The notes below the pieces were generated by a model. It had not been told where the DNA came from. It saw only the letters and a program-made list of their open reading frames with translations, and searched no databases. From Candidatus Obscuribacterales bacterium (GTDB taxonomy: Bacteria; Cyanobacteriota; Vampirovibrionia; Obscuribacterales; Obscuribacteraceae), in the NCBI GenBank assembly GCA_019748395.1, contig JAIEPM010000231.1, positions 1-52,216 of the forward strand: a stretch of 52,216 nt of DNA, written 5' to 3'. A program made the translations under genes and the position numbers. Shown here piece after piece: positions 1-52,216 of this stretch. Position 1 is the first letter of the stretch, and the number at the start of each line of letters is the position of its first letter.

Positions 1-146
1 AAGGTCGGGAGCTGCACTTTGCCTGCTTCCTGAGGTCTGGCAGCAGATTGTTTCCACCATTCATTAGTTGCCGGATAATAGCCCGGCGTCGGCTCACCGA
101 CGCGCTCAACTTGTTTTGGCTCAAAAGAATCGGGCCGCTCGGCCAT
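1..146 (-). CDS. Unknown protein, N-terminal fragment running off the left edge
   Basis: The minus strand opens with an ATG at 146 and stays open to base 1, giving 48 residues that begin MAERPDSFEPKQVERVGEP and include a PGYYPATNEWWKQ stretch. The composition (proline, charged residues, a Trp pair, no hydrophobic run) looks like a soluble protein and not random sequence. It follows the gamma-carbonic-anhydrase gene on the same strand with about a 98-base gap, so the two may be co-transcribed. No family was recognised from the fragment, and no strong ribosome binding site is visible. Confidence 0.5.
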   Translation of the reverse strand, partial: MAERPDSFEPKQVERVGEPTPGYYPATNEWWKQSAARPQEAGKVQLPT

Positions 147-189
147 CTGGGGCTTCCCCTTAGTTTCCTGGGTTGAATATATACGCAGG

Positions 190-206
190 CGGCAAAAATT
201 TTGCCG
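190..206. promoter_or_regulatory. Short perfect inverted repeat between two minus-strand genes
   Basis: CGGCAAAA and TTTTGCCG flank a single A, an 8-bp perfect inverted repeat just downstream of the gamma-carbonic-anhydrase gene and just upstream of the edge gene. Flanking GGC/CCC bases extend it imperfectly. The one-base loop argues against a stable RNA hairpin, so a DNA-binding site is as likely as a weak terminator. Confidence 0.3.
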
Positions 207-244
207 GGGGAACCACGTACTTTTGCCTTAAATCAGAGAATTTT

Positions 245-760
245 TTAGCTTTTTATCTCGGCGGCAAAACGTCGGGAGTAGTCGATATAGTTCTGCCAGC
301 CTGCCTGTATTCTGGCCTGATCTTCGGTGTTTAGTTCGCGTATGAATTTCGCCGGTGAACCGAGGACCAGACTTCCGGCTTTCACTCTCATGCCTGGAGG
401 CACCAGGGCTCCTGCCCCTACCATAGAACCGGCCTCGACTACGGCTCCGTCAAGTACTATCGCTCCCATGGCGATCAGGCAGTCATCGCCTATTTCGCAG
501 GCGTGCAATATGGCTCCATGTCCGACAGTGACTCTGGCACCGACTTTCAGGGCATGCCGCTTGGTGACGTGCAAGAGGCAGCCATCCTGAATGTTGGTTT
601 TTTCGCCGATTTCGATGCTGTTTATGTCGCCGCGTAGCACTGACTGGAACCAGATGCTGGCTTCAGCTGCTATTCTTACCTCGCCGATCATGACAACTCC
701 GGGCGCGATGTAAGCCCCTTCGGCGATTTCGGGCTTTTTGCCTTCAAAACTGGCGATCAT
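245..760 (-). CDS. Gamma-carbonic anhydrase family protein (left-handed beta-helix)
   Basis: At 171 aa this is full length for the gamma-carbonic anhydrase/YrdA/PaaY family. Hexapeptide-repeat signatures run through residues 10-140 and build a left-handed beta-helix trimer. The family hallmark VLRGDINSIEIGEKTNIQDG is present, followed by LLHV and VGHGAILHAC. These three histidines are the expected zinc ligands at trimer interfaces. The family hydrates CO2 or hydrolyses thioesters, and members lacking extra acidic loops, as here, are often inactive or uncharacterised as carbonic anhydrases. The protein has no signal peptide and is probably cytoplasmic. The next gene downstream on the strand is the unknown edge gene. 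Fold assignment is secure; catalytic activity is inference. Confidence 0.9.
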   Translation of the reverse strand: MIASFEGKKPEIAEGAYIAPGVVMIGEVRIAAEASIWFQSVLRGDINSIEIGEKTNIQDGCLLHVTKRHALKVGARVTVGHGAILHACEIGDDCLIAMGAIVLDGAVVEAGSMVGAGALVPPGMRVKAGSLVLGSPAKFIRELNTEDQARIQAGWQNYIDYSRRFAAEIKS

Positions 761-889
761 AAGAACTCCTGAATTTAATTAATTTAATGCCTCTTCGACT
801 TAAAGGGGCTTTGCGGCGCTTCTGTTTTATTCTCTCAGGCGCCTGCCGACAAACAGTGTTAAAATTAACCCTGCCGGGAGGAAAGTTCA

Positions 890-1234
890 ATGACACCTTA
901 TTACGAACAACCGTTACGCAAACTACTCGGGTCGCTTTCTCAGACCATCGGATGGCTGAGTGAAAGGGGCAGTGTGGAAGTAAACACGGTGCCTGCCGAG
1001 CATGTCGAAGCCATCAAGCAGCTCGAACGCATCGGTATAGTGCACAAGCGCAACAACAAGATTTACGAGCTTCAGAAAATTCGTTTGAAGAAGCTTATGG
1101 ACTCAATGGGAATGGATAGTCTCACTTCTATACCGGCAGCCAAGCCTGTGGCAGCCGCCGCTGCAGCTGCTGCACCGACTTCTGAGCCCAGCGTAGCTGC
1201 AAGCACTATTGCAGATACGCCAAGCGTAGGTTAG
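890..1234 (+). CDS. Small hypothetical protein with Ala-rich tail
   Basis: A strong Shine-Dalgarno (GGGAGGAAAG) lies seven bases or so before the ATG. The first 80 residues are mixed alpha/beta, with IKQLERIGIVHKRNNKIYEL resembling the recognition-helix-plus-wing part of a winged helix. The last 30 residues are an Ala/Pro/Ser linker-like tail beginning PAAKPVAAAAAAAAP. No transmembrane segment or cysteine is present. It sits 90 bases ahead of mutS2 on the same strand and could share its transcript. The wHTH reading is tentative; no named family was recognised. Confidence 0.75.
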   Translation: MTPYYEQPLRKLLGSLSQTIGWLSERGSVEVNTVPAEHVEAIKQLERIGIVHKRNNKIYELQKIRLKKLMDSMGMDSLTSIPAAKPVAAAAAAAAPTSEPSVAASTIADTPSVG

Positions 1235-1326
1235 TTTCGCCTTTCTATATTCCAGCGCAGGCTTTAAAGCAGCTTGCCGGATGCATTTGCGAAATTTTTG
1301 CGGTTTTGTTCTAAACGGTGTTGGTT

Positions 1327-3735
1327 ATGGATGCCAATGCAAGGACTCTTAAGTCACTTGAGTGGGAAAGGCTGAAATCTTATCTGGCTGCCGAGTGCTC
1401 ATCCGCTTGCAGCCGGGAGCTTGCACTTGAGCTTGAACTGCACGAAGATGCGCTTTTGATCAATTGCCTGCTTCAAGAAACTGCTGAAGCCTTGCGGGCT
1501 TTCAACGAAGGGCAGGATCTCGGACAGGAAGCTTTGCCGGACTTGCGCAAGGCGCTTGATCGTTTGCAAACTGCCGCTGCACTTTCGGCATCTGAACTTC
1601 TCGATTTGAAGCGTGTTTTGGAAGCAAGCCGCAAATTGAAAATACTGGTTTCCAACCTTGATGCCGAGCTGTATCAAAGTCTGCGCAAGATCTTGAAGGA
1701 CTTATTCGTTTTTGACGATCTTGTTTCAGCTATAGATGCAGTAGTTGATGAAAATGCAAGGATAAAAGACGATGCCAGCCCCTTGCTTCGTAAGCTCAAG
1801 AAAGAACTTCTCAAACTTAACGGGCAGGTAAAAGACGAGCTGCAAAAGATCATCAACTCTCCTGCCGGTGGAAAATGTTTGCAGGAGCCGATTTACACAA
1901 TGCGCAACGGACGGCACGTTTTGCCGGTCCTGGCAAACATGCGCTCCTCTATTGAAGGTATTGTGCATGACAGTTCGTCCACAGGCTTGACTATCTATGT
2001 AGAGCCCAAATCCGTAGTCGAACTCAGCAATAACATTCGCATAAACGAAGCTGAGATTGAGCGAGAAACGGAGCGCTTGCTCTGGGAATTGAGTTTAATA
2101 GCCGCCAAGAAATTCGAAGAAATTGAACTCTCCTTCAATGCGCTTGTGGAAGCTGATTTCATCGCAGCTCGCGCAAGACTTGCCTGGAAATACGGCGGCA
2201 CTTTGCCGCGGCTTAATCTTGAAAAATTCGAGATCAGATTCTTGCAGGCTCGCCATCCGCTTTTGATTTTGCAGAGCGGCAGAATTGATGCGGTGGTGCC
2301 GAACGACATTCTACTGGACGCTTCGCTCAAAACTCTGATAATTACAGGTCCGAATACCGGCGGAAAAACCGTGTATTTGAAAACTGCAGGTTTGCTGTCT
2401 TTGATGCTTAGAGCCGGTCTTTTATTGCCTGTGGAAGAGGGCTCAAGTTCCGGAATTTTTACTAAAGTTTTTGCCGATATTGGCGATGAGCAGTCTTTAG
2501 AGCAAAATCTTTCGACTTTCTCTTCGCACATGAGCAATATCGTGGAGATTACAAACAACGCCTCTGCAGCCAGTCTGGTTTTGCTTGATGAAATCGGGGC
2601 GGGGACAGATCCTCGAGAGGGCGTGATTCTTGCTCGAGTTGTGCTTGAGCATTTGAACCGAGCTTCGGCTCTTACAATCTGTAGCACTCATTACGGCGAT
2701 TTGAAAACACTGGCGCACAGCCATAGCTCATACGGAAATGCCAGCATGGACTTTGACGACAAGAACATGAAGCCGTCTTACCGTCTGCGTCAGGGTCTTG
2801 CCGGTAGTTCCAGAGCCATTGCTGTGGCGGCCAGGCTGGGTTTGAATTCTGAAATGGTTTTGGCTGCAGAGCAAGCTCTGGCATCGGAGAAACAAGATTT
2901 TGAGCACAAGATAGATGAACTGGAAAATCGTTTGCGCATGATTGCCGAGCAAGAAGACGATTTGAAGAAAAAAAGAGAAGAGATGGCCCTGCTTTCCAAA
3001 GAGTTTGAAGAGAAGTCTAAGGCTCTTGAAGCTGAGCGTCTGCGCTCGCGCTTGCAAGCCGCAAATCAATTTCAGGATGATTATCAGCGAGCCAAAAAAG
3101 CAATAAATGACTTGACTGCCGAGTTGCAAAAATCGCCGTCACTGGCTCGAGCTCAGGAAGCCAGACAAAGACTGGAGTCCATAAAAAAGGATCTTTCCTG
3201 GTTGAGCCCAGAGGAACTGCAAGCTCAGCAAGCTGAGTTTTCAAAAGGACAAACGGTGAGAGTTCGCAGTCTCAATCAAATTGGAATTCTGGAAGATCTT
3301 CCAGAATCAAACAGTGAATCCGCTCAAGTTAGAATTGGGCAGCTTAAAGTCAAAGTTGCTTTGCGTGATCTTGAACACTGTTCGGCTTCTGCTCGTGTAG
3401 CTCAAGCCAAATCAAAGAATTTGAGCAATAGAATTCAAGATCGAAAGGCTGTAGTGAAGTCGGAAGATCCCGTGTTTGTGCGCAGCAGCTCAAATACGCT
3501 TGATTTGCGCGGGCAGCGTGTAGATGAAGGGCTTGCTCTTCTTGAGAGATTTATAGATGAGGCTTACCTTGCCGAGCTGTCACCGCTGATGGTGATACAC
3601 GGGCACGGTACCGGTGCTATGAAAGCTGCTGTTCGAGATTATCTGAACTCCTGTTCTTATAAGAATAAATCTCGCTCCGGTGAACCCTACGAAGGCGGCG
3701 ACGGAGTTACAGTCGTTAATTTCTTGCAGTCTTGA
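1327..3735 (+). CDS. mutS2: Endonuclease MutS2 / ribosome-rescue ATPase
   Basis: The product is about 802 aa, normal for MutS2. The N-terminal core/lever region precedes a MutS-type ATPase with Walker A TGPNTGGKTVYLKT near residue 340 and Walker B LVLLDEIGAGTDPREG near 418. A long charged coiled-coil clamp covers roughly residues 510-620. The C-terminal Smr domain (about 720-802) carries LDLRGQ and the HGHGTGAMKAA nuclease signature. Family knowledge: MutS2 suppresses homeologous recombination and, in Firmicutes, splits collided ribosomes. The mismatch-recognition domain of MutS1 is absent, as expected. An in-frame GTG lies at 1318, but the ATG at 1327 matches family N-termini better. The tail after the Smr motif is short and slightly irregular. 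Confidence 0.95.
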   Translation: MDANARTLKSLEWERLKSYLAAECSSACSRELALELELHEDALLINCLLQETAEALRAFNEGQDLGQEALPDLRKALDRLQTAAALSASELLDLKRVLEASRKLKILVSNLDAELYQSLRKILKDLFVFDDLVSAIDAVVDENARIKDDASPLLRKLKKELLKLNGQVKDELQKIINSPAGGKCLQEPIYTMRNGRHVLPVLANMRSSIEGIVHDSSSTGLTIYVEPKSVVELSNNIRINEAEIERETERLLWELSLIAAKKFEEIELSFNALVEADFIAARARLAWKYGGTLPRLNLEKFEIRFLQARHPLLILQSGRIDAVVPNDILLDASLKTLIITGPNTGGKTVYLKTAGLLSLMLRAGLLLPVEEGSSSGIFTKVFADIGDEQSLEQNLSTFSSHMSNIVEITNNASAASLVLLDEIGAGTDPREGVILARVVLEHLNRASALTICSTHYGDLKTLAHSHSSYGNASMDFDDKNMKPSYRLRQGLAGSSRAIAVAARLGLNSEMVLAAEQALASEKQDFEHKIDELENRLRMIAEQEDDLKKKREEMALLSKEFEEKSKALEAERLRSRLQAANQFQDDYQRAKKAINDLTAELQKSPSLARAQEARQRLESIKKDLSWLSPEELQAQQAEFSKGQTVRVRSLNQIGILEDLPESNSESAQVRIGQLKVKVALRDLEHCSASARVAQAKSKNLSNRIQDRKAVVKSEDPVFVRSSSNTLDLRGQRVDEGLALLERFIDEAYLAELSPLMVIHGHGTGAMKAAVRDYLNSCSYKNKSRSGEPYEGGDGVTVVNFLQS

Positions 3736-3785
3736 AGCTCTTTCGAAAACGCGATTTTCTAAAGGTTCGCAAGGTCTATTAAACC

Positions 3786-4184
3786 CTATTTCGCATCAAT
3801 AGTTTTGGAAGAAGAGAATCCTGTCTGGACTCCCACTGTGTGCCTGCCTGGATTTTCGGGAGCTTGTGGTCCGGCTTCGTGCTTGAGCGCGTTTTGACTA
3901 TCAAGAACCGGGCTGAGCATTTGACGTTGGATCGCGTCTCTCATGCCGGAAATTTTTAGCAGGTCGGCATTTTGCATCTCATTCAATTTGCCGATTGTTC
4001 TTGCTCTCAAAACCTGTACAAATGCTCCTTGAGTCAAGTTTTTCCTGCTTTTATAAGACTGGGAAATTCTTCCATGCAATGCTGCCGGAGCTCCGGCATT
4101 GACCTGAAGGTTCTGAGCCATCAGTGGAGCGCAACAGAAGAGACAAAGCAAAGGCAGTATCAATAATATTCTGAACACTTTCAT
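3786..4184 (-). CDS. Small secreted protein of unknown function
   Basis: 132 aa starting at an ATG preceded by a near-perfect AAGGAGGTGA ribosome binding site. Residues 1-23 form a clear signal peptide: Lys2, a hydrophobic core ILLILPLLCLFCC, and cleavage at LMA-QN. The mature part is about 109 aa, basic, with one amphipathic helical stretch around GKLNEMQNADLLKISGMRDA and a Gly/Pro/Ser-rich end. No cysteines are present in the mature chain. It converges on mutS2 with a 50-base gap that contains no obvious terminator. The family was not recognised. Confidence 0.8.
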   Translation of the reverse strand: MKVFRILLILPLLCLFCCAPLMAQNLQVNAGAPAALHGRISQSYKSRKNLTQGAFVQVLRARTIGKLNEMQNADLLKISGMRDAIQRQMLSPVLDSQNALKHEAGPQAPENPGRHTVGVQTGFSSSKTIDAK

Positions 4185-4396
4185 GACCGCTCACCTCCTT
4201 CTTATCTTGCTTTTCTTGATCTTATTCTTGCGCAAGCAGCAGCAGCAGGCGTCCTGATTTAGAGTTACTGCTTAGTTCATTTGAGATGGGTTCTTATAAG
4301 GCTTTAGCGTTAACCCGGAGAGCTGAGCGCCTGTGTTCCGGAGCCGCCCGCTTATTAGCAGCAGGAAGCTCCACGGGCTTTTAAATCGCCAGGCTG

Positions 4397-4448
4397 CGGT
4401 CAGCGCAGGCGTAGTGGTGACACATGGATTCGGTCAGCGTAGGCGTAG
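4397..4448. repeat. Pair of 18-bp direct repeats, period 34
   Basis: CGGTCAGCGCAGGCGTAG at 4397-4414 recurs as CGGTCAGCGTAGGCGTAG at 4431-4448, 17 of 18 bases identical. The second copy runs into GGGCCCCTACG, which can fold back on GTAGGG. This may be a remnant of a small dispersed repeat element or a tandem regulatory site. Confidence 0.55.
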
Positions 4449-4517
4449 GGCCCCTACGTATGTATAGTCGTTCAGGACTAGACTGAAAAGCAATATGCAG
4501 CGTCAGAGTTCGAGCCC

Positions 4518-4540
4518 AGGGCGACGCATGGCGTCGCCCT
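4518..4540. repeat. GC-rich 10-bp perfect inverted repeat, 3-base loop
   Basis: AGGGCGACGC, ATG, GCGTCGCCCT form a perfect 10-bp stem with a 3-base loop. There is no T-run on either side, so it is not a standard intrinsic terminator. REP-like elements in other bacteria look similar, but no second copy was noticed in this window. Confidence 0.6.
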
Positions 4541-4610
4541 TACCGATGGAGCTGCTGCTCATATCCGTGGGCATGGGCTGTATTGACTGAATGTTTAGCC
4601 TGAACTGTTG

Positions 4611-4638
4611 TGTCAGAAAAACAGCTGTTTTTCTGACA
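4611..4638. repeat. 28-bp perfect palindrome
   Basis: TGTCAGAAAAACAG is followed directly by its reverse complement CTGTTTTTCTGACA, with no loop. It can form a cruciform or bind a symmetric protein dimer; as RNA, the centre would need to open a few bases. It begins the TGTCAG word cluster that continues to 4743. Confidence 0.8.
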
Positions 4639-4743
4639 GCTGTCAGGAAAAGCCCAAAGCCTGTCAGGAAGATGGGAGGACAGACTTCCAGAAAATATTC
4701 GTATTGTTACGAAATGTAAAGAAGGGCTGTCAGGGCTGTCAGG
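4611..4743. repeat. Cluster of TGTCAG words upstream of the minor pilin operon
   Basis: TGTCAG occurs at 4611, 4641, 4662, 4728 and 4737, with one inverted copy (CTGACA) ending at 4638. The copies from 4641 on are extended as CTGTCAGG, and the two at 4640 and 4661 as CTGTCAGGAA. Spacing is irregular (30, 21, 66 and 9 bases). This fits a multi-site binding region about 120-250 bases before the pilin start codon better than a tandem repeat. The role is inferred. Confidence 0.5.
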
Positions 4744-4856
4744 ATTGGGATGAGATGGCGTTAAGGAAGGGTTGAATAGAAGTACGAGCCGCTTTTGAAA
4801 TCCACCGTTTTTAGTATTGCGGCACTAGAACTCAATATAAATGAATCGAGGAATTT

Positions 4857-5456
4857 ATGCTGAAGAATTCTTTGGCTTCGCGCCGTTTTGCTGCGCCCGC
4901 TCTGCTGTGCTTTCCCGATGAATCAGTGCAAACTCGCAGTTCAAGGGGCAGTTTTCTTGTGGAAGGAATGGTCGGAATTCTTGTATCGAGCATTATCGCC
5001 ACAGCGATGGTGCAGATTTATGCGCAGACCCGTCGAATGAGCAATGTCAGTCAGGGTCAGTTGCTTGCCACTGCGCTTGCTCAGGAGTGCATCGATCACC
5101 TGCGCGTTGTTCCTTATACTCTGGTTGCTGCCAACACCGGTGTTCACTATGCTCAGTTGTCCGGTGCTGCCACCCAGGATGCTTTATTCCCACGACCTTT
5201 ACTGGAAGATAATTCTCTGGATTACACCGCCGGTGGTGACTCAACAGTAGAGAATGCTTCCGCATCTGCTTTCCACAGTTTGAATGCCGATACAAATCAG
5301 GATGATGATACGGTCAAAGTTCAGATCGTTAATTCAAGCCTTGCCGGTATCACAGGTTTGCAGGTGACCGTAAGTCTGAAATGGCGTGACAGTTCCGGTT
5401 CCGTAAAGTCATATGACTCTTCTTCGTTTCTCACGCCGAATGGATTGGGTAGCTAG
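4857..5456 (+). CDS. PilV-like minor type IV prepilin
   Basis: 199 aa with a prepilin leader of about 30 residues ending SSRG, then SFLVEGMVGILVSSIIATAMVQ. Cleavage after Gly leaves Glu at mature position 5, the residue typical of pilins assembled by the type IV pilus or type II machinery. A hydrophobic N-terminal helix runs to about residue 57. It continues into a polar amphipathic helix containing ALAQECIDHLRVVPYT, as in PilV/GspI-like minor pilins. The globular domain is about 120 aa. The gene has a CGAGGAA ribosome binding site and is followed after two bases by the PilW-like gene, so the three pilin genes are one operon. Which filament it primes cannot be told from this window, as no PilB/PilC/PilD gene is present. 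Confidence 0.8.
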   Translation: MLKNSLASRRFAAPALLCFPDESVQTRSSRGSFLVEGMVGILVSSIIATAMVQIYAQTRRMSNVSQGQLLATALAQECIDHLRVVPYTLVAANTGVHYAQLSGAATQDALFPRPLLEDNSLDYTAGGDSTVENASASAFHSLNADTNQDDDTVKVQIVNSSLAGITGLQVTVSLKWRDSSGSVKSYDSSSFLTPNGLGS

Positions 5457-5458
5457 CT

Positions 5459-6445
5459 ATGAAGTCGAAGCATACAAATATCCGCTCCCGCAGTGGTGAT
5501 TCATTAATCGGGCTTCTGGTTGCGACTTTGATATTTTCATTCATCGGTGTTTCGATGATGGCACTTGTGTCTTTAAACACGATTGAGAGTTATAAAATCA
5601 ATGCTCGAACCGACAATATCAGCTCTGCAAAAGTAGCACTTGATAAAATCGGAAGACTGATTAGAATGGCTCGCAGTATAGGAGATGTGCAGGGTGCCAC
5701 GCGGCCCACGAGCAATCCCTTTTCCGATATTCCAAACGGACCGAGCACCGATACCTTCGCCGTGCACGGCAGCACAATCACGGTGAGCCAGGTCAGCTCC
5801 GGCACGGCATGTAATACTTCGGCTGCATTTCCATCCGTGGGTGATCCATATTATGGTCCCAACGGCACTTTGAACGGCACTATTGCCAGCTGGCCCTGGG
5901 GTGGCTCTCCCAACAATCCTTATCGCCTGAGCGGTGACACTTGTGTTTTGCAGGTTCCGACATTCGATGCTAACGGATTTCCAAATTGTGTTCAAAACGC
6001 TCAAACTCTGGCAGCTCTCGATACTTATGTATTTAAGGTGGTGCGTGATAATTCAAGACCGGGGCCGACTCGCTGGTTTCAATTACAAATGGCTGTATTC
6101 CCGGCTCCTAACGGATTGAGTAATAAACCCAGCACTCTTTCGCCCGGCTCTCCCGTAACAATCTTGAGTGGACTGGTCGGACCTCTTGATGGAAATCAGA
6201 ATCCGGCTGTTTTTCAGTACATAAACTCATCCACAAACACTGCCACCACTAACTTCGACCCTGCCACGCCGCAAGGTGCATTGAACGAGCAAGACCTGGT
6301 ACTTTTCAGCGGCGTTGTCGCCAATTTGCAAATTCTCAGCAATTCTCAAAGTGCAAGTCAAAAAGCCAGTCTTACCAGTTTGCGTTCTGAAATGTATCTG
6401 CGCAACAACGCTTCTGCTGCGATTATGGGTCCGTCTCCTAACTAA
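5459..6445 (+). CDS. PilW/GspJ-like minor prepilin lacking Glu5
   Basis: 328 aa. The leader RSRSG is followed by DSLIGLLVATLIFSFIGVSM, a class III prepilin cleavage site and N-terminal helix in which mature position 5 is Gly and not Glu. The following amphipathic helix ISSAKVALDKIGRLIRMARS resembles PilW/GspJ. The C-terminal domain is rich in Ser, Asn, Gly and Pro and has two cysteines near NTSAAF and one at GDTCVL, suggesting a disulfide. The start overlaps the tail of the previous gene to within two bases, so translation is probably coupled. The family call is by position and N-terminal pattern; the globular part was not recognised. Confidence 0.75.
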   Translation: MKSKHTNIRSRSGDSLIGLLVATLIFSFIGVSMMALVSLNTIESYKINARTDNISSAKVALDKIGRLIRMARSIGDVQGATRPTSNPFSDIPNGPSTDTFAVHGSTITVSQVSSGTACNTSAAFPSVGDPYYGPNGTLNGTIASWPWGGSPNNPYRLSGDTCVLQVPTFDANGFPNCVQNAQTLAALDTYVFKVVRDNSRPGPTRWFQLQMAVFPAPNGLSNKPSTLSPGSPVTILSGLVGPLDGNQNPAVFQYINSSTNTATTNFDPATPQGALNEQDLVLFSGVVANLQILSNSQSASQKASLTSLRSEMYLRNNASAAIMGPSPN

Positions 6446-6488
6446 AAGCCATCTGTTTTTACTTGCTTATTTCTCCGGAGGTTCAATC

Positions 6489-8378
6489 ATGAACAGGCGT
6501 AAAACACAAATCGAGGCCTTGCAGATTGGGCTAGCAGCTCGTGCTAATAAGGGTATGACTCTCGCCGGTGTTCTGGCTGTCGGCACGATCGTAGCTCTTT
6601 TCGCATCAGCGCTTTTTACGACTGTGCTCGGCTCATATCAAAAGGTGGCTTCTTTGAAGCACAGCCATAGAGTAAGGGCGCTGGCTGAAATCGGTATGGA
6701 TTATGCGGTGCAGCAACTGAACGCTAAAGCCTCAGGATTTGATCCTGGTAATACTATCGGCAGTTCAGTCAGCAAGACCGTGCCGTCGAGTCTTTTGAAC
6801 GGCAGCAGCGGCACGGTGACTGTGCGCATATCAAATCCGGGCAATCCACCCAATACATCAATGCTCTTTGATCCGCTCTTGAATGTGGCCAGCCCAAACT
6901 CTTTCAGAATGGCGACCGTGACCGCAAATTTTGGAGCTACAACTAAGCAAGTAAGAGCTTTGCTTCAACCAATCACTGCGTCTCCCCTGACACCGCAAAT
7001 GCCCTACGGTCTTTTCGGAATTGCCAGTGTGGTATACGCCGGTCAATCCGGTATCAGCACTTACAACAAACGAAGCTTTCAATTGCTTGGAGCAGATGGC
7101 GGTTCGCTCGGCAAAATCAGTCAGGTCTGGAGCCGTTCCGGTGGGCTTGCCAGAGGAATTGCTCAGGGCGGATCTCATTATGAATATCCAAATCCGCAAT
7201 CTTATTACAATCAACAATTCAATATTGTCGGTCAGAACTATGGTGCCCAGGCAACATCATCGGCCCCATGGATGCAGATGATGGGAAACGTTTATTCAAA
7301 TGGTGTCAACACCGCTTATTTTGAAAGAACCGGTGCTGCGGACTTAAATGCCAGTCACAATGTATTTGGTGCAAGTAACGGTTTGCAATCAGGTGTTCCT
7401 GAAGGTCATTCCAATCAAACTATTCCCGTGGGGACTCCCCCAACGTGGAGCGGCGGGCAGGTCAATTTTAACGTAGAGCCAAGTGGTTCAGCCAACGTCA
7501 CTTACGCTCAACCGACCATTCCGCCTGCTCCACCGGCCCCAGCCGGCACTCAGAGTCTCGGTAATATAAATCTGCAAAATGGAGCCAAACTTGTTATTGA
7601 TGCATCAGCGCCGATGCCTTCCGGTCCGATCGGGACTGTCAAAGGTAAAACTGTGAAAATTCCGCCCGGTGATTACAAAGTCAATTCGGTTTCGCTTTCA
7701 GGAGCTTCATCAATTGAGGTCGCAAGCTCGACGCAGTCTTCAATTAATTCCGGTTCGCAACCAGCGACGCGCATGTTTCTGGAAGGTACAAGCACGCCGA
7801 CTACTGCGGTCAGTATTTCCAACGATAGCAGTATTAATATGAACGGCATGACTCCAAACTCCGGATTCAACACGCAGGGTAAAAACGGTATTCCAAATGG
7901 CGCTGCCAGCAACCAGCTTGCCATAAATAAGCCAGGCGACAGTTCTTTGACAAATCAAATTGCTGAAAGTTCGGGCGGCGCTTCTCAGTTGCAACTTTAT
8001 TCTTCGGCACAAACAAACTTTGTTTTGCAGGGTAACGAGCGCATGGTTATTTATGCTCCCTACGCGAATGTCACTATTGGTTCACTTCTGAGCAACGGAA
8101 CTTCGGGAGAGCCGATTGCGATTTCCAGAGACGCCAATTTTTATGGAGCGGCAGTCGCACAAAACCTCATGGTTCAATCCAGTTACAGTTCAGGTGGTGG
8201 AGCTTTTGCTCATTATGACTGGCGTTTGAGACCAAACGGTATGGAATATATCAATCCATGGGCGCAAGTTTCACCTTTTCAAACCGGTTCACTCTCCGGC
8301 TACAGGGTTGTTTCCTGGCAGGAAGCAATCACCACAAACAGTTCAAATCCTCAACAAGCTCAGTGGTACTACAAATAG
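6489..8378 (+). CDS. Large PilX-like minor prepilin
   Basis: The true start is the ATG at 6489, preceded by CCGGAGG; the frame is open further upstream but overlaps the previous gene. The product is 629 aa. The leader ends ARANKG and the mature helix begins MTLAGVLAVGTIVALFAS, again without Glu5, then has a helix KHSHRVRALAEIGMDYAVQQL typical of PilX. A long extracellular region follows with a Pro-rich hinge (PTIPPAPPAPAG). The C-terminal part has MVIYAPYANVTIGS and NFYGAAVAQNLMVQSS, as in the beta-rich domain found C-terminal in many PilX-like proteins. Most PilX proteins are about 200 aa, so this one carries a large extra domain that may be surface-exposed on the filament tip. Confidence 0.75.
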   Translation: MNRRKTQIEALQIGLAARANKGMTLAGVLAVGTIVALFASALFTTVLGSYQKVASLKHSHRVRALAEIGMDYAVQQLNAKASGFDPGNTIGSSVSKTVPSSLLNGSSGTVTVRISNPGNPPNTSMLFDPLLNVASPNSFRMATVTANFGATTKQVRALLQPITASPLTPQMPYGLFGIASVVYAGQSGISTYNKRSFQLLGADGGSLGKISQVWSRSGGLARGIAQGGSHYEYPNPQSYYNQQFNIVGQNYGAQATSSAPWMQMMGNVYSNGVNTAYFERTGAADLNASHNVFGASNGLQSGVPEGHSNQTIPVGTPPTWSGGQVNFNVEPSGSANVTYAQPTIPPAPPAPAGTQSLGNINLQNGAKLVIDASAPMPSGPIGTVKGKTVKIPPGDYKVNSVSLSGASSIEVASSTQSSINSGSQPATRMFLEGTSTPTTAVSISNDSSINMNGMTPNSGFNTQGKNGIPNGAASNQLAINKPGDSSLTNQIAESSGGASQLQLYSSAQTNFVLQGNERMVIYAPYANVTIGSLLSNGTSGEPIAISRDANFYGAAVAQNLMVQSSYSSGGGAFAHYDWRLRPNGMEYINPWAQVSPFQTGSLSGYRVVSWQEAITTNSSNPQQAQWYYK

Positions 8379-8410
8379 AATTCCCCCACTCAAAGCGACC
8401 CTGAGCAATG

Positions 8411-8446
8411 AAGCCCTGAGATGTGCACATCTCAGGGCTTTGATTT
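8411..8446 (+). terminator. Intrinsic terminator of the minor pilin operon
   Basis: AAGCCCTGAGATGTG and CACATCTCAGGGCTT form a 30-bp perfect palindrome at 8411-8440, followed by TGATTTTTGG. It lies 32 bases after the PilX-like stop codon. The stem is long and GC-rich with only the central bases available for the loop. Confidence 0.85.
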
Positions 8447-8936
8447 TTGGATGCCTACCGTCGACTGCTGCTGCTCAGGCTTATATCGACTCAAATGTAG
8501 GGCTTAAGCTGCCTTCCTTTTCTCCGTAATCGAATTGGTCGGTTGCTTTCTATTACTAATATGCATCTGGAAAGAAATGCTGCCTATCGGTTGACAAGTG
8601 GATACTGCCGCTCGGTCAAACGGCGGAGAGCTCGATTTCTTGGGAGCGAAGCCTTTGAAAGCGAGGGTAGTCAAGGAGCTTAGTCCTTCCTATAAAAGGG
8701 AATGCATAAGAGGTGAATTATTGGATGCTTGCGTGTTTTTCCCAGACTTTGGGAGAAATCGTGTCCAATCGGTCTTGGCAACGTGTAGAAACCTGTGGAA
8801 GGGGAACCGAATGAAGCCTAGATAAAATTTGCTGCCCGGCCGGTCATTTGTACGTAATTTCCACACATACAAGCAAATAATCTATTGCTAAGTTAGAGTT
8901 CCCGCAAGGCTTATATTTTCGTAAGGGTAATAAAAG
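8441..8936. other. 496-base intergenic region before the first giant protein
   Basis: No convincing gene was seen. A plus-strand frame of 75 codons (8598-8825) lacks a ribosome binding site and has no coding character. A TTGACA hexamer is at 8592 but has no -10 element at a usual distance. A short hairpin AAGGA/TCCTT lies around 8667-8686. Just before the giant gene an AT-rich TTATATTTTCG precedes an AAGGGT ribosome binding site, eight bases before the ATG. Confidence 0.5.
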
Positions 8937-11900
8937 ATGGTAGAAGGATTTGTACCGCCCAGTCCCGAAGAGGCTCGTGAAAAGCAGAATCAAAAGCCGG
9001 AGGACCAGAGCAGTCCTTTGCGCGATGAGGCTTTCAAAAGGCCGGAAGTACAAAGGGTAGGGGATAACCAGGGTGATTCCAGGCTCAAAGACCCCGGACA
9101 GGTCTACCAGACCGTCTTTTCCGAACTCAATGCCGCTAAACAGGGCATGATGGGTGTCAAAGAAGTGATCGCCAAGGGCGGTGGACCTTACGCTCAAGGT
9201 GACGGCTTCAAAGCGTATCAGCAGTCGCTGGATGCAGCGCAGCTGCACTACAACAACGCCAGACAGACTGCCGACAAATTCCTTTATGTTTGTGATGACA
9301 AAGGCAATCCGCTTATGGATTCTACAGGTCATCCTATTCCTTCCAAAGAAAACATCGCAATGCGCCAGCAACTGGCCAGCATTGAGCAGAATATGCAAAA
9401 GATGTCCGAAGACAAAACGCCTGCAGGTCAGCAAAGACTGCAGCAAGCCATGGAACAGACCCATCAAATCAAGGACCTGCTGCGTGCTTCCGGTTATGCC
9501 AGAGCAAACAACGGTCTGGCTTTGATGTTCCACAGTGGTGATTTGAAAGACGAGTTCAAGCTCAGGTTTGCTACAACCGGCTCTGAACTTATTGCAATGG
9601 CTTCCAAGTTTGACCCGGCCATGATGGGACCTCCTCCCGATGCTAATTTCAAGAAGCATCATGATGCGGCCATGGCAGTAGTTGTTGGTGGTGGGTCGGC
9701 TAAACCTTCAGAAGTTCCTGCACCGCCCAAACCTGGTGAAGTTCCTAACCCGCCAAAACCGGGTGAAGTGCCTAACCCACCCAAACCGGGTGAAGTGCCG
9801 AATCCGCCCAAGCCGGGTGATGTACCGAAGCCCGGTGATGCTCCCAAACCGGCCGGAGATCAAATTCCGAATGTTCCGGGTGCTAGTGTTGCTCCGGACG
9901 GAAACCAGTTCTATATAAATTATCGTGGCTTGCACGTCCCGACCTGGACCGGCAAAAATCCTGATGGTTCCGCACCTCAGGCCTTCGCCATCGGTGATGC
10001 AAAACGAGCCGACGGAATGCTCAAACCGGTAACCAATGCCGAAGGCAAAGTTCTCGGTATTGACGGCGAGCCCCTCATGGACGCTAAAGGCATGCGTCGC
10101 ATCGGCGACAACGGGATGCCTGTACCGGCTCAGTTTGATGCCAGCGATCCCCATGTGATGCAAGCGAAGCTTGAGCCAACCATCAATGGACCGCTCAGCG
10201 ATGAATCGCGTGCTCAATATAACAAGATTATCGAAAGTGCAGATAAGCTGGACCGCATCAGCATGGTCAAAGCGATCGAAGCAAACGAGCAGTTTATCAA
10301 GCAAAATCAGGAAGCTTTCCAGTGGGAAACTTCATATCGTCAGCTCAACAAGCAACTTGGCGATCGTTTTTCCGAACTCAGCAAACTGGGTCAGGGTCTT
10401 GATCCTGCGCAGCTTGGTAAGATGTGGGATGGCGTCAAAAAGCCTGAAGATATCGATAAATGGATTAATGATCCTGCAAACAAAGCTGCTAAAGATGCAC
10501 TTACTGCTGATGCTGCCAAATGGGCTGCACTCAAGTCCAAGTATGGCGAATACCTGAGCAAAGAAGCTGAAATCAAAGCTAAAGAAACAGAACTACAGCA
10601 AAAGCCGGGTCTTGGCGATGCTGTGAGAAAGGTCAGAGCTGCCGACAGCATGAATCAAGAACTGGCAAGACTATTTGCCAGCTCGGTCGATATGCGTGCC
10701 GGTTATATGGCCAGATTGCTTGACCAGGAAAACGTCAAAAAATACATGGCTGCCACAGACAAAAATGGCGCCGATGCGAAAGCTCTCGAAAATGACGTCA
10801 ACGTCAAAGAAGCTAAGCGTGTGATGGTCGACCTTGCGAAGAGCAGCCCGCAGCTGGCTCAACGTCTTGATGCTACGGCCAAAACACTCGGTGTGGATCT
10901 TTCCAAATTGACTGTTGCTCCGGCTGAAGCACCCAAACCTGCAGAAGCACCGAAGCCTGGTGAAGCACCGAAGCCCGGCGAAGCGCCGAAGCCCGGTGAA
11001 GCACCCAAACCGGCCGAAGCTCCCAAGCCTGCTGAAGCAGCCAAGCCCGGTGAATTGACACCGGAACAGGTTTCGGCTCCAAGAGACTTGAACAAAGCAT
11101 TCATGACTTATATGCAGGCTACCGAAGGCGCCAAGAAGCCGATGGATGCCGAGCAATTTGCCAAGCTCGCTCCCGACTGGGAAAAGGCTCTGGAAGCAAA
11201 CAAAAACATCAAACCGGAACAGCTTGCTGCATATGAATCGCAAGCACAGGAACAATACGCCAATCAAATGGCCTTGCTCATAGCCCTGCAAAAAACCGGC
11301 AAGCAAAGCGTAGATCAGCTCGTACCGGATGACATGAGTAAAGTCACCAAGGAAGAGCTTCGCAAAGAGATGACTGATGCCGCTGCGAAGTGGACAAATG
11401 TCAGCCTGGATATGCAGAAGGCATTGCAAGCGCTTTCGCCGGAAAACCAGCAAAAATATCTGGATTCTGAAAAGAAATTCTCTACTGCCATGCAGCAGAT
11501 CGAGAAGGACGCCAACGGCGACAAAGCCAAGATCATGGCGGGCTATCAAACTGTTTACAAGACCAAGCTTGATGAGCAGAAAGCTCTGAGCCCGGATCTG
11601 GCTAAAGCTATCGATGCTCGTACGGCTTTCCTCAGCGATGCCAAAGGCGCTGTCGCCAAGCAATTCACTGAGAATATGGAACTTGTTGATTCATACAAGC
11701 ATGTAGATGAAGCTCGAATCCAGTTAGCTCAAGCTCTGAACCTGCAAGGCGGCGATGCCAACAAAACCAAGGCCGCTGCTCTTCTTACCGAAGCCATGAA
11801 AAATCCTGAGGCTGCTCGCTTGTTGCAGGGCACTCAAGACGGCATGAAGTTGCTTGGCGATCTCAAGCTCAAAACGCCTGAGATGTCCAAGGCTCAAGAT

Positions 11901-13898
11901 CAGCAAGATGCGCTATTCCCTGAAATGAAAAAAGCCAAGGAAGCAAGCGACCTGGCTCTCACCGATTGGGCTAAAGCCAAAGCTTTATTCAAAGAAGCTG
12001 AAGATGCCATCGACAAAGAAGTTATGGAAAAGGGTCACGGAAAGACCGTGCCTGAAGCACTTGAATCACTCAAGGGCAATATCGAGAGCATGAAAACGCA
12101 ACTCGGACTGGCTCTCGATGGCTTCAAAACAGGCGCACGCAAGTTGCCCGGTCCTGATGGTCCGGAAAAAGAGCAGGATGCCAAAATCGTCAAAGATATG
12201 ATGGCAAATATGACTCAAGTGGAAATGGTTCAGGCTTTGATGGGTCAGAAAGGACCTCAAGCGCAGCTGGCTATGCAACGTGTTTTGACCGATTCCGAGA
12301 AAGACACATTGAACAGCATGGCTATTCTGGCTCAGAAAGCACAAAACGTCGCGCTGATTCGTATGCAGCATGCACTTAAAGCCAGCGAGTACGGATTCAA
12401 GAACAACGACGATCAAGCCAAAGCCGAAGCCAGAGAAATTGTGGAAGGTATCGCTAAAGTAGATCCTTCGACATTCTCGGAAAGTCCTGAAATTCTGGGT
12501 GTTCTGACCCAGGCTCAACAGGGCAGGCAGATGGATGTATCGGAAGGAAAAGCAGCGACGATTGCATTCAGCAATGCGGCTAAAGATACGATTTCCAAAA
12601 CACAGACCGGTCTTGTCGACTGGGTAGTTCCTGGCGCATCGCTTGGACTGAATTCAGTTTCAGTATCGACAACAGGTCACTATGTTTCTGAAATTCCGTT
12701 TGTCGGTTCGATATTCGGCGGTAGCAAAGACTCCAACAAGATGATTGTCGACCAGCTGGCTATGGGTATTCTCAGCAACTCGGCTGAAGCTCAGGCTCAA
12801 CGCGACCAGACTGTTAAAGACGGCAACACGCAATGGCGTGGACTTGCTGGTGACGTTTCCGGTGTTGGTGCTACTTTCCTCAGCGGTTGGGGTATCAACA
12901 AAGGCATTCAGTACCTGGCTAAAGATGCGCCTGTATCGCCATGGATCAAGGTTCCGGCTGTTGTAGTCGGCGGACTCACAGTTGGTGGTTTGACCAACAA
13001 CGCAGTCTCCGGACATGAATTACTGGCAAGCAGAGGCTACATCAGAAACACAGTTGCAAGTGCCACTACTTATGCTGCGATCAAAGGCATTGAGTACCTG
13101 CCCAGCAATCGTCCGCTTTCCGAAGCTACAATTTCGAAATTCGGACTGGCTGAAGGCACCACGCTTACAGGTTCACAACTTGGACGTGCTCTCAGCACTG
13201 AAGCTGCTGCTGCCGGAAAAGGCAAGCTGGTTACCTTCGCTGAAGCGCTGCCCAGTCGCCTGAACCCTGTCAACTACACGCCGTTCAGATTCGGAGCGCT
13301 GGCAGAAGGCGCTTCCAAATGGAATCCGATCAATCAACTCGGCAGACTTCAGTTTGCCGGCTGGGGCGGCGAGAGAACTGCGCAGTTGCTGGTTAATGGC
13401 AGCATGAATCTGGCTGAATACAACACCAGACAGTTTGCCGCCAAAGCCATAAGCACATTCGGTATCGGTTACGGATTCGGCGCTCTCAACAAGGGTGCAT
13501 CCATCTACACCGGTGAGCACCTCGACGGCAAGAAGTACAACAGCTACAGCGATTACTTGCATGACATGAACACGGCTGGTTTGCAAACCGGTTTTGCGAC
13601 ATCCTTCATGATTCCTGTAATCGGAAAAACCATGGTTCCAACCAGCTGGCAAAACGGTGTAAGCAACAACGTCACCAAGCTCTTCGCCAAATTGCCTGGA
13701 GTCGACGCCGCTGCCGCAACCACTGCCATGGGTTCTGCCGCTCTAATGTGGACAAGACCGACACTGGATGCAAGCTCGCGTTGGGGTGAAGCCACAATAT
13801 ACGACAGCATCTACAAAAAGGCTCAAGTTAGAGCACAAGAGCTGAGAGATGAAGCCTCGAAGCAAATCCAGGCAAAGCCTGAAGAGCAAAAGCAATAG
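8937..13898 (+). CDS. Giant helical protein with KPGE repeats and Gly-rich C-terminus
   Basis: 1653 aa, start fixed by AAGGGT and an ATG. There is no signal peptide, so it begins in the cytoplasm. Residues 1-255 are polar and helical. Residues about 257-305 hold a period-9 proline repeat (PKPGEVPNP). Residues 305-660 are helical and charged, with two similar loops (GNPLMDSTGHPIP near 122 and GEPLMDAKGMRR near 380). Residues 660-706 hold a second, period-6 repeat (KPGEAP). A long helical region follows to about 1225. The last 425 residues are Gly/Ala-rich with several moderately hydrophobic stretches such as VPAVVVGGLTVGGLTNNAV, ending in a basic-acidic tail. No enzyme motif was found. It may be a membrane-associating scaffold or a large toxin-like protein; neither is proven. 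The neighbour at 14101 has the same architecture. Confidence 0.85.
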   Translation: MVEGFVPPSPEEAREKQNQKPEDQSSPLRDEAFKRPEVQRVGDNQGDSRLKDPGQVYQTVFSELNAAKQGMMGVKEVIAKGGGPYAQGDGFKAYQQSLDAAQLHYNNARQTADKFLYVCDDKGNPLMDSTGHPIPSKENIAMRQQLASIEQNMQKMSEDKTPAGQQRLQQAMEQTHQIKDLLRASGYARANNGLALMFHSGDLKDEFKLRFATTGSELIAMASKFDPAMMGPPPDANFKKHHDAAMAVVVGGGSAKPSEVPAPPKPGEVPNPPKPGEVPNPPKPGEVPNPPKPGDVPKPGDAPKPAGDQIPNVPGASVAPDGNQFYINYRGLHVPTWTGKNPDGSAPQAFAIGDAKRADGMLKPVTNAEGKVLGIDGEPLMDAKGMRRIGDNGMPVPAQFDASDPHVMQAKLEPTINGPLSDESRAQYNKIIESADKLDRISMVKAIEANEQFIKQNQEAFQWETSYRQLNKQLGDRFSELSKLGQGLDPAQLGKMWDGVKKPEDIDKWINDPANKAAKDALTADAAKWAALKSKYGEYLSKEAEIKAKETELQQKPGLGDAVRKVRAADSMNQELARLFASSVDMRAGYMARLLDQENVKKYMAATDKNGADAKALENDVNVKEAKRVMVDLAKSSPQLAQRLDATAKTLGVDLSKLTVAPAEAPKPAEAPKPGEAPKPGEAPKPGEAPKPAEAPKPAEAAKPGELTPEQVSAPRDLNKAFMTYMQATEGAKKPMDAEQFAKLAPDWEKALEANKNIKPEQLAAYESQAQEQYANQMALLIALQKTGKQSVDQLVPDDMSKVTKEELRKEMTDAAAKWTNVSLDMQKALQALSPENQQKYLDSEKKFSTAMQQIEKDANGDKAKIMAGYQTVYKTKLDEQKALSPDLAKAIDARTAFLSDAKGAVAKQFTENMELVDSYKHVDEARIQLAQALNLQGGDANKTKAAALLTEAMKNPEAARLLQGTQDGMKLLGDLKLKTPEMSKAQDQQDALFPEMKKAKEASDLALTDWAKAKALFKEAEDAIDKEVMEKGHGKTVPEALESLKGNIESMKTQLGLALDGFKTGARKLPGPDGPEKEQDAKIVKDMMANMTQVEMVQALMGQKGPQAQLAMQRVLTDSEKDTLNSMAILAQKAQNVALIRMQHALKASEYGFKNNDDQAKAEAREIVEGIAKVDPSTFSESPEILGVLTQAQQGRQMDVSEGKAATIAFSNAAKDTISKTQTGLVDWVVPGASLGLNSVSVSTTGHYVSEIPFVGSIFGGSKDSNKMIVDQLAMGILSNSAEAQAQRDQTVKDGNTQWRGLAGDVSGVGATFLSGWGINKGIQYLAKDAPVSPWIKVPAVVVGGLTVGGLTNNAVSGHELLASRGYIRNTVASATTYAAIKGIEYLPSNRPLSEATISKFGLAEGTTLTGSQLGRALSTEAAAAGKGKLVTFAEALPSRLNPVNYTPFRFGALAEGASKWNPINQLGRLQFAGWGGERTAQLLVNGSMNLAEYNTRQFAAKAISTFGIGYGFGALNKGASIYTGEHLDGKKYNSYSDYLHDMNTAGLQTGFATSFMIPVIGKTMVPTSWQNGVSNNVTKLFAKLPGVDAAAATTAMGSAALMWTRPTLDASSRWGEATIYDSIYKKAQVRAQELRDEASKQIQAKPEEQKQ
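9705..9857 (+). repeat. In-gene period-27 repeat coding PKPGEVPNP
   Basis: Four to five 27-base units encode PKPGEVPNP, grading into shorter KPGDVP/KPGDAP units. The DNA copies vary at third positions while the protein repeat stays constant, which argues for selection on the protein and not recent slippage. Confidence 0.8.
10918..11055 (+). repeat. In-gene period-18 repeat coding KPGEAP/KPAEAP
   Basis: About eight 18-base units encode AP-KP(G/A)E hexapeptides between two helical regions. The pattern is a typical rigid, periplasm- or cytosol-spanning proline linker, but no function follows from it alone. Confidence 0.8.
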
Positions 13899-13915
13899 AG
13901 CTCTATAGTTAAGAA

Positions 13916-13950
13916 GAAACAGCCACCGCCAACGGTGGCTGTTTCCTTTT
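13916..13950 (+). terminator. Intrinsic terminator of the first giant gene
   Basis: GAAACAGCCACCG, loop CCAA, CGGTGGCTGTTTC gives a perfect 13-bp stem, followed by CTTTTG. It lies 17 bases after the stop codon, so the second giant gene probably has its own promoter in the remaining 150 bases. Confidence 0.9.
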
Positions 13951-14100
13951 GTTCGGACAATCGGCTTCCGCTACTTATCCGCCATGAGCTATGATTTCTT
14001 TAGTGTGCTTTAAGATTTCCTGTCCAGGAAGCTTTTAAGACGTATAGATTAGCCTAAGACGCATTGTGAAAAATCGACTAAATGCGCATTGGTGAAGGAA

Positions 14101-16998
14101 ATGGCGGAAGAGCATATTATTAAGCACAGTCCTTTTGAAGTCCCGAAAGGGTCGCAAAAGGAAGAGCAGGATGATTCACTGGCGGTTCGAATCGGATACG
14201 GCAGCAAGCCGGATTCTTCCGCAAAGACTATAGAGCCGCCTGCCAAAGCAAGCGAAATTCAAAAGCCAGCTGAAAGGGAGCCTGATAAGGCTTCAGCTGC
14301 GCTTGAAACTAAACCGATTTATGAAATTCAAAAATTATACTCTCAGGTGCAGTCCTTACAAAGACAGATGATGGCGACTTGCTTTGAGCAGCAGCCAGAT
14401 GGAAGCTTAAAGCCTAAAACAGGTAAAATCGCCGACGGTCGCGGCGGCATGATTGAAGTCGAAGCTTTACAGAGCGCCTTTATTGCTCAGATGAGTGAAA
14501 AGTATGAGACTGCCGTGACGACGGCTGATGCTGCCATGAAAAATCCGGAGCTGGTGATTGGCGCCACTATGGCTTGCAAAAAGCAACTGGAAGCATCAAG
14601 CGAGCAGACTAAAACACTGCAAAGCGAACTGGCAAAAGAAGGCATTAACCCTGCCGTGGGTTCCTATCTTGATACCACTCTTATTCGGCGTTATCTGGAA
14701 GAGCACAAGGAACTGAGCCCAAGTCAAAAAGAAAAAGTAGCTGCCCTGGGAGAGTCTTTACTCAAGCAATCTCAACTGGAAGAGCGTTATCGCGATTTGC
14801 GCATAATGCAGGAAACCCCGATTGTGAGCCGTCAGTCTTATGCCGAGTTTCTTCATAGTATCGGTTTACCGAATGCAGGCAACAGATGGTTGGAAGACGC
14901 AAAAAAAGTTTCGGAGCAACTTAACTCGCCGGTAGGTCGTTCTGAGTTTATGAAACGTCAGATGGACGAAAGCGTTAAGTTGAAAAACGATTCTTTCGAC
15001 AAGCGTTTGCAAGAAACTTACTTGAAGCCTCAAATAGAGCTGGAAAAGGCGCTTCAGGATGCCCAAACTAAAGCAACTGCCGGTGATCTTGTCGGCGCTC
15101 GACGTGCGATGGAAGAGGCTCGAATCCTTGCCTCCAAGATGCCTGCAATTGAAAAACAGGATGAAGAATCAATTGCCAGGCAAGCTGATCTTTTGAAGAA
15201 AGATCGCGAACAGCTTGAGCAAAAGTTGAAAGACGGCACGGCGACACCGCGTGAAGTCCAGCTTCAACGGGAAAAAGAACAAAAACTTGTAAATGAAGCT
15301 CAATTGCTCGACCTTGTCCGCTTAGCTAAGCCCAATACCGAGCTTGCTTTCGCCGGATTTTTGTTGAATGTTGATAAAGACAAGGACTCCGAATCAAATC
15401 GTAAATTCGCCAGAGATATTCTTTTGAATCTGCGTTTTGACAGTTTGGGTAAAGTTGCCGCTGCGCAAAGCGGTGAAAAGTTTGATCAGCTGATGGAACG
15501 GGCTTTAAGTGGAAGCGTAAACAATCAGGCTACGATGCTTGCTTTCAATAAAACGATGCAGGAGTATGATGCTCTCAAAAAGAAAGCAAGTGAGGAAAAA
15601 CAGGATGCTGATATTGTCAAAGACTTCAACCTGGCTCGTTCTAAAGCCGCAGAAGCTGCGACAATAGCTGCCCGAGTCAACCGCGATGCTGCTGATGGAA
15701 ATCAAAAAATCGTAATTGCTCAGATGCAAAAACAGATTGATGCTGAAAAGCTCAAACCTGCTGCAGAACGTGATAACGGCAAAATTGAAATTCTGCAAGC
15801 GATTGTCAAACCGACACGCGAACAGAGTGCACGTGAAAAGGAGCTGATTGCAGGATTGACCGAGTGTCTTAAGCCTGAAGGAGAATCGGATAAAAAGAAA
15901 GTTGATCAGCTACTGTCCATGCTGAAAGACAAGTCTGTTCTTTTCGATGCGGTAAGCGCATATTCCATGATTCAGCAGGCCGACTTTCAGAAACAAGCTT
16001 TAAATAACGCCCGTTTGGCCATGCTTGATATTGATGTTGCCTTTGACAAAGGCGAAAATAATCCGCTTGTAAAAGAGATAGAGGGCGACAAATACGGCTC
16101 TGAACTGATTGCTACTCTCAACTCTGTCCCCGGTCATGATGGTCGCAGCCAGTGGGGTGATATAAAAGAAGCCAGCCGTGAATTGGGCTGGGGTGAAAAA
16201 GCCTGGAAGTGGTGCAAAGGCACGCTCAAGGAAGTGGCGATTTCCCTGGTTTCATGGGGCGCAGGTATTTTAGCCGGAGTTGGCGCAGCGGCGCTCTTCT
16301 CATGGTCCGGTCCCGGAGCTGTAGTTGGTGGCGCTGCCGTCGGTTTTGCGGCAGGAGCCGCAGTCGGCTCAGGCATAAGAGCTCTTATAGGAGATAAGGT
16401 GACTTTGACCAGTGCCGCGCTTGATGGGATTTCTGGAATGACAGGTGGAGTAACAGGTACAAGCTATGCTCTTGCCAGAGGTGTGGGTACTGCTGCCGTT
16501 AAGAATGTTATTGCGCAACAAGCCGAGCGTGGTGTCGCAATTGGTGCGGGCGAAACCTGGACTGCTTTCAAAGCTGCAGGCATGGCCGATAAGATACGTA
16601 TTGCCGTGGGCGGATCTAAGTTTGCTGCATCATTTACGGCAGCAACCGCAGGGTCTATTGCTTATCGTTTTCCCAATGAAGCACTTACAGGCAACTACGA
16701 TAATGTCGGAGATTGGGCAAAAGGCAGTTCCTGGAAAGTGGCTTCGGATGTGCCTGGTAACTTGATTGGCTCTTACTTTGGCGCAAAATTCTCCGGACCT
16801 AAAGTTGCTGCCATGGAAGCACTTGCTGTTCAAAATAGCGGCAATTTCTATAACTCTGCAATGAGGCAGGCTGCAAACAACTTCCTCTGGACAAGTCCTG
16901 ACGGCAAGAATGTATTCGGCGGCGGTCGTGTTCCAGAAGCGCGTCGCAGCCCGTTTAACGCGCCTGTTTATGATCTGCTTAACGGCAAGGAACCTTAG
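14101..16998 (+). CDS. Second giant helical protein with Gly-rich C-terminus
   Basis: About 965 aa from the ATG at 14101; in-frame TTG and GTG at 14089 and 14092 are alternatives, and no start has a well-spaced ribosome binding site. Residues 1-75 are polar and disordered-looking. Residues 75-690 are charged helices with coiled-coil character and DNGKIEI-type linkers. Residues about 715-790 are a Gly/Ala-rich hydrophobic block (VSWGAGILAGVGAAALFSWS, then VVGGAAVGFAAGAAVGSGIRA) with glycine-zipper spacing. Further Gly/Ala helices follow to 900 and a short polar tail. There is no signal peptide. The helical body, glycine-rich block and tail mirror the upstream giant protein, so they are probably distant paralogs with a shared role. 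No known domain was recognised. Confidence 0.8.
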   Translation: MAEEHIIKHSPFEVPKGSQKEEQDDSLAVRIGYGSKPDSSAKTIEPPAKASEIQKPAEREPDKASAALETKPIYEIQKLYSQVQSLQRQMMATCFEQQPDGSLKPKTGKIADGRGGMIEVEALQSAFIAQMSEKYETAVTTADAAMKNPELVIGATMACKKQLEASSEQTKTLQSELAKEGINPAVGSYLDTTLIRRYLEEHKELSPSQKEKVAALGESLLKQSQLEERYRDLRIMQETPIVSRQSYAEFLHSIGLPNAGNRWLEDAKKVSEQLNSPVGRSEFMKRQMDESVKLKNDSFDKRLQETYLKPQIELEKALQDAQTKATAGDLVGARRAMEEARILASKMPAIEKQDEESIARQADLLKKDREQLEQKLKDGTATPREVQLQREKEQKLVNEAQLLDLVRLAKPNTELAFAGFLLNVDKDKDSESNRKFARDILLNLRFDSLGKVAAAQSGEKFDQLMERALSGSVNNQATMLAFNKTMQEYDALKKKASEEKQDADIVKDFNLARSKAAEAATIAARVNRDAADGNQKIVIAQMQKQIDAEKLKPAAERDNGKIEILQAIVKPTREQSAREKELIAGLTECLKPEGESDKKKVDQLLSMLKDKSVLFDAVSAYSMIQQADFQKQALNNARLAMLDIDVAFDKGENNPLVKEIEGDKYGSELIATLNSVPGHDGRSQWGDIKEASRELGWGEKAWKWCKGTLKEVAISLVSWGAGILAGVGAAALFSWSGPGAVVGGAAVGFAAGAAVGSGIRALIGDKVTLTSAALDGISGMTGGVTGTSYALARGVGTAAVKNVIAQQAERGVAIGAGETWTAFKAAGMADKIRIAVGGSKFAASFTAATAGSIAYRFPNEALTGNYDNVGDWAKGSSWKVASDVPGNLIGSYFGAKFSGPKVAAMEALAVQNSGNFYNSAMRQAANNFLWTSPDGKNVFGGGRVPEARRSPFNAPVYDLLNGKEP

Positions 16999-17004
16999 TT
17001 TCTT

Positions 17005-17035
17005 TTGCCTCGAACTTATGTCTTTCGTATATAAT
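17005..17035 (+). promoter_or_regulatory. Possible promoter of the glycosyltransferase operon
   Basis: A perfect TATAAT at 17030-17035 is preceded by TTGCCT at 17005-17010 with a 19-base spacer, longer than the usual 17. It is about 115 bases before the glycosyltransferase start. A 6-bp hairpin CTGCCT/AGGCAG (17102-17118) lies in the leader. Confidence 0.45.
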
Positions 17036-17151
17036 TCTCGATCCGCTTGATGACTTCGGGTCTGGCTGAAATGCGCTAAATATTGCCGAATATTGGGTAT
17101 TCTGCCTTTCCGAGGCAGGAACTTGATCTCTCATGGACTATACTTAGGGCG

Positions 17152-17943
17152 ATGATTGAGCTCAGTGTCATTATCCCCGCATACAACGAAGAGGGGCGCC
17201 TGCCGAAGACGCTCGACTCTGTTTATCAATTTCTCAGCAAACGGGGACGCAGTTTTGAAGTGCTTGTTGTGGACGACGGGAGCCACGATGCTACTGCTGA
17301 TCTTGTGATCAATTATTCCAAAGAGCACCCTGAAGTTCGGATTCTCTCTTATCAACCTAATCGAGGTAAAGGTTTCGCCGTGCGCAGCGGAATGATGGCG
17401 GCGCGTGGTGAAGCGATGTTAATAGACGATGCCGACGGCAGTTCTCCCATTGAAGAAGTGGAAAAATTAGAGGATGCCTTGCGCTCGGGCTTCGATATCG
17501 CCATCGGCTCAAGAGCCAAGCCGGATGAATCGAGAAAAGTCGATGCCTTGCTGCATAGAAAGTTCATCGGCAACACTTTTAATGCCATTGTGCAAAGCCT
17601 CCTGCTGCCGGGTTTTTATGATACCCAGTGCGGGTTCAAGCTATTCAAACGCCATGCTGCTCGAGACATTTTTTCAGTCAATCGCATTGACGGCTTCGGC
17701 TTTGACGTAGAAGTTTTGTATATCGCAAGAATGCGTGCTTATAAAACTACCGAAATAGCTATTAACTGGGCAAATATGGAAGGTTCGAAAGTAAATGTGC
17801 TGGTTGATTCGCCCAAAATGCTGCTTGAAGTTTTGAAAGTAACGCTATCTGCCTGGTGCGGATTTTATAAAGTTCGCAATCTCAAGTCCCGCTCGGAAGG
17901 GCTGATTGGCGTGGGTGATCGGGAGCGGGATGATGCGTCCTAG
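17152..17943 (+). CDS. DPM1-like GT2 glycosyltransferase
   Basis: 263 aa from the ATG at 17152, where the family core begins at once: IELSVIIPAYNEEGRLPKTL. The frame extends upstream to 17083 but the extra residues are not family-like. Hallmarks are VVDDGSHDAT, the nucleotide/metal site LIDDADGSSP near residue 90, and GFYDTQCGFKLFKR with DGFGFDVEVL. These match dolichyl/polyprenyl-phosphate sugar synthases of the DPM1/DPG clade without the C-terminal membrane domain of GtrB. The expected reaction moves a hexose from a nucleotide sugar to polyprenyl phosphate at the cytoplasmic face. Its stop lies inside the start region of the next gene, a multi-pass membrane protein that could be the user of the lipid-linked sugar. 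Confidence 0.9.
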   Translation: MIELSVIIPAYNEEGRLPKTLDSVYQFLSKRGRSFEVLVVDDGSHDATADLVINYSKEHPEVRILSYQPNRGKGFAVRSGMMAARGEAMLIDDADGSSPIEEVEKLEDALRSGFDIAIGSRAKPDESRKVDALLHRKFIGNTFNAIVQSLLLPGFYDTQCGFKLFKRHAARDIFSVNRIDGFGFDVEVLYIARMRAYKTTEIAINWANMEGSKVNVLVDSPKMLLEVLKVTLSAWCGFYKVRNLKSRSEGLIGVGDRERDDAS

Positions 17944-19492
17944 TTGGATGCCCAGCGTCGGCGATATTGTTTTCATATTGCTTTTGCAGTTCATTCTTTT
18001 GATCATACCTAATTTTATTTACGGTGACGGCTCGACCGGCTGGCATCTGGTTACCGGGCAGTACATTCTTGAGCATGGACAGATACCTCGCAGTGATTTG
18101 ATTTCGTATACATTTCCGGATAAACCCTGGGTCGCATACGAATGGCTGTTTGATGCTTTTATCGCCGGGCTCGATAAAATCGGCGGCTTGAAACTACTTG
18201 CTGTTGTATGCAGCAGCGCCATCTCATTGCTTTTCTTGCTTCTCTACGAAGACTGCCGCCGACGCGGCGCTCATTTCTTTCAGGCAATGACTCTTTGTGT
18301 GATGGGAGCGCTTATTTCAGCGATACACTGGCTTGTGCGCCCGCACCTCGTTACATTTTTTGCGGTCTTTATTTACAGCAGAAGCTTGCAGGAATTTGTC
18401 GAGGAAAAAATTTCGGCAAAGAAGCTTTTCCTTATACTCTCGCTGAGCATGCTGCTTTGGGTGAATTGCCATCCGGCTTTCTTAATGGGCATCGTTATGG
18501 TGGTAATTTATCTTGCTGCGGATTTTATTGCCTGGATTTGTAATTCCGAAAAACAAACTGCCGATCTTCTGTTTAAGAGAATGAAGGTTTTTGCTCTTGC
18601 CCTTCTTTTGATCTCGGCCTCTACTTTGGCGAATCCATACGGTATTGAACTCTATAAATACATTCTTGAGTATCTTCATCAATCAGTGGTTTTAAGTCAA
18701 AACGATGAGTTTTCCTCTCCTGTTTTTCATGGACAACTACAATCCGTATTGCTTGAGCTCTTTTACTTTGCACTTGCTCTTGGTCTTGTTTCTACCCAGA
18801 AGAAGCCGAATCTGGGGCGCTTCTTGCTGGTTCTTGCCTTTGCCCACTTATCTCTTTCAGCCCGGCGTAATATGCCGCTTTTTGTCATTGTTTCTCTGCC
18901 GTTCATTGCCGAACTCCTGGCGAATAGTCGATTCAATTGTTTTGCCGGGCTTGGCAATGCAAGGCTTGCACCCTGGCTGAATTTCCTGAAAGAACGCTGG
19001 CTTTCAATTGGAAGAACAATTGATGAAACTGAATTTTCCTGCACCAGGCACGCAATTCCGATTGCATTCGTTTTGCTCTTTGCGGTTTCCTGTCTGGGTG
19101 ATGGTAAGGCTCTCGGTTTTCAATTGATAAAGTCGGACTTTGATCCTAAAAACAAACCTGTTGATGTTTTGAAATGCTTGAAAGAGAAGAATCTTGATGA
19201 AAAACACGGATTGAGCTACGACAATTGGGGTGGCTATATCCGTTATAAGACCGGGATGAGAGTCTTTATCGATGATCGCTCGGACTTTTATGGTGAAAAG
19301 TTCTATCTGGAATATGCTGATGCGGCAACCGTGCAAAGCAACTGGCAGCAAGTTCTGGACAAGCATAAAATCGACTGGATTTTGTTTCCAAACAACAGTC
19401 TTCTGGTTGCCAACTTAAAGACTGCAGCGAACTGGAAACTGCTTTGCGAAGATCAGGCAAGTTGTCTTTATGTGCGTCGCTCAAAAGATTGA
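17930..19492 (+). CDS. Multi-pass membrane protein, GT-C-like
   Basis: About 520 aa from the ATG at 17930, preceded by GGGAGCGGG and overlapping the glycosyltransferase stop by 14 bases, so translation is likely coupled. Around ten hydrophobic segments span residues 10-400. The first outer loop is acidic and aromatic, with DGSTGWHLVTGQYILEHG, which fits a GT-C type loop with catalytic acids. After the last transmembrane helix a soluble domain contains YDNWGGYIRYK and VFIDDRSDFYGEKF, a pattern seen in uncharacterised bacterial membrane proteins related to GT-C transferases. Together with the DPM-like enzyme it may glycosylate a lipid, polymer or protein outside the cytoplasmic membrane. The specific activity is not known. 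Confidence 0.75.
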   Translation: MMRPSWMPSVGDIVFILLLQFILLIIPNFIYGDGSTGWHLVTGQYILEHGQIPRSDLISYTFPDKPWVAYEWLFDAFIAGLDKIGGLKLLAVVCSSAISLLFLLLYEDCRRRGAHFFQAMTLCVMGALISAIHWLVRPHLVTFFAVFIYSRSLQEFVEEKISAKKLFLILSLSMLLWVNCHPAFLMGIVMVVIYLAADFIAWICNSEKQTADLLFKRMKVFALALLLISASTLANPYGIELYKYILEYLHQSVVLSQNDEFSSPVFHGQLQSVLLELFYFALALGLVSTQKKPNLGRFLLVLAFAHLSLSARRNMPLFVIVSLPFIAELLANSRFNCFAGLGNARLAPWLNFLKERWLSIGRTIDETEFSCTRHAIPIAFVLLFAVSCLGDGKALGFQLIKSDFDPKNKPVDVLKCLKEKNLDEKHGLSYDNWGGYIRYKTGMRVFIDDRSDFYGEKFYLEYADAATVQSNWQQVLDKHKIDWILFPNNSLLVANLKTAANWKLLCEDQASCLYVRRSKD

Positions 19493-19505
19493 TTTGAGTT
19501 TGCTT

Positions 19506-20306
19506 CTAGTGACTTGCAGCCTGGCTTTTGCATTGCTCTAGGGCAATTCGAACTTCTTCGTGAATGAGTGAGTTTGTAGCAAGAACATGACCGGAGTTAA
19601 GATCAAATTCCTTGCCTGTTGGGTCGCTGACACTGCCGCCTGCTTCTCTCAGAATTACAAGACCGGCTGCCAGATCCCACGGTGATAATTTGAATTCCCA
19701 GAAGCCATCGAGTCTGCCTGCCGCCACAAAACACATATCGAGAGCCGCAGAGCCATCCCTGCGAACACCATGACAGAGATCCGTGAGTGTTTGAAACTCG
19801 ATCATATTGCTATGGGCGGCTCTTTTAGAATCAGGAGGAAAACCGGTGGCAAGAAGACTTTCAGCTAATTTGCTTTGTTTGGAAACTTTGATTTTGCTTT
19901 CGTTTAGAAAAGCGCCTTTGCCTCTTTCTGCATGAAATAGCTCATTTGAAACCGGGTTGAAAACCATGCCCAGGAGCATTTCGCCGTCGTCTTCAAAGCC
20001 TATTGAGACTGAAAAGAAAGGATAACTGTGCGCGTAATTTGTGGTGCCATCCAGGGGATCTATTAACCAGCGTTGCTTGGCAGAGCTTTTGTGCGCTCCT
20101 GATTCTTCCCCGAGAATCTGATGATCAGGGAATTGTTCTCTGATTATGCGAATCACTTCAGCCTCGGAGGCTTTATCCGCTTCCGTTACCAGGTTGAAAG
20201 CGCCCTTGTAATCGATGCTGCTGAGCTTTCCAAGCTTTTCTTTCAGAATTGCTCCTGCCGCCTGAGCGGCTTGCAAAGCTGTGGAACGAACTAAATCAAG
20301 GCTCAT
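19506..20306 (-). CDS. Inositol monophosphatase family protein (SuhB-like)
   Basis: 266 aa from the ATG at 20306, which has GAAGGTGA six bases upstream; an in-frame TTG six bases earlier is less likely. The lithium-sensitive phosphatase signatures are intact: ILGEESG, then WLIDPLDGTTNYAHSYPFFS holding three metal-binding acids, and the C-terminal SPWDLAAGLVILREAGG. Members dephosphorylate inositol-1-phosphate, related sugar phosphates or, in some lineages, histidinol phosphate. The protein is cytoplasmic. It converges on the membrane protein gene with a 13-base gap and is divergent from ileS. Substrate cannot be fixed from sequence alone. Confidence 0.92.
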   Translation of the reverse strand: MSLDLVRSTALQAAQAAGAILKEKLGKLSSIDYKGAFNLVTEADKASEAEVIRIIREQFPDHQILGEESGAHKSSAKQRWLIDPLDGTTNYAHSYPFFSVSIGFEDDGEMLLGMVFNPVSNELFHAERGKGAFLNESKIKVSKQSKLAESLLATGFPPDSKRAAHSNMIEFQTLTDLCHGVRRDGSAALDMCFVAAGRLDGFWEFKLSPWDLAAGLVILREAGGSVSDPTGKEFDLNSGHVLATNSLIHEEVRIALEQCKSQAASH

Positions 20307-20363
20307 AGTCAATCACCTTCTGCTTGGCTGCCAAATGCAGCTTAGTTTACTAGATTAAAGGCA

Positions 20364-20392
20364 TTCAAGAAGCGAGCAGCAAAGAGTATATA
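20364..20392 (+). promoter_or_regulatory. Possible ileS promoter
   Basis: TTCAAG at 20364-20369 and TATATA at 20387-20392 are separated by 17 bases. The predicted start of transcription would be near 20399, giving a leader of about 230 bases before ileS. Confidence 0.4.
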
Positions 20393-20398
20393 AGAATC

Positions 20399-20627
20399 AT
20401 TAAAAAGGGCGCTCGGCTCTGTTGATATTGCTCATGGCTTCGGGTCTAATTAGACTAGAGACTGAGCCATGCAGATTATCTGCGAAGGGTTTTAAATCGT
20501 GTTTTGCAACTTTGCAATCATTATTAGCTCCTGACTGCTGGCGCGGATTCTTCATCGATTCGCTCCAGCGCCCGGTCGCTGGATTTTTTGTTATTAGGCG
20601 CCTTGCGCTAAAAAAGGATAAGCAAAT
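20399..20627 (+). promoter_or_regulatory. Long ileS leader with alternative hairpins (possible attenuator)
   Basis: CCAGCG, loop CCCGGT, CGCTGG (20565-20582) is a perfect 6-bp stem followed by ATTTTTTG, a terminator-like element 45 bases before ileS. The same CCAGCG arm can instead pair with the upstream GCTGGCGCG at about 20538-20546, so the two structures exclude each other. No T-box consensus (TGGNACCGCGG) was found. A weak 69-codon frame starting TTG at 20422 ends in an ATGA overlap with ileS, but it lacks a ribosome binding site. Control by attenuation is an inference. Confidence 0.4.
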
Positions 20628-23459
20628 ATGAGTACTGAGAAAGCTGGATCCGTCCATCTGCCCAAAACATCCTTCCCCATGAAAGCCAACAGTGCGGTCA
20701 GGGAAGTTGAAATCCAGAAAATGTGGGACGAGAAGGATGTTTATGCTCGCAATTTGAAGCAGCGCGAGTCCAGCCAGAAATTCATCTTGCATGATGGTCC
20801 TCCCTATCTCAGCTCGAGCAAAATACATATAGGTACGGCGCTCAATAAAATATTGAAAGACATCGTCACCAAGTACAAAGCTCTGCGCGGTTTTTATTCG
20901 CCTTATGTCCCGGGCTACGACAGTCACGGCTTGCCCATCGAAAATGCAGTGCTGAAAGATGTTAAAGGCGGTCGTCATTCGATGACTCCTGTTGAATTGC
21001 GCACGCGCTGCAAAGAATTCGCTCTCAAGAATTTGAAAGGTCAGGAGGCCAATTTCCGCCGTCTGGGAGTCTGGGGCGACTGGGAGCATCCGTATATAAC
21101 TCTCGATGCTAAATTCGAAGCGGCACAGGTGCGCGTTTTCGGCAAAATGGCAGCTGCCGGATACCTCTACAAAGGGTTGAAACCTGTGTCCTGGTGTCCA
21201 AATTGCGAAACCGCTCTTGCCGAAGCTGAAGTCGAATACGCAGACCATACTTCCAATGCTATCTTCGTGAAGTTTTCAGTGTCTGAAGATTCGCTTTCTA
21301 AGCTACCGGAGCAGGTCAAAAACGAGAAAGATGTTTCATTCGTAATCTGGACCACCACTCCCTGGACACTGCCGGCTAACCTCGGTGTTGCTGTTTATCC
21401 AGACTTCAATTATTTGTTCGTGAAAGTACCGGGGCACGGTGTTCTGGTCATGGCTGAAAAATTGAAGAGCGCCGTGCTTCAAGCTGCCGCCGTTGAAGAG
21501 AGTGAGACTGTTGTGCTGGCTAGCGCTTCCGGAAAAACATTTGATTTGCTTGAATGTCGACATCCCTTTATCGACAGACGCAGTCTTGTGATGCTTGGTG
21601 ATCATGTTACGGACGACACCGGTACAGGCTGTGTGCATACGGCGCCCGGTCATGGTCCTGAAGACTTTATCCTTGGCAATAAATACAAAATAGGTGTTCT
21701 GTCGCCTGTCGATGGTCGTGGTTGCTTCACAGAGGAAGGCGGCAAGTTCGCTGGTCTTCGTTATGACAAAGCTAACGAGCCGATACTTGAACATTTGAAA
21801 GAACTCGGCAAACTTTTGCACGCTTCTAAAACAACACACAGCTACCCGCATTGCTGGCGCTGTAAAAAACCGCTGATCTTCCGGGCTACAGAACAATGGT
21901 TTGCATCTGTGGATGGCTTCCGTGCCAAAGCGCTTGCGGCTATCGATTCTGTGGAATGGTTGCCTGCTTCCGGTCGCAATCGCATCTACAGCATGGTCGA
22001 AAATCGTTCCGACTGGTGTATCAGCCGTCAGCGAGCCTGGGGAGTGCCGATACCGGTTTTCTATTCGAAGAAAACCGGCAAGCCTTTGCTGGATGAAGCC
22101 GTGATCAATCGTGTCGCCGATGTTTTTGCAAAGGAAGGCTCGGATGCCTGGTGGTTGCGTGAGCCCGAATATTTTCTTGGTGCCGGATTCAGCTGTCCCG
22201 ACGGTGGCAGCGAATTCACTAAGGAAAGCGACATAATGGATGTCTGGTTTGATTCAGGCGTAACACATTCATCGGTTATCGATGCCCGTCCGGAATTGCG
22301 CGGAACACCCTGCGAGATGTATCTTGAAGGAAGCGACCAGCACCGTGGATGGTTCCAGAGCTCGCTTCTGACCAGTGTTGCGGCCAAAGGCTGCGCTCCA
22401 TATAAAACCGTTTTGACTCATGGTTTTGTGGTTGACGAAAGTGGTCGCAAGATGTCCAAGTCCGTCGGCAATGTGGTGGAACCGGATGAAGTGATCAAGC
22501 AATATGGTGCTGATGTGCTTCGTCTCTGGGTCGCTTCTGTGAACTATACGGATGATGTACCGATCGGCAAGAACATGCTGGCGCAATTAGCCGAAGTCTA
22601 TCGCAAACTGAGAAACACAGCACGATTTCTACTGGGTAATCTGCACGAATTCGACCCGGCAGATGCTGTTTCTTATGATGAGTTGAGCAAGCTTGATCAC
22701 TATGTGCTGCATCGGCTTCAGGAGGTTTTGCAACAGGTTCAGGAAGATTTTGACCGCTACGAGTTCTTCAAGTACTATCAAGTTTTGCAGAACTTTTGCA
22801 ACGTCGATCTGTCCGCTTTTTATTTCGATATAGTCAAAGATACTCTTTATACATCTGCGAAAAAATCGAAAAAGCGCCGCGCCGTGCAAACAGTGCTATA
22901 CGAAGTGTTACACGCTCTCGTGCGTTTGCTTGTGCCCGTAACACCGCATATGGCGGAGGATATCTGGCAACACTGTCCGGAGAATCTGCGAGGCAAAGAA
23001 GATAGCGCTTTGCTTCTTGATTATCCTATGGTGAAAACAGAGTATCTTAAACCGGAACTCGATGAATTCTGGAAAGATTTGATCAGTGTCCGCTATGTCG
23101 TCAACAAAGCTTTGGAACTCGCTCGTGCCGAACGCAAAATCGGCAGCTCGCTGGAAGCACAGGTTATGTTGAAAGTTGATAGCCCTGAGCTGCTTCAGAA
23201 GCTGAACTCCTTGAGCAATGATCTGACAGGGCTTTTCATCACATCTCAGGCTACAGTTCTCGACCAGAGCGGGGAACTTGCCCAGAGCAACGGTTTCCTG
23301 GCTGACGTCAATGAAGCCGGAGTTCGAGTGGTCGTTTTGCCCGCGCAGGGCAGCAAATGCGGCAGATGCTGGAAGTTTTCCGACAAGGTCGGGTTGGATG
23401 GCAGCTATCCGGAATATTGCGATGTTTGTGCTGAAGCCTTAAGCCTGGACGCCAAATAG
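20628..23459 (+). CDS. ileS: Isoleucine--tRNA ligase
   Basis: 943 aa, normal for bacterial IleRS with a C-terminal zinc site. Order: catalytic N-terminus with HDGPPYLSSSKIHIGTALNK near residue 50-75; a CP1 editing domain including HVTDDTGTGCVHTAPGHGPE; the second half of the Rossmann fold with LEGSDQHRGWFQSSLL; KMSKSVGN near 608; an anticodon-binding helical domain; and a C-terminal CGRCWKF...CDVCAEAL zinc knuckle. The enzyme charges tRNA-Ile and edits valine. The class I HIGH motif reads HIGT here, so its fourth residue is changed. The start has AAAAGGATAAGC upstream. Its long leader suggests control at transcription elongation. Confidence 0.97.
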   Translation: MSTEKAGSVHLPKTSFPMKANSAVREVEIQKMWDEKDVYARNLKQRESSQKFILHDGPPYLSSSKIHIGTALNKILKDIVTKYKALRGFYSPYVPGYDSHGLPIENAVLKDVKGGRHSMTPVELRTRCKEFALKNLKGQEANFRRLGVWGDWEHPYITLDAKFEAAQVRVFGKMAAAGYLYKGLKPVSWCPNCETALAEAEVEYADHTSNAIFVKFSVSEDSLSKLPEQVKNEKDVSFVIWTTTPWTLPANLGVAVYPDFNYLFVKVPGHGVLVMAEKLKSAVLQAAAVEESETVVLASASGKTFDLLECRHPFIDRRSLVMLGDHVTDDTGTGCVHTAPGHGPEDFILGNKYKIGVLSPVDGRGCFTEEGGKFAGLRYDKANEPILEHLKELGKLLHASKTTHSYPHCWRCKKPLIFRATEQWFASVDGFRAKALAAIDSVEWLPASGRNRIYSMVENRSDWCISRQRAWGVPIPVFYSKKTGKPLLDEAVINRVADVFAKEGSDAWWLREPEYFLGAGFSCPDGGSEFTKESDIMDVWFDSGVTHSSVIDARPELRGTPCEMYLEGSDQHRGWFQSSLLTSVAAKGCAPYKTVLTHGFVVDESGRKMSKSVGNVVEPDEVIKQYGADVLRLWVASVNYTDDVPIGKNMLAQLAEVYRKLRNTARFLLGNLHEFDPADAVSYDELSKLDHYVLHRLQEVLQQVQEDFDRYEFFKYYQVLQNFCNVDLSAFYFDIVKDTLYTSAKKSKKRRAVQTVLYEVLHALVRLLVPVTPHMAEDIWQHCPENLRGKEDSALLLDYPMVKTEYLKPELDEFWKDLISVRYVVNKALELARAERKIGSSLEAQVMLKVDSPELLQKLNSLSNDLTGLFITSQATVLDQSGELAQSNGFLADVNEAGVRVVVLPAQGSKCGRCWKFSDKVGLDGSYPEYCDVCAEALSLDAK

Positions 23460-23547
23460 CACGGATTTGATCCGGCCGAATTAATGATTTGTTGCACCGT
23501 TTTTACAAATGCGGTTCATTATCTTCTCATCGGCTGGAGCGTAAATC

Positions 23548-23994
23548 ATGAACCAAACAAACAATTATCCGCAGGAAATTCGCAGCTATTTGGCTTCAAG
23601 CAAGGATGACGAGACTGCAGTAAAGAGCTTCCTGAAAGGAGCTCCCAAAGAGGCTCGTGGAACTAAGGTTGTTTCTAGAACAAGATTTGAAGAGTCCTCT
23701 CGTAAGTCCACTTCAAGACCACGCCTGGATTTTAATCCTCTGGGCGGCAGTGAAATGGAAGTTAGAGCCTGGCTTGGCCTTCATGAGCGTGGCATGAGTG
23801 CCGATAGACTGGAAAAACTTAAGAAGCGCGTGATTATAGGTGCCATTGCGGTCTTAGCATTTGTTGGTATTTTAATCACCCATCCGATTGATTCTGTTAA
23901 GTCGCCTGCTGTCTCTACGGAAGTAACTCAGACCTTTTCACAGGGTATTTCGATTGGCAGTTCTTCGGCTGGCAATCCTGATATTGAAAACTAG
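23548..23994 (+). CDS. Hypothetical protein with one transmembrane helix
   Basis: 148 aa, ATG preceded by GGAGCG. Residues 1-95 are polar, basic and Ser/Arg-rich, with a compact segment NPLGGSEMEVRAWLGLHERG. A transmembrane helix (VIIGAIAVLAFVGILIT) covers about 97-113 after the positive KLKKR, so the N-terminus is predicted inside and the Ser/Thr-rich 35-residue tail outside. It follows ileS by 88 bases on the same strand and converges with the cytochrome gene with only nine bases between. No family was recognised. Confidence 0.75.
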   Translation: MNQTNNYPQEIRSYLASSKDDETAVKSFLKGAPKEARGTKVVSRTRFEESSRKSTSRPRLDFNPLGGSEMEVRAWLGLHERGMSADRLEKLKKRVIIGAIAVLAFVGILITHPIDSVKSPAVSTEVTQTFSQGISIGSSSAGNPDIEN

Positions 23995-24003
23995 TTTTTC
24001 ATT

Positions 24004-25365
24004 TCAAAGAGATTGCAGAAATTCCAGAAGTTCATTCTTTTCAGTCTCGCATAGGGCGTTAAAACTGGCAGCTGCTTGCTCTGCCTGTCCGCCATGGAGC
24101 ATGATTGCTTCGCTCAGGGACTTTGCTCTGCCGTCATGTAAATATTGTTTCCTTTTTCGGATGCCCCAGAGTGGGGCTGTCCGCCATTCCGAGGCTGAAG
24201 CTCTGCCCTCCGGAATTCCGTCTGCCAGATCGTTTCCCATATGATGAACCAGAAAATCTGAGTAAGCTGCTACCGGCTTGTTTTCCAAAGCTTCAATTTC
24301 AATGAAATCCAGGTCTGGAAATTTGCTGTCGGGGTCCACCACCGTAACTTTTTCGGCACTGCGTAATTCCGGTACATGACAGAATGCACAACCGAGCTTT
24401 TCAAATGTTTGCTCACCACGTTTTACCGCTGGTGTAATTTTGCCTCTTTCCGGGGCTGCAAGCAGTGACATGTAATAGGTTAACTCAGCCTGAATTTTTC
24501 CATTGTCGTTCGGTTCGGAAGCTACGAATGAGCTTAAGCAAGTCGGTAGTTTAGATTCGCCGCCAGGAGCTCGGACTTTTGGGTTGCTGGGGCTGCTTAT
24601 TCCGATAGCATCGTTCATCATGTCTGCTGCTACCATCAGCAAGTTAGATTCAATGCACTTCTGTCCAAAACGATTTATGCGAGATTCGAAAGTAAGTCTG
24701 TCTTTGCGGTCCAGAACACGGCCGACTGCGTCGACGTCCAGCTCTAGCTGCTGTTCTTCCAGCTTATCGATTTGATTGTCGGGAATGGCGTTAATCAGCC
24801 CTACTCCGTCTAGACTGCGAGCTATTCTTGTAGAGACAAAATCGCAATCTTTCGGAATTCCAATAGTTTCGACTTTGCAATCCTTTAGTGCCGCAATAGA
24901 CTCGCTAAGTGAATGTTTCTCGACCAGACCCATTCCTTGATTCTCGTAAAAATGAACGTCCCTCAGCGTGGCGCTGCTCTTAAGCAGGCTTTTTGAAGCC
25001 TTCGGATCTTTTCTACTTGCAAATAAAATCAGAGAACGCGATGCAAGTGAGTTCTTGTTTTCAATTGCGGCAAGATCATTTGAATTGGATTGCTCTGAGT
25101 CATGGCAGCTTGCGCAACTTTTAGCGTTGTAAACCGGACCCAGACCTTCTTGAGCGGTAAATTCATGTTGGAAGGTTTTAGCGCAGCGTTCAAACTTGGA
25201 CTTTTGTTGAGCCGTAAGACCGGCAACAGGCGTTGCGATTTGTTTTTTTGGGGAAGCAGTTTGCAGGGGTGAGCAACTTACCAGCATTGTCAGAGAAAGC
25301 AAAATTGCAGATTGTTTGAATAAATGAGCTCGGTTGTTTGGGGCAAGAAGTCTTATTTTTGTCAT
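24004..25365 (-). CDS. Diheme c-type lipoprotein, DUF1111/thiol oxidoreductase-like family
   Basis: About 453 aa from the ATG at 25365 (a TTG 15 bases earlier is in frame). A lipoprotein signal ends in LVSC near residue 31. The mature protein has two c-heme sites: CASCHDS near residue 84, inside FTAQEGLGPVYNAKSCASCH, and CAFCHVPEL near 330. The C-terminal RTAPLWGIRKRKQYLHDG is the conserved end of the DUF1111 diheme family, distantly related to MauG and cytochrome c peroxidases. These proteins are periplasmic or outer-membrane redox proteins of uncertain substrate. It is the last gene of a seven-gene co-directional run, 56 bases after the HMA-TPR gene, suggesting a shared envelope redox or metal function. 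Confidence 0.88.
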   Translation of the reverse strand: MTKIRLLAPNNRAHLFKQSAILLSLTMLVSCSPLQTASPKKQIATPVAGLTAQQKSKFERCAKTFQHEFTAQEGLGPVYNAKSCASCHDSEQSNSNDLAAIENKNSLASRSLILFASRKDPKASKSLLKSSATLRDVHFYENQGMGLVEKHSLSESIAALKDCKVETIGIPKDCDFVSTRIARSLDGVGLINAIPDNQIDKLEEQQLELDVDAVGRVLDRKDRLTFESRINRFGQKCIESNLLMVAADMMNDAIGISSPSNPKVRAPGGESKLPTCLSSFVASEPNDNGKIQAELTYYMSLLAAPERGKITPAVKRGEQTFEKLGCAFCHVPELRSAEKVTVVDPDSKFPDLDFIEIEALENKPVAAYSDFLVHHMGNDLADGIPEGRASASEWRTAPLWGIRKRKQYLHDGRAKSLSEAIMLHGGQAEQAAASFNALCETEKNELLEFLQSL

Positions 25366-25421
25366 GAAATTTGGTCTCAAATGTTAAAGCTTTAGCTATG
25401 CCATGAAAATGAACCGACTCT

Positions 25422-26732
25422 CTAAACGGGGCGGAAGACGGAGGCTATACTGCTAAATGCTTTTCTAAGCTGCTCTCTCAAAATGGCGGCGTAGTTATGT
25501 TTCCAGTTCCAAATTTTGAGCATGCGAGATTCCAGTACTTTGCTCTTTTGTGGATCCTTTTTGCTGGCAATTTGCCACTGAACTAATGCTTCGTGATTCT
25601 TCCGTTCCTTCAATAAAACGCGAACCAGTTGCAGGCGCCATTCAAGATTTTCCGGACAAGACAATAGAGCGTTTTTATACGCCGTTTCTGCAACCAGGTA
25701 CCAGTTTTCCCTCGTTTGTTTTTGTGCAGGATGATTTGTGGTCAGGACACTGGCTCTTTTCAGGCATTGTTCTGCCAGAAAAGATTGGAATTCGGGACTT
25801 TTTAAGTGCTTCTTGCTCTGTCTTACAAGAACCTGGTAATCTGCAGCAGGAGCATTTAGTTTGTCGAAACATTGCTCAAGGATTTCATAACTGCCTTCTT
25901 TTTGCGGATAGTTCTTGACCAGTTCGGAAGCCTGTAGCAAAGCTTCAGGGTAATTTGTTGATTCGTAGGCGATCTGGGATAAAAGCCTCAGTGCGGCGTA
26001 AGAATTTGTCTTTTCTGAAAGTACCGTTCTGCATAGCTCTTGCACTTGATCATAGCGACCTGTGAACATGAGTGCGCAAGCAAGAGTTAGCCGAATCCTC
26101 CTTCTCTGGGCAGCTTCGTTAGCGGGTAGCGGCATAGAGTTTAGTTTCATAAGTAACGAGATTGATTCTTCGACTTTTCCGCTTTGAATCAGATTACGGG
26201 CAAAACGAAGCTGCGCCTCCAGTTTTCTTGATAATTCGAGTTCTTTGCTCGATTTCGTTTCTGCAGGCATAAGTAGCAGAGAGTCGCTGTTGAGCTCTGT
26301 GCACCAGAAGAGGTCTTTTGGCCAACCTTTCAAAAGCAAAGGGCTGCAGTTTTGATTTTGCTCACTAAGAGCAATCACCTCAAAGTTAAGTTGCCCTACT
26401 TGAGCAGCGACTTGCTCCTTGGAGATCTTGCTTTTGTCTATTGTAACTGTGGCGCTTGGTCTGAACTCACCCAGTTTTTTTTCAACGCTTAGCATCAAAA
26501 CCCCCGGATTTCGATGGAGCGTTGTTTCAACTGCTTTCCTGCAAGATAAGCAGCCAGCGCCTCCAATCTGGAACTTGATAATGCTCAAATTTGAAGTCCG
26601 AGAATCAGCCGGAGTGGCGGTCGTGTTAACTTGAACGGTCAGTTGTCGGGTCTGTACTGAGCTTGCAAGCGTCGGCGATACCACAGCAATAGCGCAGAGC
26701 ATCGCAATTCCCATTTTTGTGTTCTGTTTCAT
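25422..26732 (-). CDS. Exported HMA (CxxC) domain fused to TPR region
   Basis: 436 aa. A signal peptide covers residues 1-24 (core MGIAMLCAIAVVSPTLAS). Residues 50-118 form a heavy-metal-associated domain: SIIKFQIGGAGCLSCRKAVE with Cys61 and Cys64, then PSATVTIDKSKISKEQVAAQVGQLNFEV. This is the MerP/CopZ fold that binds Cu(I), Zn or Hg with the CxxC pair. From about residue 170 to the end there are five or more TPR-like helix pairs (for example YDQVQELCRTVLSEKTNSYAALRLLSQIAY). Fusion of an exported HMA domain to TPRs is unusual. The gene starts 13 bases after the TadG-like stop and is followed by the diheme lipoprotein gene. It could deliver metal to the cytochrome or to the assembled Tad-like structure; this is a guess from context. 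Confidence 0.85.
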   Translation of the reverse strand: MKQNTKMGIAMLCAIAVVSPTLASSVQTRQLTVQVNTTATPADSRTSNLSIIKFQIGGAGCLSCRKAVETTLHRNPGVLMLSVEKKLGEFRPSATVTIDKSKISKEQVAAQVGQLNFEVIALSEQNQNCSPLLLKGWPKDLFWCTELNSDSLLLMPAETKSSKELELSRKLEAQLRFARNLIQSGKVEESISLLMKLNSMPLPANEAAQRRRIRLTLACALMFTGRYDQVQELCRTVLSEKTNSYAALRLLSQIAYESTNYPEALLQASELVKNYPQKEGSYEILEQCFDKLNAPAADYQVLVRQSKKHLKSPEFQSFLAEQCLKRASVLTTNHPAQKQTRENWYLVAETAYKNALLSCPENLEWRLQLVRVLLKERKNHEALVQWQIASKKDPQKSKVLESRMLKIWNWKHNYAAILREQLRKAFSSIASVFRPV

Positions 26733-26745
26733 GTCGTTAACTCAT

Positions 26746-29700
26746 TTAAGGCGTGTAAGGTGCTGCTATGTCCACAGGTCCATTCATGTAGTTAAGATCT
26801 GAAGGCGTCCTGTAAACGGGCGGGCAGGTGTCATATGTTTCTTTTTCCTCTGCATTTAGCTCGGCTTGCTCTCGTGAGGCGTCATCACCCGGGAGGGCTG
26901 AGAATTGAAATGGCAGCAAATCACTTGCCTTGTGTGCTTTAAGTAGCATATGGTCTAGGTCGAGCTTGCAACAGGCTACGCCAAATGGGTTACCGATGCG
27001 AAATTCGCCGGCTGGATAGGGTGGATCTTTCTTTTGGTCTCCTATTTTGATGTCGAAGTTGCTTGTCCATTTACGAGGATCTTGCAGTGAGTAGCTCTTA
27101 CCGTTTTCCAGATCTGCGAACTGGTCTCGAGCAATGACTGAACGAATAACGTAGGCGGGGTGATTCGGATCTAGACCCGCTTGTCCTTCTTGGAAAATGT
27201 CTCCTGCGAAATAGAGAAACTGAGATGGCAGTAAATTGTAGTGACCAAACGGATAGCGCGGTGTTTTGTCAAGGTGTGGGTGCCTGATATGTGTTATCCC
27301 TATGGTTCCGCTTCCGCCATTTGGCTTTGAAACATCGCCATCGCAGCTAAGAACAAAAACCATTTCAAGTGTTGGCGATGCGCTCGTTGCATTCTTAGTG
27401 CCGCCACCAGAAGCAGAGCTTGTGTTACGTGTTTCAAGATTACTCTTGGCTCTATAGTCTATGATTTCTTGCTTTAACTCACCCAGCTTTGGAAAAGAAT
27501 ATGAGTTTGGGTCTTTAGATACTCTGTCAATGTGGTTGATATCTCCTTTGAGTTTATAGATTCCGCCGTCATTTGTTCCCGAGACAAGCCGAGACGAGTA
27601 CGGTCTTAACGGATAAAATCTTGCTGAGTATTTGACACCATAAGGTAAACCTCTTTGCGGATCTCGGGAGCACCATTCATATCGGTACAAGCGAGCCTTA
27701 TCTACGTCGCTTATAGGGTTGCCGATCGTGGATTCAAATAGTCCCTGGCGAAACTTGGAATTTGCGTGAAGACTTGAGTAATCACTGAATTTGGCTCCAT
27801 TTAGTGTACCGTTGTAATTACTCTTTATCAGTTCGGCTGGCATCACAGAACATTGCAGCGGTAGATGCTCGCTTCCGTAGAGCAGCCTGTCGGTTTCTTT
27901 TACGAAATATCCAAATTTCCCTAATGCAGGATCTTCAGCGTTTGCAAAACCGGCTGACTGTACCTGCTCAACCAAAAAGGCAAAGTCATTTACGTCGGAT
28001 TCAGTTACAGGATCAAGGTCGTAAAAATTCGAACCGCTATAGCGCTGATGCGTTCTGATTTTTGCTCTTTTATTCTTAGGATGCCCGCAGTTAGGCATAA
28101 CAAAGGCTATTCTGGCGTAGCTAGTCAAAAATTCATCGAACTTCCCTTTTTTCCAGTAAGGAGTTGGGTCATGAACAGTATCTCCATTCCAGCCTTCAAC
28201 GTTTAAGGCGAAAACCGGTGCGTTTGGATACTTTTCAGGATCGGGACTTTTCTCATAATCTCGAGATGCCGGAGGCGCTTCAGTGTTCAGTTTCTTTACG
28301 CTGCTTGTTAGCTGTCTGCAAAGTCTGAAGAATCGTCGAGACTTTACCATGGCGATCTTTCCAGCTCTCATGCAATTTAGTGCTCTAGAGCTTATATGTT
28401 CGACTCGTCCGATCTCCTCATTCATCAGAAGTCTGTGCATTGGTAACTTTGACGCTTCCGAGGCGGCATTGCCGGCCGTTATGGAGATGTTCTTGAATTT
28501 TTCAAGAAAACTTGCGGGTGTCTCCCCTGCGTGGATGCCGTATTTTGAGTCAGACTGAAGTGGTGAGTGCTCTAATAATTTCTGTCCTTTATATTTGAGC
28601 CAAACTTCTTTGAGCTTATTGAGTTCAGTTGCCAGAGCTTGGAGATCGCCTGGTATGGCTGGAGGGTTAGGTGCGGCTTCGTCTGCTAGAAGCTGATTAT
28701 ATGCAGCTTCAGCCCTGCTAATTCCTTGCTGAACTGTATCGGTTAGGTGAGCCTTTAGTATTGTATCTCGACCTCGATGTGTGTAAAGTTCATTCTCGAG
28801 GAAATTACTTACTTTAGCTTTTCCCTCCAGAATTAGAAGCGGCTGGAGTGATTCGAAAAATGCCATTCTTCCCCCCAACCTTGCTTCCATCGCAGCCTGA
28901 TTGGTCGCAATCATGCCTTCTATTAGTTGGCACAGTTCAACAATGCTTGCGCCCGAAGTGGTTCTGGCCTCGCCTGTAATTGGATCTTCAAGTATGCTTC
29001 CGACAGACTGGCTGCATTGCACACCGGAGGGATCATCCAATCCCAGATAATCGAACGCTTGTTTATATATTCTTTTCCCTTCTTCAGAGCTGGGGTCAGT
29101 GAGATATAAAAATCTGGGATCGACTTTACCTGGTTCAAGAGCTCGTCTCATGCAGCCCACTAGAGGACCAGGTGCAGGAACGAAATCGGCTTCCTCCACG
29201 TCGCCGGCTGATTCCTGGCTTTCTGTTTTGTCTTCTGGATTAGGCTGATTGCTATCATCACTGCCGCTTTCATCAGAGACTGCTTCATCTTTAAATTCTC
29301 GGGCTTTCACAATTGTGCGGAAGTCACCTGTTTTTATGGCTGCAACTACCGACTGTCGATTAGGGCGAAGTCTGAGGCTTCTGAGCCAATCGTAAAGTCC
29401 GGATGCCAGTGCCGTACTTGGGTTGTCTCGTGCTGTTTGTGCCGAGGACAATGTATAAAAATCAGCCGGTACAAGTGTGCCGCCGTTGTCCGGATAATTT
29501 GCAGGGCCCTTGTTTTGAAGCCAGGTGCTGCTCTGGTGTGCCGGATCCATGTTTTGCCAGCCATTGAAATTCAGCAATTTTTCTGTGGTCAAAACTTTGC
29601 CCATTGAGTTTTCACTGGGAAATGCTCCTGCAAATCCAATCGTATAAACCGTGGACCTCGCATTCAGAATCGCCCCACCGGTCTGTGCTGCCGCTTCATG

Positions 29701-30588
29701 ATGAACGGAACCCAGTGCTTTCGCGTCTTTAGCATTGGGCGCCAGACTTTTAATTGTGTTATCGGCTTTTACTCTTACAACTGTTGTCGGCAGCCACTCT
29801 TTTTCATCTGACTCGACAAAACGTTCATTGCTGACTAAGCGAGCTTCACTGGCGATTGCAGCAAAGCGAAAATTTTCTTTTTCACCTTCGACCGGAACGT
29901 CGGCATAAGGCAGATAAAGTCCGGAGCTCGATACTTTCTCCGATTCTTTGTCCGGAGGGGTCGGTATGCTGACATTAGTTGAGCCGGTGCGTGCCTTTAA
30001 ATGTCCAATCTCAATCTTGAAAGTATTCGGATCAAGCTCGCCAGGTCCGCCCATGCGTCGATTATTTTGTTCATATACAGCCATGGTCTGCTCTCTGAGG
30101 GTGGATTTAGAGCCCTTAGAAACGAGCGAATTCATCTTCTCTTTCATTTCTTTTGCGACTCGGCGCAACTCCGTCATGTCTCTTTCGACAAGCCTTTTCA
30201 TATCCTTATTATTCAAATCGTGCGCAATTTGATAATCCAGCCTGGCTGTAGCTATGGCCGTATTGATACCGATCACGGGAGCTTCGTTGCTCGGATTGAT
30301 GACAGTGCCGTTTTTCATGAAATACGGATTGCGTTTGTCCTTTGGGCTCATATCCACAAGTCCGATATAGCCGAGTTTTGATTTGATGATCAGGCTTTGA
30401 TCATTTGCGATTTCTCTGGCTGCATACAAGGCGGCTGCGTCTATCGCAGTTTGAGCTTCTTTATTTGTGCCGAAAATTCCTGCGACGTTAAGACTGAAAA
30501 AGACGATCGCCAGCAATATGACTCCTATACACGCAAGCACAAGAACAATGTTGCCATTTTTACTTGCGCGCTTTTGCTTTGCTCTCAT
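26746..30588 (-). CDS. Very large TadG-like pilus-assembly protein
   Basis: 1280 aa with GGAGG nine bases before the ATG. The N-terminus is basic, then NGNIVLVLACIGVILLAIVFFSLNVAG and EAQTAIDAAALYAAREIAND. That is the Tad/TadG-like N-terminal pattern: a single transmembrane helix followed by a helix with Ala-Asp repeats. The remaining 1200 residues are predicted extracytoplasmic: helical coiled regions, an acidic Ser/Glu segment near 430-455, and several beta-rich parts. Ordinary TadG proteins are about 400-600 aa. A von Willebrand A domain was not recognised. Two TadE-like genes precede it in the same direction, at 42 and 53 bases spacing, so the three are likely one assembly unit. No TadA ATPase, TadB/C or Flp pilin is in the window. 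Confidence 0.8.
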   Translation of the reverse strand: MRAKQKRASKNGNIVLVLACIGVILLAIVFFSLNVAGIFGTNKEAQTAIDAAALYAAREIANDQSLIIKSKLGYIGLVDMSPKDKRNPYFMKNGTVINPSNEAPVIGINTAIATARLDYQIAHDLNNKDMKRLVERDMTELRRVAKEMKEKMNSLVSKGSKSTLREQTMAVYEQNNRRMGGPGELDPNTFKIEIGHLKARTGSTNVSIPTPPDKESEKVSSSGLYLPYADVPVEGEKENFRFAAIASEARLVSNERFVESDEKEWLPTTVVRVKADNTIKSLAPNAKDAKALGSVHHEAAAQTGGAILNARSTVYTIGFAGAFPSENSMGKVLTTEKLLNFNGWQNMDPAHQSSTWLQNKGPANYPDNGGTLVPADFYTLSSAQTARDNPSTALASGLYDWLRSLRLRPNRQSVVAAIKTGDFRTIVKAREFKDEAVSDESGSDDSNQPNPEDKTESQESAGDVEEADFVPAPGPLVGCMRRALEPGKVDPRFLYLTDPSSEEGKRIYKQAFDYLGLDDPSGVQCSQSVGSILEDPITGEARTTSGASIVELCQLIEGMIATNQAAMEARLGGRMAFFESLQPLLILEGKAKVSNFLENELYTHRGRDTILKAHLTDTVQQGISRAEAAYNQLLADEAAPNPPAIPGDLQALATELNKLKEVWLKYKGQKLLEHSPLQSDSKYGIHAGETPASFLEKFKNISITAGNAASEASKLPMHRLLMNEEIGRVEHISSRALNCMRAGKIAMVKSRRFFRLCRQLTSSVKKLNTEAPPASRDYEKSPDPEKYPNAPVFALNVEGWNGDTVHDPTPYWKKGKFDEFLTSYARIAFVMPNCGHPKNKRAKIRTHQRYSGSNFYDLDPVTESDVNDFAFLVEQVQSAGFANAEDPALGKFGYFVKETDRLLYGSEHLPLQCSVMPAELIKSNYNGTLNGAKFSDYSSLHANSKFRQGLFESTIGNPISDVDKARLYRYEWCSRDPQRGLPYGVKYSARFYPLRPYSSRLVSGTNDGGIYKLKGDINHIDRVSKDPNSYSFPKLGELKQEIIDYRAKSNLETRNTSSASGGGTKNATSASPTLEMVFVLSCDGDVSKPNGGSGTIGITHIRHPHLDKTPRYPFGHYNLLPSQFLYFAGDIFQEGQAGLDPNHPAYVIRSVIARDQFADLENGKSYSLQDPRKWTSNFDIKIGDQKKDPPYPAGEFRIGNPFGVACCKLDLDHMLLKAHKASDLLPFQFSALPGDDASREQAELNAEEKETYDTCPPVYRTPSDLNYMNGPVDIAAPYTP

Positions 30589-30630
30589 TTCGACGCCTCC
30601 ACGGGATTAATTGGAATCTTTTATTGCTGC

Positions 30631-31320
30631 TTAATTGCACAGACCTTCAGGGTGCTCAACATTGGATATTGCGCAGTGTTCAATGATGGCGGCTTTGCCG
30701 AGCATGGGTACCTGACTTAAGCCGAAAGGCATAGAGCTGAAATTGAAGAGTGGCATGACCTCATATTTCGCCATGACTTTGAATGCGTAAGCATATTTTT
30801 TGCGGTCGATGCCTTCGCTTTTGGGATAGGATTTGTTAGGACCATAGTGCGACTCGGAAAATGTGCTGTTTTTCTCTTCTTGGCTAACAGCAAATTTGAA
30901 GCTGCCTTCATCCGGGTTTGACTGGCTATCGTTAACTGTGTTTGATGTATTGTTTTTGCTGCTATCTGTTACTTTGTCGACTTCAGCACGGTCGATATAA
31001 AGATCGACACCCAAATTCCGGTAGCCGCCAACTGGTTTGATATTGGCAAATTGACCGATACCGGAAAAAACAATCGACTTTGCTTGATTTGACATTTGAT
31101 TCATTGCTTCAGTATTTGATGAAGCAGAACCTGCTTGGCGAGCTGCGTTGTTTGCAATGAGATGAACTGTCGCTACACCCCAGCTGAAACTAAGAAGATT
31201 GATCAGTGGAAAGAAGAGCAGGAAGAACAATACATAAAGCATCGGTCCTGTTTCAGCTATGGCGTTTCCATGGTTGTTGCGCGAGTTCTTGAAAACTCTC
31301 TTTGCATCTTGGCTTGTCAT
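30631..31320 (-). CDS. TadE-like pseudopilin
   Basis: 229 aa. After a short basic leader the sequence NHGNAIAETGPMLYVLFFLL matches the TadE N-terminus, with a conserved Glu just before the hydrophobic helix (residues 27-50). The next helix, ATVHLIANNAARQAGSASSN, is TadE-like. The rest (about 150 aa) is exposed, polar and without cysteines except two at the extreme end (HCAISN, EGLCN) that may pair. It lies between a second TadE-like gene and the giant TadG-like gene. TadE/TadF pseudopilins are processed by TadV and help Flp pilus assembly; whether a processing enzyme exists elsewhere cannot be seen here. Confidence 0.8.
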   Translation of the reverse strand: MTSQDAKRVFKNSRNNHGNAIAETGPMLYVLFFLLFFPLINLLSFSWGVATVHLIANNAARQAGSASSNTEAMNQMSNQAKSIVFSGIGQFANIKPVGGYRNLGVDLYIDRAEVDKVTDSSKNNTSNTVNDSQSNPDEGSFKFAVSQEEKNSTFSESHYGPNKSYPKSEGIDRKKYAYAFKVMAKYEVMPLFNFSSMPFGLSQVPMLGKAAIIEHCAISNVEHPEGLCN

Positions 31321-31373
31321 GTCCTGTTCCCATCCCTTCTAGCTCGATCTACCCGTAAATCAGACATCGTTCC

Positions 31374-31856
31374 TTAATTTTCGCTTTCATTGGCTACAGC
31401 AAAGGAGTAAGGCATTGTTTGTTGGGCGTAGAAAACAAGCTTTTCAGTGCCGCTTGCTTGTTTGTGAATGGCGCCGATCAGAAAGGGCGGATAAACTTCG
31501 AGGCTGGTTTTAACTGTGACTGTGCCTGATACATTGCCGCCGACCGTATCATCGATTTTCTCGTCGGCTTCCTGGCTGTTATGCGAATCCTTTTCAACGA
31601 GGCGTAAATTTCCGATTGCGCCACGGAGATTGTAAAGAACGCTTTTAGCTATTACGGCGTTTGCTCGGGAGAGATACATAGTCGGAGAGCCTGTTGATGC
31701 GACGCGGCAGGCTTCGCGGCAGGCAGCATCGTTAACGCTTACACCGACGACAATGACGATCAGGTCAAAGAGGCAGAGAATCACAGGCAGAAGAGCAATC
31801 AGACCTGCGCTGCACTCGATCATCAACTGAGCTTTGGAATTGCGATTTCTTGCCAT
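31374..31856 (-). CDS. TadE-like pseudopilin
   Basis: 160 aa with GGAG nine bases before the ATG. N-terminus MARNRNSKAQLMIECSAGLIALLPVILCLFDLIV has the Glu-before-helix TadE signature, followed by VNDAACREACRVAS, the position where TadE proteins often carry an Ala/Arg-rich helix. The exposed domain is about 110 aa with a beta-rich part (GTVTVKTSLEVYPPFLIG). It is the first Tad-like gene after the two histidine kinases, 95 bases downstream of them, and precedes the other TadE-like gene by 53 bases. Confidence 0.8.
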   Translation of the reverse strand: MARNRNSKAQLMIECSAGLIALLPVILCLFDLIVIVVGVSVNDAACREACRVASTGSPTMYLSRANAVIAKSVLYNLRGAIGNLRLVEKDSHNSQEADEKIDDTVGGNVSGTVTVKTSLEVYPPFLIGAIHKQASGTEKLVFYAQQTMPYSFAVANESEN

Positions 31857-31951
31857 TTCGTTTTACTCCATTCCTACAACTTCGATGCTCTTAAGTTAGA
31901 AGGAATTTGTAAAAACGGTGCAACGAAAATGTCAGGTCGATGGTGTAGGAG

Positions 31952-33469
31952 TTATTCGATTTTCTCCAGATCACTGCTCGGTGCGGCTTTAAGTTCAAAC
32001 CAGAAGCAGCTTCCGCCGTTTTCGCGGCGTTTATAGCCGATGCTGCCACCCTGGGCTTCAATGAGCATTTTACAGATGTATAAACCGAGTCCTGAGCCCT
32101 GTTTGCGGACATCTTCCGCTTGCTCGAGCTGGCTGAATTTAGCAAAAAGCCGACTCTGCTTATCTTCCGGTACACCCGGACCTTCATCCAGTACTTCCAG
32201 GCGCAGGCGCTCAGTCTCAGCTACGCTGTTTACGACTATGTCGATTCTGGAATTTTTCGGAGCGAACTTAACAGCGTTTGAGAGTAGGTTTACCAGTACC
32301 TGAATACAGCGATCTTTATCGCAATAGAAGCTTGCGCCTTCCTGAAGTTCTTGAAGGATACTTATGTTTTTGCGTTTGGACTGAGAAATAATTGCTTCCT
32401 CAGATATCTTAATCAGCTCCAGGCAAGATAAAGAACGAAGCTGCACCTCCACACTGCCGTCTTCGATTTTTTCTATATCCAGAAGTGTGTTCGCCAGGCG
32501 GGTCAAGCGTCCTGTTTCCGAATGCAATAACTTCAAATCACGCAGGTAGGACCTTGCGATTTCAATCTTTTCCTCTCCGGCCTGCTTAACTTGCTCCTCT
32601 GCGGAGTTGAGCATTACTTCAAGTTTAAGCGCCATCGAGGTTAAAGGCGAGCGCAAGTCGTGACTTACCATGGCTCTCATGGAGTCTTTTAATTCTTCCA
32701 GTTTTGCTCGTTCTTCAGCCATTTCACGAAAAGCCCGATCGATAGTGGCAAGTTCATCCTCTCCCGATAGGCTCTTGGTCGGCACTTTCCCCCTGGAAAA
32801 CTCATTCATATTGAGGCGCAAAAGCTCCAGTCGGGAAAGCGTTTTTTTTCCTAATATATGTGCAAAGGCGAGCACAAGCATGATGTTGATTGCAACTGCG
32901 GCAATTATTGCCATGTTCAAAAATGATCTGGCCTCGATTGATTCTGGATTGAGTTCCTGGGCATCCCGGCTGTATCTGGCCAGAAGCGCGTCGGCGTCTT
33001 CGTGTACGCTGTTCAGGGCGTAGAGCATTGATTCGTTCAGGTCGCCCCGGCAGAGAAACTGTGAAAAATATTGAGTCCTGCCATGACCGCTGCTGTAAGC
33101 ATGAACATATTCTTCCCAGAGATCCAGGAAACGGAAAGCATTTTCTTTCCAGCGGGATAGAATTTCCTGAGTTTTTGTATCTGCTTTGGCAAACTCTTGG
33201 ATCTCATTGAAGTACTTGTTTATGCGCTGTCTTTGTTTATCAATGCCGCTTGTGCTTTTACCAAGCAGGCTATCCTTTGCAGTCAGGAGTACGGTTTGTT
33301 CCATACTCATGCTCAATTGAAGCCCCAAGGCCGTCGCTTTTTTTGCATTTAGTTCTCTCAAAGCGAGTTCATCGACGCGTTGATAGCTGCTGATCAAAAC
33401 TGCCGCTGTTACAAGCTCGCAGGCAATCGGCAATCCTAGAATCAATGCTAACTGCTGTCTTATTTGCAT
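31952..33469 (-). CDS. Membrane sensor histidine kinase
   Basis: 505 aa from the ATG at 33469, whose first bases overlap the previous stop by 10 bases, with AGGA nine bases upstream; an in-frame ATG at 33502 is an alternative. Topology: TM1 at about 7-27, a helical periplasmic sensor to about 180, TM2 at about 183-203, a HAMP-like linker, HisKA with MVSHDLRSPLTSM (phospho-acceptor His near 270), and HATPase_c. The ATPase part has NAVKFAP (N box), DEGPGVPED (G1) and GSGLGLYICKMLIEAQGG (G2). It is a close tandem duplicate of the kinase half of the upstream gene. No response regulator gene is nearby, so its partner is elsewhere. Confidence 0.93.
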   Translation of the reverse strand: MQIRQQLALILGLPIACELVTAAVLISSYQRVDELALRELNAKKATALGLQLSMSMEQTVLLTAKDSLLGKSTSGIDKQRQRINKYFNEIQEFAKADTKTQEILSRWKENAFRFLDLWEEYVHAYSSGHGRTQYFSQFLCRGDLNESMLYALNSVHEDADALLARYSRDAQELNPESIEARSFLNMAIIAAVAINIMLVLAFAHILGKKTLSRLELLRLNMNEFSRGKVPTKSLSGEDELATIDRAFREMAEERAKLEELKDSMRAMVSHDLRSPLTSMALKLEVMLNSAEEQVKQAGEEKIEIARSYLRDLKLLHSETGRLTRLANTLLDIEKIEDGSVEVQLRSLSCLELIKISEEAIISQSKRKNISILQELQEGASFYCDKDRCIQVLVNLLSNAVKFAPKNSRIDIVVNSVAETERLRLEVLDEGPGVPEDKQSRLFAKFSQLEQAEDVRKQGSGLGLYICKMLIEAQGGSIGYKRRENGGSCFWFELKAAPSSDLEKIE

Positions 33470-36354
33470 ATTGCCGGGTCCTGCTTTGAGCTTCCCCTGC
33501 ATTCGAGCCGGGCTTTATGCAAAACATTTGAAAGGCTGCTAAATAACTCCTTTTCCACTTCTAATGCGGCTTTATGGGAGAGCAGCTCTTCAGCTCTGCT
33601 TTCTAAGACCGGAAAGTCTTTCTGAACCGGCGCTGCTTTCTTGCTTCTTTGACAGGCTCTCAGTATTTCCAATTCGGTGATCAGGAGGCGATAATTGTAA
33701 AAAGGCAGGTCTTTTATGCAGTTTTTAGAAATCGATAAAATTTGTTCCTGCGCAGCTTCTATTTTATTTAAGCGTGCATAAGCCAGAGCTAGCATCAAGC
33801 GCTTTCGCGCATGAATCTTGTTAAAAAATGCCGGGTTAAGACTCGCCCAGGGCGGCATTTTGTTCGAACTGCTCATCTGAACTTCTTTTTCAAGCAAGCT
33901 AATATCTAAATTCTCATTCCTGATATCGTCTATGAGAAACTTTCGGAAGCGTTCAAGTATTTCCATGGACAGAGCTTTGTTTCTTGTGGCTAAAGAATAG
34001 TCCAGTGCTTTTTGAAATGAATTCAAAGCTTTCAGCTTTTCGGCATTTCGCTCAAAAAGCTCTGCTCTAAGCATTTCTATCTGGGCTGCATCGCTTGCTG
34101 TCTTAGTGCTGATCGCACTCAGATACTCTTCAAGGCAGCTTGCAGCTTTCGTGCTTACTGTATTTGACGAGTAAAGATGCTCAGTCCATGCATCCAGCAC
34201 AGACTTTCTGTTTTCTAGAGGAAGCTTGTTCAGTCCTGCGAGTAAGTTCTCCGCCTCTTCGTCATTTCCCTGGCTGAGTAGTAAATGAACCTGGGCGCAA
34301 ATACTATTACTTAGCTCTTCAAGTCCTTTATCGATTATCGAGAGATCATGTTGACCAAGAGCGTTTTTTTTGATTCCAGCCGCTACAGTCAATGCCGCTT
34401 GAAGTTTTCCTCTATTGAGGTATCCTTGGGCTAAGAGCAGCAAGTCTCTGGCATTTGATTTGAAAGGAAGATATTTCTCGAGCGTTTCAATTGCTCTAGA
34501 ATATGCATTTAGAGATTTATCTATTTTATCTTCTTCCAGGTAAACCCCCGCCCAACGGCGCCAGTAGCGAGCTTCCATTATTCGGTCTTTTAATTTGCCG
34601 CTTTCTATAAAAGGTCTGACTTTTTCGAGTGTCTCTTCGGCTTTCCGGAAATTTTTCAAGCGTCTGTATACCTCTGCTATGTTGAGGTAAATGTCATACT
34701 TCGCTTCGCAATCAGGATCATCTTGCTCAATCATGATCAGAGCCTTGCTATAAACAGAAAGAGCGCGAGTGAGGTCTGTGCTCTTGTCAATGTCGAGTCT
34801 GGCGGACCTGACATAAGTGCGCCAGCTGCTTCTGCCGCTTGAATCGGCTGCTTCAACGCTTTGAGAGAGAAGGACTGTGAATAGCAAGAGTGCTTTTAGT
34901 GCTGCTTTAGGTAGTTCAAACCAGAAACAGCTGCCGCCCTCGGCTCGTTTTTTGTATCCGACTCTGCCGTTCTGCGCTTCGATCAACATTTTGCAAATGT
35001 ACAGCCCGAGTCCGCTGCCTTGTTTCTTAAGATCGGCGGACTGTTCAAGCTGAACAAACTTTGCAAACAGTTTATTTTGAGCGTCTTCCGCGACGCCTGG
35101 TCCTTGATCAAGTATTTCAATCGACCAGCTATCTTCATTGTTTTCGCAAACCTTGATTTCAATTTCAGACTTCCTTGGAGCAAACTTGACTGCATTCGAG
35201 AGAAAATTGACCAGCACCTGTATACTGCGATCTCTGTCGCAATACATGCTGGCGCATTGAACTAATGACTGCTTGATAGTTATCTCTTTTCGTTTGCTCT
35301 GGGCCAGGACAGCCTCAATTGACACTGTAATTAAGTCTGCACAGCTATTCTCCTTGGCTTGAACTTCGATACTGCCGTCTTCCATTTTCTCGATATCGAG
35401 AAGTGTGTTTGCCAGTCGACGCAGTCTTTGAATCTCTGAGTTGAGTGTTTTGAGATTGCCCGTGAGCTGCGGATAGACGTCTTCGATATCCTCAAGAATT
35501 AGTTCTACTCTAAGACCCATGGATGTTAATGGCGAACGGAGGTCATGACTGACCATTGCCCTCATTGATTGTTTGAAAGATTCGAGTTTTTCCAGTTCAT
35601 TCGACATTTCTTGAAAGACCTGGTCTATTTCTGCAAGTTCATCGTTTCCATTCAAGCGGGATATTTTTTGACCAGGCACTGAAAAGGCTTTTATATTATT
35701 GAGAAGCAGGAGCAAGCGAAGCATGATGTTTCTGTTCAATAAAACAGCAAAGCATGCCACCAGAATTACATTTGCCGCTACTCCTAGAATCACTGCTCCA
35801 CGCAAATTTGCTCTGGCTTTCATCGCTTTCGGATGGAACTCGGCTGCTATTGGTGTGTAAATAGCAAGCATTTTGTTTGTATCGTTATTGACTCTTTTGA
35901 AATCGTTGAGCATTTGATCTTGGGCTGCCTTTGTTTGCAAAGCCACAAGTGGTGCATCGCCTTCTTTATCAGACTCGTTGATTTGTGCAAGGAGTTTGTC
36001 GAAACTATCCAGAAAAATCTCGACGTCCTTTTGCCATAGATCAAGTCGCTTCGCTGCTTCAGCTTCAGAGCTGCTCAGTTTTCGTATCAATGCAAAATCA
36101 TTCTGGATGCTCTGCCTTGGAACTTCGCTTTGAATGTCGGCAATCCCGGCGATACCTTTGTTAGACATGACACAAATTGATTTTTGCAAAAGTGCCCTTA
36201 TATGAATGCCTGCTGAGATTACTCTTTTAGCTTTGAGTTCTTTATTTACGAGTTCATCTACTTTGCTGTAGGAATAAATCAACATGCCGACTGAAAGCAT
36301 TTGGCAGCCTATCGGCAGTCCAAGAAGCAAAATGAGCTGTTTGCTGATTTTCAT
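33460..36354 (-). CDS. Histidine kinase fused to a TPR region behind a third membrane segment
   Basis: 964 aa. Residues 1-480 are a complete sensor kinase like the downstream paralog: TM1 about 7-30, periplasmic sensor, TM2 about 185-207, HAMP-like linker, HisKA with His270 in MVSHDLRSPLTSMG, and HATPase with NAVKFAP, DQGPGVAED and GSGLGLYICKMLIEAQ. Directly after FWFEL, where the paralog ends, comes KAALKALLLFTVLLSQSVEAADSS (residues 481-505, quoted in part: KALLLFTVLLSQSVEA). This looks exactly like a signal peptide with an AxA-type end. It is followed by about 460 residues of TPR-like helices (RALSVYSKALIMI, NAYSRAIETLEKYL). If the segment spans the membrane the TPR part is periplasmic. 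The gene opens the seven-gene run and overlaps the second kinase. A fusion of two ancestral genes is the simplest reading. Confidence 0.9.
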   Translation of the reverse strand: MKISKQLILLLGLPIGCQMLSVGMLIYSYSKVDELVNKELKAKRVISAGIHIRALLQKSICVMSNKGIAGIADIQSEVPRQSIQNDFALIRKLSSSEAEAAKRLDLWQKDVEIFLDSFDKLLAQINESDKEGDAPLVALQTKAAQDQMLNDFKRVNNDTNKMLAIYTPIAAEFHPKAMKARANLRGAVILGVAANVILVACFAVLLNRNIMLRLLLLLNNIKAFSVPGQKISRLNGNDELAEIDQVFQEMSNELEKLESFKQSMRAMVSHDLRSPLTSMGLRVELILEDIEDVYPQLTGNLKTLNSEIQRLRRLANTLLDIEKMEDGSIEVQAKENSCADLITVSIEAVLAQSKRKEITIKQSLVQCASMYCDRDRSIQVLVNFLSNAVKFAPRKSEIEIKVCENNEDSWSIEILDQGPGVAEDAQNKLFAKFVQLEQSADLKKQGSGLGLYICKMLIEAQNGRVGYKKRAEGGSCFWFELPKAALKALLLFTVLLSQSVEAADSSGRSSWRTYVRSARLDIDKSTDLTRALSVYSKALIMIEQDDPDCEAKYDIYLNIAEVYRRLKNFRKAEETLEKVRPFIESGKLKDRIMEARYWRRWAGVYLEEDKIDKSLNAYSRAIETLEKYLPFKSNARDLLLLAQGYLNRGKLQAALTVAAGIKKNALGQHDLSIIDKGLEELSNSICAQVHLLLSQGNDEEAENLLAGLNKLPLENRKSVLDAWTEHLYSSNTVSTKAASCLEEYLSAISTKTASDAAQIEMLRAELFERNAEKLKALNSFQKALDYSLATRNKALSMEILERFRKFLIDDIRNENLDISLLEKEVQMSSSNKMPPWASLNPAFFNKIHARKRLMLALAYARLNKIEAAQEQILSISKNCIKDLPFYNYRLLITELEILRACQRSKKAAPVQKDFPVLESRAEELLSHKAALEVEKELFSSLSNVLHKARLECRGSSKQDPAICK

Positions 36355-36437
36355 GAGCCTATCCGGGAACTGGCAGCTTAAGCTTTTACATTCCTCAGAC
36401 TATCCATGTAGTAAACAGTTTAAGTCTAATGTGCTCT

Positions 36438-37505
36438 TTATCGGTCTTTAACACAGCGGAAGCCTATATGGTTGCAGCCGCTGGAAATCTCGCCCTTGCC
36501 TCTGGAGCCCATCATGTAACGGGCGCAATACTGATCGGTGCATAAAAACGACCCTCCTTTTTGAACGCGTTTCTTTGCGCCCGGTTCGCTTGGATCGTAG
36601 CTGCTTTCAGGACCTTTTGGATTGTCTATAATTTTTCCTGCAGGCAAAGTCGCGTAATAGTCGGGGCGGTACCAGTCCGAACACCACTCCCAGACGTTGC
36701 CGACCATATCGTAAAGCCCATAAGCGTTCGGCGGAAATGATTTTACGGGAGCAGCGGTTTTGTAGCCATCTTCTGCAGTATTCTGGTAAGGAAAAATACC
36801 CTGCCAGAGATTAGCCATCCATTTGCCGTTTGGTCTGAATTCTTTTCCCCAGGCATACAATTCGCGATCTAGACCGGCTCTTGAAGCACATTCAAACTCT
36901 GCTTCCGTTGGTAATCGTTTTTTGGCCCACTTAGCATAGGCGAGGGCATCATCGAATGCAATTTGCACCACCGGAGAATTCCATCGTCCTTCCAGATTCG
37001 ACTGCGGACCTTCCGGATGCTGCCATGATGCACCGGCTACATAACGCCACCAGTTGTAGTGCTGACGTTTTGAAACTTCGTGGTCTGGAGGCGTGAATAC
37101 AAGAGCCCCTGCGAATAACTGCTCAGGCGGGACATGAGGAAATTCTTTGGGATCGGGTTTGATTTCGGCGATTGTTTTGTAGCCAGTGGCTTTGACAAAG
37201 CGGGCAAAATCTTCATTGGTGACTTCTGTTTTATCAATCCAGAAGCTTTTCAAATGGACTTGATGAATGGGGCTTGTATCTCTGAAAGATTGGCTTTCCA
37301 GACCCATCCAGAACGTGGTTTCAGGAATCAGTACCATTCCGCCTTTTTCTTTTAGTTTTGGTTTTTGCTCTGAATTTTTCTTTTTATCGCTTTTATGCTC
37401 GATGCTCTCAGCCGTGGCGCTAGAAATAATAGTCAGGCAAAAAAGAAGGATAAGGACTTTAGCGACTTTCCTAAAAGAACTATTCTTGCCGGCTTCATTA
37501 CGCAT
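36438..37505 (-). CDS. Formylglycine-generating enzyme, apparently exported
   Basis: About 355 aa from the ATG at 37505; a longer frame to 37559 exists, but its ATG overlaps a TATAAT -10 box, so the shorter start is preferred. Residues 8-33 form a signal peptide (RKVAKVLILLFCLTIISSATA). The SUMF1/FGE-sulfatase domain fills the rest: GGMVLIPETTFWMGLES, KSFWIDKTEVTNEDFARFV, RLPTEAEFECASRAG, DMVGNVWEWCSDWY, and GGSFLCTDQYCARYM. The two Cys of that last motif match the catalytic pair of true aerobic, copper-dependent FGE. The enzyme oxidises the sulfatase Cys to formylglycine. It is divergent from a sulfatase gene with a CTAGR site, its likely substrate. Export is odd, because bacterial FGE is normally cytosolic and acts before folding. 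Confidence 0.9.
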   Translation of the reverse strand: MRNEAGKNSSFRKVAKVLILLFCLTIISSATAESIEHKSDKKKNSEQKPKLKEKGGMVLIPETTFWMGLESQSFRDTSPIHQVHLKSFWIDKTEVTNEDFARFVKATGYKTIAEIKPDPKEFPHVPPEQLFAGALVFTPPDHEVSKRQHYNWWRYVAGASWQHPEGPQSNLEGRWNSPVVQIAFDDALAYAKWAKKRLPTEAEFECASRAGLDRELYAWGKEFRPNGKWMANLWQGIFPYQNTAEDGYKTAAPVKSFPPNAYGLYDMVGNVWEWCSDWYRPDYYATLPAGKIIDNPKGPESSYDPSEPGAKKRVQKGGSFLCTDQYCARYMMGSRGKGEISSGCNHIGFRCVKDR

Positions 37506-37557
37506 TACTGAAAAAGCTTTCACCAAATGACATCGACTGAAGGACCTGTTGTGGACC

Positions 37558-37563
37558 ATTATA
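37558..37563 (-). promoter_or_regulatory. Possible -10 box of the FGE gene
   Basis: A perfect TATAAT on the minus strand lies about 53 bases upstream of the preferred start codon. No -35 match is seen at 16-18 bases. It is used here mainly to argue against the upstream ATG. Confidence 0.3.
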
Positions 37564-37664
37564 GTTTAATCTAAGCACCGGCCGGTCTTATTTTGAGACT
37601 CTGATGCTTTCTGCTGTCAGAGCTGCTGTTTGAGACTGCGCGAGCTTGTGCTTCAGGAGGATTA

Positions 37665-39281
37665 ATGGTGACTTTTAAGAAGAGGCTTTTCAGCTCTTGT
37701 ATCTCATTGATGCTATTCATGGGCGTTTCTCCTGTTTCCACATTCGCTGCTGAAAACACGAAACCAAACATCATTTTTATCATGGGAGATGATGTCGGCT
37801 GGTTCAACATCGGTGCTTATCATCAAGGGATGATGGCCGGAAAAACTCCTAATCTCGACAAGATGGCTTCTGAAGGCATGCGCTTCACGGATTATTATGC
37901 GGAAGCCAGTTGCACCGCGGGCAGAGCCAATTTCATCACAGGCGAGTTGCCGATCCGCACGGGTTTAACCACGGTTGGACAGGCGGGGGCGGATCTTGGT
38001 ATTCCCGAGCAAGCCGTAACTATCGCCACTGCCTTGAAAGCACAGGGCTATGCCACAGGCCAGTTCGGCAAGAATCATCTTGGTGATAAGAACGAATTTC
38101 TGCCGACAGTTCATGGTTTTGATGAATTTTTCGGCTATCTATACCATCTTGATGCTATGGAAGATCCTTTTAGTCCGAATTACCCGGCTAGTGCTAAAGA
38201 CAGCGTTGGTCCGCGTAATATGCTTCATTGTTACGCCAGTTCAGTCGACGACAGCAGCGTACAGCCGCGCTGGGGCAAAGTAGGCAAGCAAAGAATTGAG
38301 GATGCCGGTACTCTTGATCCAAAACGGATGGAGACGGTTGACGATGAGATTCTTGCTGAAAGTTTGAAGTTTATGGATAAAGCACGAAAGGACGGCAAGC
38401 CGTTTTTTCTCTGGCTCAATCCAACACGTATGCATATCATCACTCACCTTTCTCCCAAGTACCAGGCTATGCGCAATTCAGAGAATGGTTGGACGGAACA
38501 GGAAGCAGGTATGGCGCAGCTTGATGACATTGTCGGCAGCGTCATGGACTATGTGAAAAAGAACGATCTCGATAAAAACACGATGCTGGTTTTTAGTACC
38601 GACAACGGTTGCGAGAATTTTACCTGGCCGGACGGCGGGCAAACTCCTTTTGCCGGAGCAAAGGGCACTGCCCTCGAGGGCGGTTTCCGCGTCCCGGCGA
38701 TCATTCGCTGGCCGGGTAAAGTGCCTGCCGGCAAAGTGGAAAATGGTCTTTTCTCAGGGCTAGATTGGTTTCCGACCATGCTGGCTGCTGCCGGCAATCC
38801 AAATATCACCGAGGAGCTCTTACAGGGTAAACCTTTAGTGGACAGGACTTACAAGGTGCATCTTGATGGCTATAACCAGATGGATTTGCTGACTGGAAAC
38901 GGACCTTCTAAACGCCACGAGATTTTCTATCTGACCGAAAGCACTCTCAGTGCGGTTCGTCTGGATGATTATAAGTATCGCTTCACCGACCAACCAAATG
39001 GCTGGATGGGTGCTACTCAAAAAGTAGACTGGCCGATTCTTGTGAATTTACGGCTTGATCCTTTTGAGCGTACCGGCATGCCTAATGGAAATGGTGGTTC
39101 TCTGGCTTATTACAACTGGTTTGTAACTCAGTTCTGGCGCTTTGTATATGTCCAGAAAGAAGTTGCAAAATCGGCTCAGAGTTTTCTTGAATTTCCTCCC
39201 ATGCAAAAGGGAGCGACCTTCAGTATGGACGCAATTAAGAAGCGCCTGGATGAAAAGCTCAGCACTATGTCCAGCCAGTAG
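37665..39281 (+). CDS. Exported arylsulfatase (type I, formylglycine-dependent)
   Basis: 538 aa, ATG with CAGGAGG four bases upstream. A signal peptide spans residues 1-29 (RLFSSCISLMLFMGVS core). The sulfatase fold starts NIIFIMGDDVGWFNIGAYH, where the Asp pair binds calcium. The nucleophile motif is SCTAGRANFITGELPIRTG with Cys83, a CxAxR variant of the CxPxR site that FGE converts to formylglycine. Further conserved parts are FGKNHLGD, RMHIITHLSP and VFSTDNGCENFTWPDGG. The product should hydrolyse sulfate esters in the periplasm or outside. The pairing with a divergent FGE gene supports the role. The natural substrate cannot be told. Confidence 0.94.
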   Translation: MVTFKKRLFSSCISLMLFMGVSPVSTFAAENTKPNIIFIMGDDVGWFNIGAYHQGMMAGKTPNLDKMASEGMRFTDYYAEASCTAGRANFITGELPIRTGLTTVGQAGADLGIPEQAVTIATALKAQGYATGQFGKNHLGDKNEFLPTVHGFDEFFGYLYHLDAMEDPFSPNYPASAKDSVGPRNMLHCYASSVDDSSVQPRWGKVGKQRIEDAGTLDPKRMETVDDEILAESLKFMDKARKDGKPFFLWLNPTRMHIITHLSPKYQAMRNSENGWTEQEAGMAQLDDIVGSVMDYVKKNDLDKNTMLVFSTDNGCENFTWPDGGQTPFAGAKGTALEGGFRVPAIIRWPGKVPAGKVENGLFSGLDWFPTMLAAAGNPNITEELLQGKPLVDRTYKVHLDGYNQMDLLTGNGPSKRHEIFYLTESTLSAVRLDDYKYRFTDQPNGWMGATQKVDWPILVNLRLDPFERTGMPNGNGGSLAYYNWFVTQFWRFVYVQKEVAKSAQSFLEFPPMQKGATFSMDAIKKRLDEKLSTMSSQ

Positions 39282-39398
39282 AGGGCTTCGTCAAAGCGAA
39301 TTAGATGATGAGAATTGTTTTCGTGTCAGGGTTGCCTGCTTCCTGATAAACTATTGTTCAAGTTGGACCATCATGCGGCTCTGCTGCAAGCGAATAAC

Positions 39399-40190
39399 AT
39401 GTTTAACAAGTTCCTCTCTTACATTTACATCGCTTACTTTTTCATCAGCTCTGCTTTCCTGGTCTGGATTTCTGCGGCGCTCTGTTTGCTTGTGAAAGGG
39501 CGAGATCCGAATCGTCGGCTGGTACATATGTATTCGTGCTGGTGGGGCTATCATTACATTGCAGTGAATCCCTTCTGGCAAGTGAGTTTCGAGGGCTTGG
39601 AACATATAGATCCATCCCAAACTTATGTTCTTGCCGCCAATCATCAATCTTTCTGGGACATCATGGTTCTATATGGGTTGAACAAGCCGTATAAGTGGGT
39701 TTCGAAAGAGTCGATTTTCAAAATTCCATTCATCGGTTGGAATATGACTTTCAACCAGTATGTAAAAATCGCGCGTGGAGATTTGAAAAGCATCAAAGAA
39801 ATGATGAATACCTGCAAAAACTGGCTCAAGCAGGGTGCTTCAATCATGATTTTTCCGGAAGGTACTCGTTCTCCTGATGGAGAGATCAAAGAGTTTCGTG
39901 ATGGTCCATTCAAAATGGCAAGCGATTGTAATGTTGCGGTTGTTCCAATTGTTGTCGATGGAACAGGCCAGATGCTTCCCAAAGGAACCATGTACCTGAA
40001 TTTTAAGGGCAAAGCTCAAGTGCGAGTTCTTCCGCCTGTGCATCCTCAAGACTTTGGCGGCAATGTCAAAAAATTTCGCGATCATGTGCGTGAGTTGATG
40101 GTGCAGAATCTTGCGGAAATGCGAGGCGGCAATAAATCTCTTGATGAAACTGAGAGTTCAAATTCAGCCGCTGCGCTTAGTCGGCATTGA
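39399..40190 (+). CDS. plsC: 1-acyl-sn-glycerol-3-phosphate acyltransferase (PlsC)
   Basis: 263 aa from the ATG at 39399; upstream in-frame codons to 39315 are not family-like, and the ribosome binding site is weak. A transmembrane helix spans about 6-29. The PlsC motifs are all present: NHQSFWD (NHx4D catalytic pair), KWVSKESIFKIPFIGW, FPEGTRSPDG and VVPIVVDGT. The enzyme makes phosphatidic acid from lysophosphatidic acid at the cytoplasmic membrane. The gene stands alone, 117 bases after the sulfatase gene and convergent with a small TPR gene. The C-terminal tail after residue 245 is Ser/Asn-rich and likely flexible. Confidence 0.93.
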   Translation: MFNKFLSYIYIAYFFISSAFLVWISAALCLLVKGRDPNRRLVHMYSCWWGYHYIAVNPFWQVSFEGLEHIDPSQTYVLAANHQSFWDIMVLYGLNKPYKWVSKESIFKIPFIGWNMTFNQYVKIARGDLKSIKEMMNTCKNWLKQGASIMIFPEGTRSPDGEIKEFRDGPFKMASDCNVAVVPIVVDGTGQMLPKGTMYLNFKGKAQVRVLPPVHPQDFGGNVKKFRDHVRELMVQNLAEMRGGNKSLDETESSNSAAALSRH

Positions 40191-40260
40191 GCAGTTCAAG
40201 ATTTCGGGAATGTCTTTGATTCTTTCAAGCGGCAACCTGCCGCTTCAGCGTCTTGCTCAA
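40187..40260. terminator. Nested inverted repeats between convergent genes
   Basis: An outer pair TTGAGCA (40187-40193) and TGCTCAA (40254-40260) encloses an 8-bp perfect hairpin AAGCGGCA-ACC-TGCCGCTT (40227-40245). The stop codons of both convergent genes lie in the outer arms. There is no T-run on either side, so it may stop or stabilise both transcripts in a factor-dependent way. Confidence 0.4.
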
Positions 40261-40754
40261 CCGCCCCCGCCGGAGGGCATCGGTATGTCAAAAGTGATAT
40301 CTTTTCCCGGGCCGCTGTTAGCCAGATTGCCTCTGCTTGCCAGGTTTCCTGCAGATGTGTTGCTGAATCGATCGAAGTTATTGCCGTTGCCCTGATAAAG
40401 TCGATGCTGGCTCCACTGATTCAGTGAGGCGATGGCATAAGCAGCATTGCGGCGAATGGTCGGATCTTTAGAGCGCGCTACGCTGCCGAATTCACTGCGA
40501 GCACTGTTAATCTGGCTTAGAGCCTGGTAGCAGAGACCTGTATAGTAATGAACCAGGTCGTTGCACTGCCCCAGCTCATGCATTTTCTTGAACTGCTGCA
40601 AAGCCTGTGAGTACTTCCTGTCTTTATAGGACTTCACCGCTTCCTGAAATGGCGGCGGGCTGCTGCTTAGATTAGATGCCTGAGCCGCAAGAACAGCGAT
40701 AATCGAAACGCTGGCTGTACTAAGCAAAACAGCTTTGTAGAGGTCCTTTGGCAT
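40257..40754 (-). CDS. Small exported protein with TPR-like helices
   Basis: 165 aa from the ATG at 40754, chosen because CGGAGA lies seven bases upstream; the frame is open 24 bases further. A signal peptide ends near LAAQAS (residue 27). Residues 35-110 form about two TPR-like helix pairs (FQEAVKSYKDRKYSQALQQF, DLVHYYTGLCYQALSQINSA). The last 50 residues are Asn/Ser/Gly-rich and low in complexity, ending in a Gly run. It is followed on the strand, upstream, by the lone permease gene, 75 bases away. Function is unknown, probably a periplasmic scaffold. Confidence 0.75.
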   Translation of the reverse strand: MPKDLYKAVLLSTASVSIIAVLAAQASNLSSSPPPFQEAVKSYKDRKYSQALQQFKKMHELGQCNDLVHYYTGLCYQALSQINSARSEFGSVARSKDPTIRRNAAYAIASLNQWSQHRLYQGNGNNFDRFSNTSAGNLASRGNLANSGPGKDITFDIPMPSGGGG

Positions 40755-40828
40755 TTTTGATCTCCGGGTTATTCCCACTATACCCCGAAAGTCCCTATTT
40801 GCTCAAAGAAATTAAGCTTGAGTCGGCT

Positions 40829-41596
40829 TCAGGTCTTCCGGCTTCGAATCACTTCTGCAAGCAGGGATGTGCCGACTGTTCCAAGTATCATCAAGGTGCT
40901 TAAAGCGTTAATAGTTGGTTTCACCCCAAATTTGACCGAGCCGTAGATCCACAAAGGCAAGGTTGTGTCACCGACTCCAGCCGTGAACTGAGTAATGATG
41001 AAATCGTCCAGAGAAAGCACAAATGCTAAAAGGCAGCCTGCGATAATGCCGGGCATCAAGAGAGGTAGTGTGACTTTGAAGAATGCCACCAGGGGTGGTG
41101 CGCCAAGATCTTGCGCGGCTTCTTCAAGCTTGGGATCCATCCCCTCCAGTCTGCCCATGACAGTGAGGGTTACGTAAGCAACGCAGAATACGATGTGCGA
41201 AACGATAATTGTGGCGAGGCTGAGCTTCAAGCCCATGGCCAGGAAAAGTGATAGGGCCGCTACAGCCATGGCAATTTCCGGGATAATTATCGGCAGCATC
41301 AAGAGTGCACGATAAAAATCTTCACCGGCAAAGCGTAAGCGGGCAAGTCCGATTGCTGCCATTGTTCCCATGGCCCCGGCTACGATCACGCTGATGCTTG
41401 CAACCAAAAGACTGTTCTTAAATGCTGAAATCAAGGTATCTTCATTTAAGAGGGCTTTATACCAAGCAAAGGTAAATCCGGTCCAGCGAACAGCGAGCCT
41501 GGATTCATCAAAACTGAAAACAATAAGCACCAAAATCGGCAGGTACTGAAATACCAGGACAAGGAGCGCTATGATATTCAGCCAGCGGCTTTTCAT
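40829..41596 (-). CDS. potC: ABC transporter permease, PotC-like (spermidine/putrescine)
   Basis: 255 aa, the normal length for PotC. Six transmembrane helices are visible. The binding-protein-dependent permease loop that contacts the ATPase is EEAAQDLGAPPLVAFFKVTLPLLMPGI (quoted in part: EEAAQDLGAPPLVAFF). Also typical are NSLLVASISVIVAGAMGTMAA and FVLSLDDFIITQFTAG. PotC pairs with PotB, the ATPase PotA and the binding protein PotD to import polyamines. None of these is next to it in this window, so it is a solitary subunit gene here. The ribosome binding site is weak. Polyamine specificity is by family; another substrate of the same class is possible. Confidence 0.88.
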   Translation of the reverse strand: MKSRWLNIIALLVLVFQYLPILVLIVFSFDESRLAVRWTGFTFAWYKALLNEDTLISAFKNSLLVASISVIVAGAMGTMAAIGLARLRFAGEDFYRALLMLPIIIPEIAMAVAALSLFLAMGLKLSLATIIVSHIVFCVAYVTLTVMGRLEGMDPKLEEAAQDLGAPPLVAFFKVTLPLLMPGIIAGCLLAFVLSLDDFIITQFTAGVGDTTLPLWIYGSVKFGVKPTINALSTLMILGTVGTSLLAEVIRSRKT

Positions 41597-41696
41597 GAAT
41601 AAAATTCTTGAAAACTACAGTAATTGACTTGCAAAGTCTAGCAGATAGGGCGAGTGCCGCAATAAACTCAATGCTGAGCCAGCAAGGAGCAGTCCT

Positions 41697-42644
41697 TTGA
41701 AAGACATAAGCCATAAAACCAATACATTGCGGCAGGCACATGCTCAGTCCCGACTCAATGCGAGCAAAGCTTTGATCGACAAAATCCGCAACGACGAGGT
41801 TCCTAAGGGGGATCCTCTGCCGGTGGCGAAAGTGGCTGCTATCCAGGCGGTAAAAAACACCCATCAAATCATTCCTTACTGTCACCCTATCCCTGTCGAT
41901 CATGTTCAGGTGGATTTTGTTTTGCATGACGAGGAAATTGTTATTGATGTAACTGTGAAAGCTATCTACAAAACAGGCGTGGAAATGGAGGCTTTGACAG
42001 GGGCTTCCGTAGCGGCTCTCACCATTTACGATATGCTCAAAGTTTTTGATGAAAGTATGGAAATTGCCTCGACTAAACTTTTGAAAAAGACCGGAGGCAA
42101 ATCTGATTGGCATTTTGAGAATGCCAGAAAATTGAAGGCGGCAGTGCTGGTTGTGTCCGATTCCGTCTCGGCAGGAAAAAAGCAGGATATTTCCGGTAAG
42201 CGCATTGTCGAGCGGCTTGAACTTGAAGGTGTTACTGTTTCTCAGTACAAAGTTTTGCCTGATGATGAAATATTGATTGAAAGCACGCTCAAGGAATTTG
42301 CAGATCGTGGTCATTATGATCTAGTGATCAGCACCGGCGGAACCGGGCTTGGTCCGCGAGACCGCACTCCGGAAGTGGTGCTTCGAATTGTGGATATGGC
42401 AATTCCGGGCATTGCAGAAACAATTCGCAGCTACGGGCAAGAGCGTATGCCGATGGCGATGCTTTCACGTTCAATCGCAGGACTGCGGGGTAAAACTCTG
42501 ATCATTACTTTGCCTGGTTCAAGTAGGGCTGTGTCCGAATCGCTTGATGCTTTAGTACCTGCCGTGTTTCATACAGTAAACATAATTGCAGGTGGTGGAC
42601 ATGAGAGCCAGCAGTCCGGAAAGCATGATCACTGCCGACACTGA
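41697..42644 (+). CDS. moaCB: MoaC-MoaB fusion (molybdenum cofactor biosynthesis)
   Basis: 315 aa starting at TTG, with AAGGAG seven bases upstream; the only nearby ATG (41671) is out of frame and stops after nine codons. Residues 1-150 are MoaC (cyclic pyranopterin monophosphate synthase): ISHKTNTLRQAHA, NTHQIIPYCHPIPVDHV, and GVEMEALTGASVAALTIYDMLK with the catalytic lysine and histidine residues. Residues 155-305 are MoaB/MogA-like: VLVVSDSVSAG, VISTGGTGLGPRDRTPE and ITLPGSSRAVSESLDAL. Together they cover precursor Z formation and molybdopterin adenylation. The fusion is known in several phyla. The end is His-rich (HESQQSGKHDHCRH). Confidence 0.94.
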   Translation: MKDISHKTNTLRQAHAQSRLNASKALIDKIRNDEVPKGDPLPVAKVAAIQAVKNTHQIIPYCHPIPVDHVQVDFVLHDEEIVIDVTVKAIYKTGVEMEALTGASVAALTIYDMLKVFDESMEIASTKLLKKTGGKSDWHFENARKLKAAVLVVSDSVSAGKKQDISGKRIVERLELEGVTVSQYKVLPDDEILIESTLKEFADRGHYDLVISTGGTGLGPRDRTPEVVLRIVDMAIPGIAETIRSYGQERMPMAMLSRSIAGLRGKTLIITLPGSSRAVSESLDALVPAVFHTVNIIAGGGHESQQSGKHDHCRH

Positions 42645-42650
42645 TTTTCC

Positions 42651-42869
42651 TTAGTTCTGAGATTCGTTATCGAAGAAGTATTGTAGATCTTTGATCAAAC
42701 CCTCAAGGTCCTCAATTTTACACATGCTTTCGCAAAGCTCCAGACTGCAATCATGAATTCGTTCATCGCAGTCGCAGGCTATATCGACATCGTGTTGGGC
42801 AAAGACTTTAATGGCTTCAGGATTAACTTCCAGAATTTCTTTGACGCTTGTTTCTGTTGAAATGTACAT
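42651..42869 (-). CDS. DUF1858/ScdA_N-like small protein
   Basis: 72 aa from the ATG at 42869, with AGAAGGAGAA upstream. The sequence VKEILEVNPEAIKVFAQHDV fits the DUF1858/ScdA N-terminal pattern (a helical domain with a Pro-Glu-Ala core). It is followed by ACDCDERIHDC and LCESMC, six closely set cysteines not all present in the standard family. In ScdA/RIC proteins this domain precedes a hemerythrin-like domain. Here the hemerythrin-like protein is encoded by the gene just upstream, 26 bases away, so the pair resembles a split repair-of-iron-centres protein. Metal binding by the Cys group is inferred. Confidence 0.75.
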   Translation of the reverse strand: MYISTETSVKEILEVNPEAIKVFAQHDVDIACDCDERIHDCSLELCESMCKIEDLEGLIKDLQYFFDNESQN

Positions 42870-42895
42870 GATCGGGTTCTCCTTCTTGCTTTGAG

Positions 42896-43438
42896 TTAAA
42901 GTGAATCGGCGCAGCTGCAAGTTTGAGCTTCACCGTTATCTTTCTTGAGGGTGATTGAGTGGTGCAGCCTTTGTATCGGTCTTGAGCGCCCTGCTTCCAA
43001 ATTGGCGCTGCGTTCTTCCAGTATTTGACGTTCGCAATCTGTGATTTCTCTTTGAATGTAGGGAAAGACCGCCTTTTCGTCCCAGCGAACATGGTCTTCA
43101 ATTAAGCTTGCCAGCTCGATGAATTCTTCAGTTTCAAGCTCCTCATCACTCAGTCGGCTGAATGCCTCAAGCGAATCCCGGATCTTTTTGTGTTCCTGAC
43201 TGATTTCTTCGGCCAGCGTAGTGTCGAAGTTGAGCAGAGCTAGTGACTGCTCTTCGTCGCTTATGTATTGAATTGAAAGCTCGGCCAGCCGATTGCGAAT
43301 TTCAGAAGCCAGGGAAATCCTGTCTTCTTTGCTCGCCTGAGCTGCTTTTTGAAGTCTCTGGACAAGCACAAGGAGCAGTCCGTGATCTCTGGAAACCGGT
43401 TTCAGGAATGAATCTCTCTTGATTGTTTGCTTAAACAT
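42896..43438 (-). CDS. Hemerythrin-like (HHE) diiron protein
   Basis: 180 aa from the ATG at 43438, fixed by GGAGG eight bases upstream. A four-helix hemerythrin-like fold is indicated by SRDHGLLL (His19), YISDEEQSLALL, AEEISQEHKKIRDSL and SLIEDHVRWDEKAVFPYI. Three of the usual five histidine ligands and the acidic ligands are clear. The second helix lacks the usual His, so iron coordination may differ. The C-terminus carries a HHS and a CSCADSL group. Relatives repair iron-sulfur clusters after nitrosative or oxidative damage (RIC/YtfE) or bind O2. The next gene encodes a ScdA_N-like domain, supporting the repair role. Confidence 0.82.
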   Translation of the reverse strand: MFKQTIKRDSFLKPVSRDHGLLLVLVQRLQKAAQASKEDRISLASEIRNRLAELSIQYISDEEQSLALLNFDTTLAEEISQEHKKIRDSLEAFSRLSDEELETEEFIELASLIEDHVRWDEKAVFPYIQREITDCERQILEERSANLEAGRSRPIQRLHHSITLKKDNGEAQTCSCADSL

Positions 43439-43582
43439 TTTCTTGCCCTCCAAGGATATTATAGATAACTGGATCTGTATATCCATAATTATCCTGATTT
43501 CGCCGTTCGCCGTAATCAGTCCTTAGGATGAAATTCGAGTGAACCTGCTATTTGCTCTGCAAAAGCAGGTCCAATCGCCGGA

Positions 43583-45316
43583 CTAGGCTTCGGAAGCTAC
43601 TTTCCATCTGTTTTCGGCAGCAGCCAGAAGACCTTGCATCTCTTTCATGGGCGTGATGTCGCCGCGTTTAGCTGCGATGTCTATTCCGGCAAGATAAACG
43701 CGTCTGGCATCGTCTTTTCGATCTAGATGCTCAAAGGCTTTGCCCAGGGCTAGATAGGCGACTGTGTGCGTGGGTTTTACTTCAATGGCTTTCAGCAGGT
43801 AAGGAAGTGCTTCTTCGTATCTTTCAAGCTCGACATAAACACTGCCTACGCCATTGTTAGCAAGAAAATCGGAAGGGTCGATTTCCAGGACTTGCCGAAA
43901 CATCTGCAGTCTTTGTTCGGACTCTTCTTTCAGCCTGGCTTTGTTTTCATCCTGCTTTTTCTTTTCTGCATGCTCTTTTGCCAGTTGGGACATACGCAGC
44001 CCCATGGAAATCGCCTTTTCTTCCTCTGCTTTTTCTTTATCGCCTAAATGCATGTAATAAATAGACAGATTTGTGTGAGCCATAATTGAGTTTGGATCAA
44101 GTGCTTGCAATCGATGCATCAGAGCTATGGCTTCATCATATTGCTCCTGCCTTGAAAGAATGACTCCAAGCGATTCGTAGGCATCCGTATGTAATGGATC
44201 AAGTTCGATTACTTCTCTGAGAATCTTGATTGCTTTTGTTTCGGAAGCATGAGCAAATTCTTTGAGCGCTTCTTCGTATAGCTTTGCGGCTTTTGCTTTG
44301 CTGGAATCTGCTGTATAGAAAGGCAAGAATTTTACTGTGGCGGTGAGCTTAGAGCCATTTTCAAGTTCCAGAAGAACTCGTTTTTCCGGAACCCGATAAT
44401 CGCGTGCTATGTAGGCAAGCGCAATATTCTGTCCAAGACCCGGCGAAAAACAATTGCTTTTGATCACACCGCAGTCCTCGTTGCTTATGGAGAATTTGCT
44501 GTTCAGAGCTAGTGGCTCCGGAAGCTTTTCTTCAAAAGCAAGACCGACGAGTGCTCGACGAGGTGCTCCATAGGTTTTGATGCGAGCAAGTACTTCTTGC
44601 CCCTGAAAGCAGCCTTTGTTGTAGCTTGCAGATTGCTGTTCCAGACCCGTTTCTGGTAATAGATGTTCCTGGTCTATGTCTATTCCAAATACTGTTATGC
44701 CGGCCTCAATTCTCAAAATATCAAGCGCTTCTGCGGAAATCTCAATTGCCTTGATAGTTTTTCCGGCTGCTTCTAATGCTGTCTTGAAAGCAGATCCTTT
44801 TTCTTTGCGCACGAAGAAAAGATATCCTGCATCACCGCATAAAGATCGTTTTACGGCAATTGCTTCGATTCCGAAAATAGAGCTGCGATTTATCGAATAT
44901 TCTTCTTCGCCGGGGGGCTGCGTCGAGTTGCTTGCAATGAAACTTGAAGCAAGAACGCCTTGAACAATGAAGCAGGAAAAATCCCGGCCGATTTCCTCAT
45001 ATTTTATTTGTTCGCGAAAATGATAGGTGCTCAGCTCTTTCAAAATGCTATCAGTCTGTTTATTGAAGCTTATGATCCAGTATGAGTCTTCAAGTCGATG
45101 AACTGTGAAAAAAGCAATGAGATAGCCTTTGCGATCAAGCAAGCTATTCAGTTGACCCTGCCCTGTTTTGAGAGCTTTCAGATCATTGCTGCAGCGACCC
45201 TGCAGATAAGATTCTGCATCCTTGCCGCTTACTTCGATGATTGAAAAGTCTTCTGCTTGTTTATATCCGGCAGCCTGTCTTACTGCTTGAAGTTCCGCAT
45301 TTATTTGCTCGTTCAT
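43583..45316 (-). CDS. YgfZ/GcvT-like folate-binding protein fused to TPR repeats
   Basis: 577 aa. Residues 1-340 are a YgfZ (IbaA57-like) protein: AESYLQGRCSNDLKAL near the start, GQLNSLLDRKGYLIAFF, and the signature NKGCFQGQEVLARIKTYGAP with Cys near residue 233. Family knowledge: YgfZ supports maturation and repair of certain Fe-S enzymes with tetrahydrofolate. Residues 345-570 are at least four TPRs (AIKILREVIELDPLHTDAYE, FRQVLEIDPSDFLANNG, LPYLLKAIEVKPTHTVAYLA), interrupted by a Lys/Glu-rich coiled helix. Standard YgfZ lacks TPRs. The A-type carrier gene lies just upstream, and the hemerythrin and ScdA_N genes just downstream. Only a GCGAG-like ribosome binding site precedes the ATG. Confidence 0.9.
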   Translation of the reverse strand: MNEQINAELQAVRQAAGYKQAEDFSIIEVSGKDAESYLQGRCSNDLKALKTGQGQLNSLLDRKGYLIAFFTVHRLEDSYWIISFNKQTDSILKELSTYHFREQIKYEEIGRDFSCFIVQGVLASSFIASNSTQPPGEEEYSINRSSIFGIEAIAVKRSLCGDAGYLFFVRKEKGSAFKTALEAAGKTIKAIEISAEALDILRIEAGITVFGIDIDQEHLLPETGLEQQSASYNKGCFQGQEVLARIKTYGAPRRALVGLAFEEKLPEPLALNSKFSISNEDCGVIKSNCFSPGLGQNIALAYIARDYRVPEKRVLLELENGSKLTATVKFLPFYTADSSKAKAAKLYEEALKEFAHASETKAIKILREVIELDPLHTDAYESLGVILSRQEQYDEAIALMHRLQALDPNSIMAHTNLSIYYMHLGDKEKAEEEKAISMGLRMSQLAKEHAEKKKQDENKARLKEESEQRLQMFRQVLEIDPSDFLANNGVGSVYVELERYEEALPYLLKAIEVKPTHTVAYLALGKAFEHLDRKDDARRVYLAGIDIAAKRGDITPMKEMQGLLAAAENRWKVASEA

Positions 45317-45331
45317 AATTACTCGCTGAGA

Positions 45332-45368
45332 AAAAGCCGCCGAGTCGCTTTTGGGCTGGTCGGCGGCA
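45332..45368 (-). terminator. Terminator-like hairpin between the A-type carrier gene and ygfZ-TPR
   Basis: On the minus strand GCCGCCGA and TCGGCGGC (8 bp, 16-base loop) are followed by TTTTTCTC. It ends only 16 bases before the YgfZ-TPR start, so it may either end the carrier transcript or reduce readthrough into the next gene. Confidence 0.75.
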
Positions 45369-45407
45369 TACTTGTTTAACTGGCGAATTTAATTCGCCGA
45401 CTTGCAA

Positions 45408-45761
45408 TTAGACTGAGAATGAGTTTCCGCAGCCGCAGGAGCCTTTGGCTTGGGGGTTTTTGATTGTGAATCCGCGTCCTTCAAGTCCGGCTTCGAAATG
45501 CAGAATTGTGCCTTTCAAATAAATGGCGCTCTTGGGATCGACCATCACTTTGATGCCGTGATCTTCGACAACATGATCATTTTCTTGCGGATTATCGAAT
45601 GTGAGCCCGTAGGAGAAGCCCGAACATCCACCACCGCGAACTTCCAGGCGCAAACCAGCTTTGCCCGGTTCTTCTGCCAGGAGCTTCTTAACTTCGGCGG
45701 CTGCTTCGGCTGTGATAGTGACTACAGATTCGGTTTTGGGGGCTGAAGTTAGTTCGGACAT
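45408..45761 (-). CDS. erpA: A-type Fe-S carrier protein (ErpA/IscA family)
   Basis: 117 aa. The HesB/IscA fold is plain: VTITAEAAAEVKKLL, LRLEVRGGGCSGFSYGL with the first Cys, IKVMVDPKSAIYLKGT, and the C-terminal GSCGCGNSFSV with the other two. These three Cys carry a transferable 2Fe-2S or 4Fe-4S cluster. Whether the proper name is ErpA, IscA or SufA cannot be settled from one sequence. The neighbouring YgfZ-TPR and hemerythrin genes point to a shared iron-sulfur task. The 14 residues before the domain are a short polar extension. Confidence 0.92.
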   Translation of the reverse strand: MSELTSAPKTESVVTITAEAAAEVKKLLAEEPGKAGLRLEVRGGGCSGFSYGLTFDNPQENDHVVEDHGIKVMVDPKSAIYLKGTILHFEAGLEGRGFTIKNPQAKGSCGCGNSFSV

Positions 45762-45976
45762 GCTTAAACCTCGCAGATTAATATCAGATTTTTATACTAG
45801 CATATCTCTAAATGAGCATCTGACTGTGTCACAGGGTACGCAGCTATCTGTTACTTCCAGTCTCAAGCTCCAAAAGCGGCTTGGAGGCTAATATTTGGAG
45901 CAGGCTAGCCTGTATGATTCTCCCTGCCTTAAATCTGAGACTCAATTCAGTCGAAAAGATTTCTTTATTGTTTGTC

Positions 45977-46957
45977 TCAAAAGCTGAGCACTGAATTGAG
46001 AATTTCTTCTTCCTTAGCCCTTGTCAGTCCTGCTTTAAGTGGCATTGATTGGTCTCTTTTCAGATCCCAGGCTAATGTTGCTTCGATTGTTTCCTCAAGA
46101 GTTCGATATGAAAGACCTTGATTCTGGGCTTTCAAACTGTCAATTTGCAGAAAGCCCCGGTGTTCCTGGTCGGATTCCGGTATCCAGAGCGGCAGCTCTG
46201 TCCAGGGAGCGACTTTGCTTCTTAAAAGAGTCTCGTCGTCGAACCAGACAAACTCGGCATTAGAGGCGCAAACAGTCTTGCAGGTTTGAAGCAAATCTTT
46301 CATCGTTAATGTTTATCCCGGTCCGGTGACGTGGTAGATGCCGAGCAAGTCGGCTTCCAGCAGGCGAATAATCCACTCGGCAAGGTCACGGACGTCTATA
46401 AATTGAACCGGTCGTTCTGCTCTGCCGGGAGCTAAGACGCGTCCTCCTTCTTTAATGCGATGCGGCCAGTAAGTGAAGCGGTCTGTGGGATCAAAAGGAC
46501 CAACCAGCAAACCGGGCCTGATGATCAATGAGTTTTTGGGAAACTGTTTCAGCAGTGTTTCTTCGCTGTGTGCTTTTCCTGAGCCGTAATCCTGCTCGAG
46601 CTCTTCTGGAGTGAGCTTCAAAGCTGCATGCTCGGTCATTCCTATATTGCGAAAATTATCGTAAGCAGAGACGCTTGAAATATAAGCGTAAGTAGATACT
46701 GAATTCTTGAGTGCCCTGCAGGAAATTTCAAGCTGTTGCGCTTCCATGCCGCAGCAGTCGATGACTGCATCCCATTTTTTAGTGCTTAGAATTGAAAGAT
46801 CAATATTGCGATCACCAATTAAGCGTTCTACACTTGCTTGCTCTTCAAGAATATGATTGCCGCGATTGAAAGTGCTGACCTGGTGTCCGGCTTCGAGGGC
46901 GGCTTTTACAATCTGTCTGCCCAGGAAAACAGTTCCGCCGATAATTAATAGCTTCAT
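45977..46957 (-). pseudogene. NAD-dependent epimerase/reductase with one in-frame stop
   Basis: The frame from the ATG at 46957 gives 214 residues of an atypical SDR: KLLIIGGTVFLGRQIVKAAL, ISSVSAYDNF, and LAPGRAERPVQFIDVRDLA. It ends in IYHVTGPG with a TAA at 46313-46315. The same frame continues with TLTMKDLLQTCKTVCASNAEFVWFDD and TELPLWIPESDQ for another 111 residues, which is the normal C-terminal part of this family. The combined length, about 326 aa, is normal. One base change (GAA to TAA) explains the break. A truncated protein lacking the C-terminal substrate part, or a sequence error, are the alternatives. The second half has its own ATG at 46303 but no ribosome binding site. Confidence 0.85.
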
Positions 46958-47004
46958 CTTCTAAGGTTCCGGGAGGCGGCTAGATTCTAGCATGGCCTGA
47001 CTGC

Positions 47005-47037
47005 AAAAAAAACGGAGAACCCACTTAAGAGCTCTCC
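47005..47037 (-). terminator. Intrinsic terminator of the rhodanese gene
   Basis: On the minus strand GGAGA pairs with TCTCC across a 14-base loop, followed by G and eight T. It lies 26 bases after the rhodanese stop. Confidence 0.75.
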
Positions 47038-47063
47038 AGTTTATTGTTTGATTTCAGGATTGA

Positions 47064-47480
47064 TTAAGTGCCGCAGCTGGAGGAACAAGAAGACTTAGCC
47101 GCTTTGCCCTCGACCTGGAAATTTCTTTCTACCCAGCCATCCCAACCACCGGCCAGCTCCCTTACCTTGAAGCCTTTTTTGGCAAGGCTGAGAGCAGCTT
47201 TGGCAGAGAGATAGCAAAGCTTGTCATAGCAATAAACTACTGTGGTCAAAACTTTGTTCAATTTGGAAAGATGTCCTTCCAGATTCTCATAAAGAACATG
47301 CTCGGCGCCGGGAATGTGACCCTGCCCGTAAAGTTCGGCTGTGCGCAAATCGATGACTTGAAACTTCTCGCCGCGTTCAAGACCCATTTTGAGTTCAACC
47401 GGTCCAATTTCGAAAGCCAGTTTCTGTTCGAAGTAAGCGACTGCTTCTGCTTGTTCTTTGCTCAAAGCTTCTGTAACCAT
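47064..47480 (-). CDS. Rhodanese-like sulfurtransferase
   Basis: 138 aa, start fixed by AAAGGAGGTTTTT before the ATG. The single rhodanese domain (residues 20-125) has FQVIDLRTAELYGQGHIPGAEH and an active loop VVYCYDKLCYLSAKAA, where the first Cys is the expected sulfur carrier; this YC...C version is a common subfamily. The GGWDGW end of the domain is intact. The tail SSCSSSC adds two more Cys, possibly a sulfur relay or metal site. The gene is divergent from an HxlR regulator with a shared 137-base region, so it is the probable target of that regulator. It may serve sulfide or persulfide handling. Confidence 0.88.
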   Translation of the reverse strand: MVTEALSKEQAEAVAYFEQKLAFEIGPVELKMGLERGEKFQVIDLRTAELYGQGHIPGAEHVLYENLEGHLSKLNKVLTTVVYCYDKLCYLSAKAALSLAKKGFKVRELAGGWDGWVERNFQVEGKAAKSSCSSSCGT

Positions 47481-47538
47481 AAAAACCTCCTTTTAAGAGC
47501 ATCTTGCATTTTTTCTGTTTAGATCCTACGATGGGTTA

Positions 47539-47602
47539 GTATCCAGTCGCAACTAGGCACTAAAATGTGGTGTAGTATCGTTTGGGATACCATCGGAATA
47601 CC
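47539..47602. promoter_or_regulatory. Shared rhodanese/HxlR control region with GTATC repeats
   Basis: A palindrome GTATC-GTTTGG-GATAC sits at 47575-47590. Related words are GTATCC at 47539 and GGAATACC at 47595-47602. The palindrome is 28 bases before the HxlR start codon. Regulators of this family bind similar inverted repeats, so self-regulation and control of the rhodanese gene are plausible. Confidence 0.5.
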
Positions 47603-47617
47603 AGAGGGTTTTGAGCC

Positions 47618-47989
47618 ATGAACGAGAAAATTGTATGCCCGATCATGAAAACAATCGCCATGGTTTCAGATAAGTGGAAAGTCTTGATACTATACCAACT
47701 CCGTGATGGCAAAATGCGCTTCAATGAGCTCCGGCGTGCCATGCAGGGCGTAACGCAGCGCGTACTGACGCATCAGCTCCGGGCACTGGAGCTCGACGGT
47801 TTAATCAGCCGAAAAATTTATGCAGAAGTGCCGCCGCGAGTCGAATATGAGTTGACTTTGCTTGGTCGGACTTTGATTCCGGTTCTTGATCAGTTTGAAG
47901 CCTGGGCCAGAGAACATTCAGATGAGCTGATGAAAACACATAATGAGCATTTATGCTCGAAGCTGGCTCTTGTCGACTCGGAAAACTAA
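47618..47989 (+). CDS. HxlR-family transcriptional regulator
   Basis: 123 aa, the normal length. The winged-helix domain has KIVCPIMKTIAMVSDKWKV, LRDGKMRFNELRRAMQGVT and RVLTHQLRALELDGLISRK, closing with VEYELTLLGRTLIPVLDQ. Cys7 is the conserved N-terminal Cys that in relatives such as YodB and HypR senses electrophiles, hypochlorite or quinones by disulfide or adduct formation. The gene is divergent from a rhodanese gene and preceded by GTATC inverted repeats. Its last 39 bases overlap the GNAT gene on the other strand. Confidence 0.92.
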   Translation: MNEKIVCPIMKTIAMVSDKWKVLILYQLRDGKMRFNELRRAMQGVTQRVLTHQLRALELDGLISRKIYAEVPPRVEYELTLLGRTLIPVLDQFEAWAREHSDELMKTHNEHLCSKLALVDSEN

Positions 47990-48469
47990 GTGCTCATAAC
48001 CGAAGAATTGCGCTTTGCGCGAAACTTCCATGCCCAGCCTTCGAGCCACTGCCTGTGAAGGCTTGTTCACAGGTCTCACCAGTGAAATTACATAAGGGTA
48101 ATTCAGTTTCTCGAAGGCATAGTCACGCACCGCCAGTCCGGCTTCGGTCGCATATCCGTTTTTCCAGTGTTTGGGGTGCAGAATATAACCGATTTCCGGC
48201 TCGGCTTTATTTTCCACTGATTGCATGACCAGACCCAGTTCGCCGACTGCTTCTTTTGTATCTTTGCGCTGCAAAAGCCAGACGCTATGACCTTGCAGCC
48301 TGTAGCGAAATCTGTGTTTTTCGATCATTTGCTCTACTTCTTTTCTTGAATACAGCTTCGGGAAATAGCGCATGGTTAGCGGGTCTGAAAGTAAAGCCGT
48401 CATGAAATCAAGATCTTCAAGATCGAGCTCTTTCAAAAGCAAGCGTTCGGTTTCTAGAAAAATTGTCAT
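47951..48469 (-). CDS. GNAT family N-acetyltransferase (RimJ/RimL-like)
   Basis: 172 aa. The order of motifs is that of the RimJ/RimL type: ETERLLLKELDLEDLDFMTAL at the start, VGELGLVMQ in the core beta strand, and the acetyl-CoA loop EIGYILHPKHWKNGYATEAG. The C-terminus has NKPSQAVARRLGMEV. It acetylates a protein N-terminus or a small molecule; the substrate is not clear. The 3' end overlaps the convergent HxlR gene by 39 bases. The TPR gene on the same strand ends 20 bases upstream, so the GNAT gene may be the last of that operon. Confidence 0.9.
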   Translation of the reverse strand: MTIFLETERLLLKELDLEDLDFMTALLSDPLTMRYFPKLYSRKEVEQMIEKHRFRYRLQGHSVWLLQRKDTKEAVGELGLVMQSVENKAEPEIGYILHPKHWKNGYATEAGLAVRDYAFEKLNYPYVISLVRPVNKPSQAVARRLGMEVSRKAQFFGYEHLVFRVDKSQLRA

Positions 48470-48488
48470 CGTATTTACCTTGCACGGA

Positions 48489-49709
48489 TTATGAACGGTA
48501 ACGAGCCTGGTTGATGATTGATTTGATCATGGCGGCAATATCTTTCGGGCTGGCTGCCAGCCTCGATTCCATGCGTTTGAAATGAGCAATCACTTCTTTG
48601 TCGTCCGGTGCCAGCCTTAAGGCAGTGCTGTAGAGATCGAGCACTGTATCCGGTGCTACTCCCAGAAGCTCAAGATCATGTGCCAGGCGCATAAAGCCGC
48701 GGCCGAAGCTCTTGTCTATATTCAAGGCGCTGCTGTAACAGTCTCTGGCCATTTGAATTCGCCGGCAACGGTCCATAAGATCACCCATCGCAAAGTAGAA
48801 ATAAGCAACTTTGGCCGGATCGCCCAGTGCCATTGCTACTTGACTCATCAAGACTTTTAACTCTTGATTGTTCGTGCAGCTTAGAACCGGAATAATTTCT
48901 TTTTTGACCGCTTCCAGATCCATCCCCGCCGGAGCTGCTCCGGCCAGCGTTACCAGCGCCGGTAAGACGGCTGCTTGCTTTTTGCCTAATTTCATCAAAA
49001 CTTGATAGTAGGATTCCGCAAGTTTGGGATTTAGCGGATCTATAGTAAATGCTTTTTCGAAATAGCCTAATGCCCTCTTTGGCATATTCAGATTGGCAAA
49101 GGCCATTCCACTCATCAAAGCAGCGAAGCCCGCTGAATCCTTGTTCTTATGCAAGGGTTCGATAATGAAGAGCATTTCTTGGTTTCTCTTTTGATTTAGT
49201 AAAGCAAGACAATAAGTACTGCGCACCATGTTGTCTTCCGGTGCGAGCTCGAGGGCTCGCTTTAAATACGGCAGAGCCAGAAAGTTTTGATTGTTTTTTT
49301 GTAAATCAAGGCTGAGTTTCATAAGCATGACTTTGTTGTTACGATAACGTGCCAGTGCTTCTTTAGAAAGGCTCTCGAATTTTTTGTGATCGTCGGAAAC
49401 TGCACGCAAGCGCAAAGCAACCACTAAATACTCGGTTGAATCTGCAGAAAGCCGCCAGGCATTTTCAATTTCCTCGGCATACATGCCGTCCATACCCATC
49501 TTGTTATAGGCTTCGGCCAGAACGCGGTGACCTTCCGGATTTTGTGGATAGTCTTTGATGAAATTAGAAAGTCTGCTCATTTCAACTTCGCTTAATTTGC
49601 GGTTCTCAAGAATTTTGGAGCAGTTGTTTAGATAAATCTGGAGCTTGTCGATTTTTTCAGTTTCCGCAATGGCGGTGCTTGAAAAAATACAGCCGAGTAG
49701 CAGGCTTGT
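48489..49709 (-). CDS. TPR protein with a damaged-looking N-terminus
   Basis: The first ATG (49580) gives 363 aa of TPR-like repeats, such as RALGYFEKAFTIDPLNPKLAE and PYLKRALELAPEDNMVRSTY. The same frame is open for another 43 codons up to a TAA at 49710-49712. That stretch encodes TSLLLGCIFSSTAIAETEKID, the core and cleavage site of a signal peptide, but no start codon is in frame. A nearby frame has IISVKNHLNK after an ATA where an ATG could have been. This suggests a lost start codon and an indel, or a rare start. If the ATG at 49580 is used, the protein stays inside. It follows the larger TPR gene with a 70-base gap. Confidence 0.7.
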   Translation of the reverse strand, partial: TSLLLGCIFSSTAIAETEKIDKLQIYLNNCSKILENRKLSEVEMSRLSNFIKDYPQNPEGHRVLAEAYNKMGMDGMYAEEIENAWRLSADSTEYLVVALRLRAVSDDHKKFESLSKEALARYRNNKVMLMKLSLDLQKNNQNFLALPYLKRALELAPEDNMVRSTYCLALLNQKRNQEMLFIIEPLHKNKDSAGFAALMSGMAFANLNMPKRALGYFEKAFTIDPLNPKLAESYYQVLMKLGKKQAAVLPALVTLAGAAPAGMDLEAVKKEIIPVLSCTNNQELKVLMSQVAMALGDPAKVAYFYFAMGDLMDRCRRIQMARDCYSSALNIDKSFGRGFMRLAHDLELLGVAPDTVLDLYSTALRLAPDDKEVIAHFKRMESRLAASPKDIAAMIKSIINQARYRS

Positions 49710-49779
49710 TTAAATGGTTTTTTACTGAAATGATTTTTATGATTGAATTTTAGTGTTCCCTGATTTTCTGCTGCGTAGT

Positions 49780-52110
49780 TTACAGCTTATTAGACTTGAT
49801 TTGAAGTGCGGGCGCTTCTTTTGACTTTTGAATAGCCCTCAAGAGCTGTTTTTGAATTCTTGCAAGTCTTTCCTGATTGCCCGACTTGAATAATTGCGGA
49901 TTCTCCTCAGCAGCTTGTTTTATTGAAATAGCGGCTTCGGCTTCTTGATGATTTGCAAGCAGCGCGCCGGCAAAGTCGAGAAGGTCATTTGCTGTGAAGA
50001 GCTGTTTTTTCTCCGCGAAAACTGTTCTGTAAGCCGCAAGACTCTTATCAAAATCTCTCATTCTGTTTGCCGCTCTGGCCAGAATAAGGTAGTCTTCGCT
50101 TTGCATGTCGCTTTTGCCGAAGCTATTGAATTGCTCTAGTGCTTCACTGCACTTGCCCCAGGCTAAATAATTGCGTGCCTGCAATCGACAGATCTCAAGG
50201 TCGGCAGGTGCGTAGCTTGCAGCTTCTTTCAAAAGCGATTCAGCTTCGGCGTATTTTTTTTCAATGCTTGCTATTTGAGCGAGCCCTTTTAAAGGCTCGG
50301 CCGAATTAGGAAAGCTGCTATGAGCCTTTTCCAGAGTGAGCTGGCTGAATTCTTTTTCTCCTGATAGAAGCTGAATTTTTGACAGCAGCATTCTGATGCT
50401 CAAATCCTTGGGATTGCGAGAAACGCATTCTTTAAGGAGAAGAATTGCGCCTTCATAGTTTTTTTGATGATTGAGGGCTCTGGCCAGCGCCAGTTTGGCA
50501 TCTACATTGGCAGGAGCAATTTGTAGTGCTTGCTGTGCCATTTCTATTGCCTGCCCGCTGTCGCTTTGCATGAGGAATGTTTTTGATAGCTCGCAAAGCG
50601 GCAGAGCTGAATTATTGCTTGTTTTAGAGATGCGTTCAAGCAAGTATCGCGATTCCGAGAGCTTGCCTTCCTGTCTGAAAAGGGCTGCCCGTGTTATCAG
50701 AGCGAGCTCGTTGTTTTTGTTCAGCTCCAGCGCCTTTCGGCTTGATTCTTCTGCTGTCTTAAAGTCACCTTCTCTGGCTGCCAGCCATGCATGTAAAGCT
50801 TTGGCATCATCACTTTGGGGAAACTTGAGCTCGATTGCATAGAGCTCTTCTGTTGCTTTGTCGTAACGGTTGCTGAATCCATAAAGTCCGGCTCTGTTCA
50901 GTAAGGCCGGCAAGTAATCCGGCTGTCCGGCCACTGCCTTATTAAATTGAGTCAAAGCCTCTTCGATTTTTCTTCTGTCGAAGAGCATCATTCCATATAA
51001 GTTGTGGATCTCGGACCTTTGAGAGGAGTTGGATTTTGCGTTTTTATTTTCAACAATTTTAAGGGCAGCTTTGAATTCGTTTCCTGCATCTTCAAATTCG
51101 CTGTTCATCAGTGAACACCAGGCAAGCGCAAGATGAGCGTATGGATTATCCATCTCTCTGTTGCGCCACGACTCCGCATGATCCCTGGCATTGGGCCAGT
51201 CATGCCTTTGTCCGTAAATACTCATCCATTGTTTCTGGATTTCTGCCGACTCGTTGTTCTGCTGGTAAGCTTGAAGTATGCTTTCCAGAGCATCTTGAGA
51301 TTTCCCATTTGCAAGGAGAAGTGCTGTTTGTTCTTCAAGCAGCACTGGATTTTTGGGATCATTTTCGAGTGCGCCGTTCAACTCAAGCAGAGCCTGATTG
51401 GCTCGTTGATCCTCGAAGAGCAATCGGGATAAGAGCACTCGAGCGGAATTGTTTTTGGGATCGGCTCTAAGCGCGTCATTCAACTGAAGATAAGCTTCGG
51501 CTTTGTCATTGTAGAGCATTGAAATTTGGGCAAGCCTGTATCGAGAGAGGCTATCCTCCGGATTTAGTGCAGCCGCTATTTTGAAGGCTTCTTCGGCTTT
51601 TTTCATTTCTCCTTGCGAGAAATAGATATTGCCCAGCATGGCTTGAGCTTCGTCAGCCAATGGATAACGGGCGCTAAGCTCTTCTGCAATCAACAATGCT
51701 TTCTGATACTGACCCTTTATATACTGAATGCGTGCCAGTCCGATCGGGGCGCGAAGATCTTTTGGAAATCTTTTTTGCGCAAACTGAAACAATTTTTCTG
51801 CTCTTTCGAAATCGGCAGCTTCCAGTGCCCCGTTTGCTTGACTCAAGCATTTCTTGAGCTGCGGGTCGCTTGGATCGAGATCCTTAACAGTTACCGGGAT
51901 TTCGTCACTGAGACCTTTTCGATCGATTGAATCTTTGAATATGGCATTGATTTTCGTCGATGACTTTGTTTTTTCAAGATCCGGAATTAGCGAAGGAAGA
52001 GCCTCTGCTGTTTTGAAACAGCTGCACAAAAAAGAAAGAGAAAGAGCCCTGCAGAGCAAGAAAAACTTGCCGGAATTGAATTTGCTGCTATTTGTTTTGC
52101 AAGAATCCAT
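49780..52110 (-). CDS. Large exported TPR-repeat protein
   Basis: About 776 aa from the ATG at 52110; a longer frame to 52182 would overlap the upstream gene more deeply and lacks a ribosome binding site. The signal peptide is KFFLLCRALSLSFLCSC followed by FKTAEA, with a possible lipobox-like LCSC. Residues 75-760 hold about 16-18 TPRs in a row (for example AEKLFQFAQKRFPKDLRAPIG, KAEEAFKIAAALNPEDSLSRY, AIEMAQQALQIAPANVDAKL). Its 5' end overlaps a probable MqnA-like stop by 23 bases, so it is co-transcribed with that gene. It likely works as a periplasmic or outer-membrane scaffold; partners are unknown. Confidence 0.85.
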   Translation of the reverse strand: MDSCKTNSSKFNSGKFFLLCRALSLSFLCSCFKTAEALPSLIPDLEKTKSSTKINAIFKDSIDRKGLSDEIPVTVKDLDPSDPQLKKCLSQANGALEAADFERAEKLFQFAQKRFPKDLRAPIGLARIQYIKGQYQKALLIAEELSARYPLADEAQAMLGNIYFSQGEMKKAEEAFKIAAALNPEDSLSRYRLAQISMLYNDKAEAYLQLNDALRADPKNNSARVLLSRLLFEDQRANQALLELNGALENDPKNPVLLEEQTALLLANGKSQDALESILQAYQQNNESAEIQKQWMSIYGQRHDWPNARDHAESWRNREMDNPYAHLALAWCSLMNSEFEDAGNEFKAALKIVENKNAKSNSSQRSEIHNLYGMMLFDRRKIEEALTQFNKAVAGQPDYLPALLNRAGLYGFSNRYDKATEELYAIELKFPQSDDAKALHAWLAAREGDFKTAEESSRKALELNKNNELALITRAALFRQEGKLSESRYLLERISKTSNNSALPLCELSKTFLMQSDSGQAIEMAQQALQIAPANVDAKLALARALNHQKNYEGAILLLKECVSRNPKDLSIRMLLSKIQLLSGEKEFSQLTLEKAHSSFPNSAEPLKGLAQIASIEKKYAEAESLLKEAASYAPADLEICRLQARNYLAWGKCSEALEQFNSFGKSDMQSEDYLILARAANRMRDFDKSLAAYRTVFAEKKQLFTANDLLDFAGALLANHQEAEAAISIKQAAEENPQLFKSGNQERLARIQKQLLRAIQKSKEAPALQIKSNKL

Positions 52111-52216
52111 GGTGCCGACATAGTTTGTCGAAAAGGGCGAGAGCTTCCGTGTGCTCGTCGCCCAACCGGTAGTCGAGTTCATTTAGATAATAGCAACTCA
52201 ATCGTTCTTCTTGCAG
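52088..52216 (-). CDS. C-terminal fragment of a probable MqnA-like protein
   Basis: The minus strand is open from the right edge to a TAG at 52088-52090, 42 residues in frame. The end reads LSCYYLNELDYRLGDEHTEA followed by LALFDKLCRHHGFL. That matches the C-terminal helix of MqnA chorismate dehydratase (a Y-L-x-x-L-x-Y-x-L-G pattern then an amphipathic helix). MqnA starts the futalosine route to menaquinone. The call rests on one short segment, so related solute-binding-like proteins are possible. The gene overlaps the TPR gene start by 23 bases. Confidence 0.5.
   Translation of the reverse strand: MQEERLSCYYLNELDYRLGDEHTEALALFDKLCRHHGFLQNK

Follow-up and report, generated by a model that had tools for sequence, protein, structure and literature searches.

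A probable Tad-pilus Tip cassette recurs beside a diheme envelope protein in a family of Obscuribacterales

The seven-gene series that we describe from the Obscuribacterales, little-studied non-photosynthetic relatives of cyanobacteria, is probably a Tad-pilus Tip cassette, separated from its core genes and coupled in function to an envelope oxidase, and is only partly a real unit. Tip genes (TadE, TadF and TadG) recur beside genes for the DHOR/DUF1111 diheme protein, which points to an enzyme that acts on the pilus tip or together with it.

Throughout, the window is the whole stretch of DNA analyzed, at its full length of 52,216 nucleotides, and the run is the seven-gene series within it from 36354 to 24004 (Table 1). 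All seven ORFs lie on the minus strand, separated by gaps of -10, 95, 53, 42, 13 and 41 bases. The original prediction of seven consecutive minus-strand genes with short gaps is confirmed, and its first five gaps agree with ours; the last, given as 56, is obtained only if DHOR starts at ATG 25365, and becomes 41 from the upstream TTG at 25380. No minus-strand terminator-like site lies in any of the gaps, and those of the run fall inside genes. An FGE-type gene on the same strand, only 83 bases upstream, may share a transcript with the run, and is probably one half of a sulfatase-activation pair with the divergent sulfatase gene. The FGE-type protein (PF03781) encoded in this part of the window (36438-39281) has the sequence GGSFLCTDQYCARY. 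Outside the run, at 4857-6445, the window holds two genes whose encoded N-termini resemble those of type IV prepilins (RGSFLVEGMVGILV; SGDSLIGLLVATLIF).

Table 1. Positions in the window of the genes of the run and of the adjoining pair.
Feature	Position	Strand	Evidence
Histidine kinase A, membrane sensor kinase (964 aa)	33460..36354	-	Pfam HisKA, HATPase_c, TPR
Histidine kinase B (505 aa from ATG)	31952..33469	-	Pfam HisKA and HATPase; paralog of kinase A
TadE-like minor pilin (160 aa)	31374..31856	-	Homologs and prepilin-type motif
TadF-like minor pilin (229 aa)	30631..31320	-	Homologs and prepilin motif
TadG-like large minor pilin (1280 aa)	26746..30588	-	PF13400 over cut-off; tree; clade-specific residues W344, W972, Y1126
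Secreted HMA (GCLSC) and TPR protein	25422..26732	-	Pfam TPR, sub-threshold HMA
DHOR/DUF1111 diheme protein, predicted lipoprotein	24004..25380	-	PF06537, two CxxCH, fold search, LVSC lipobox
FGE/SUMF1-type protein	36438..37559	-	PF03781 7.6e-74
Sulfatase, divergent from the FGE-type gene	37665-39281		Sulfatase model 3.4e-52; carries CTAGR

The three central genes have the layout of a Tip cassette, being adjacent minor-pilin genes of which the third is large, with a motif for prepilin-type cleavage ahead of the N-terminal helix. Pfam gave no significant match for the 229-aa and 160-aa proteins; judged by their homologs and prepilin motifs they are TadF-like and TadE-like, respectively. The Tad domain (PF13400) of the 1280-aa protein scores 30.5 bits, over the cut-off. 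A TadE prepilin motif was present in all 18 loci scanned (the window and 17 relatives); the window has A/QLMIE, and the same position is G in 17/17 relatives. The window TadF motif, G/NAIAE, stands ahead of a hydrophobic helix, and a TadF motif occurs in most, not all, of the relatives scanned. The TadG prepilin site keeps the G and is without E+5. This large TadG is presumed to be the backbone of the tip; its predicted structure is poor (pLDDT 48.7) and shows a long N-terminal helix only.

The genes of the run include none of the Tad core, so that this is not a complete tad locus with its core in cis. The original prediction had noted as much and concluded that this is not a plain tad locus; the further reading, that the missing core means a separate structure, is not supported. 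The observation is true of the locus and untrue of the genome: a search of the source genome found the missing core elsewhere, with Flp pilin, RcpC, TadZ, TadA, TadB and TadC together on contig C549 (L124), the Flp pilin at L124:5539-5751 (ESGQGITEYGAILAFV), and a second, partial core on contig C202. In the same genome we found two secretin matches and a single prepilin peptidase. Myxococcus has TadE/F/G clusters that are located apart from the core genes and serve as interchangeable Tips of its Tad (Kil) pili (PMC12075869). Since detached Tip clusters of this kind are known, a missing local core is expected here and is no sign of a different structure. We reject a stand-alone envelope structure without Tad machinery, given the Flp and core genes on other contigs.

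The DHOR protein matches PF06537 with 130.7 bits against a cut-off of 22 (7e-38), and has two invariant CxxCH motifs. Its scores fall below the cut-offs of three curated models (CCP_MauG, 18.1 against 25.6 bits; MauG, 15.1 against 443.85; MbnH, 12.1 against 362.85). A Foldseek search with the predicted structure (pLDDT 85.7) gave a best E of 2.8e-05 and 17 matches at E <= 0.001, all of them from the CCP_MauG/MauG superfamily, including MauG itself and bacterial cytochrome c peroxidases, or hydrazine synthase gamma. Because the TM-scores of these matches are low (0.2-0.5) and the rmsd is large, the model places DHOR in a diheme peroxidase-type fold at the superfamily level only. Direct sequence comparison with solved structures returned hydrazine synthase gamma alone, at E 0.6. 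The window DHOR has an LVSC lipobox; at other loci the protein has a lipobox too or, alternatively, a hydrophobic anchor at its N-terminus.

The linkage of DHOR to Tad genes extends well beyond the window. TadF homologs occur in 49 of 50 genomes of the Obscuribacterales family and TadG-like genes in 48, with up to 14 TadG matches per genome, some of which are two pieces of one gene. Full-length DHOR occurs in 21 of the 50, and the majority of family genomes have TadG-like genes without DHOR. TadE, TadF or TadG neighbors accompany 23 of 28 DHOR genes, in 19 genomes and 10 genera of this one family; the five genes without Tad neighbors are G010:C53, G000:C634, G013:C57, G030:C95 and G002:C92, and G030:C44 stands outside the 28. 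TadG lies within 5 kb of 19 DHOR genes, where chance would give 0.38 (from 128 TadG matches in 107.9 Mb), a figure that treats the loci as independent, which they are not, because related lineages inherit neighborhoods. The arrangement itself varies. DHOR follows TadG in the same orientation in the window and L103; it is divergent and upstream of TadF in L099-L102 and L245-L248, between TadE and TadF in L112 and L119, and between TadG and TadE in L106. Because gene order and orientation vary in this way, the adjacency survives rearrangement. DHOR distances also track those of TadE, TadF and TadG (Mantel r 0.91-0.95, reached in 0/5000 shuffles), a correlation expected in part from species history and shared descent. 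The neighborhood of Tad-like genes and a diheme protein that the original prediction proposed is accordingly borne out as conserved; the homologs are not scattered without linkage.

The association singles out one lineage of TadG. In a tree of 38 TadG proteins, one side comprises 20 DHOR-linked and 5 unlinked rows, and the other 13 unlinked rows, mostly shorter. W344 and W972 are conserved in all 25 rows of the DHOR side and occur in 0/13 and 1/13 of the others, respectively; because the five unlinked rows have them too, these tryptophans mark the clade and do not prove a substrate. Among the matches listed, TadG-like frames of at least 880 aa are found only in genomes with full-length DHOR. 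Length is an imperfect marker: G018:C56 encodes 927 aa and falls outside the DHOR-linked clade, and the G018 genome does have DHOR. One of the unlinked rows, G017, may be a linked locus split by a contig break: its TadG reaches the end of C186, and its DHOR is located at an end of C99. Residues 1175 and 1189 are Cys in 18/20 DHOR-linked TadG proteins and T and P in that of the window.

A genome-contig scan with the DHOR alignment retained 80 loci, 5 from the family and 75 from elsewhere. All five family loci have TadE/F/G beside DHOR. A regular-expression scan found a pilin-like N-terminus near DHOR in none of the 75 and in 5/5 positive controls; the contrast is somewhat overstated, because the motif used for the controls was slightly looser (A allowed for G, more residues after E). 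Lineage HMMs, which may miss distant pilins, also found no pilin neighbors at the outside loci. We therefore reject the idea that DUF1111 genes are generally linked to Tad genes; with no pilin-like neighbors at any of the 75, the link looks lineage-specific. At 37/75 outside loci there is an ORF that matches GxHxxE, a crude imelysin-like motif.

Other gene contexts of DHOR were seen within the family. L110, L111, L113 and L114 represent a second context, which lacks Tad genes. In three of these (L110, L111 and L114) DHOR has long TPR-type proteins and 875-aa proteins nearby; the 875-aa protein of L110 is an aldehyde/alcohol dehydrogenase fusion, and in L110 an FGE-type gene also follows DHOR. 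Beside the unlinked DHOR of G010 is a 1762-aa protein (L107:9986-15274) with no Pfam match, which resembles a 1753-aa protein (L131:1683-6944) by the Tad core of the same genome (30% over 522 aa). Two kinds of small membrane protein with no Pfam match recur among the DHOR/Tad genes, one with three TM segments (L099:10363-10824, L100:3735-4205, L102:9234-9698) and one multi-TM with a CNC motif (L104:1220-1930, L109:2652-3287).

The metal and sensory functions of the original prediction fared less well. The protein between TadG and DHOR has the CxxC of an HMA domain, and its PF00403 match scores 21.2 bits, under the cut-off of 24.8. The HMA part occurs in the window and again at L106:9185-9640, there as a secreted protein of its own next to DHOR and Tad genes; TPR alone accompanies these genes in L095, L096, L112, L118 and L119, and the TPR partners whose sequences were read (L095, L096, L112, L117, L118) are without HMA. 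The domain is patchy and absent from most relatives, and TPR-only partners are commoner, which leaves the claim of a metal function weak.

Kinases A and B are paralogs with 45% identity. In kinase A the ATPase domain is followed by a signal- or TM-like segment and then a TPR region, fused in frame, an unusual topology or a gene fusion; the TPR tail, which was the query in one of the searches for relatives in place of the kinase domain, is elsewhere a free-standing gene beside kinases, as in L121 and L122. Searches with the sensor regions place both kinases in a large TPR-kinase-regulator paralog family, and family genomes (L259-L278, for example) contain a large lineage-specific expansion of modules of TPR, histidine kinase and response regulator. 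The place of the kinases in the run is supported in part. Kinases flank pilin-type genes in the window and its closest relatives alone: in the nearest relative, L121, three genes that encode pilin-like N-termini come after the kinase locus; the closest relative of kinase B, G013:C45, adjoins pilin-like genes; and in L105, whose TadG is sister to that of the window, a kinase fragment, a Ser/Thr kinase and a response regulator lie upstream of TadE/F/G. Among 20 further kinase-family loci, a lone pilin-like N-terminus was seen at L270 and none at the other 19. We found no response regulator within the run. We reject a general kinase-Tad system, since no Tad cluster lies near some 20 other kinases of this family.

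In the model that we favor, TadE, TadF and TadG would be cleaved as prepilins and form an exchangeable tip of an Flp pilus built by the Tad machinery encoded on the other contigs, an assembly that we take by analogy to follow established Tad biology. DHOR would be anchored in the membrane as a diheme enzyme akin to MauG and the bacterial cytochrome c peroxidases, and would most likely act in the envelope, on or with this tip. It would probably use peroxide or oxygen and oxidize aromatic or sulfur residues, in either the large TadG or the secreted HMA-TPR partner, leaving the tip cross-linked, stabilized, or redox- or metal-active. The two kinases may sense an envelope signal and control expression. 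The oxidative step taken alone is a tentative proposal. That DHOR matures an adhesive or effector tip, modifying or cross-linking TadG aromatics after export (W344, W972 and Y1126 being the candidates), is doubtful.

The main rival to tip oxidation, possible though short of probable, is peroxide defense: DHOR would scavenge peroxide in the envelope and protect the cell or pilus during contact, co-located with the tip genes through simultaneous use and leaving the tip unmodified. The return of bacterial cytochrome c peroxidases by the fold search is consistent with this, as is the turnover of peroxide by a relative, BthA (PMC6405878). However, the adjacency persists through rearrangement, and DHOR co-occurs with a single TadG lineage, not with Tad pili at large; both facts suggest a closer partnership between DHOR and the tip.

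The two remaining accounts question how much of the run belongs together, and to what end. It is unlikely that a generic TPR-kinase module, a Tip cassette and a DHOR unit are independent and stand together through chance and vertical descent. The expansion of the kinase family, with some 20 members away from Tad clusters, the patchiness of HMA, and the DHOR genes of the second context all agree with such a view, but for the DHOR and Tad part it sits poorly with the 23 linked genes of 28 in their varied orders; for the kinases it is a possible account. Least probable, and in our judgment very much so, is an appendage for extracellular electron transfer or metal redox, in which DHOR and the HMA-TPR protein pass electrons or metal to the pilus. 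A diheme lipoprotein and an HMA-type CxxC domain do share one run; however, the run encodes two hemes only, with no multiheme cytochrome and no imelysin gene, and HMA is missing from most relatives.

Our search of open-access papers on DUF1111, on Tad in Obscuribacter and on MauG with minor pilins found no description of a DHOR-Tip pairing. To our knowledge, oxidative post-translational maturation of the tip is not described for any type IV filament. If the tip is indeed matured in this way, the step would be used across an order of non-photosynthetic cyanobacterial relatives. Tad pilus tips have only recently been shown to be exchangeable modules, and one tip lineage repeatedly paired with a MauG-like enzyme offers a concrete, testable case of redox maturation. 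The pairing also points to a role of DUF1111 beyond the clusters associated with imelysin, and it offers a first way into the function of surface structures in uncultured Obscuribacterales.

Several known systems resemble the run in part. In MbnH/MbnP, a diheme enzyme modifies a copper protein, and the run likewise pairs a diheme enzyme with a possible metal-binding secreted protein; unlike MbnP, this partner has an HMA-type domain, and DHOR reaches 12.1 of the 362.85 bits set for MbnH. With MauG and the bacterial diheme cytochrome c peroxidases DHOR shares two c-type heme motifs, an envelope location and the nearest predicted fold, but it belongs to PF06537, and in place of methylamine dehydrogenase its putative partner is a pilus tip. 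The DUF1111-imelysin clusters known from other bacteria contain the same DHOR/DUF1111 family (PMC3143127), whereas the genes of the run include no imelysin by Pfam. The closest layout is that of the Kil Tips of Myxococcus xanthus (KilL/KilM/KilN, homologs of TadE/TadF/TadG; Herrou et al. 2025, PMC12075869), a likeness of gene layout and motifs. Both have three adjacent minor-pilin genes off the core, a large TadG-type protein with a long C-terminal extension, prepilin motifs and several clusters per genome. Unlike the Kil Tips, the cassette described here belongs to the Obscuribacterales and has as its neighbors kinases, a diheme oxidase and a secreted protein of the TPR or HMA-TPR kind.

Follow-up and report, generated by a model that had tools for sequence, protein, structure and literature searches.

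A membrane histidine kinase fused in frame, through a signal-peptide-like segment, to a homolog of separate exported TPR proteins in Candidatus Obscuribacterales

In a 52,216-nucleotide stretch of Candidatus Obscuribacterales DNA (assembly GCA_019748395.1, contig JAIEPM010000231.1, positions 1 to 52,216; hereafter “the window”), the open reading frame at 33460–36354 on the minus strand starts with ATG, runs for 964 codons with no internal stop, and holds three parts: a complete histidine kinase (residues 1–486), a signal-peptide core (residues 485–502) and a TPR protein (residues 503–964). The fused kinase–TPR frame described by the first-pass annotation is real. We consider that it is probably a natural in-frame fusion within a cassette of response regulator, TPR protein and kinase, that the segment between the two proteins is, by a weak leaning, more likely cut than kept, and that the TPR part may act as a co-sensor. 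The fused gene is assigned to this cassette because the separate TPR genes of relatives adjoin kinases of the same family and response regulators. The features of the locus are as follows.

34897–36354, minus strand: kin1, the membrane histidine kinase part, residues 1–486 (Pfam, hydropathy and motifs)
34849–34902, minus strand: h- and c-region of a putative signal peptide, in frame, residues 485–502, without a usable start codon of its own (hydropathy, profiles and homologs)
33463–34848, minus strand: TPR protein part, residues 503–964, homologous to the separate exported TPR proteins of relatives (Pfam, profiles and structure model)
33460–33469, minus strand: 10-nt overlap of the fusion stop with the kin2 start (atgcaaataa), the same layout as in C173 of the source genome
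31952–33469, minus strand: kin2, a paralogous histidine kinase with a gene of its own, occupying the position of the TPR gene's usual downstream partner
26746–31856, minus strand: three TadE/TadG-like genes downstream of kin2, belonging to the neighbourhood and lying outside the fusion

Matches to Pfam HisKA (residues 264–327, 6.8e-11) and HATPase_c (residues 373–484, 4.8e-24) both exceed the Pfam cut-offs, and kin1 retains the phospho-acceptor histidine (His270) together with the N, G1 and G2 motifs. Two spans precede the kinase core, with hydropathy peaks at residues 8–26 (TM1) and 188–206 (TM2). Spans and signal segment were scored by Kyte-Doolittle hydropathy in 19-residue windows. The motif FWFEL occupies residues 477–481; the tandem paralog kin2 also carries it and has only 12 residues beyond its L, in keeping with the earlier statement that a complete kinase ends at FWFEL as its paralog does. 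All 27 other kinases of the group compared have tails of at most 20 residues past the kinase end. The 11-residue hydropathy reaches at most 1.55 in those of their tails that can be scored, many being too short, versus 2.45 here. Profiles built with the window sequence excluded (26 sequences for the kinase, 14 for the TPR protein) match adjoining parts of the frame, the kinase at 1–484 (4.7e-169) and the TPR protein at 489–929 (5.5e-58). With window rows included, the border between the two matches falls between residues 486 (last of the kinase) and 487 (first of the TPR protein).

The hydrophobic stretch and TPR-like region that the first-pass annotation placed behind the kinase were recovered as well, the former at residues 485–503 and the latter by the TPR profile and by Pfam TPR_19 at 527–580 (28.9 bits, cut-off 25). 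The other TPR models listed score below their own cut-offs, and few repeats of the TPR part are detectable by Pfam. A single-sequence structure model has a mean pLDDT of 53.5 and is confident only over about the first 90 residues (508–597), so the predicted TPR fold is firm over that stretch, and farther on it rests on homology and predicted helices. Matches to solved structures are to generic repeat proteins only (best 2.9e-05), and no NCBIfam equivalog scores above its cut-off among the matches listed. A W-containing motif behind the segment of the window also follows the signal segments of the 12 relatives first aligned, with the W unchanged in all 13 rows of that alignment. Two other frames of the window also hold TPR regions: 43583–45316 is a single 577-residue frame in which a GCV_T (aminomethyltransferase folate-binding) domain precedes a C-terminal TPR region, and 24004–26732 combines a weak heavy-metal-associated domain match with TPR repeats beside a di-haem oxidoreductase-like gene.

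To describe the TPR part in relatives, 50 genomes of the same family were searched with the TPR profile at a threshold of 55 bits. Eight genomes hold 30 copies, the window copy among them, and one further, weaker copy in the source genome (C564) brings the total to 31; L038, a weak TPR match beside a kinase (39 bits), lies below the threshold and is excluded. The other 30 copies are encoded in frames of 291–548 amino acids, none of which is shared with a kinase, and each has a hydrophobic segment within its first 90 residues (11-residue means of 2.07–3.19; 2.45 in the window). Homologs with the two parts as separate genes, proposed earlier as a check on the fusion, are therefore the rule, and none of these 30 is devoid of the hydrophobic segment, the absence of which, together with a clearly cytoplasmic TPR part, was named earlier as counter-evidence.

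A family kinase lies within 300 nt of 24 of the 30 copies, in the order TPR–kinase in 14, kinase–TPR in six (all with genes that touch or overlap) and divergently in four. Two more are divergent at greater distance with a response regulator in or near the gap, two have a kinase farther downstream, and two have no kinase in view, one of these being at a contig end. Because the first 12 copies were found via their kinases, a less biased count is the 13 of 18 among copies recovered with the TPR profile. Response regulators are present within 2 kb of 24 of the 30; the one at C173 has receiver and OmpR-type DNA-binding domains. The cassette of response regulator, exported TPR protein and kinase is thus found in 8 of 50 family genomes; in this family search, the three remaining genomes of the genus gave no match. 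In a shallow survey of 244 genomes of the phylum, in which at most six candidates per genome were scored among the matches listed, the TPR protein was seen in one, the source genome. Among the open-licence papers listed, none was recognised as dealing with the cassette or with a kinase carrying an exported TPR protein at its C-terminus.

At the junction, a hydrophobic core (ALKALLLFTVLL) followed by SQSVEA occupies residues 485–502, directly behind FWFELPKA, with positive charges ahead of it at the kinase end (KKR, then K and K). Signal peptidase generally requires small residues at positions −3 and −1, and the segment end, V500-E501-A502, is compatible with such cutting. The best 19-residue window (485–503; mean 1.47) ranks third in the protein behind TM2 (2.83) and TM1 (2.09), and falls at the low end of the signal segments of the 12 relatives first compared (1.46–2.41). 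Its position is that of the signal segments in the separate TPR proteins; by hydropathy it is a candidate for an in-frame internal signal peptide, with a core and a V-E-A end at the homologous place. Both remaining frames at the junction contain stops and no hydrophobic segment; hence no separate signal peptide is hidden there, and a hidden frameshift was rejected on the same grounds.

It is very improbable that the TPR protein is made separately, with or without the fused product, from an internal start at ATG 34989 (M456) in the kinase gene. This codon is in frame, but no Shine-Dalgarno-like sequence was seen by eye just upstream of it, it lies within the conserved kinase stretch GLGLYICKMLIEAQ, and the leader would be about 30 residues long. 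An alternative start, TTG at 34887, falls inside the hydrophobic core.

An accident of assembly, of sequencing or of a single strain, in which the genes are separate in the species or the fusion is recent and non-functional, is quite unlikely. The fusion is known from a single assembly, fragmented into 678 contigs (90.06% complete, 4.17% contaminated), and no second fused copy exists among the 31, both of which speak for such an accident; yet both the missing stop and the missing start would then have to be errors, a signal-peptide start is available in none of the other frames, and the junction is free of repeats liable to mislead an assembler. None of the 15-mers in the 300-nt junction region recurs in the window, and GC content is even on the two sides (0.433 and 0.438), which favours a true junction. 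A mix-up of the tandem paralogs by the assembler is thought unlikely, since the longest exact match between kin1 and kin2 is 14 nt and no junction 15-mer is repeated. Note that codon use in 30-codon windows from codons 490 and 500 gives the fused frame no clear advantage (scores of 1.7 and 2.4 for frame 0; 3.3 and 2.7 for frame +1).

The preferred reading, a natural fusion with a cut segment, would have come about as follows. The stop codon of kin1, a kinase gene just upstream of a cassette TPR gene, would have disappeared, along with the start of that TPR gene and the beginning of the encoded signal peptide, whose n-region would now be replaced by the positively charged C-terminal end of the kinase. 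TM1 and TM2 would insert the kinase with its catalytic part inside, and the signal core would send the TPR part outward. Export of the TPR part is likely, given the cytoplasmic kinase end with its K and R residues, the hydrophobic core and the homology to proteins with N-terminal signal segments. Signal peptidase would then most likely cleave after V500-E501-A502, so that equal amounts of free kinase and periplasmic TPR protein result; with lower probability, the segment would be kept as a third span (TM3) with the TPR part tethered. Either way, kin1 and the separately coded kin2, both family kinases, may have the periplasmic TPR part as co-sensor, a role suggested by gene neighbourhood and by analogy with kinases that have periplasmic partners or TPR-like sensors.

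The first-pass annotation had proposed that a kinase gene merged with an exported TPR gene, giving a lasting third span and a tethered C-terminal sensor. The merger stands, the parts being separate in relatives and the TPR protein having its own N-terminal signal segment there. The uncut three-span kinase, with a tethered periplasmic sensor at its C-terminus, is possible though doubtful: it draws on the same evidence for fusion, the charged kinase end favours N-in/C-out insertion, and double kinases of the family have a membrane segment behind the first catalytic part, so such a segment is tolerated there, a point that also speaks for the preferred reading. For a span, however, the segment lacks length and is only weakly hydrophobic, and the polar residues after it resemble a signal-peptidase site. 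Because the core is weaker than both kinase spans and ends in V-E-A, cutting into two proteins is weakly favoured ahead of a third span. We regard as rather unlikely a further reading, a “tail-sensing” kinase in which the exported TPR protein, as general periplasmic co-receptor of the family, is covalently tied here to the C-terminal end of one kinase; this kinase would have extracytoplasmic parts before and behind its catalytic domain, and the TPR part may also serve kin2.

The gene order at the locus is kin1::TPR, kin2 and the Tad-like genes. The kin2 frame spans 31952–33502, with its start probably the ATG at 33469. As in the cassettes of the family (C173 in the source genome; L029–L040 and L065–L080), homologous TPR and kinase parts occur together, homology extends over most of the cassette TPR protein and its signal segment, this segment is in the same place, and the TPR gene touches a downstream family kinase. 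Unlike there, the TPR part shares one frame with kin1 instead of being a separate gene, and a response regulator, usually near in the cassettes, is absent from the window. The kept downstream kinase and the missing response regulator did not figure in the first-pass annotation. Since the TPR/kinase junction of C173 is also a 10-nt overlap (atgcaattaa), the TPR gene keeps a kinase at its usual position downstream, and it is the upstream kinase that the fusion joined to it; as it is not the usual partner that is fused, the fusion by itself is no proof of contact with kin2.

In the kinase tree, kin1, kin2 and the C173 and L029 kinases form one clade (100/99), within which kin1 pairs weakly with the C173 kinase (90/74). 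The TPR tree groups the window TPR with those of L029 and L028, the locus on C173, at 97/96; its pairing with L029 is weak (91/71), with long branches and unsettled bootstrap. L028 (C173:1-4360) is a paralogous cassette of divergent response regulator, exported TPR protein and kinase, and also holds the start of a further kinase, truncated at the contig end. A tandem TPR–kinase duplication minus the first TPR gene would explain the order kin1-TPR-kin2, although this is a guess; no TPR remnant was recognised by eye in the 83 nt before kin1. Beyond kin1 lie genes for a sulfatase-modifying-factor-like protein and a sulfatase. Among the three Tad-like genes, only 26746–30588 scores above the cut-off of a Pfam Tad model; the longest of the proteins, at 1280 residues, is large for a TadG-like protein. 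At L029, short genes with hydrophobic starts also lie behind the kinase, but a blastp comparison of the three Tad-like proteins with those of L029 and L037 found nothing at E 0.1, and synteny of Tad genes with L029 is therefore a weak hint at most.

The source genome has a very large set of sensor kinases: the kinase/TPR query matches it 121 times, predominantly through the kinase part and with some proteins matched twice. Fusions of two kinases are recurrent, 16 of 17 loci examined being one frame with two kinase parts. In alignment, the first part is without the phospho-acceptor histidine in 13 of the 16 and the second part has it in all; three (L081, L085 and L086) keep both. The profile match of the second part ends before the G2 motif in eight of 16, and at L082 (positions 3109–6105 of this locus, on C462 of the source genome) its N and G2 motifs are degenerate, so that ATP-binding motifs are not intact in the second half of nine of 16. 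First halves without the histidine do carry ATP-binding motifs. Such complementary losses occur in L082, L087, L088, L090–L094 and L096, and in part in L095 and L097–L099; because 14 of the loci were chosen among the better matches to L082, their share is not a survey. Pfam finds one HATPase_c (first half) and one HisKA (second half) in L082 and in five of six further proteins, and two HATPase_c stretches in L087. This pattern suggests kinases whose one half would have to be phosphorylated by the other, be it in one chain or in a dimer. Split kinases are known as a kind (PMC3591291).

Like the fused frame described here, the fbcH cytochrome b/c1 precursor of Bradyrhizobium links a membrane protein with an exported one by way of an internal signal peptide, which is cut; its products are electron transport proteins and their cutting is known, whereas here the protein is a signalling protein and cutting is only proposed. 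LuxP and HptA are not known to be TPR proteins. In LuxP-LuxQ and HptA-HptS, as outlined in PMC8534201, a periplasmic protein is the co-sensor of a kinase, an exported partner of the kind proposed for the cassette; the proteins are separate there and fused here. According to the same paper, VbrK and VxrA have a periplasmic TPR-like domain, and are by description like the present protein in using such a domain as the extracytoplasmic part of a histidine kinase; theirs lies ahead of the kinase core, whereas here the TPR part follows HATPase_c.

The fusion naturally links genes that adjoin in relatives, and for this reason it points to a partnership of the exported TPR protein with this kinase family. 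Left uncut, the product would depart from the usual kinase layout in having an extracytoplasmic domain behind the catalytic one; with cutting, the gene would encode a bacterial signalling polyprotein.
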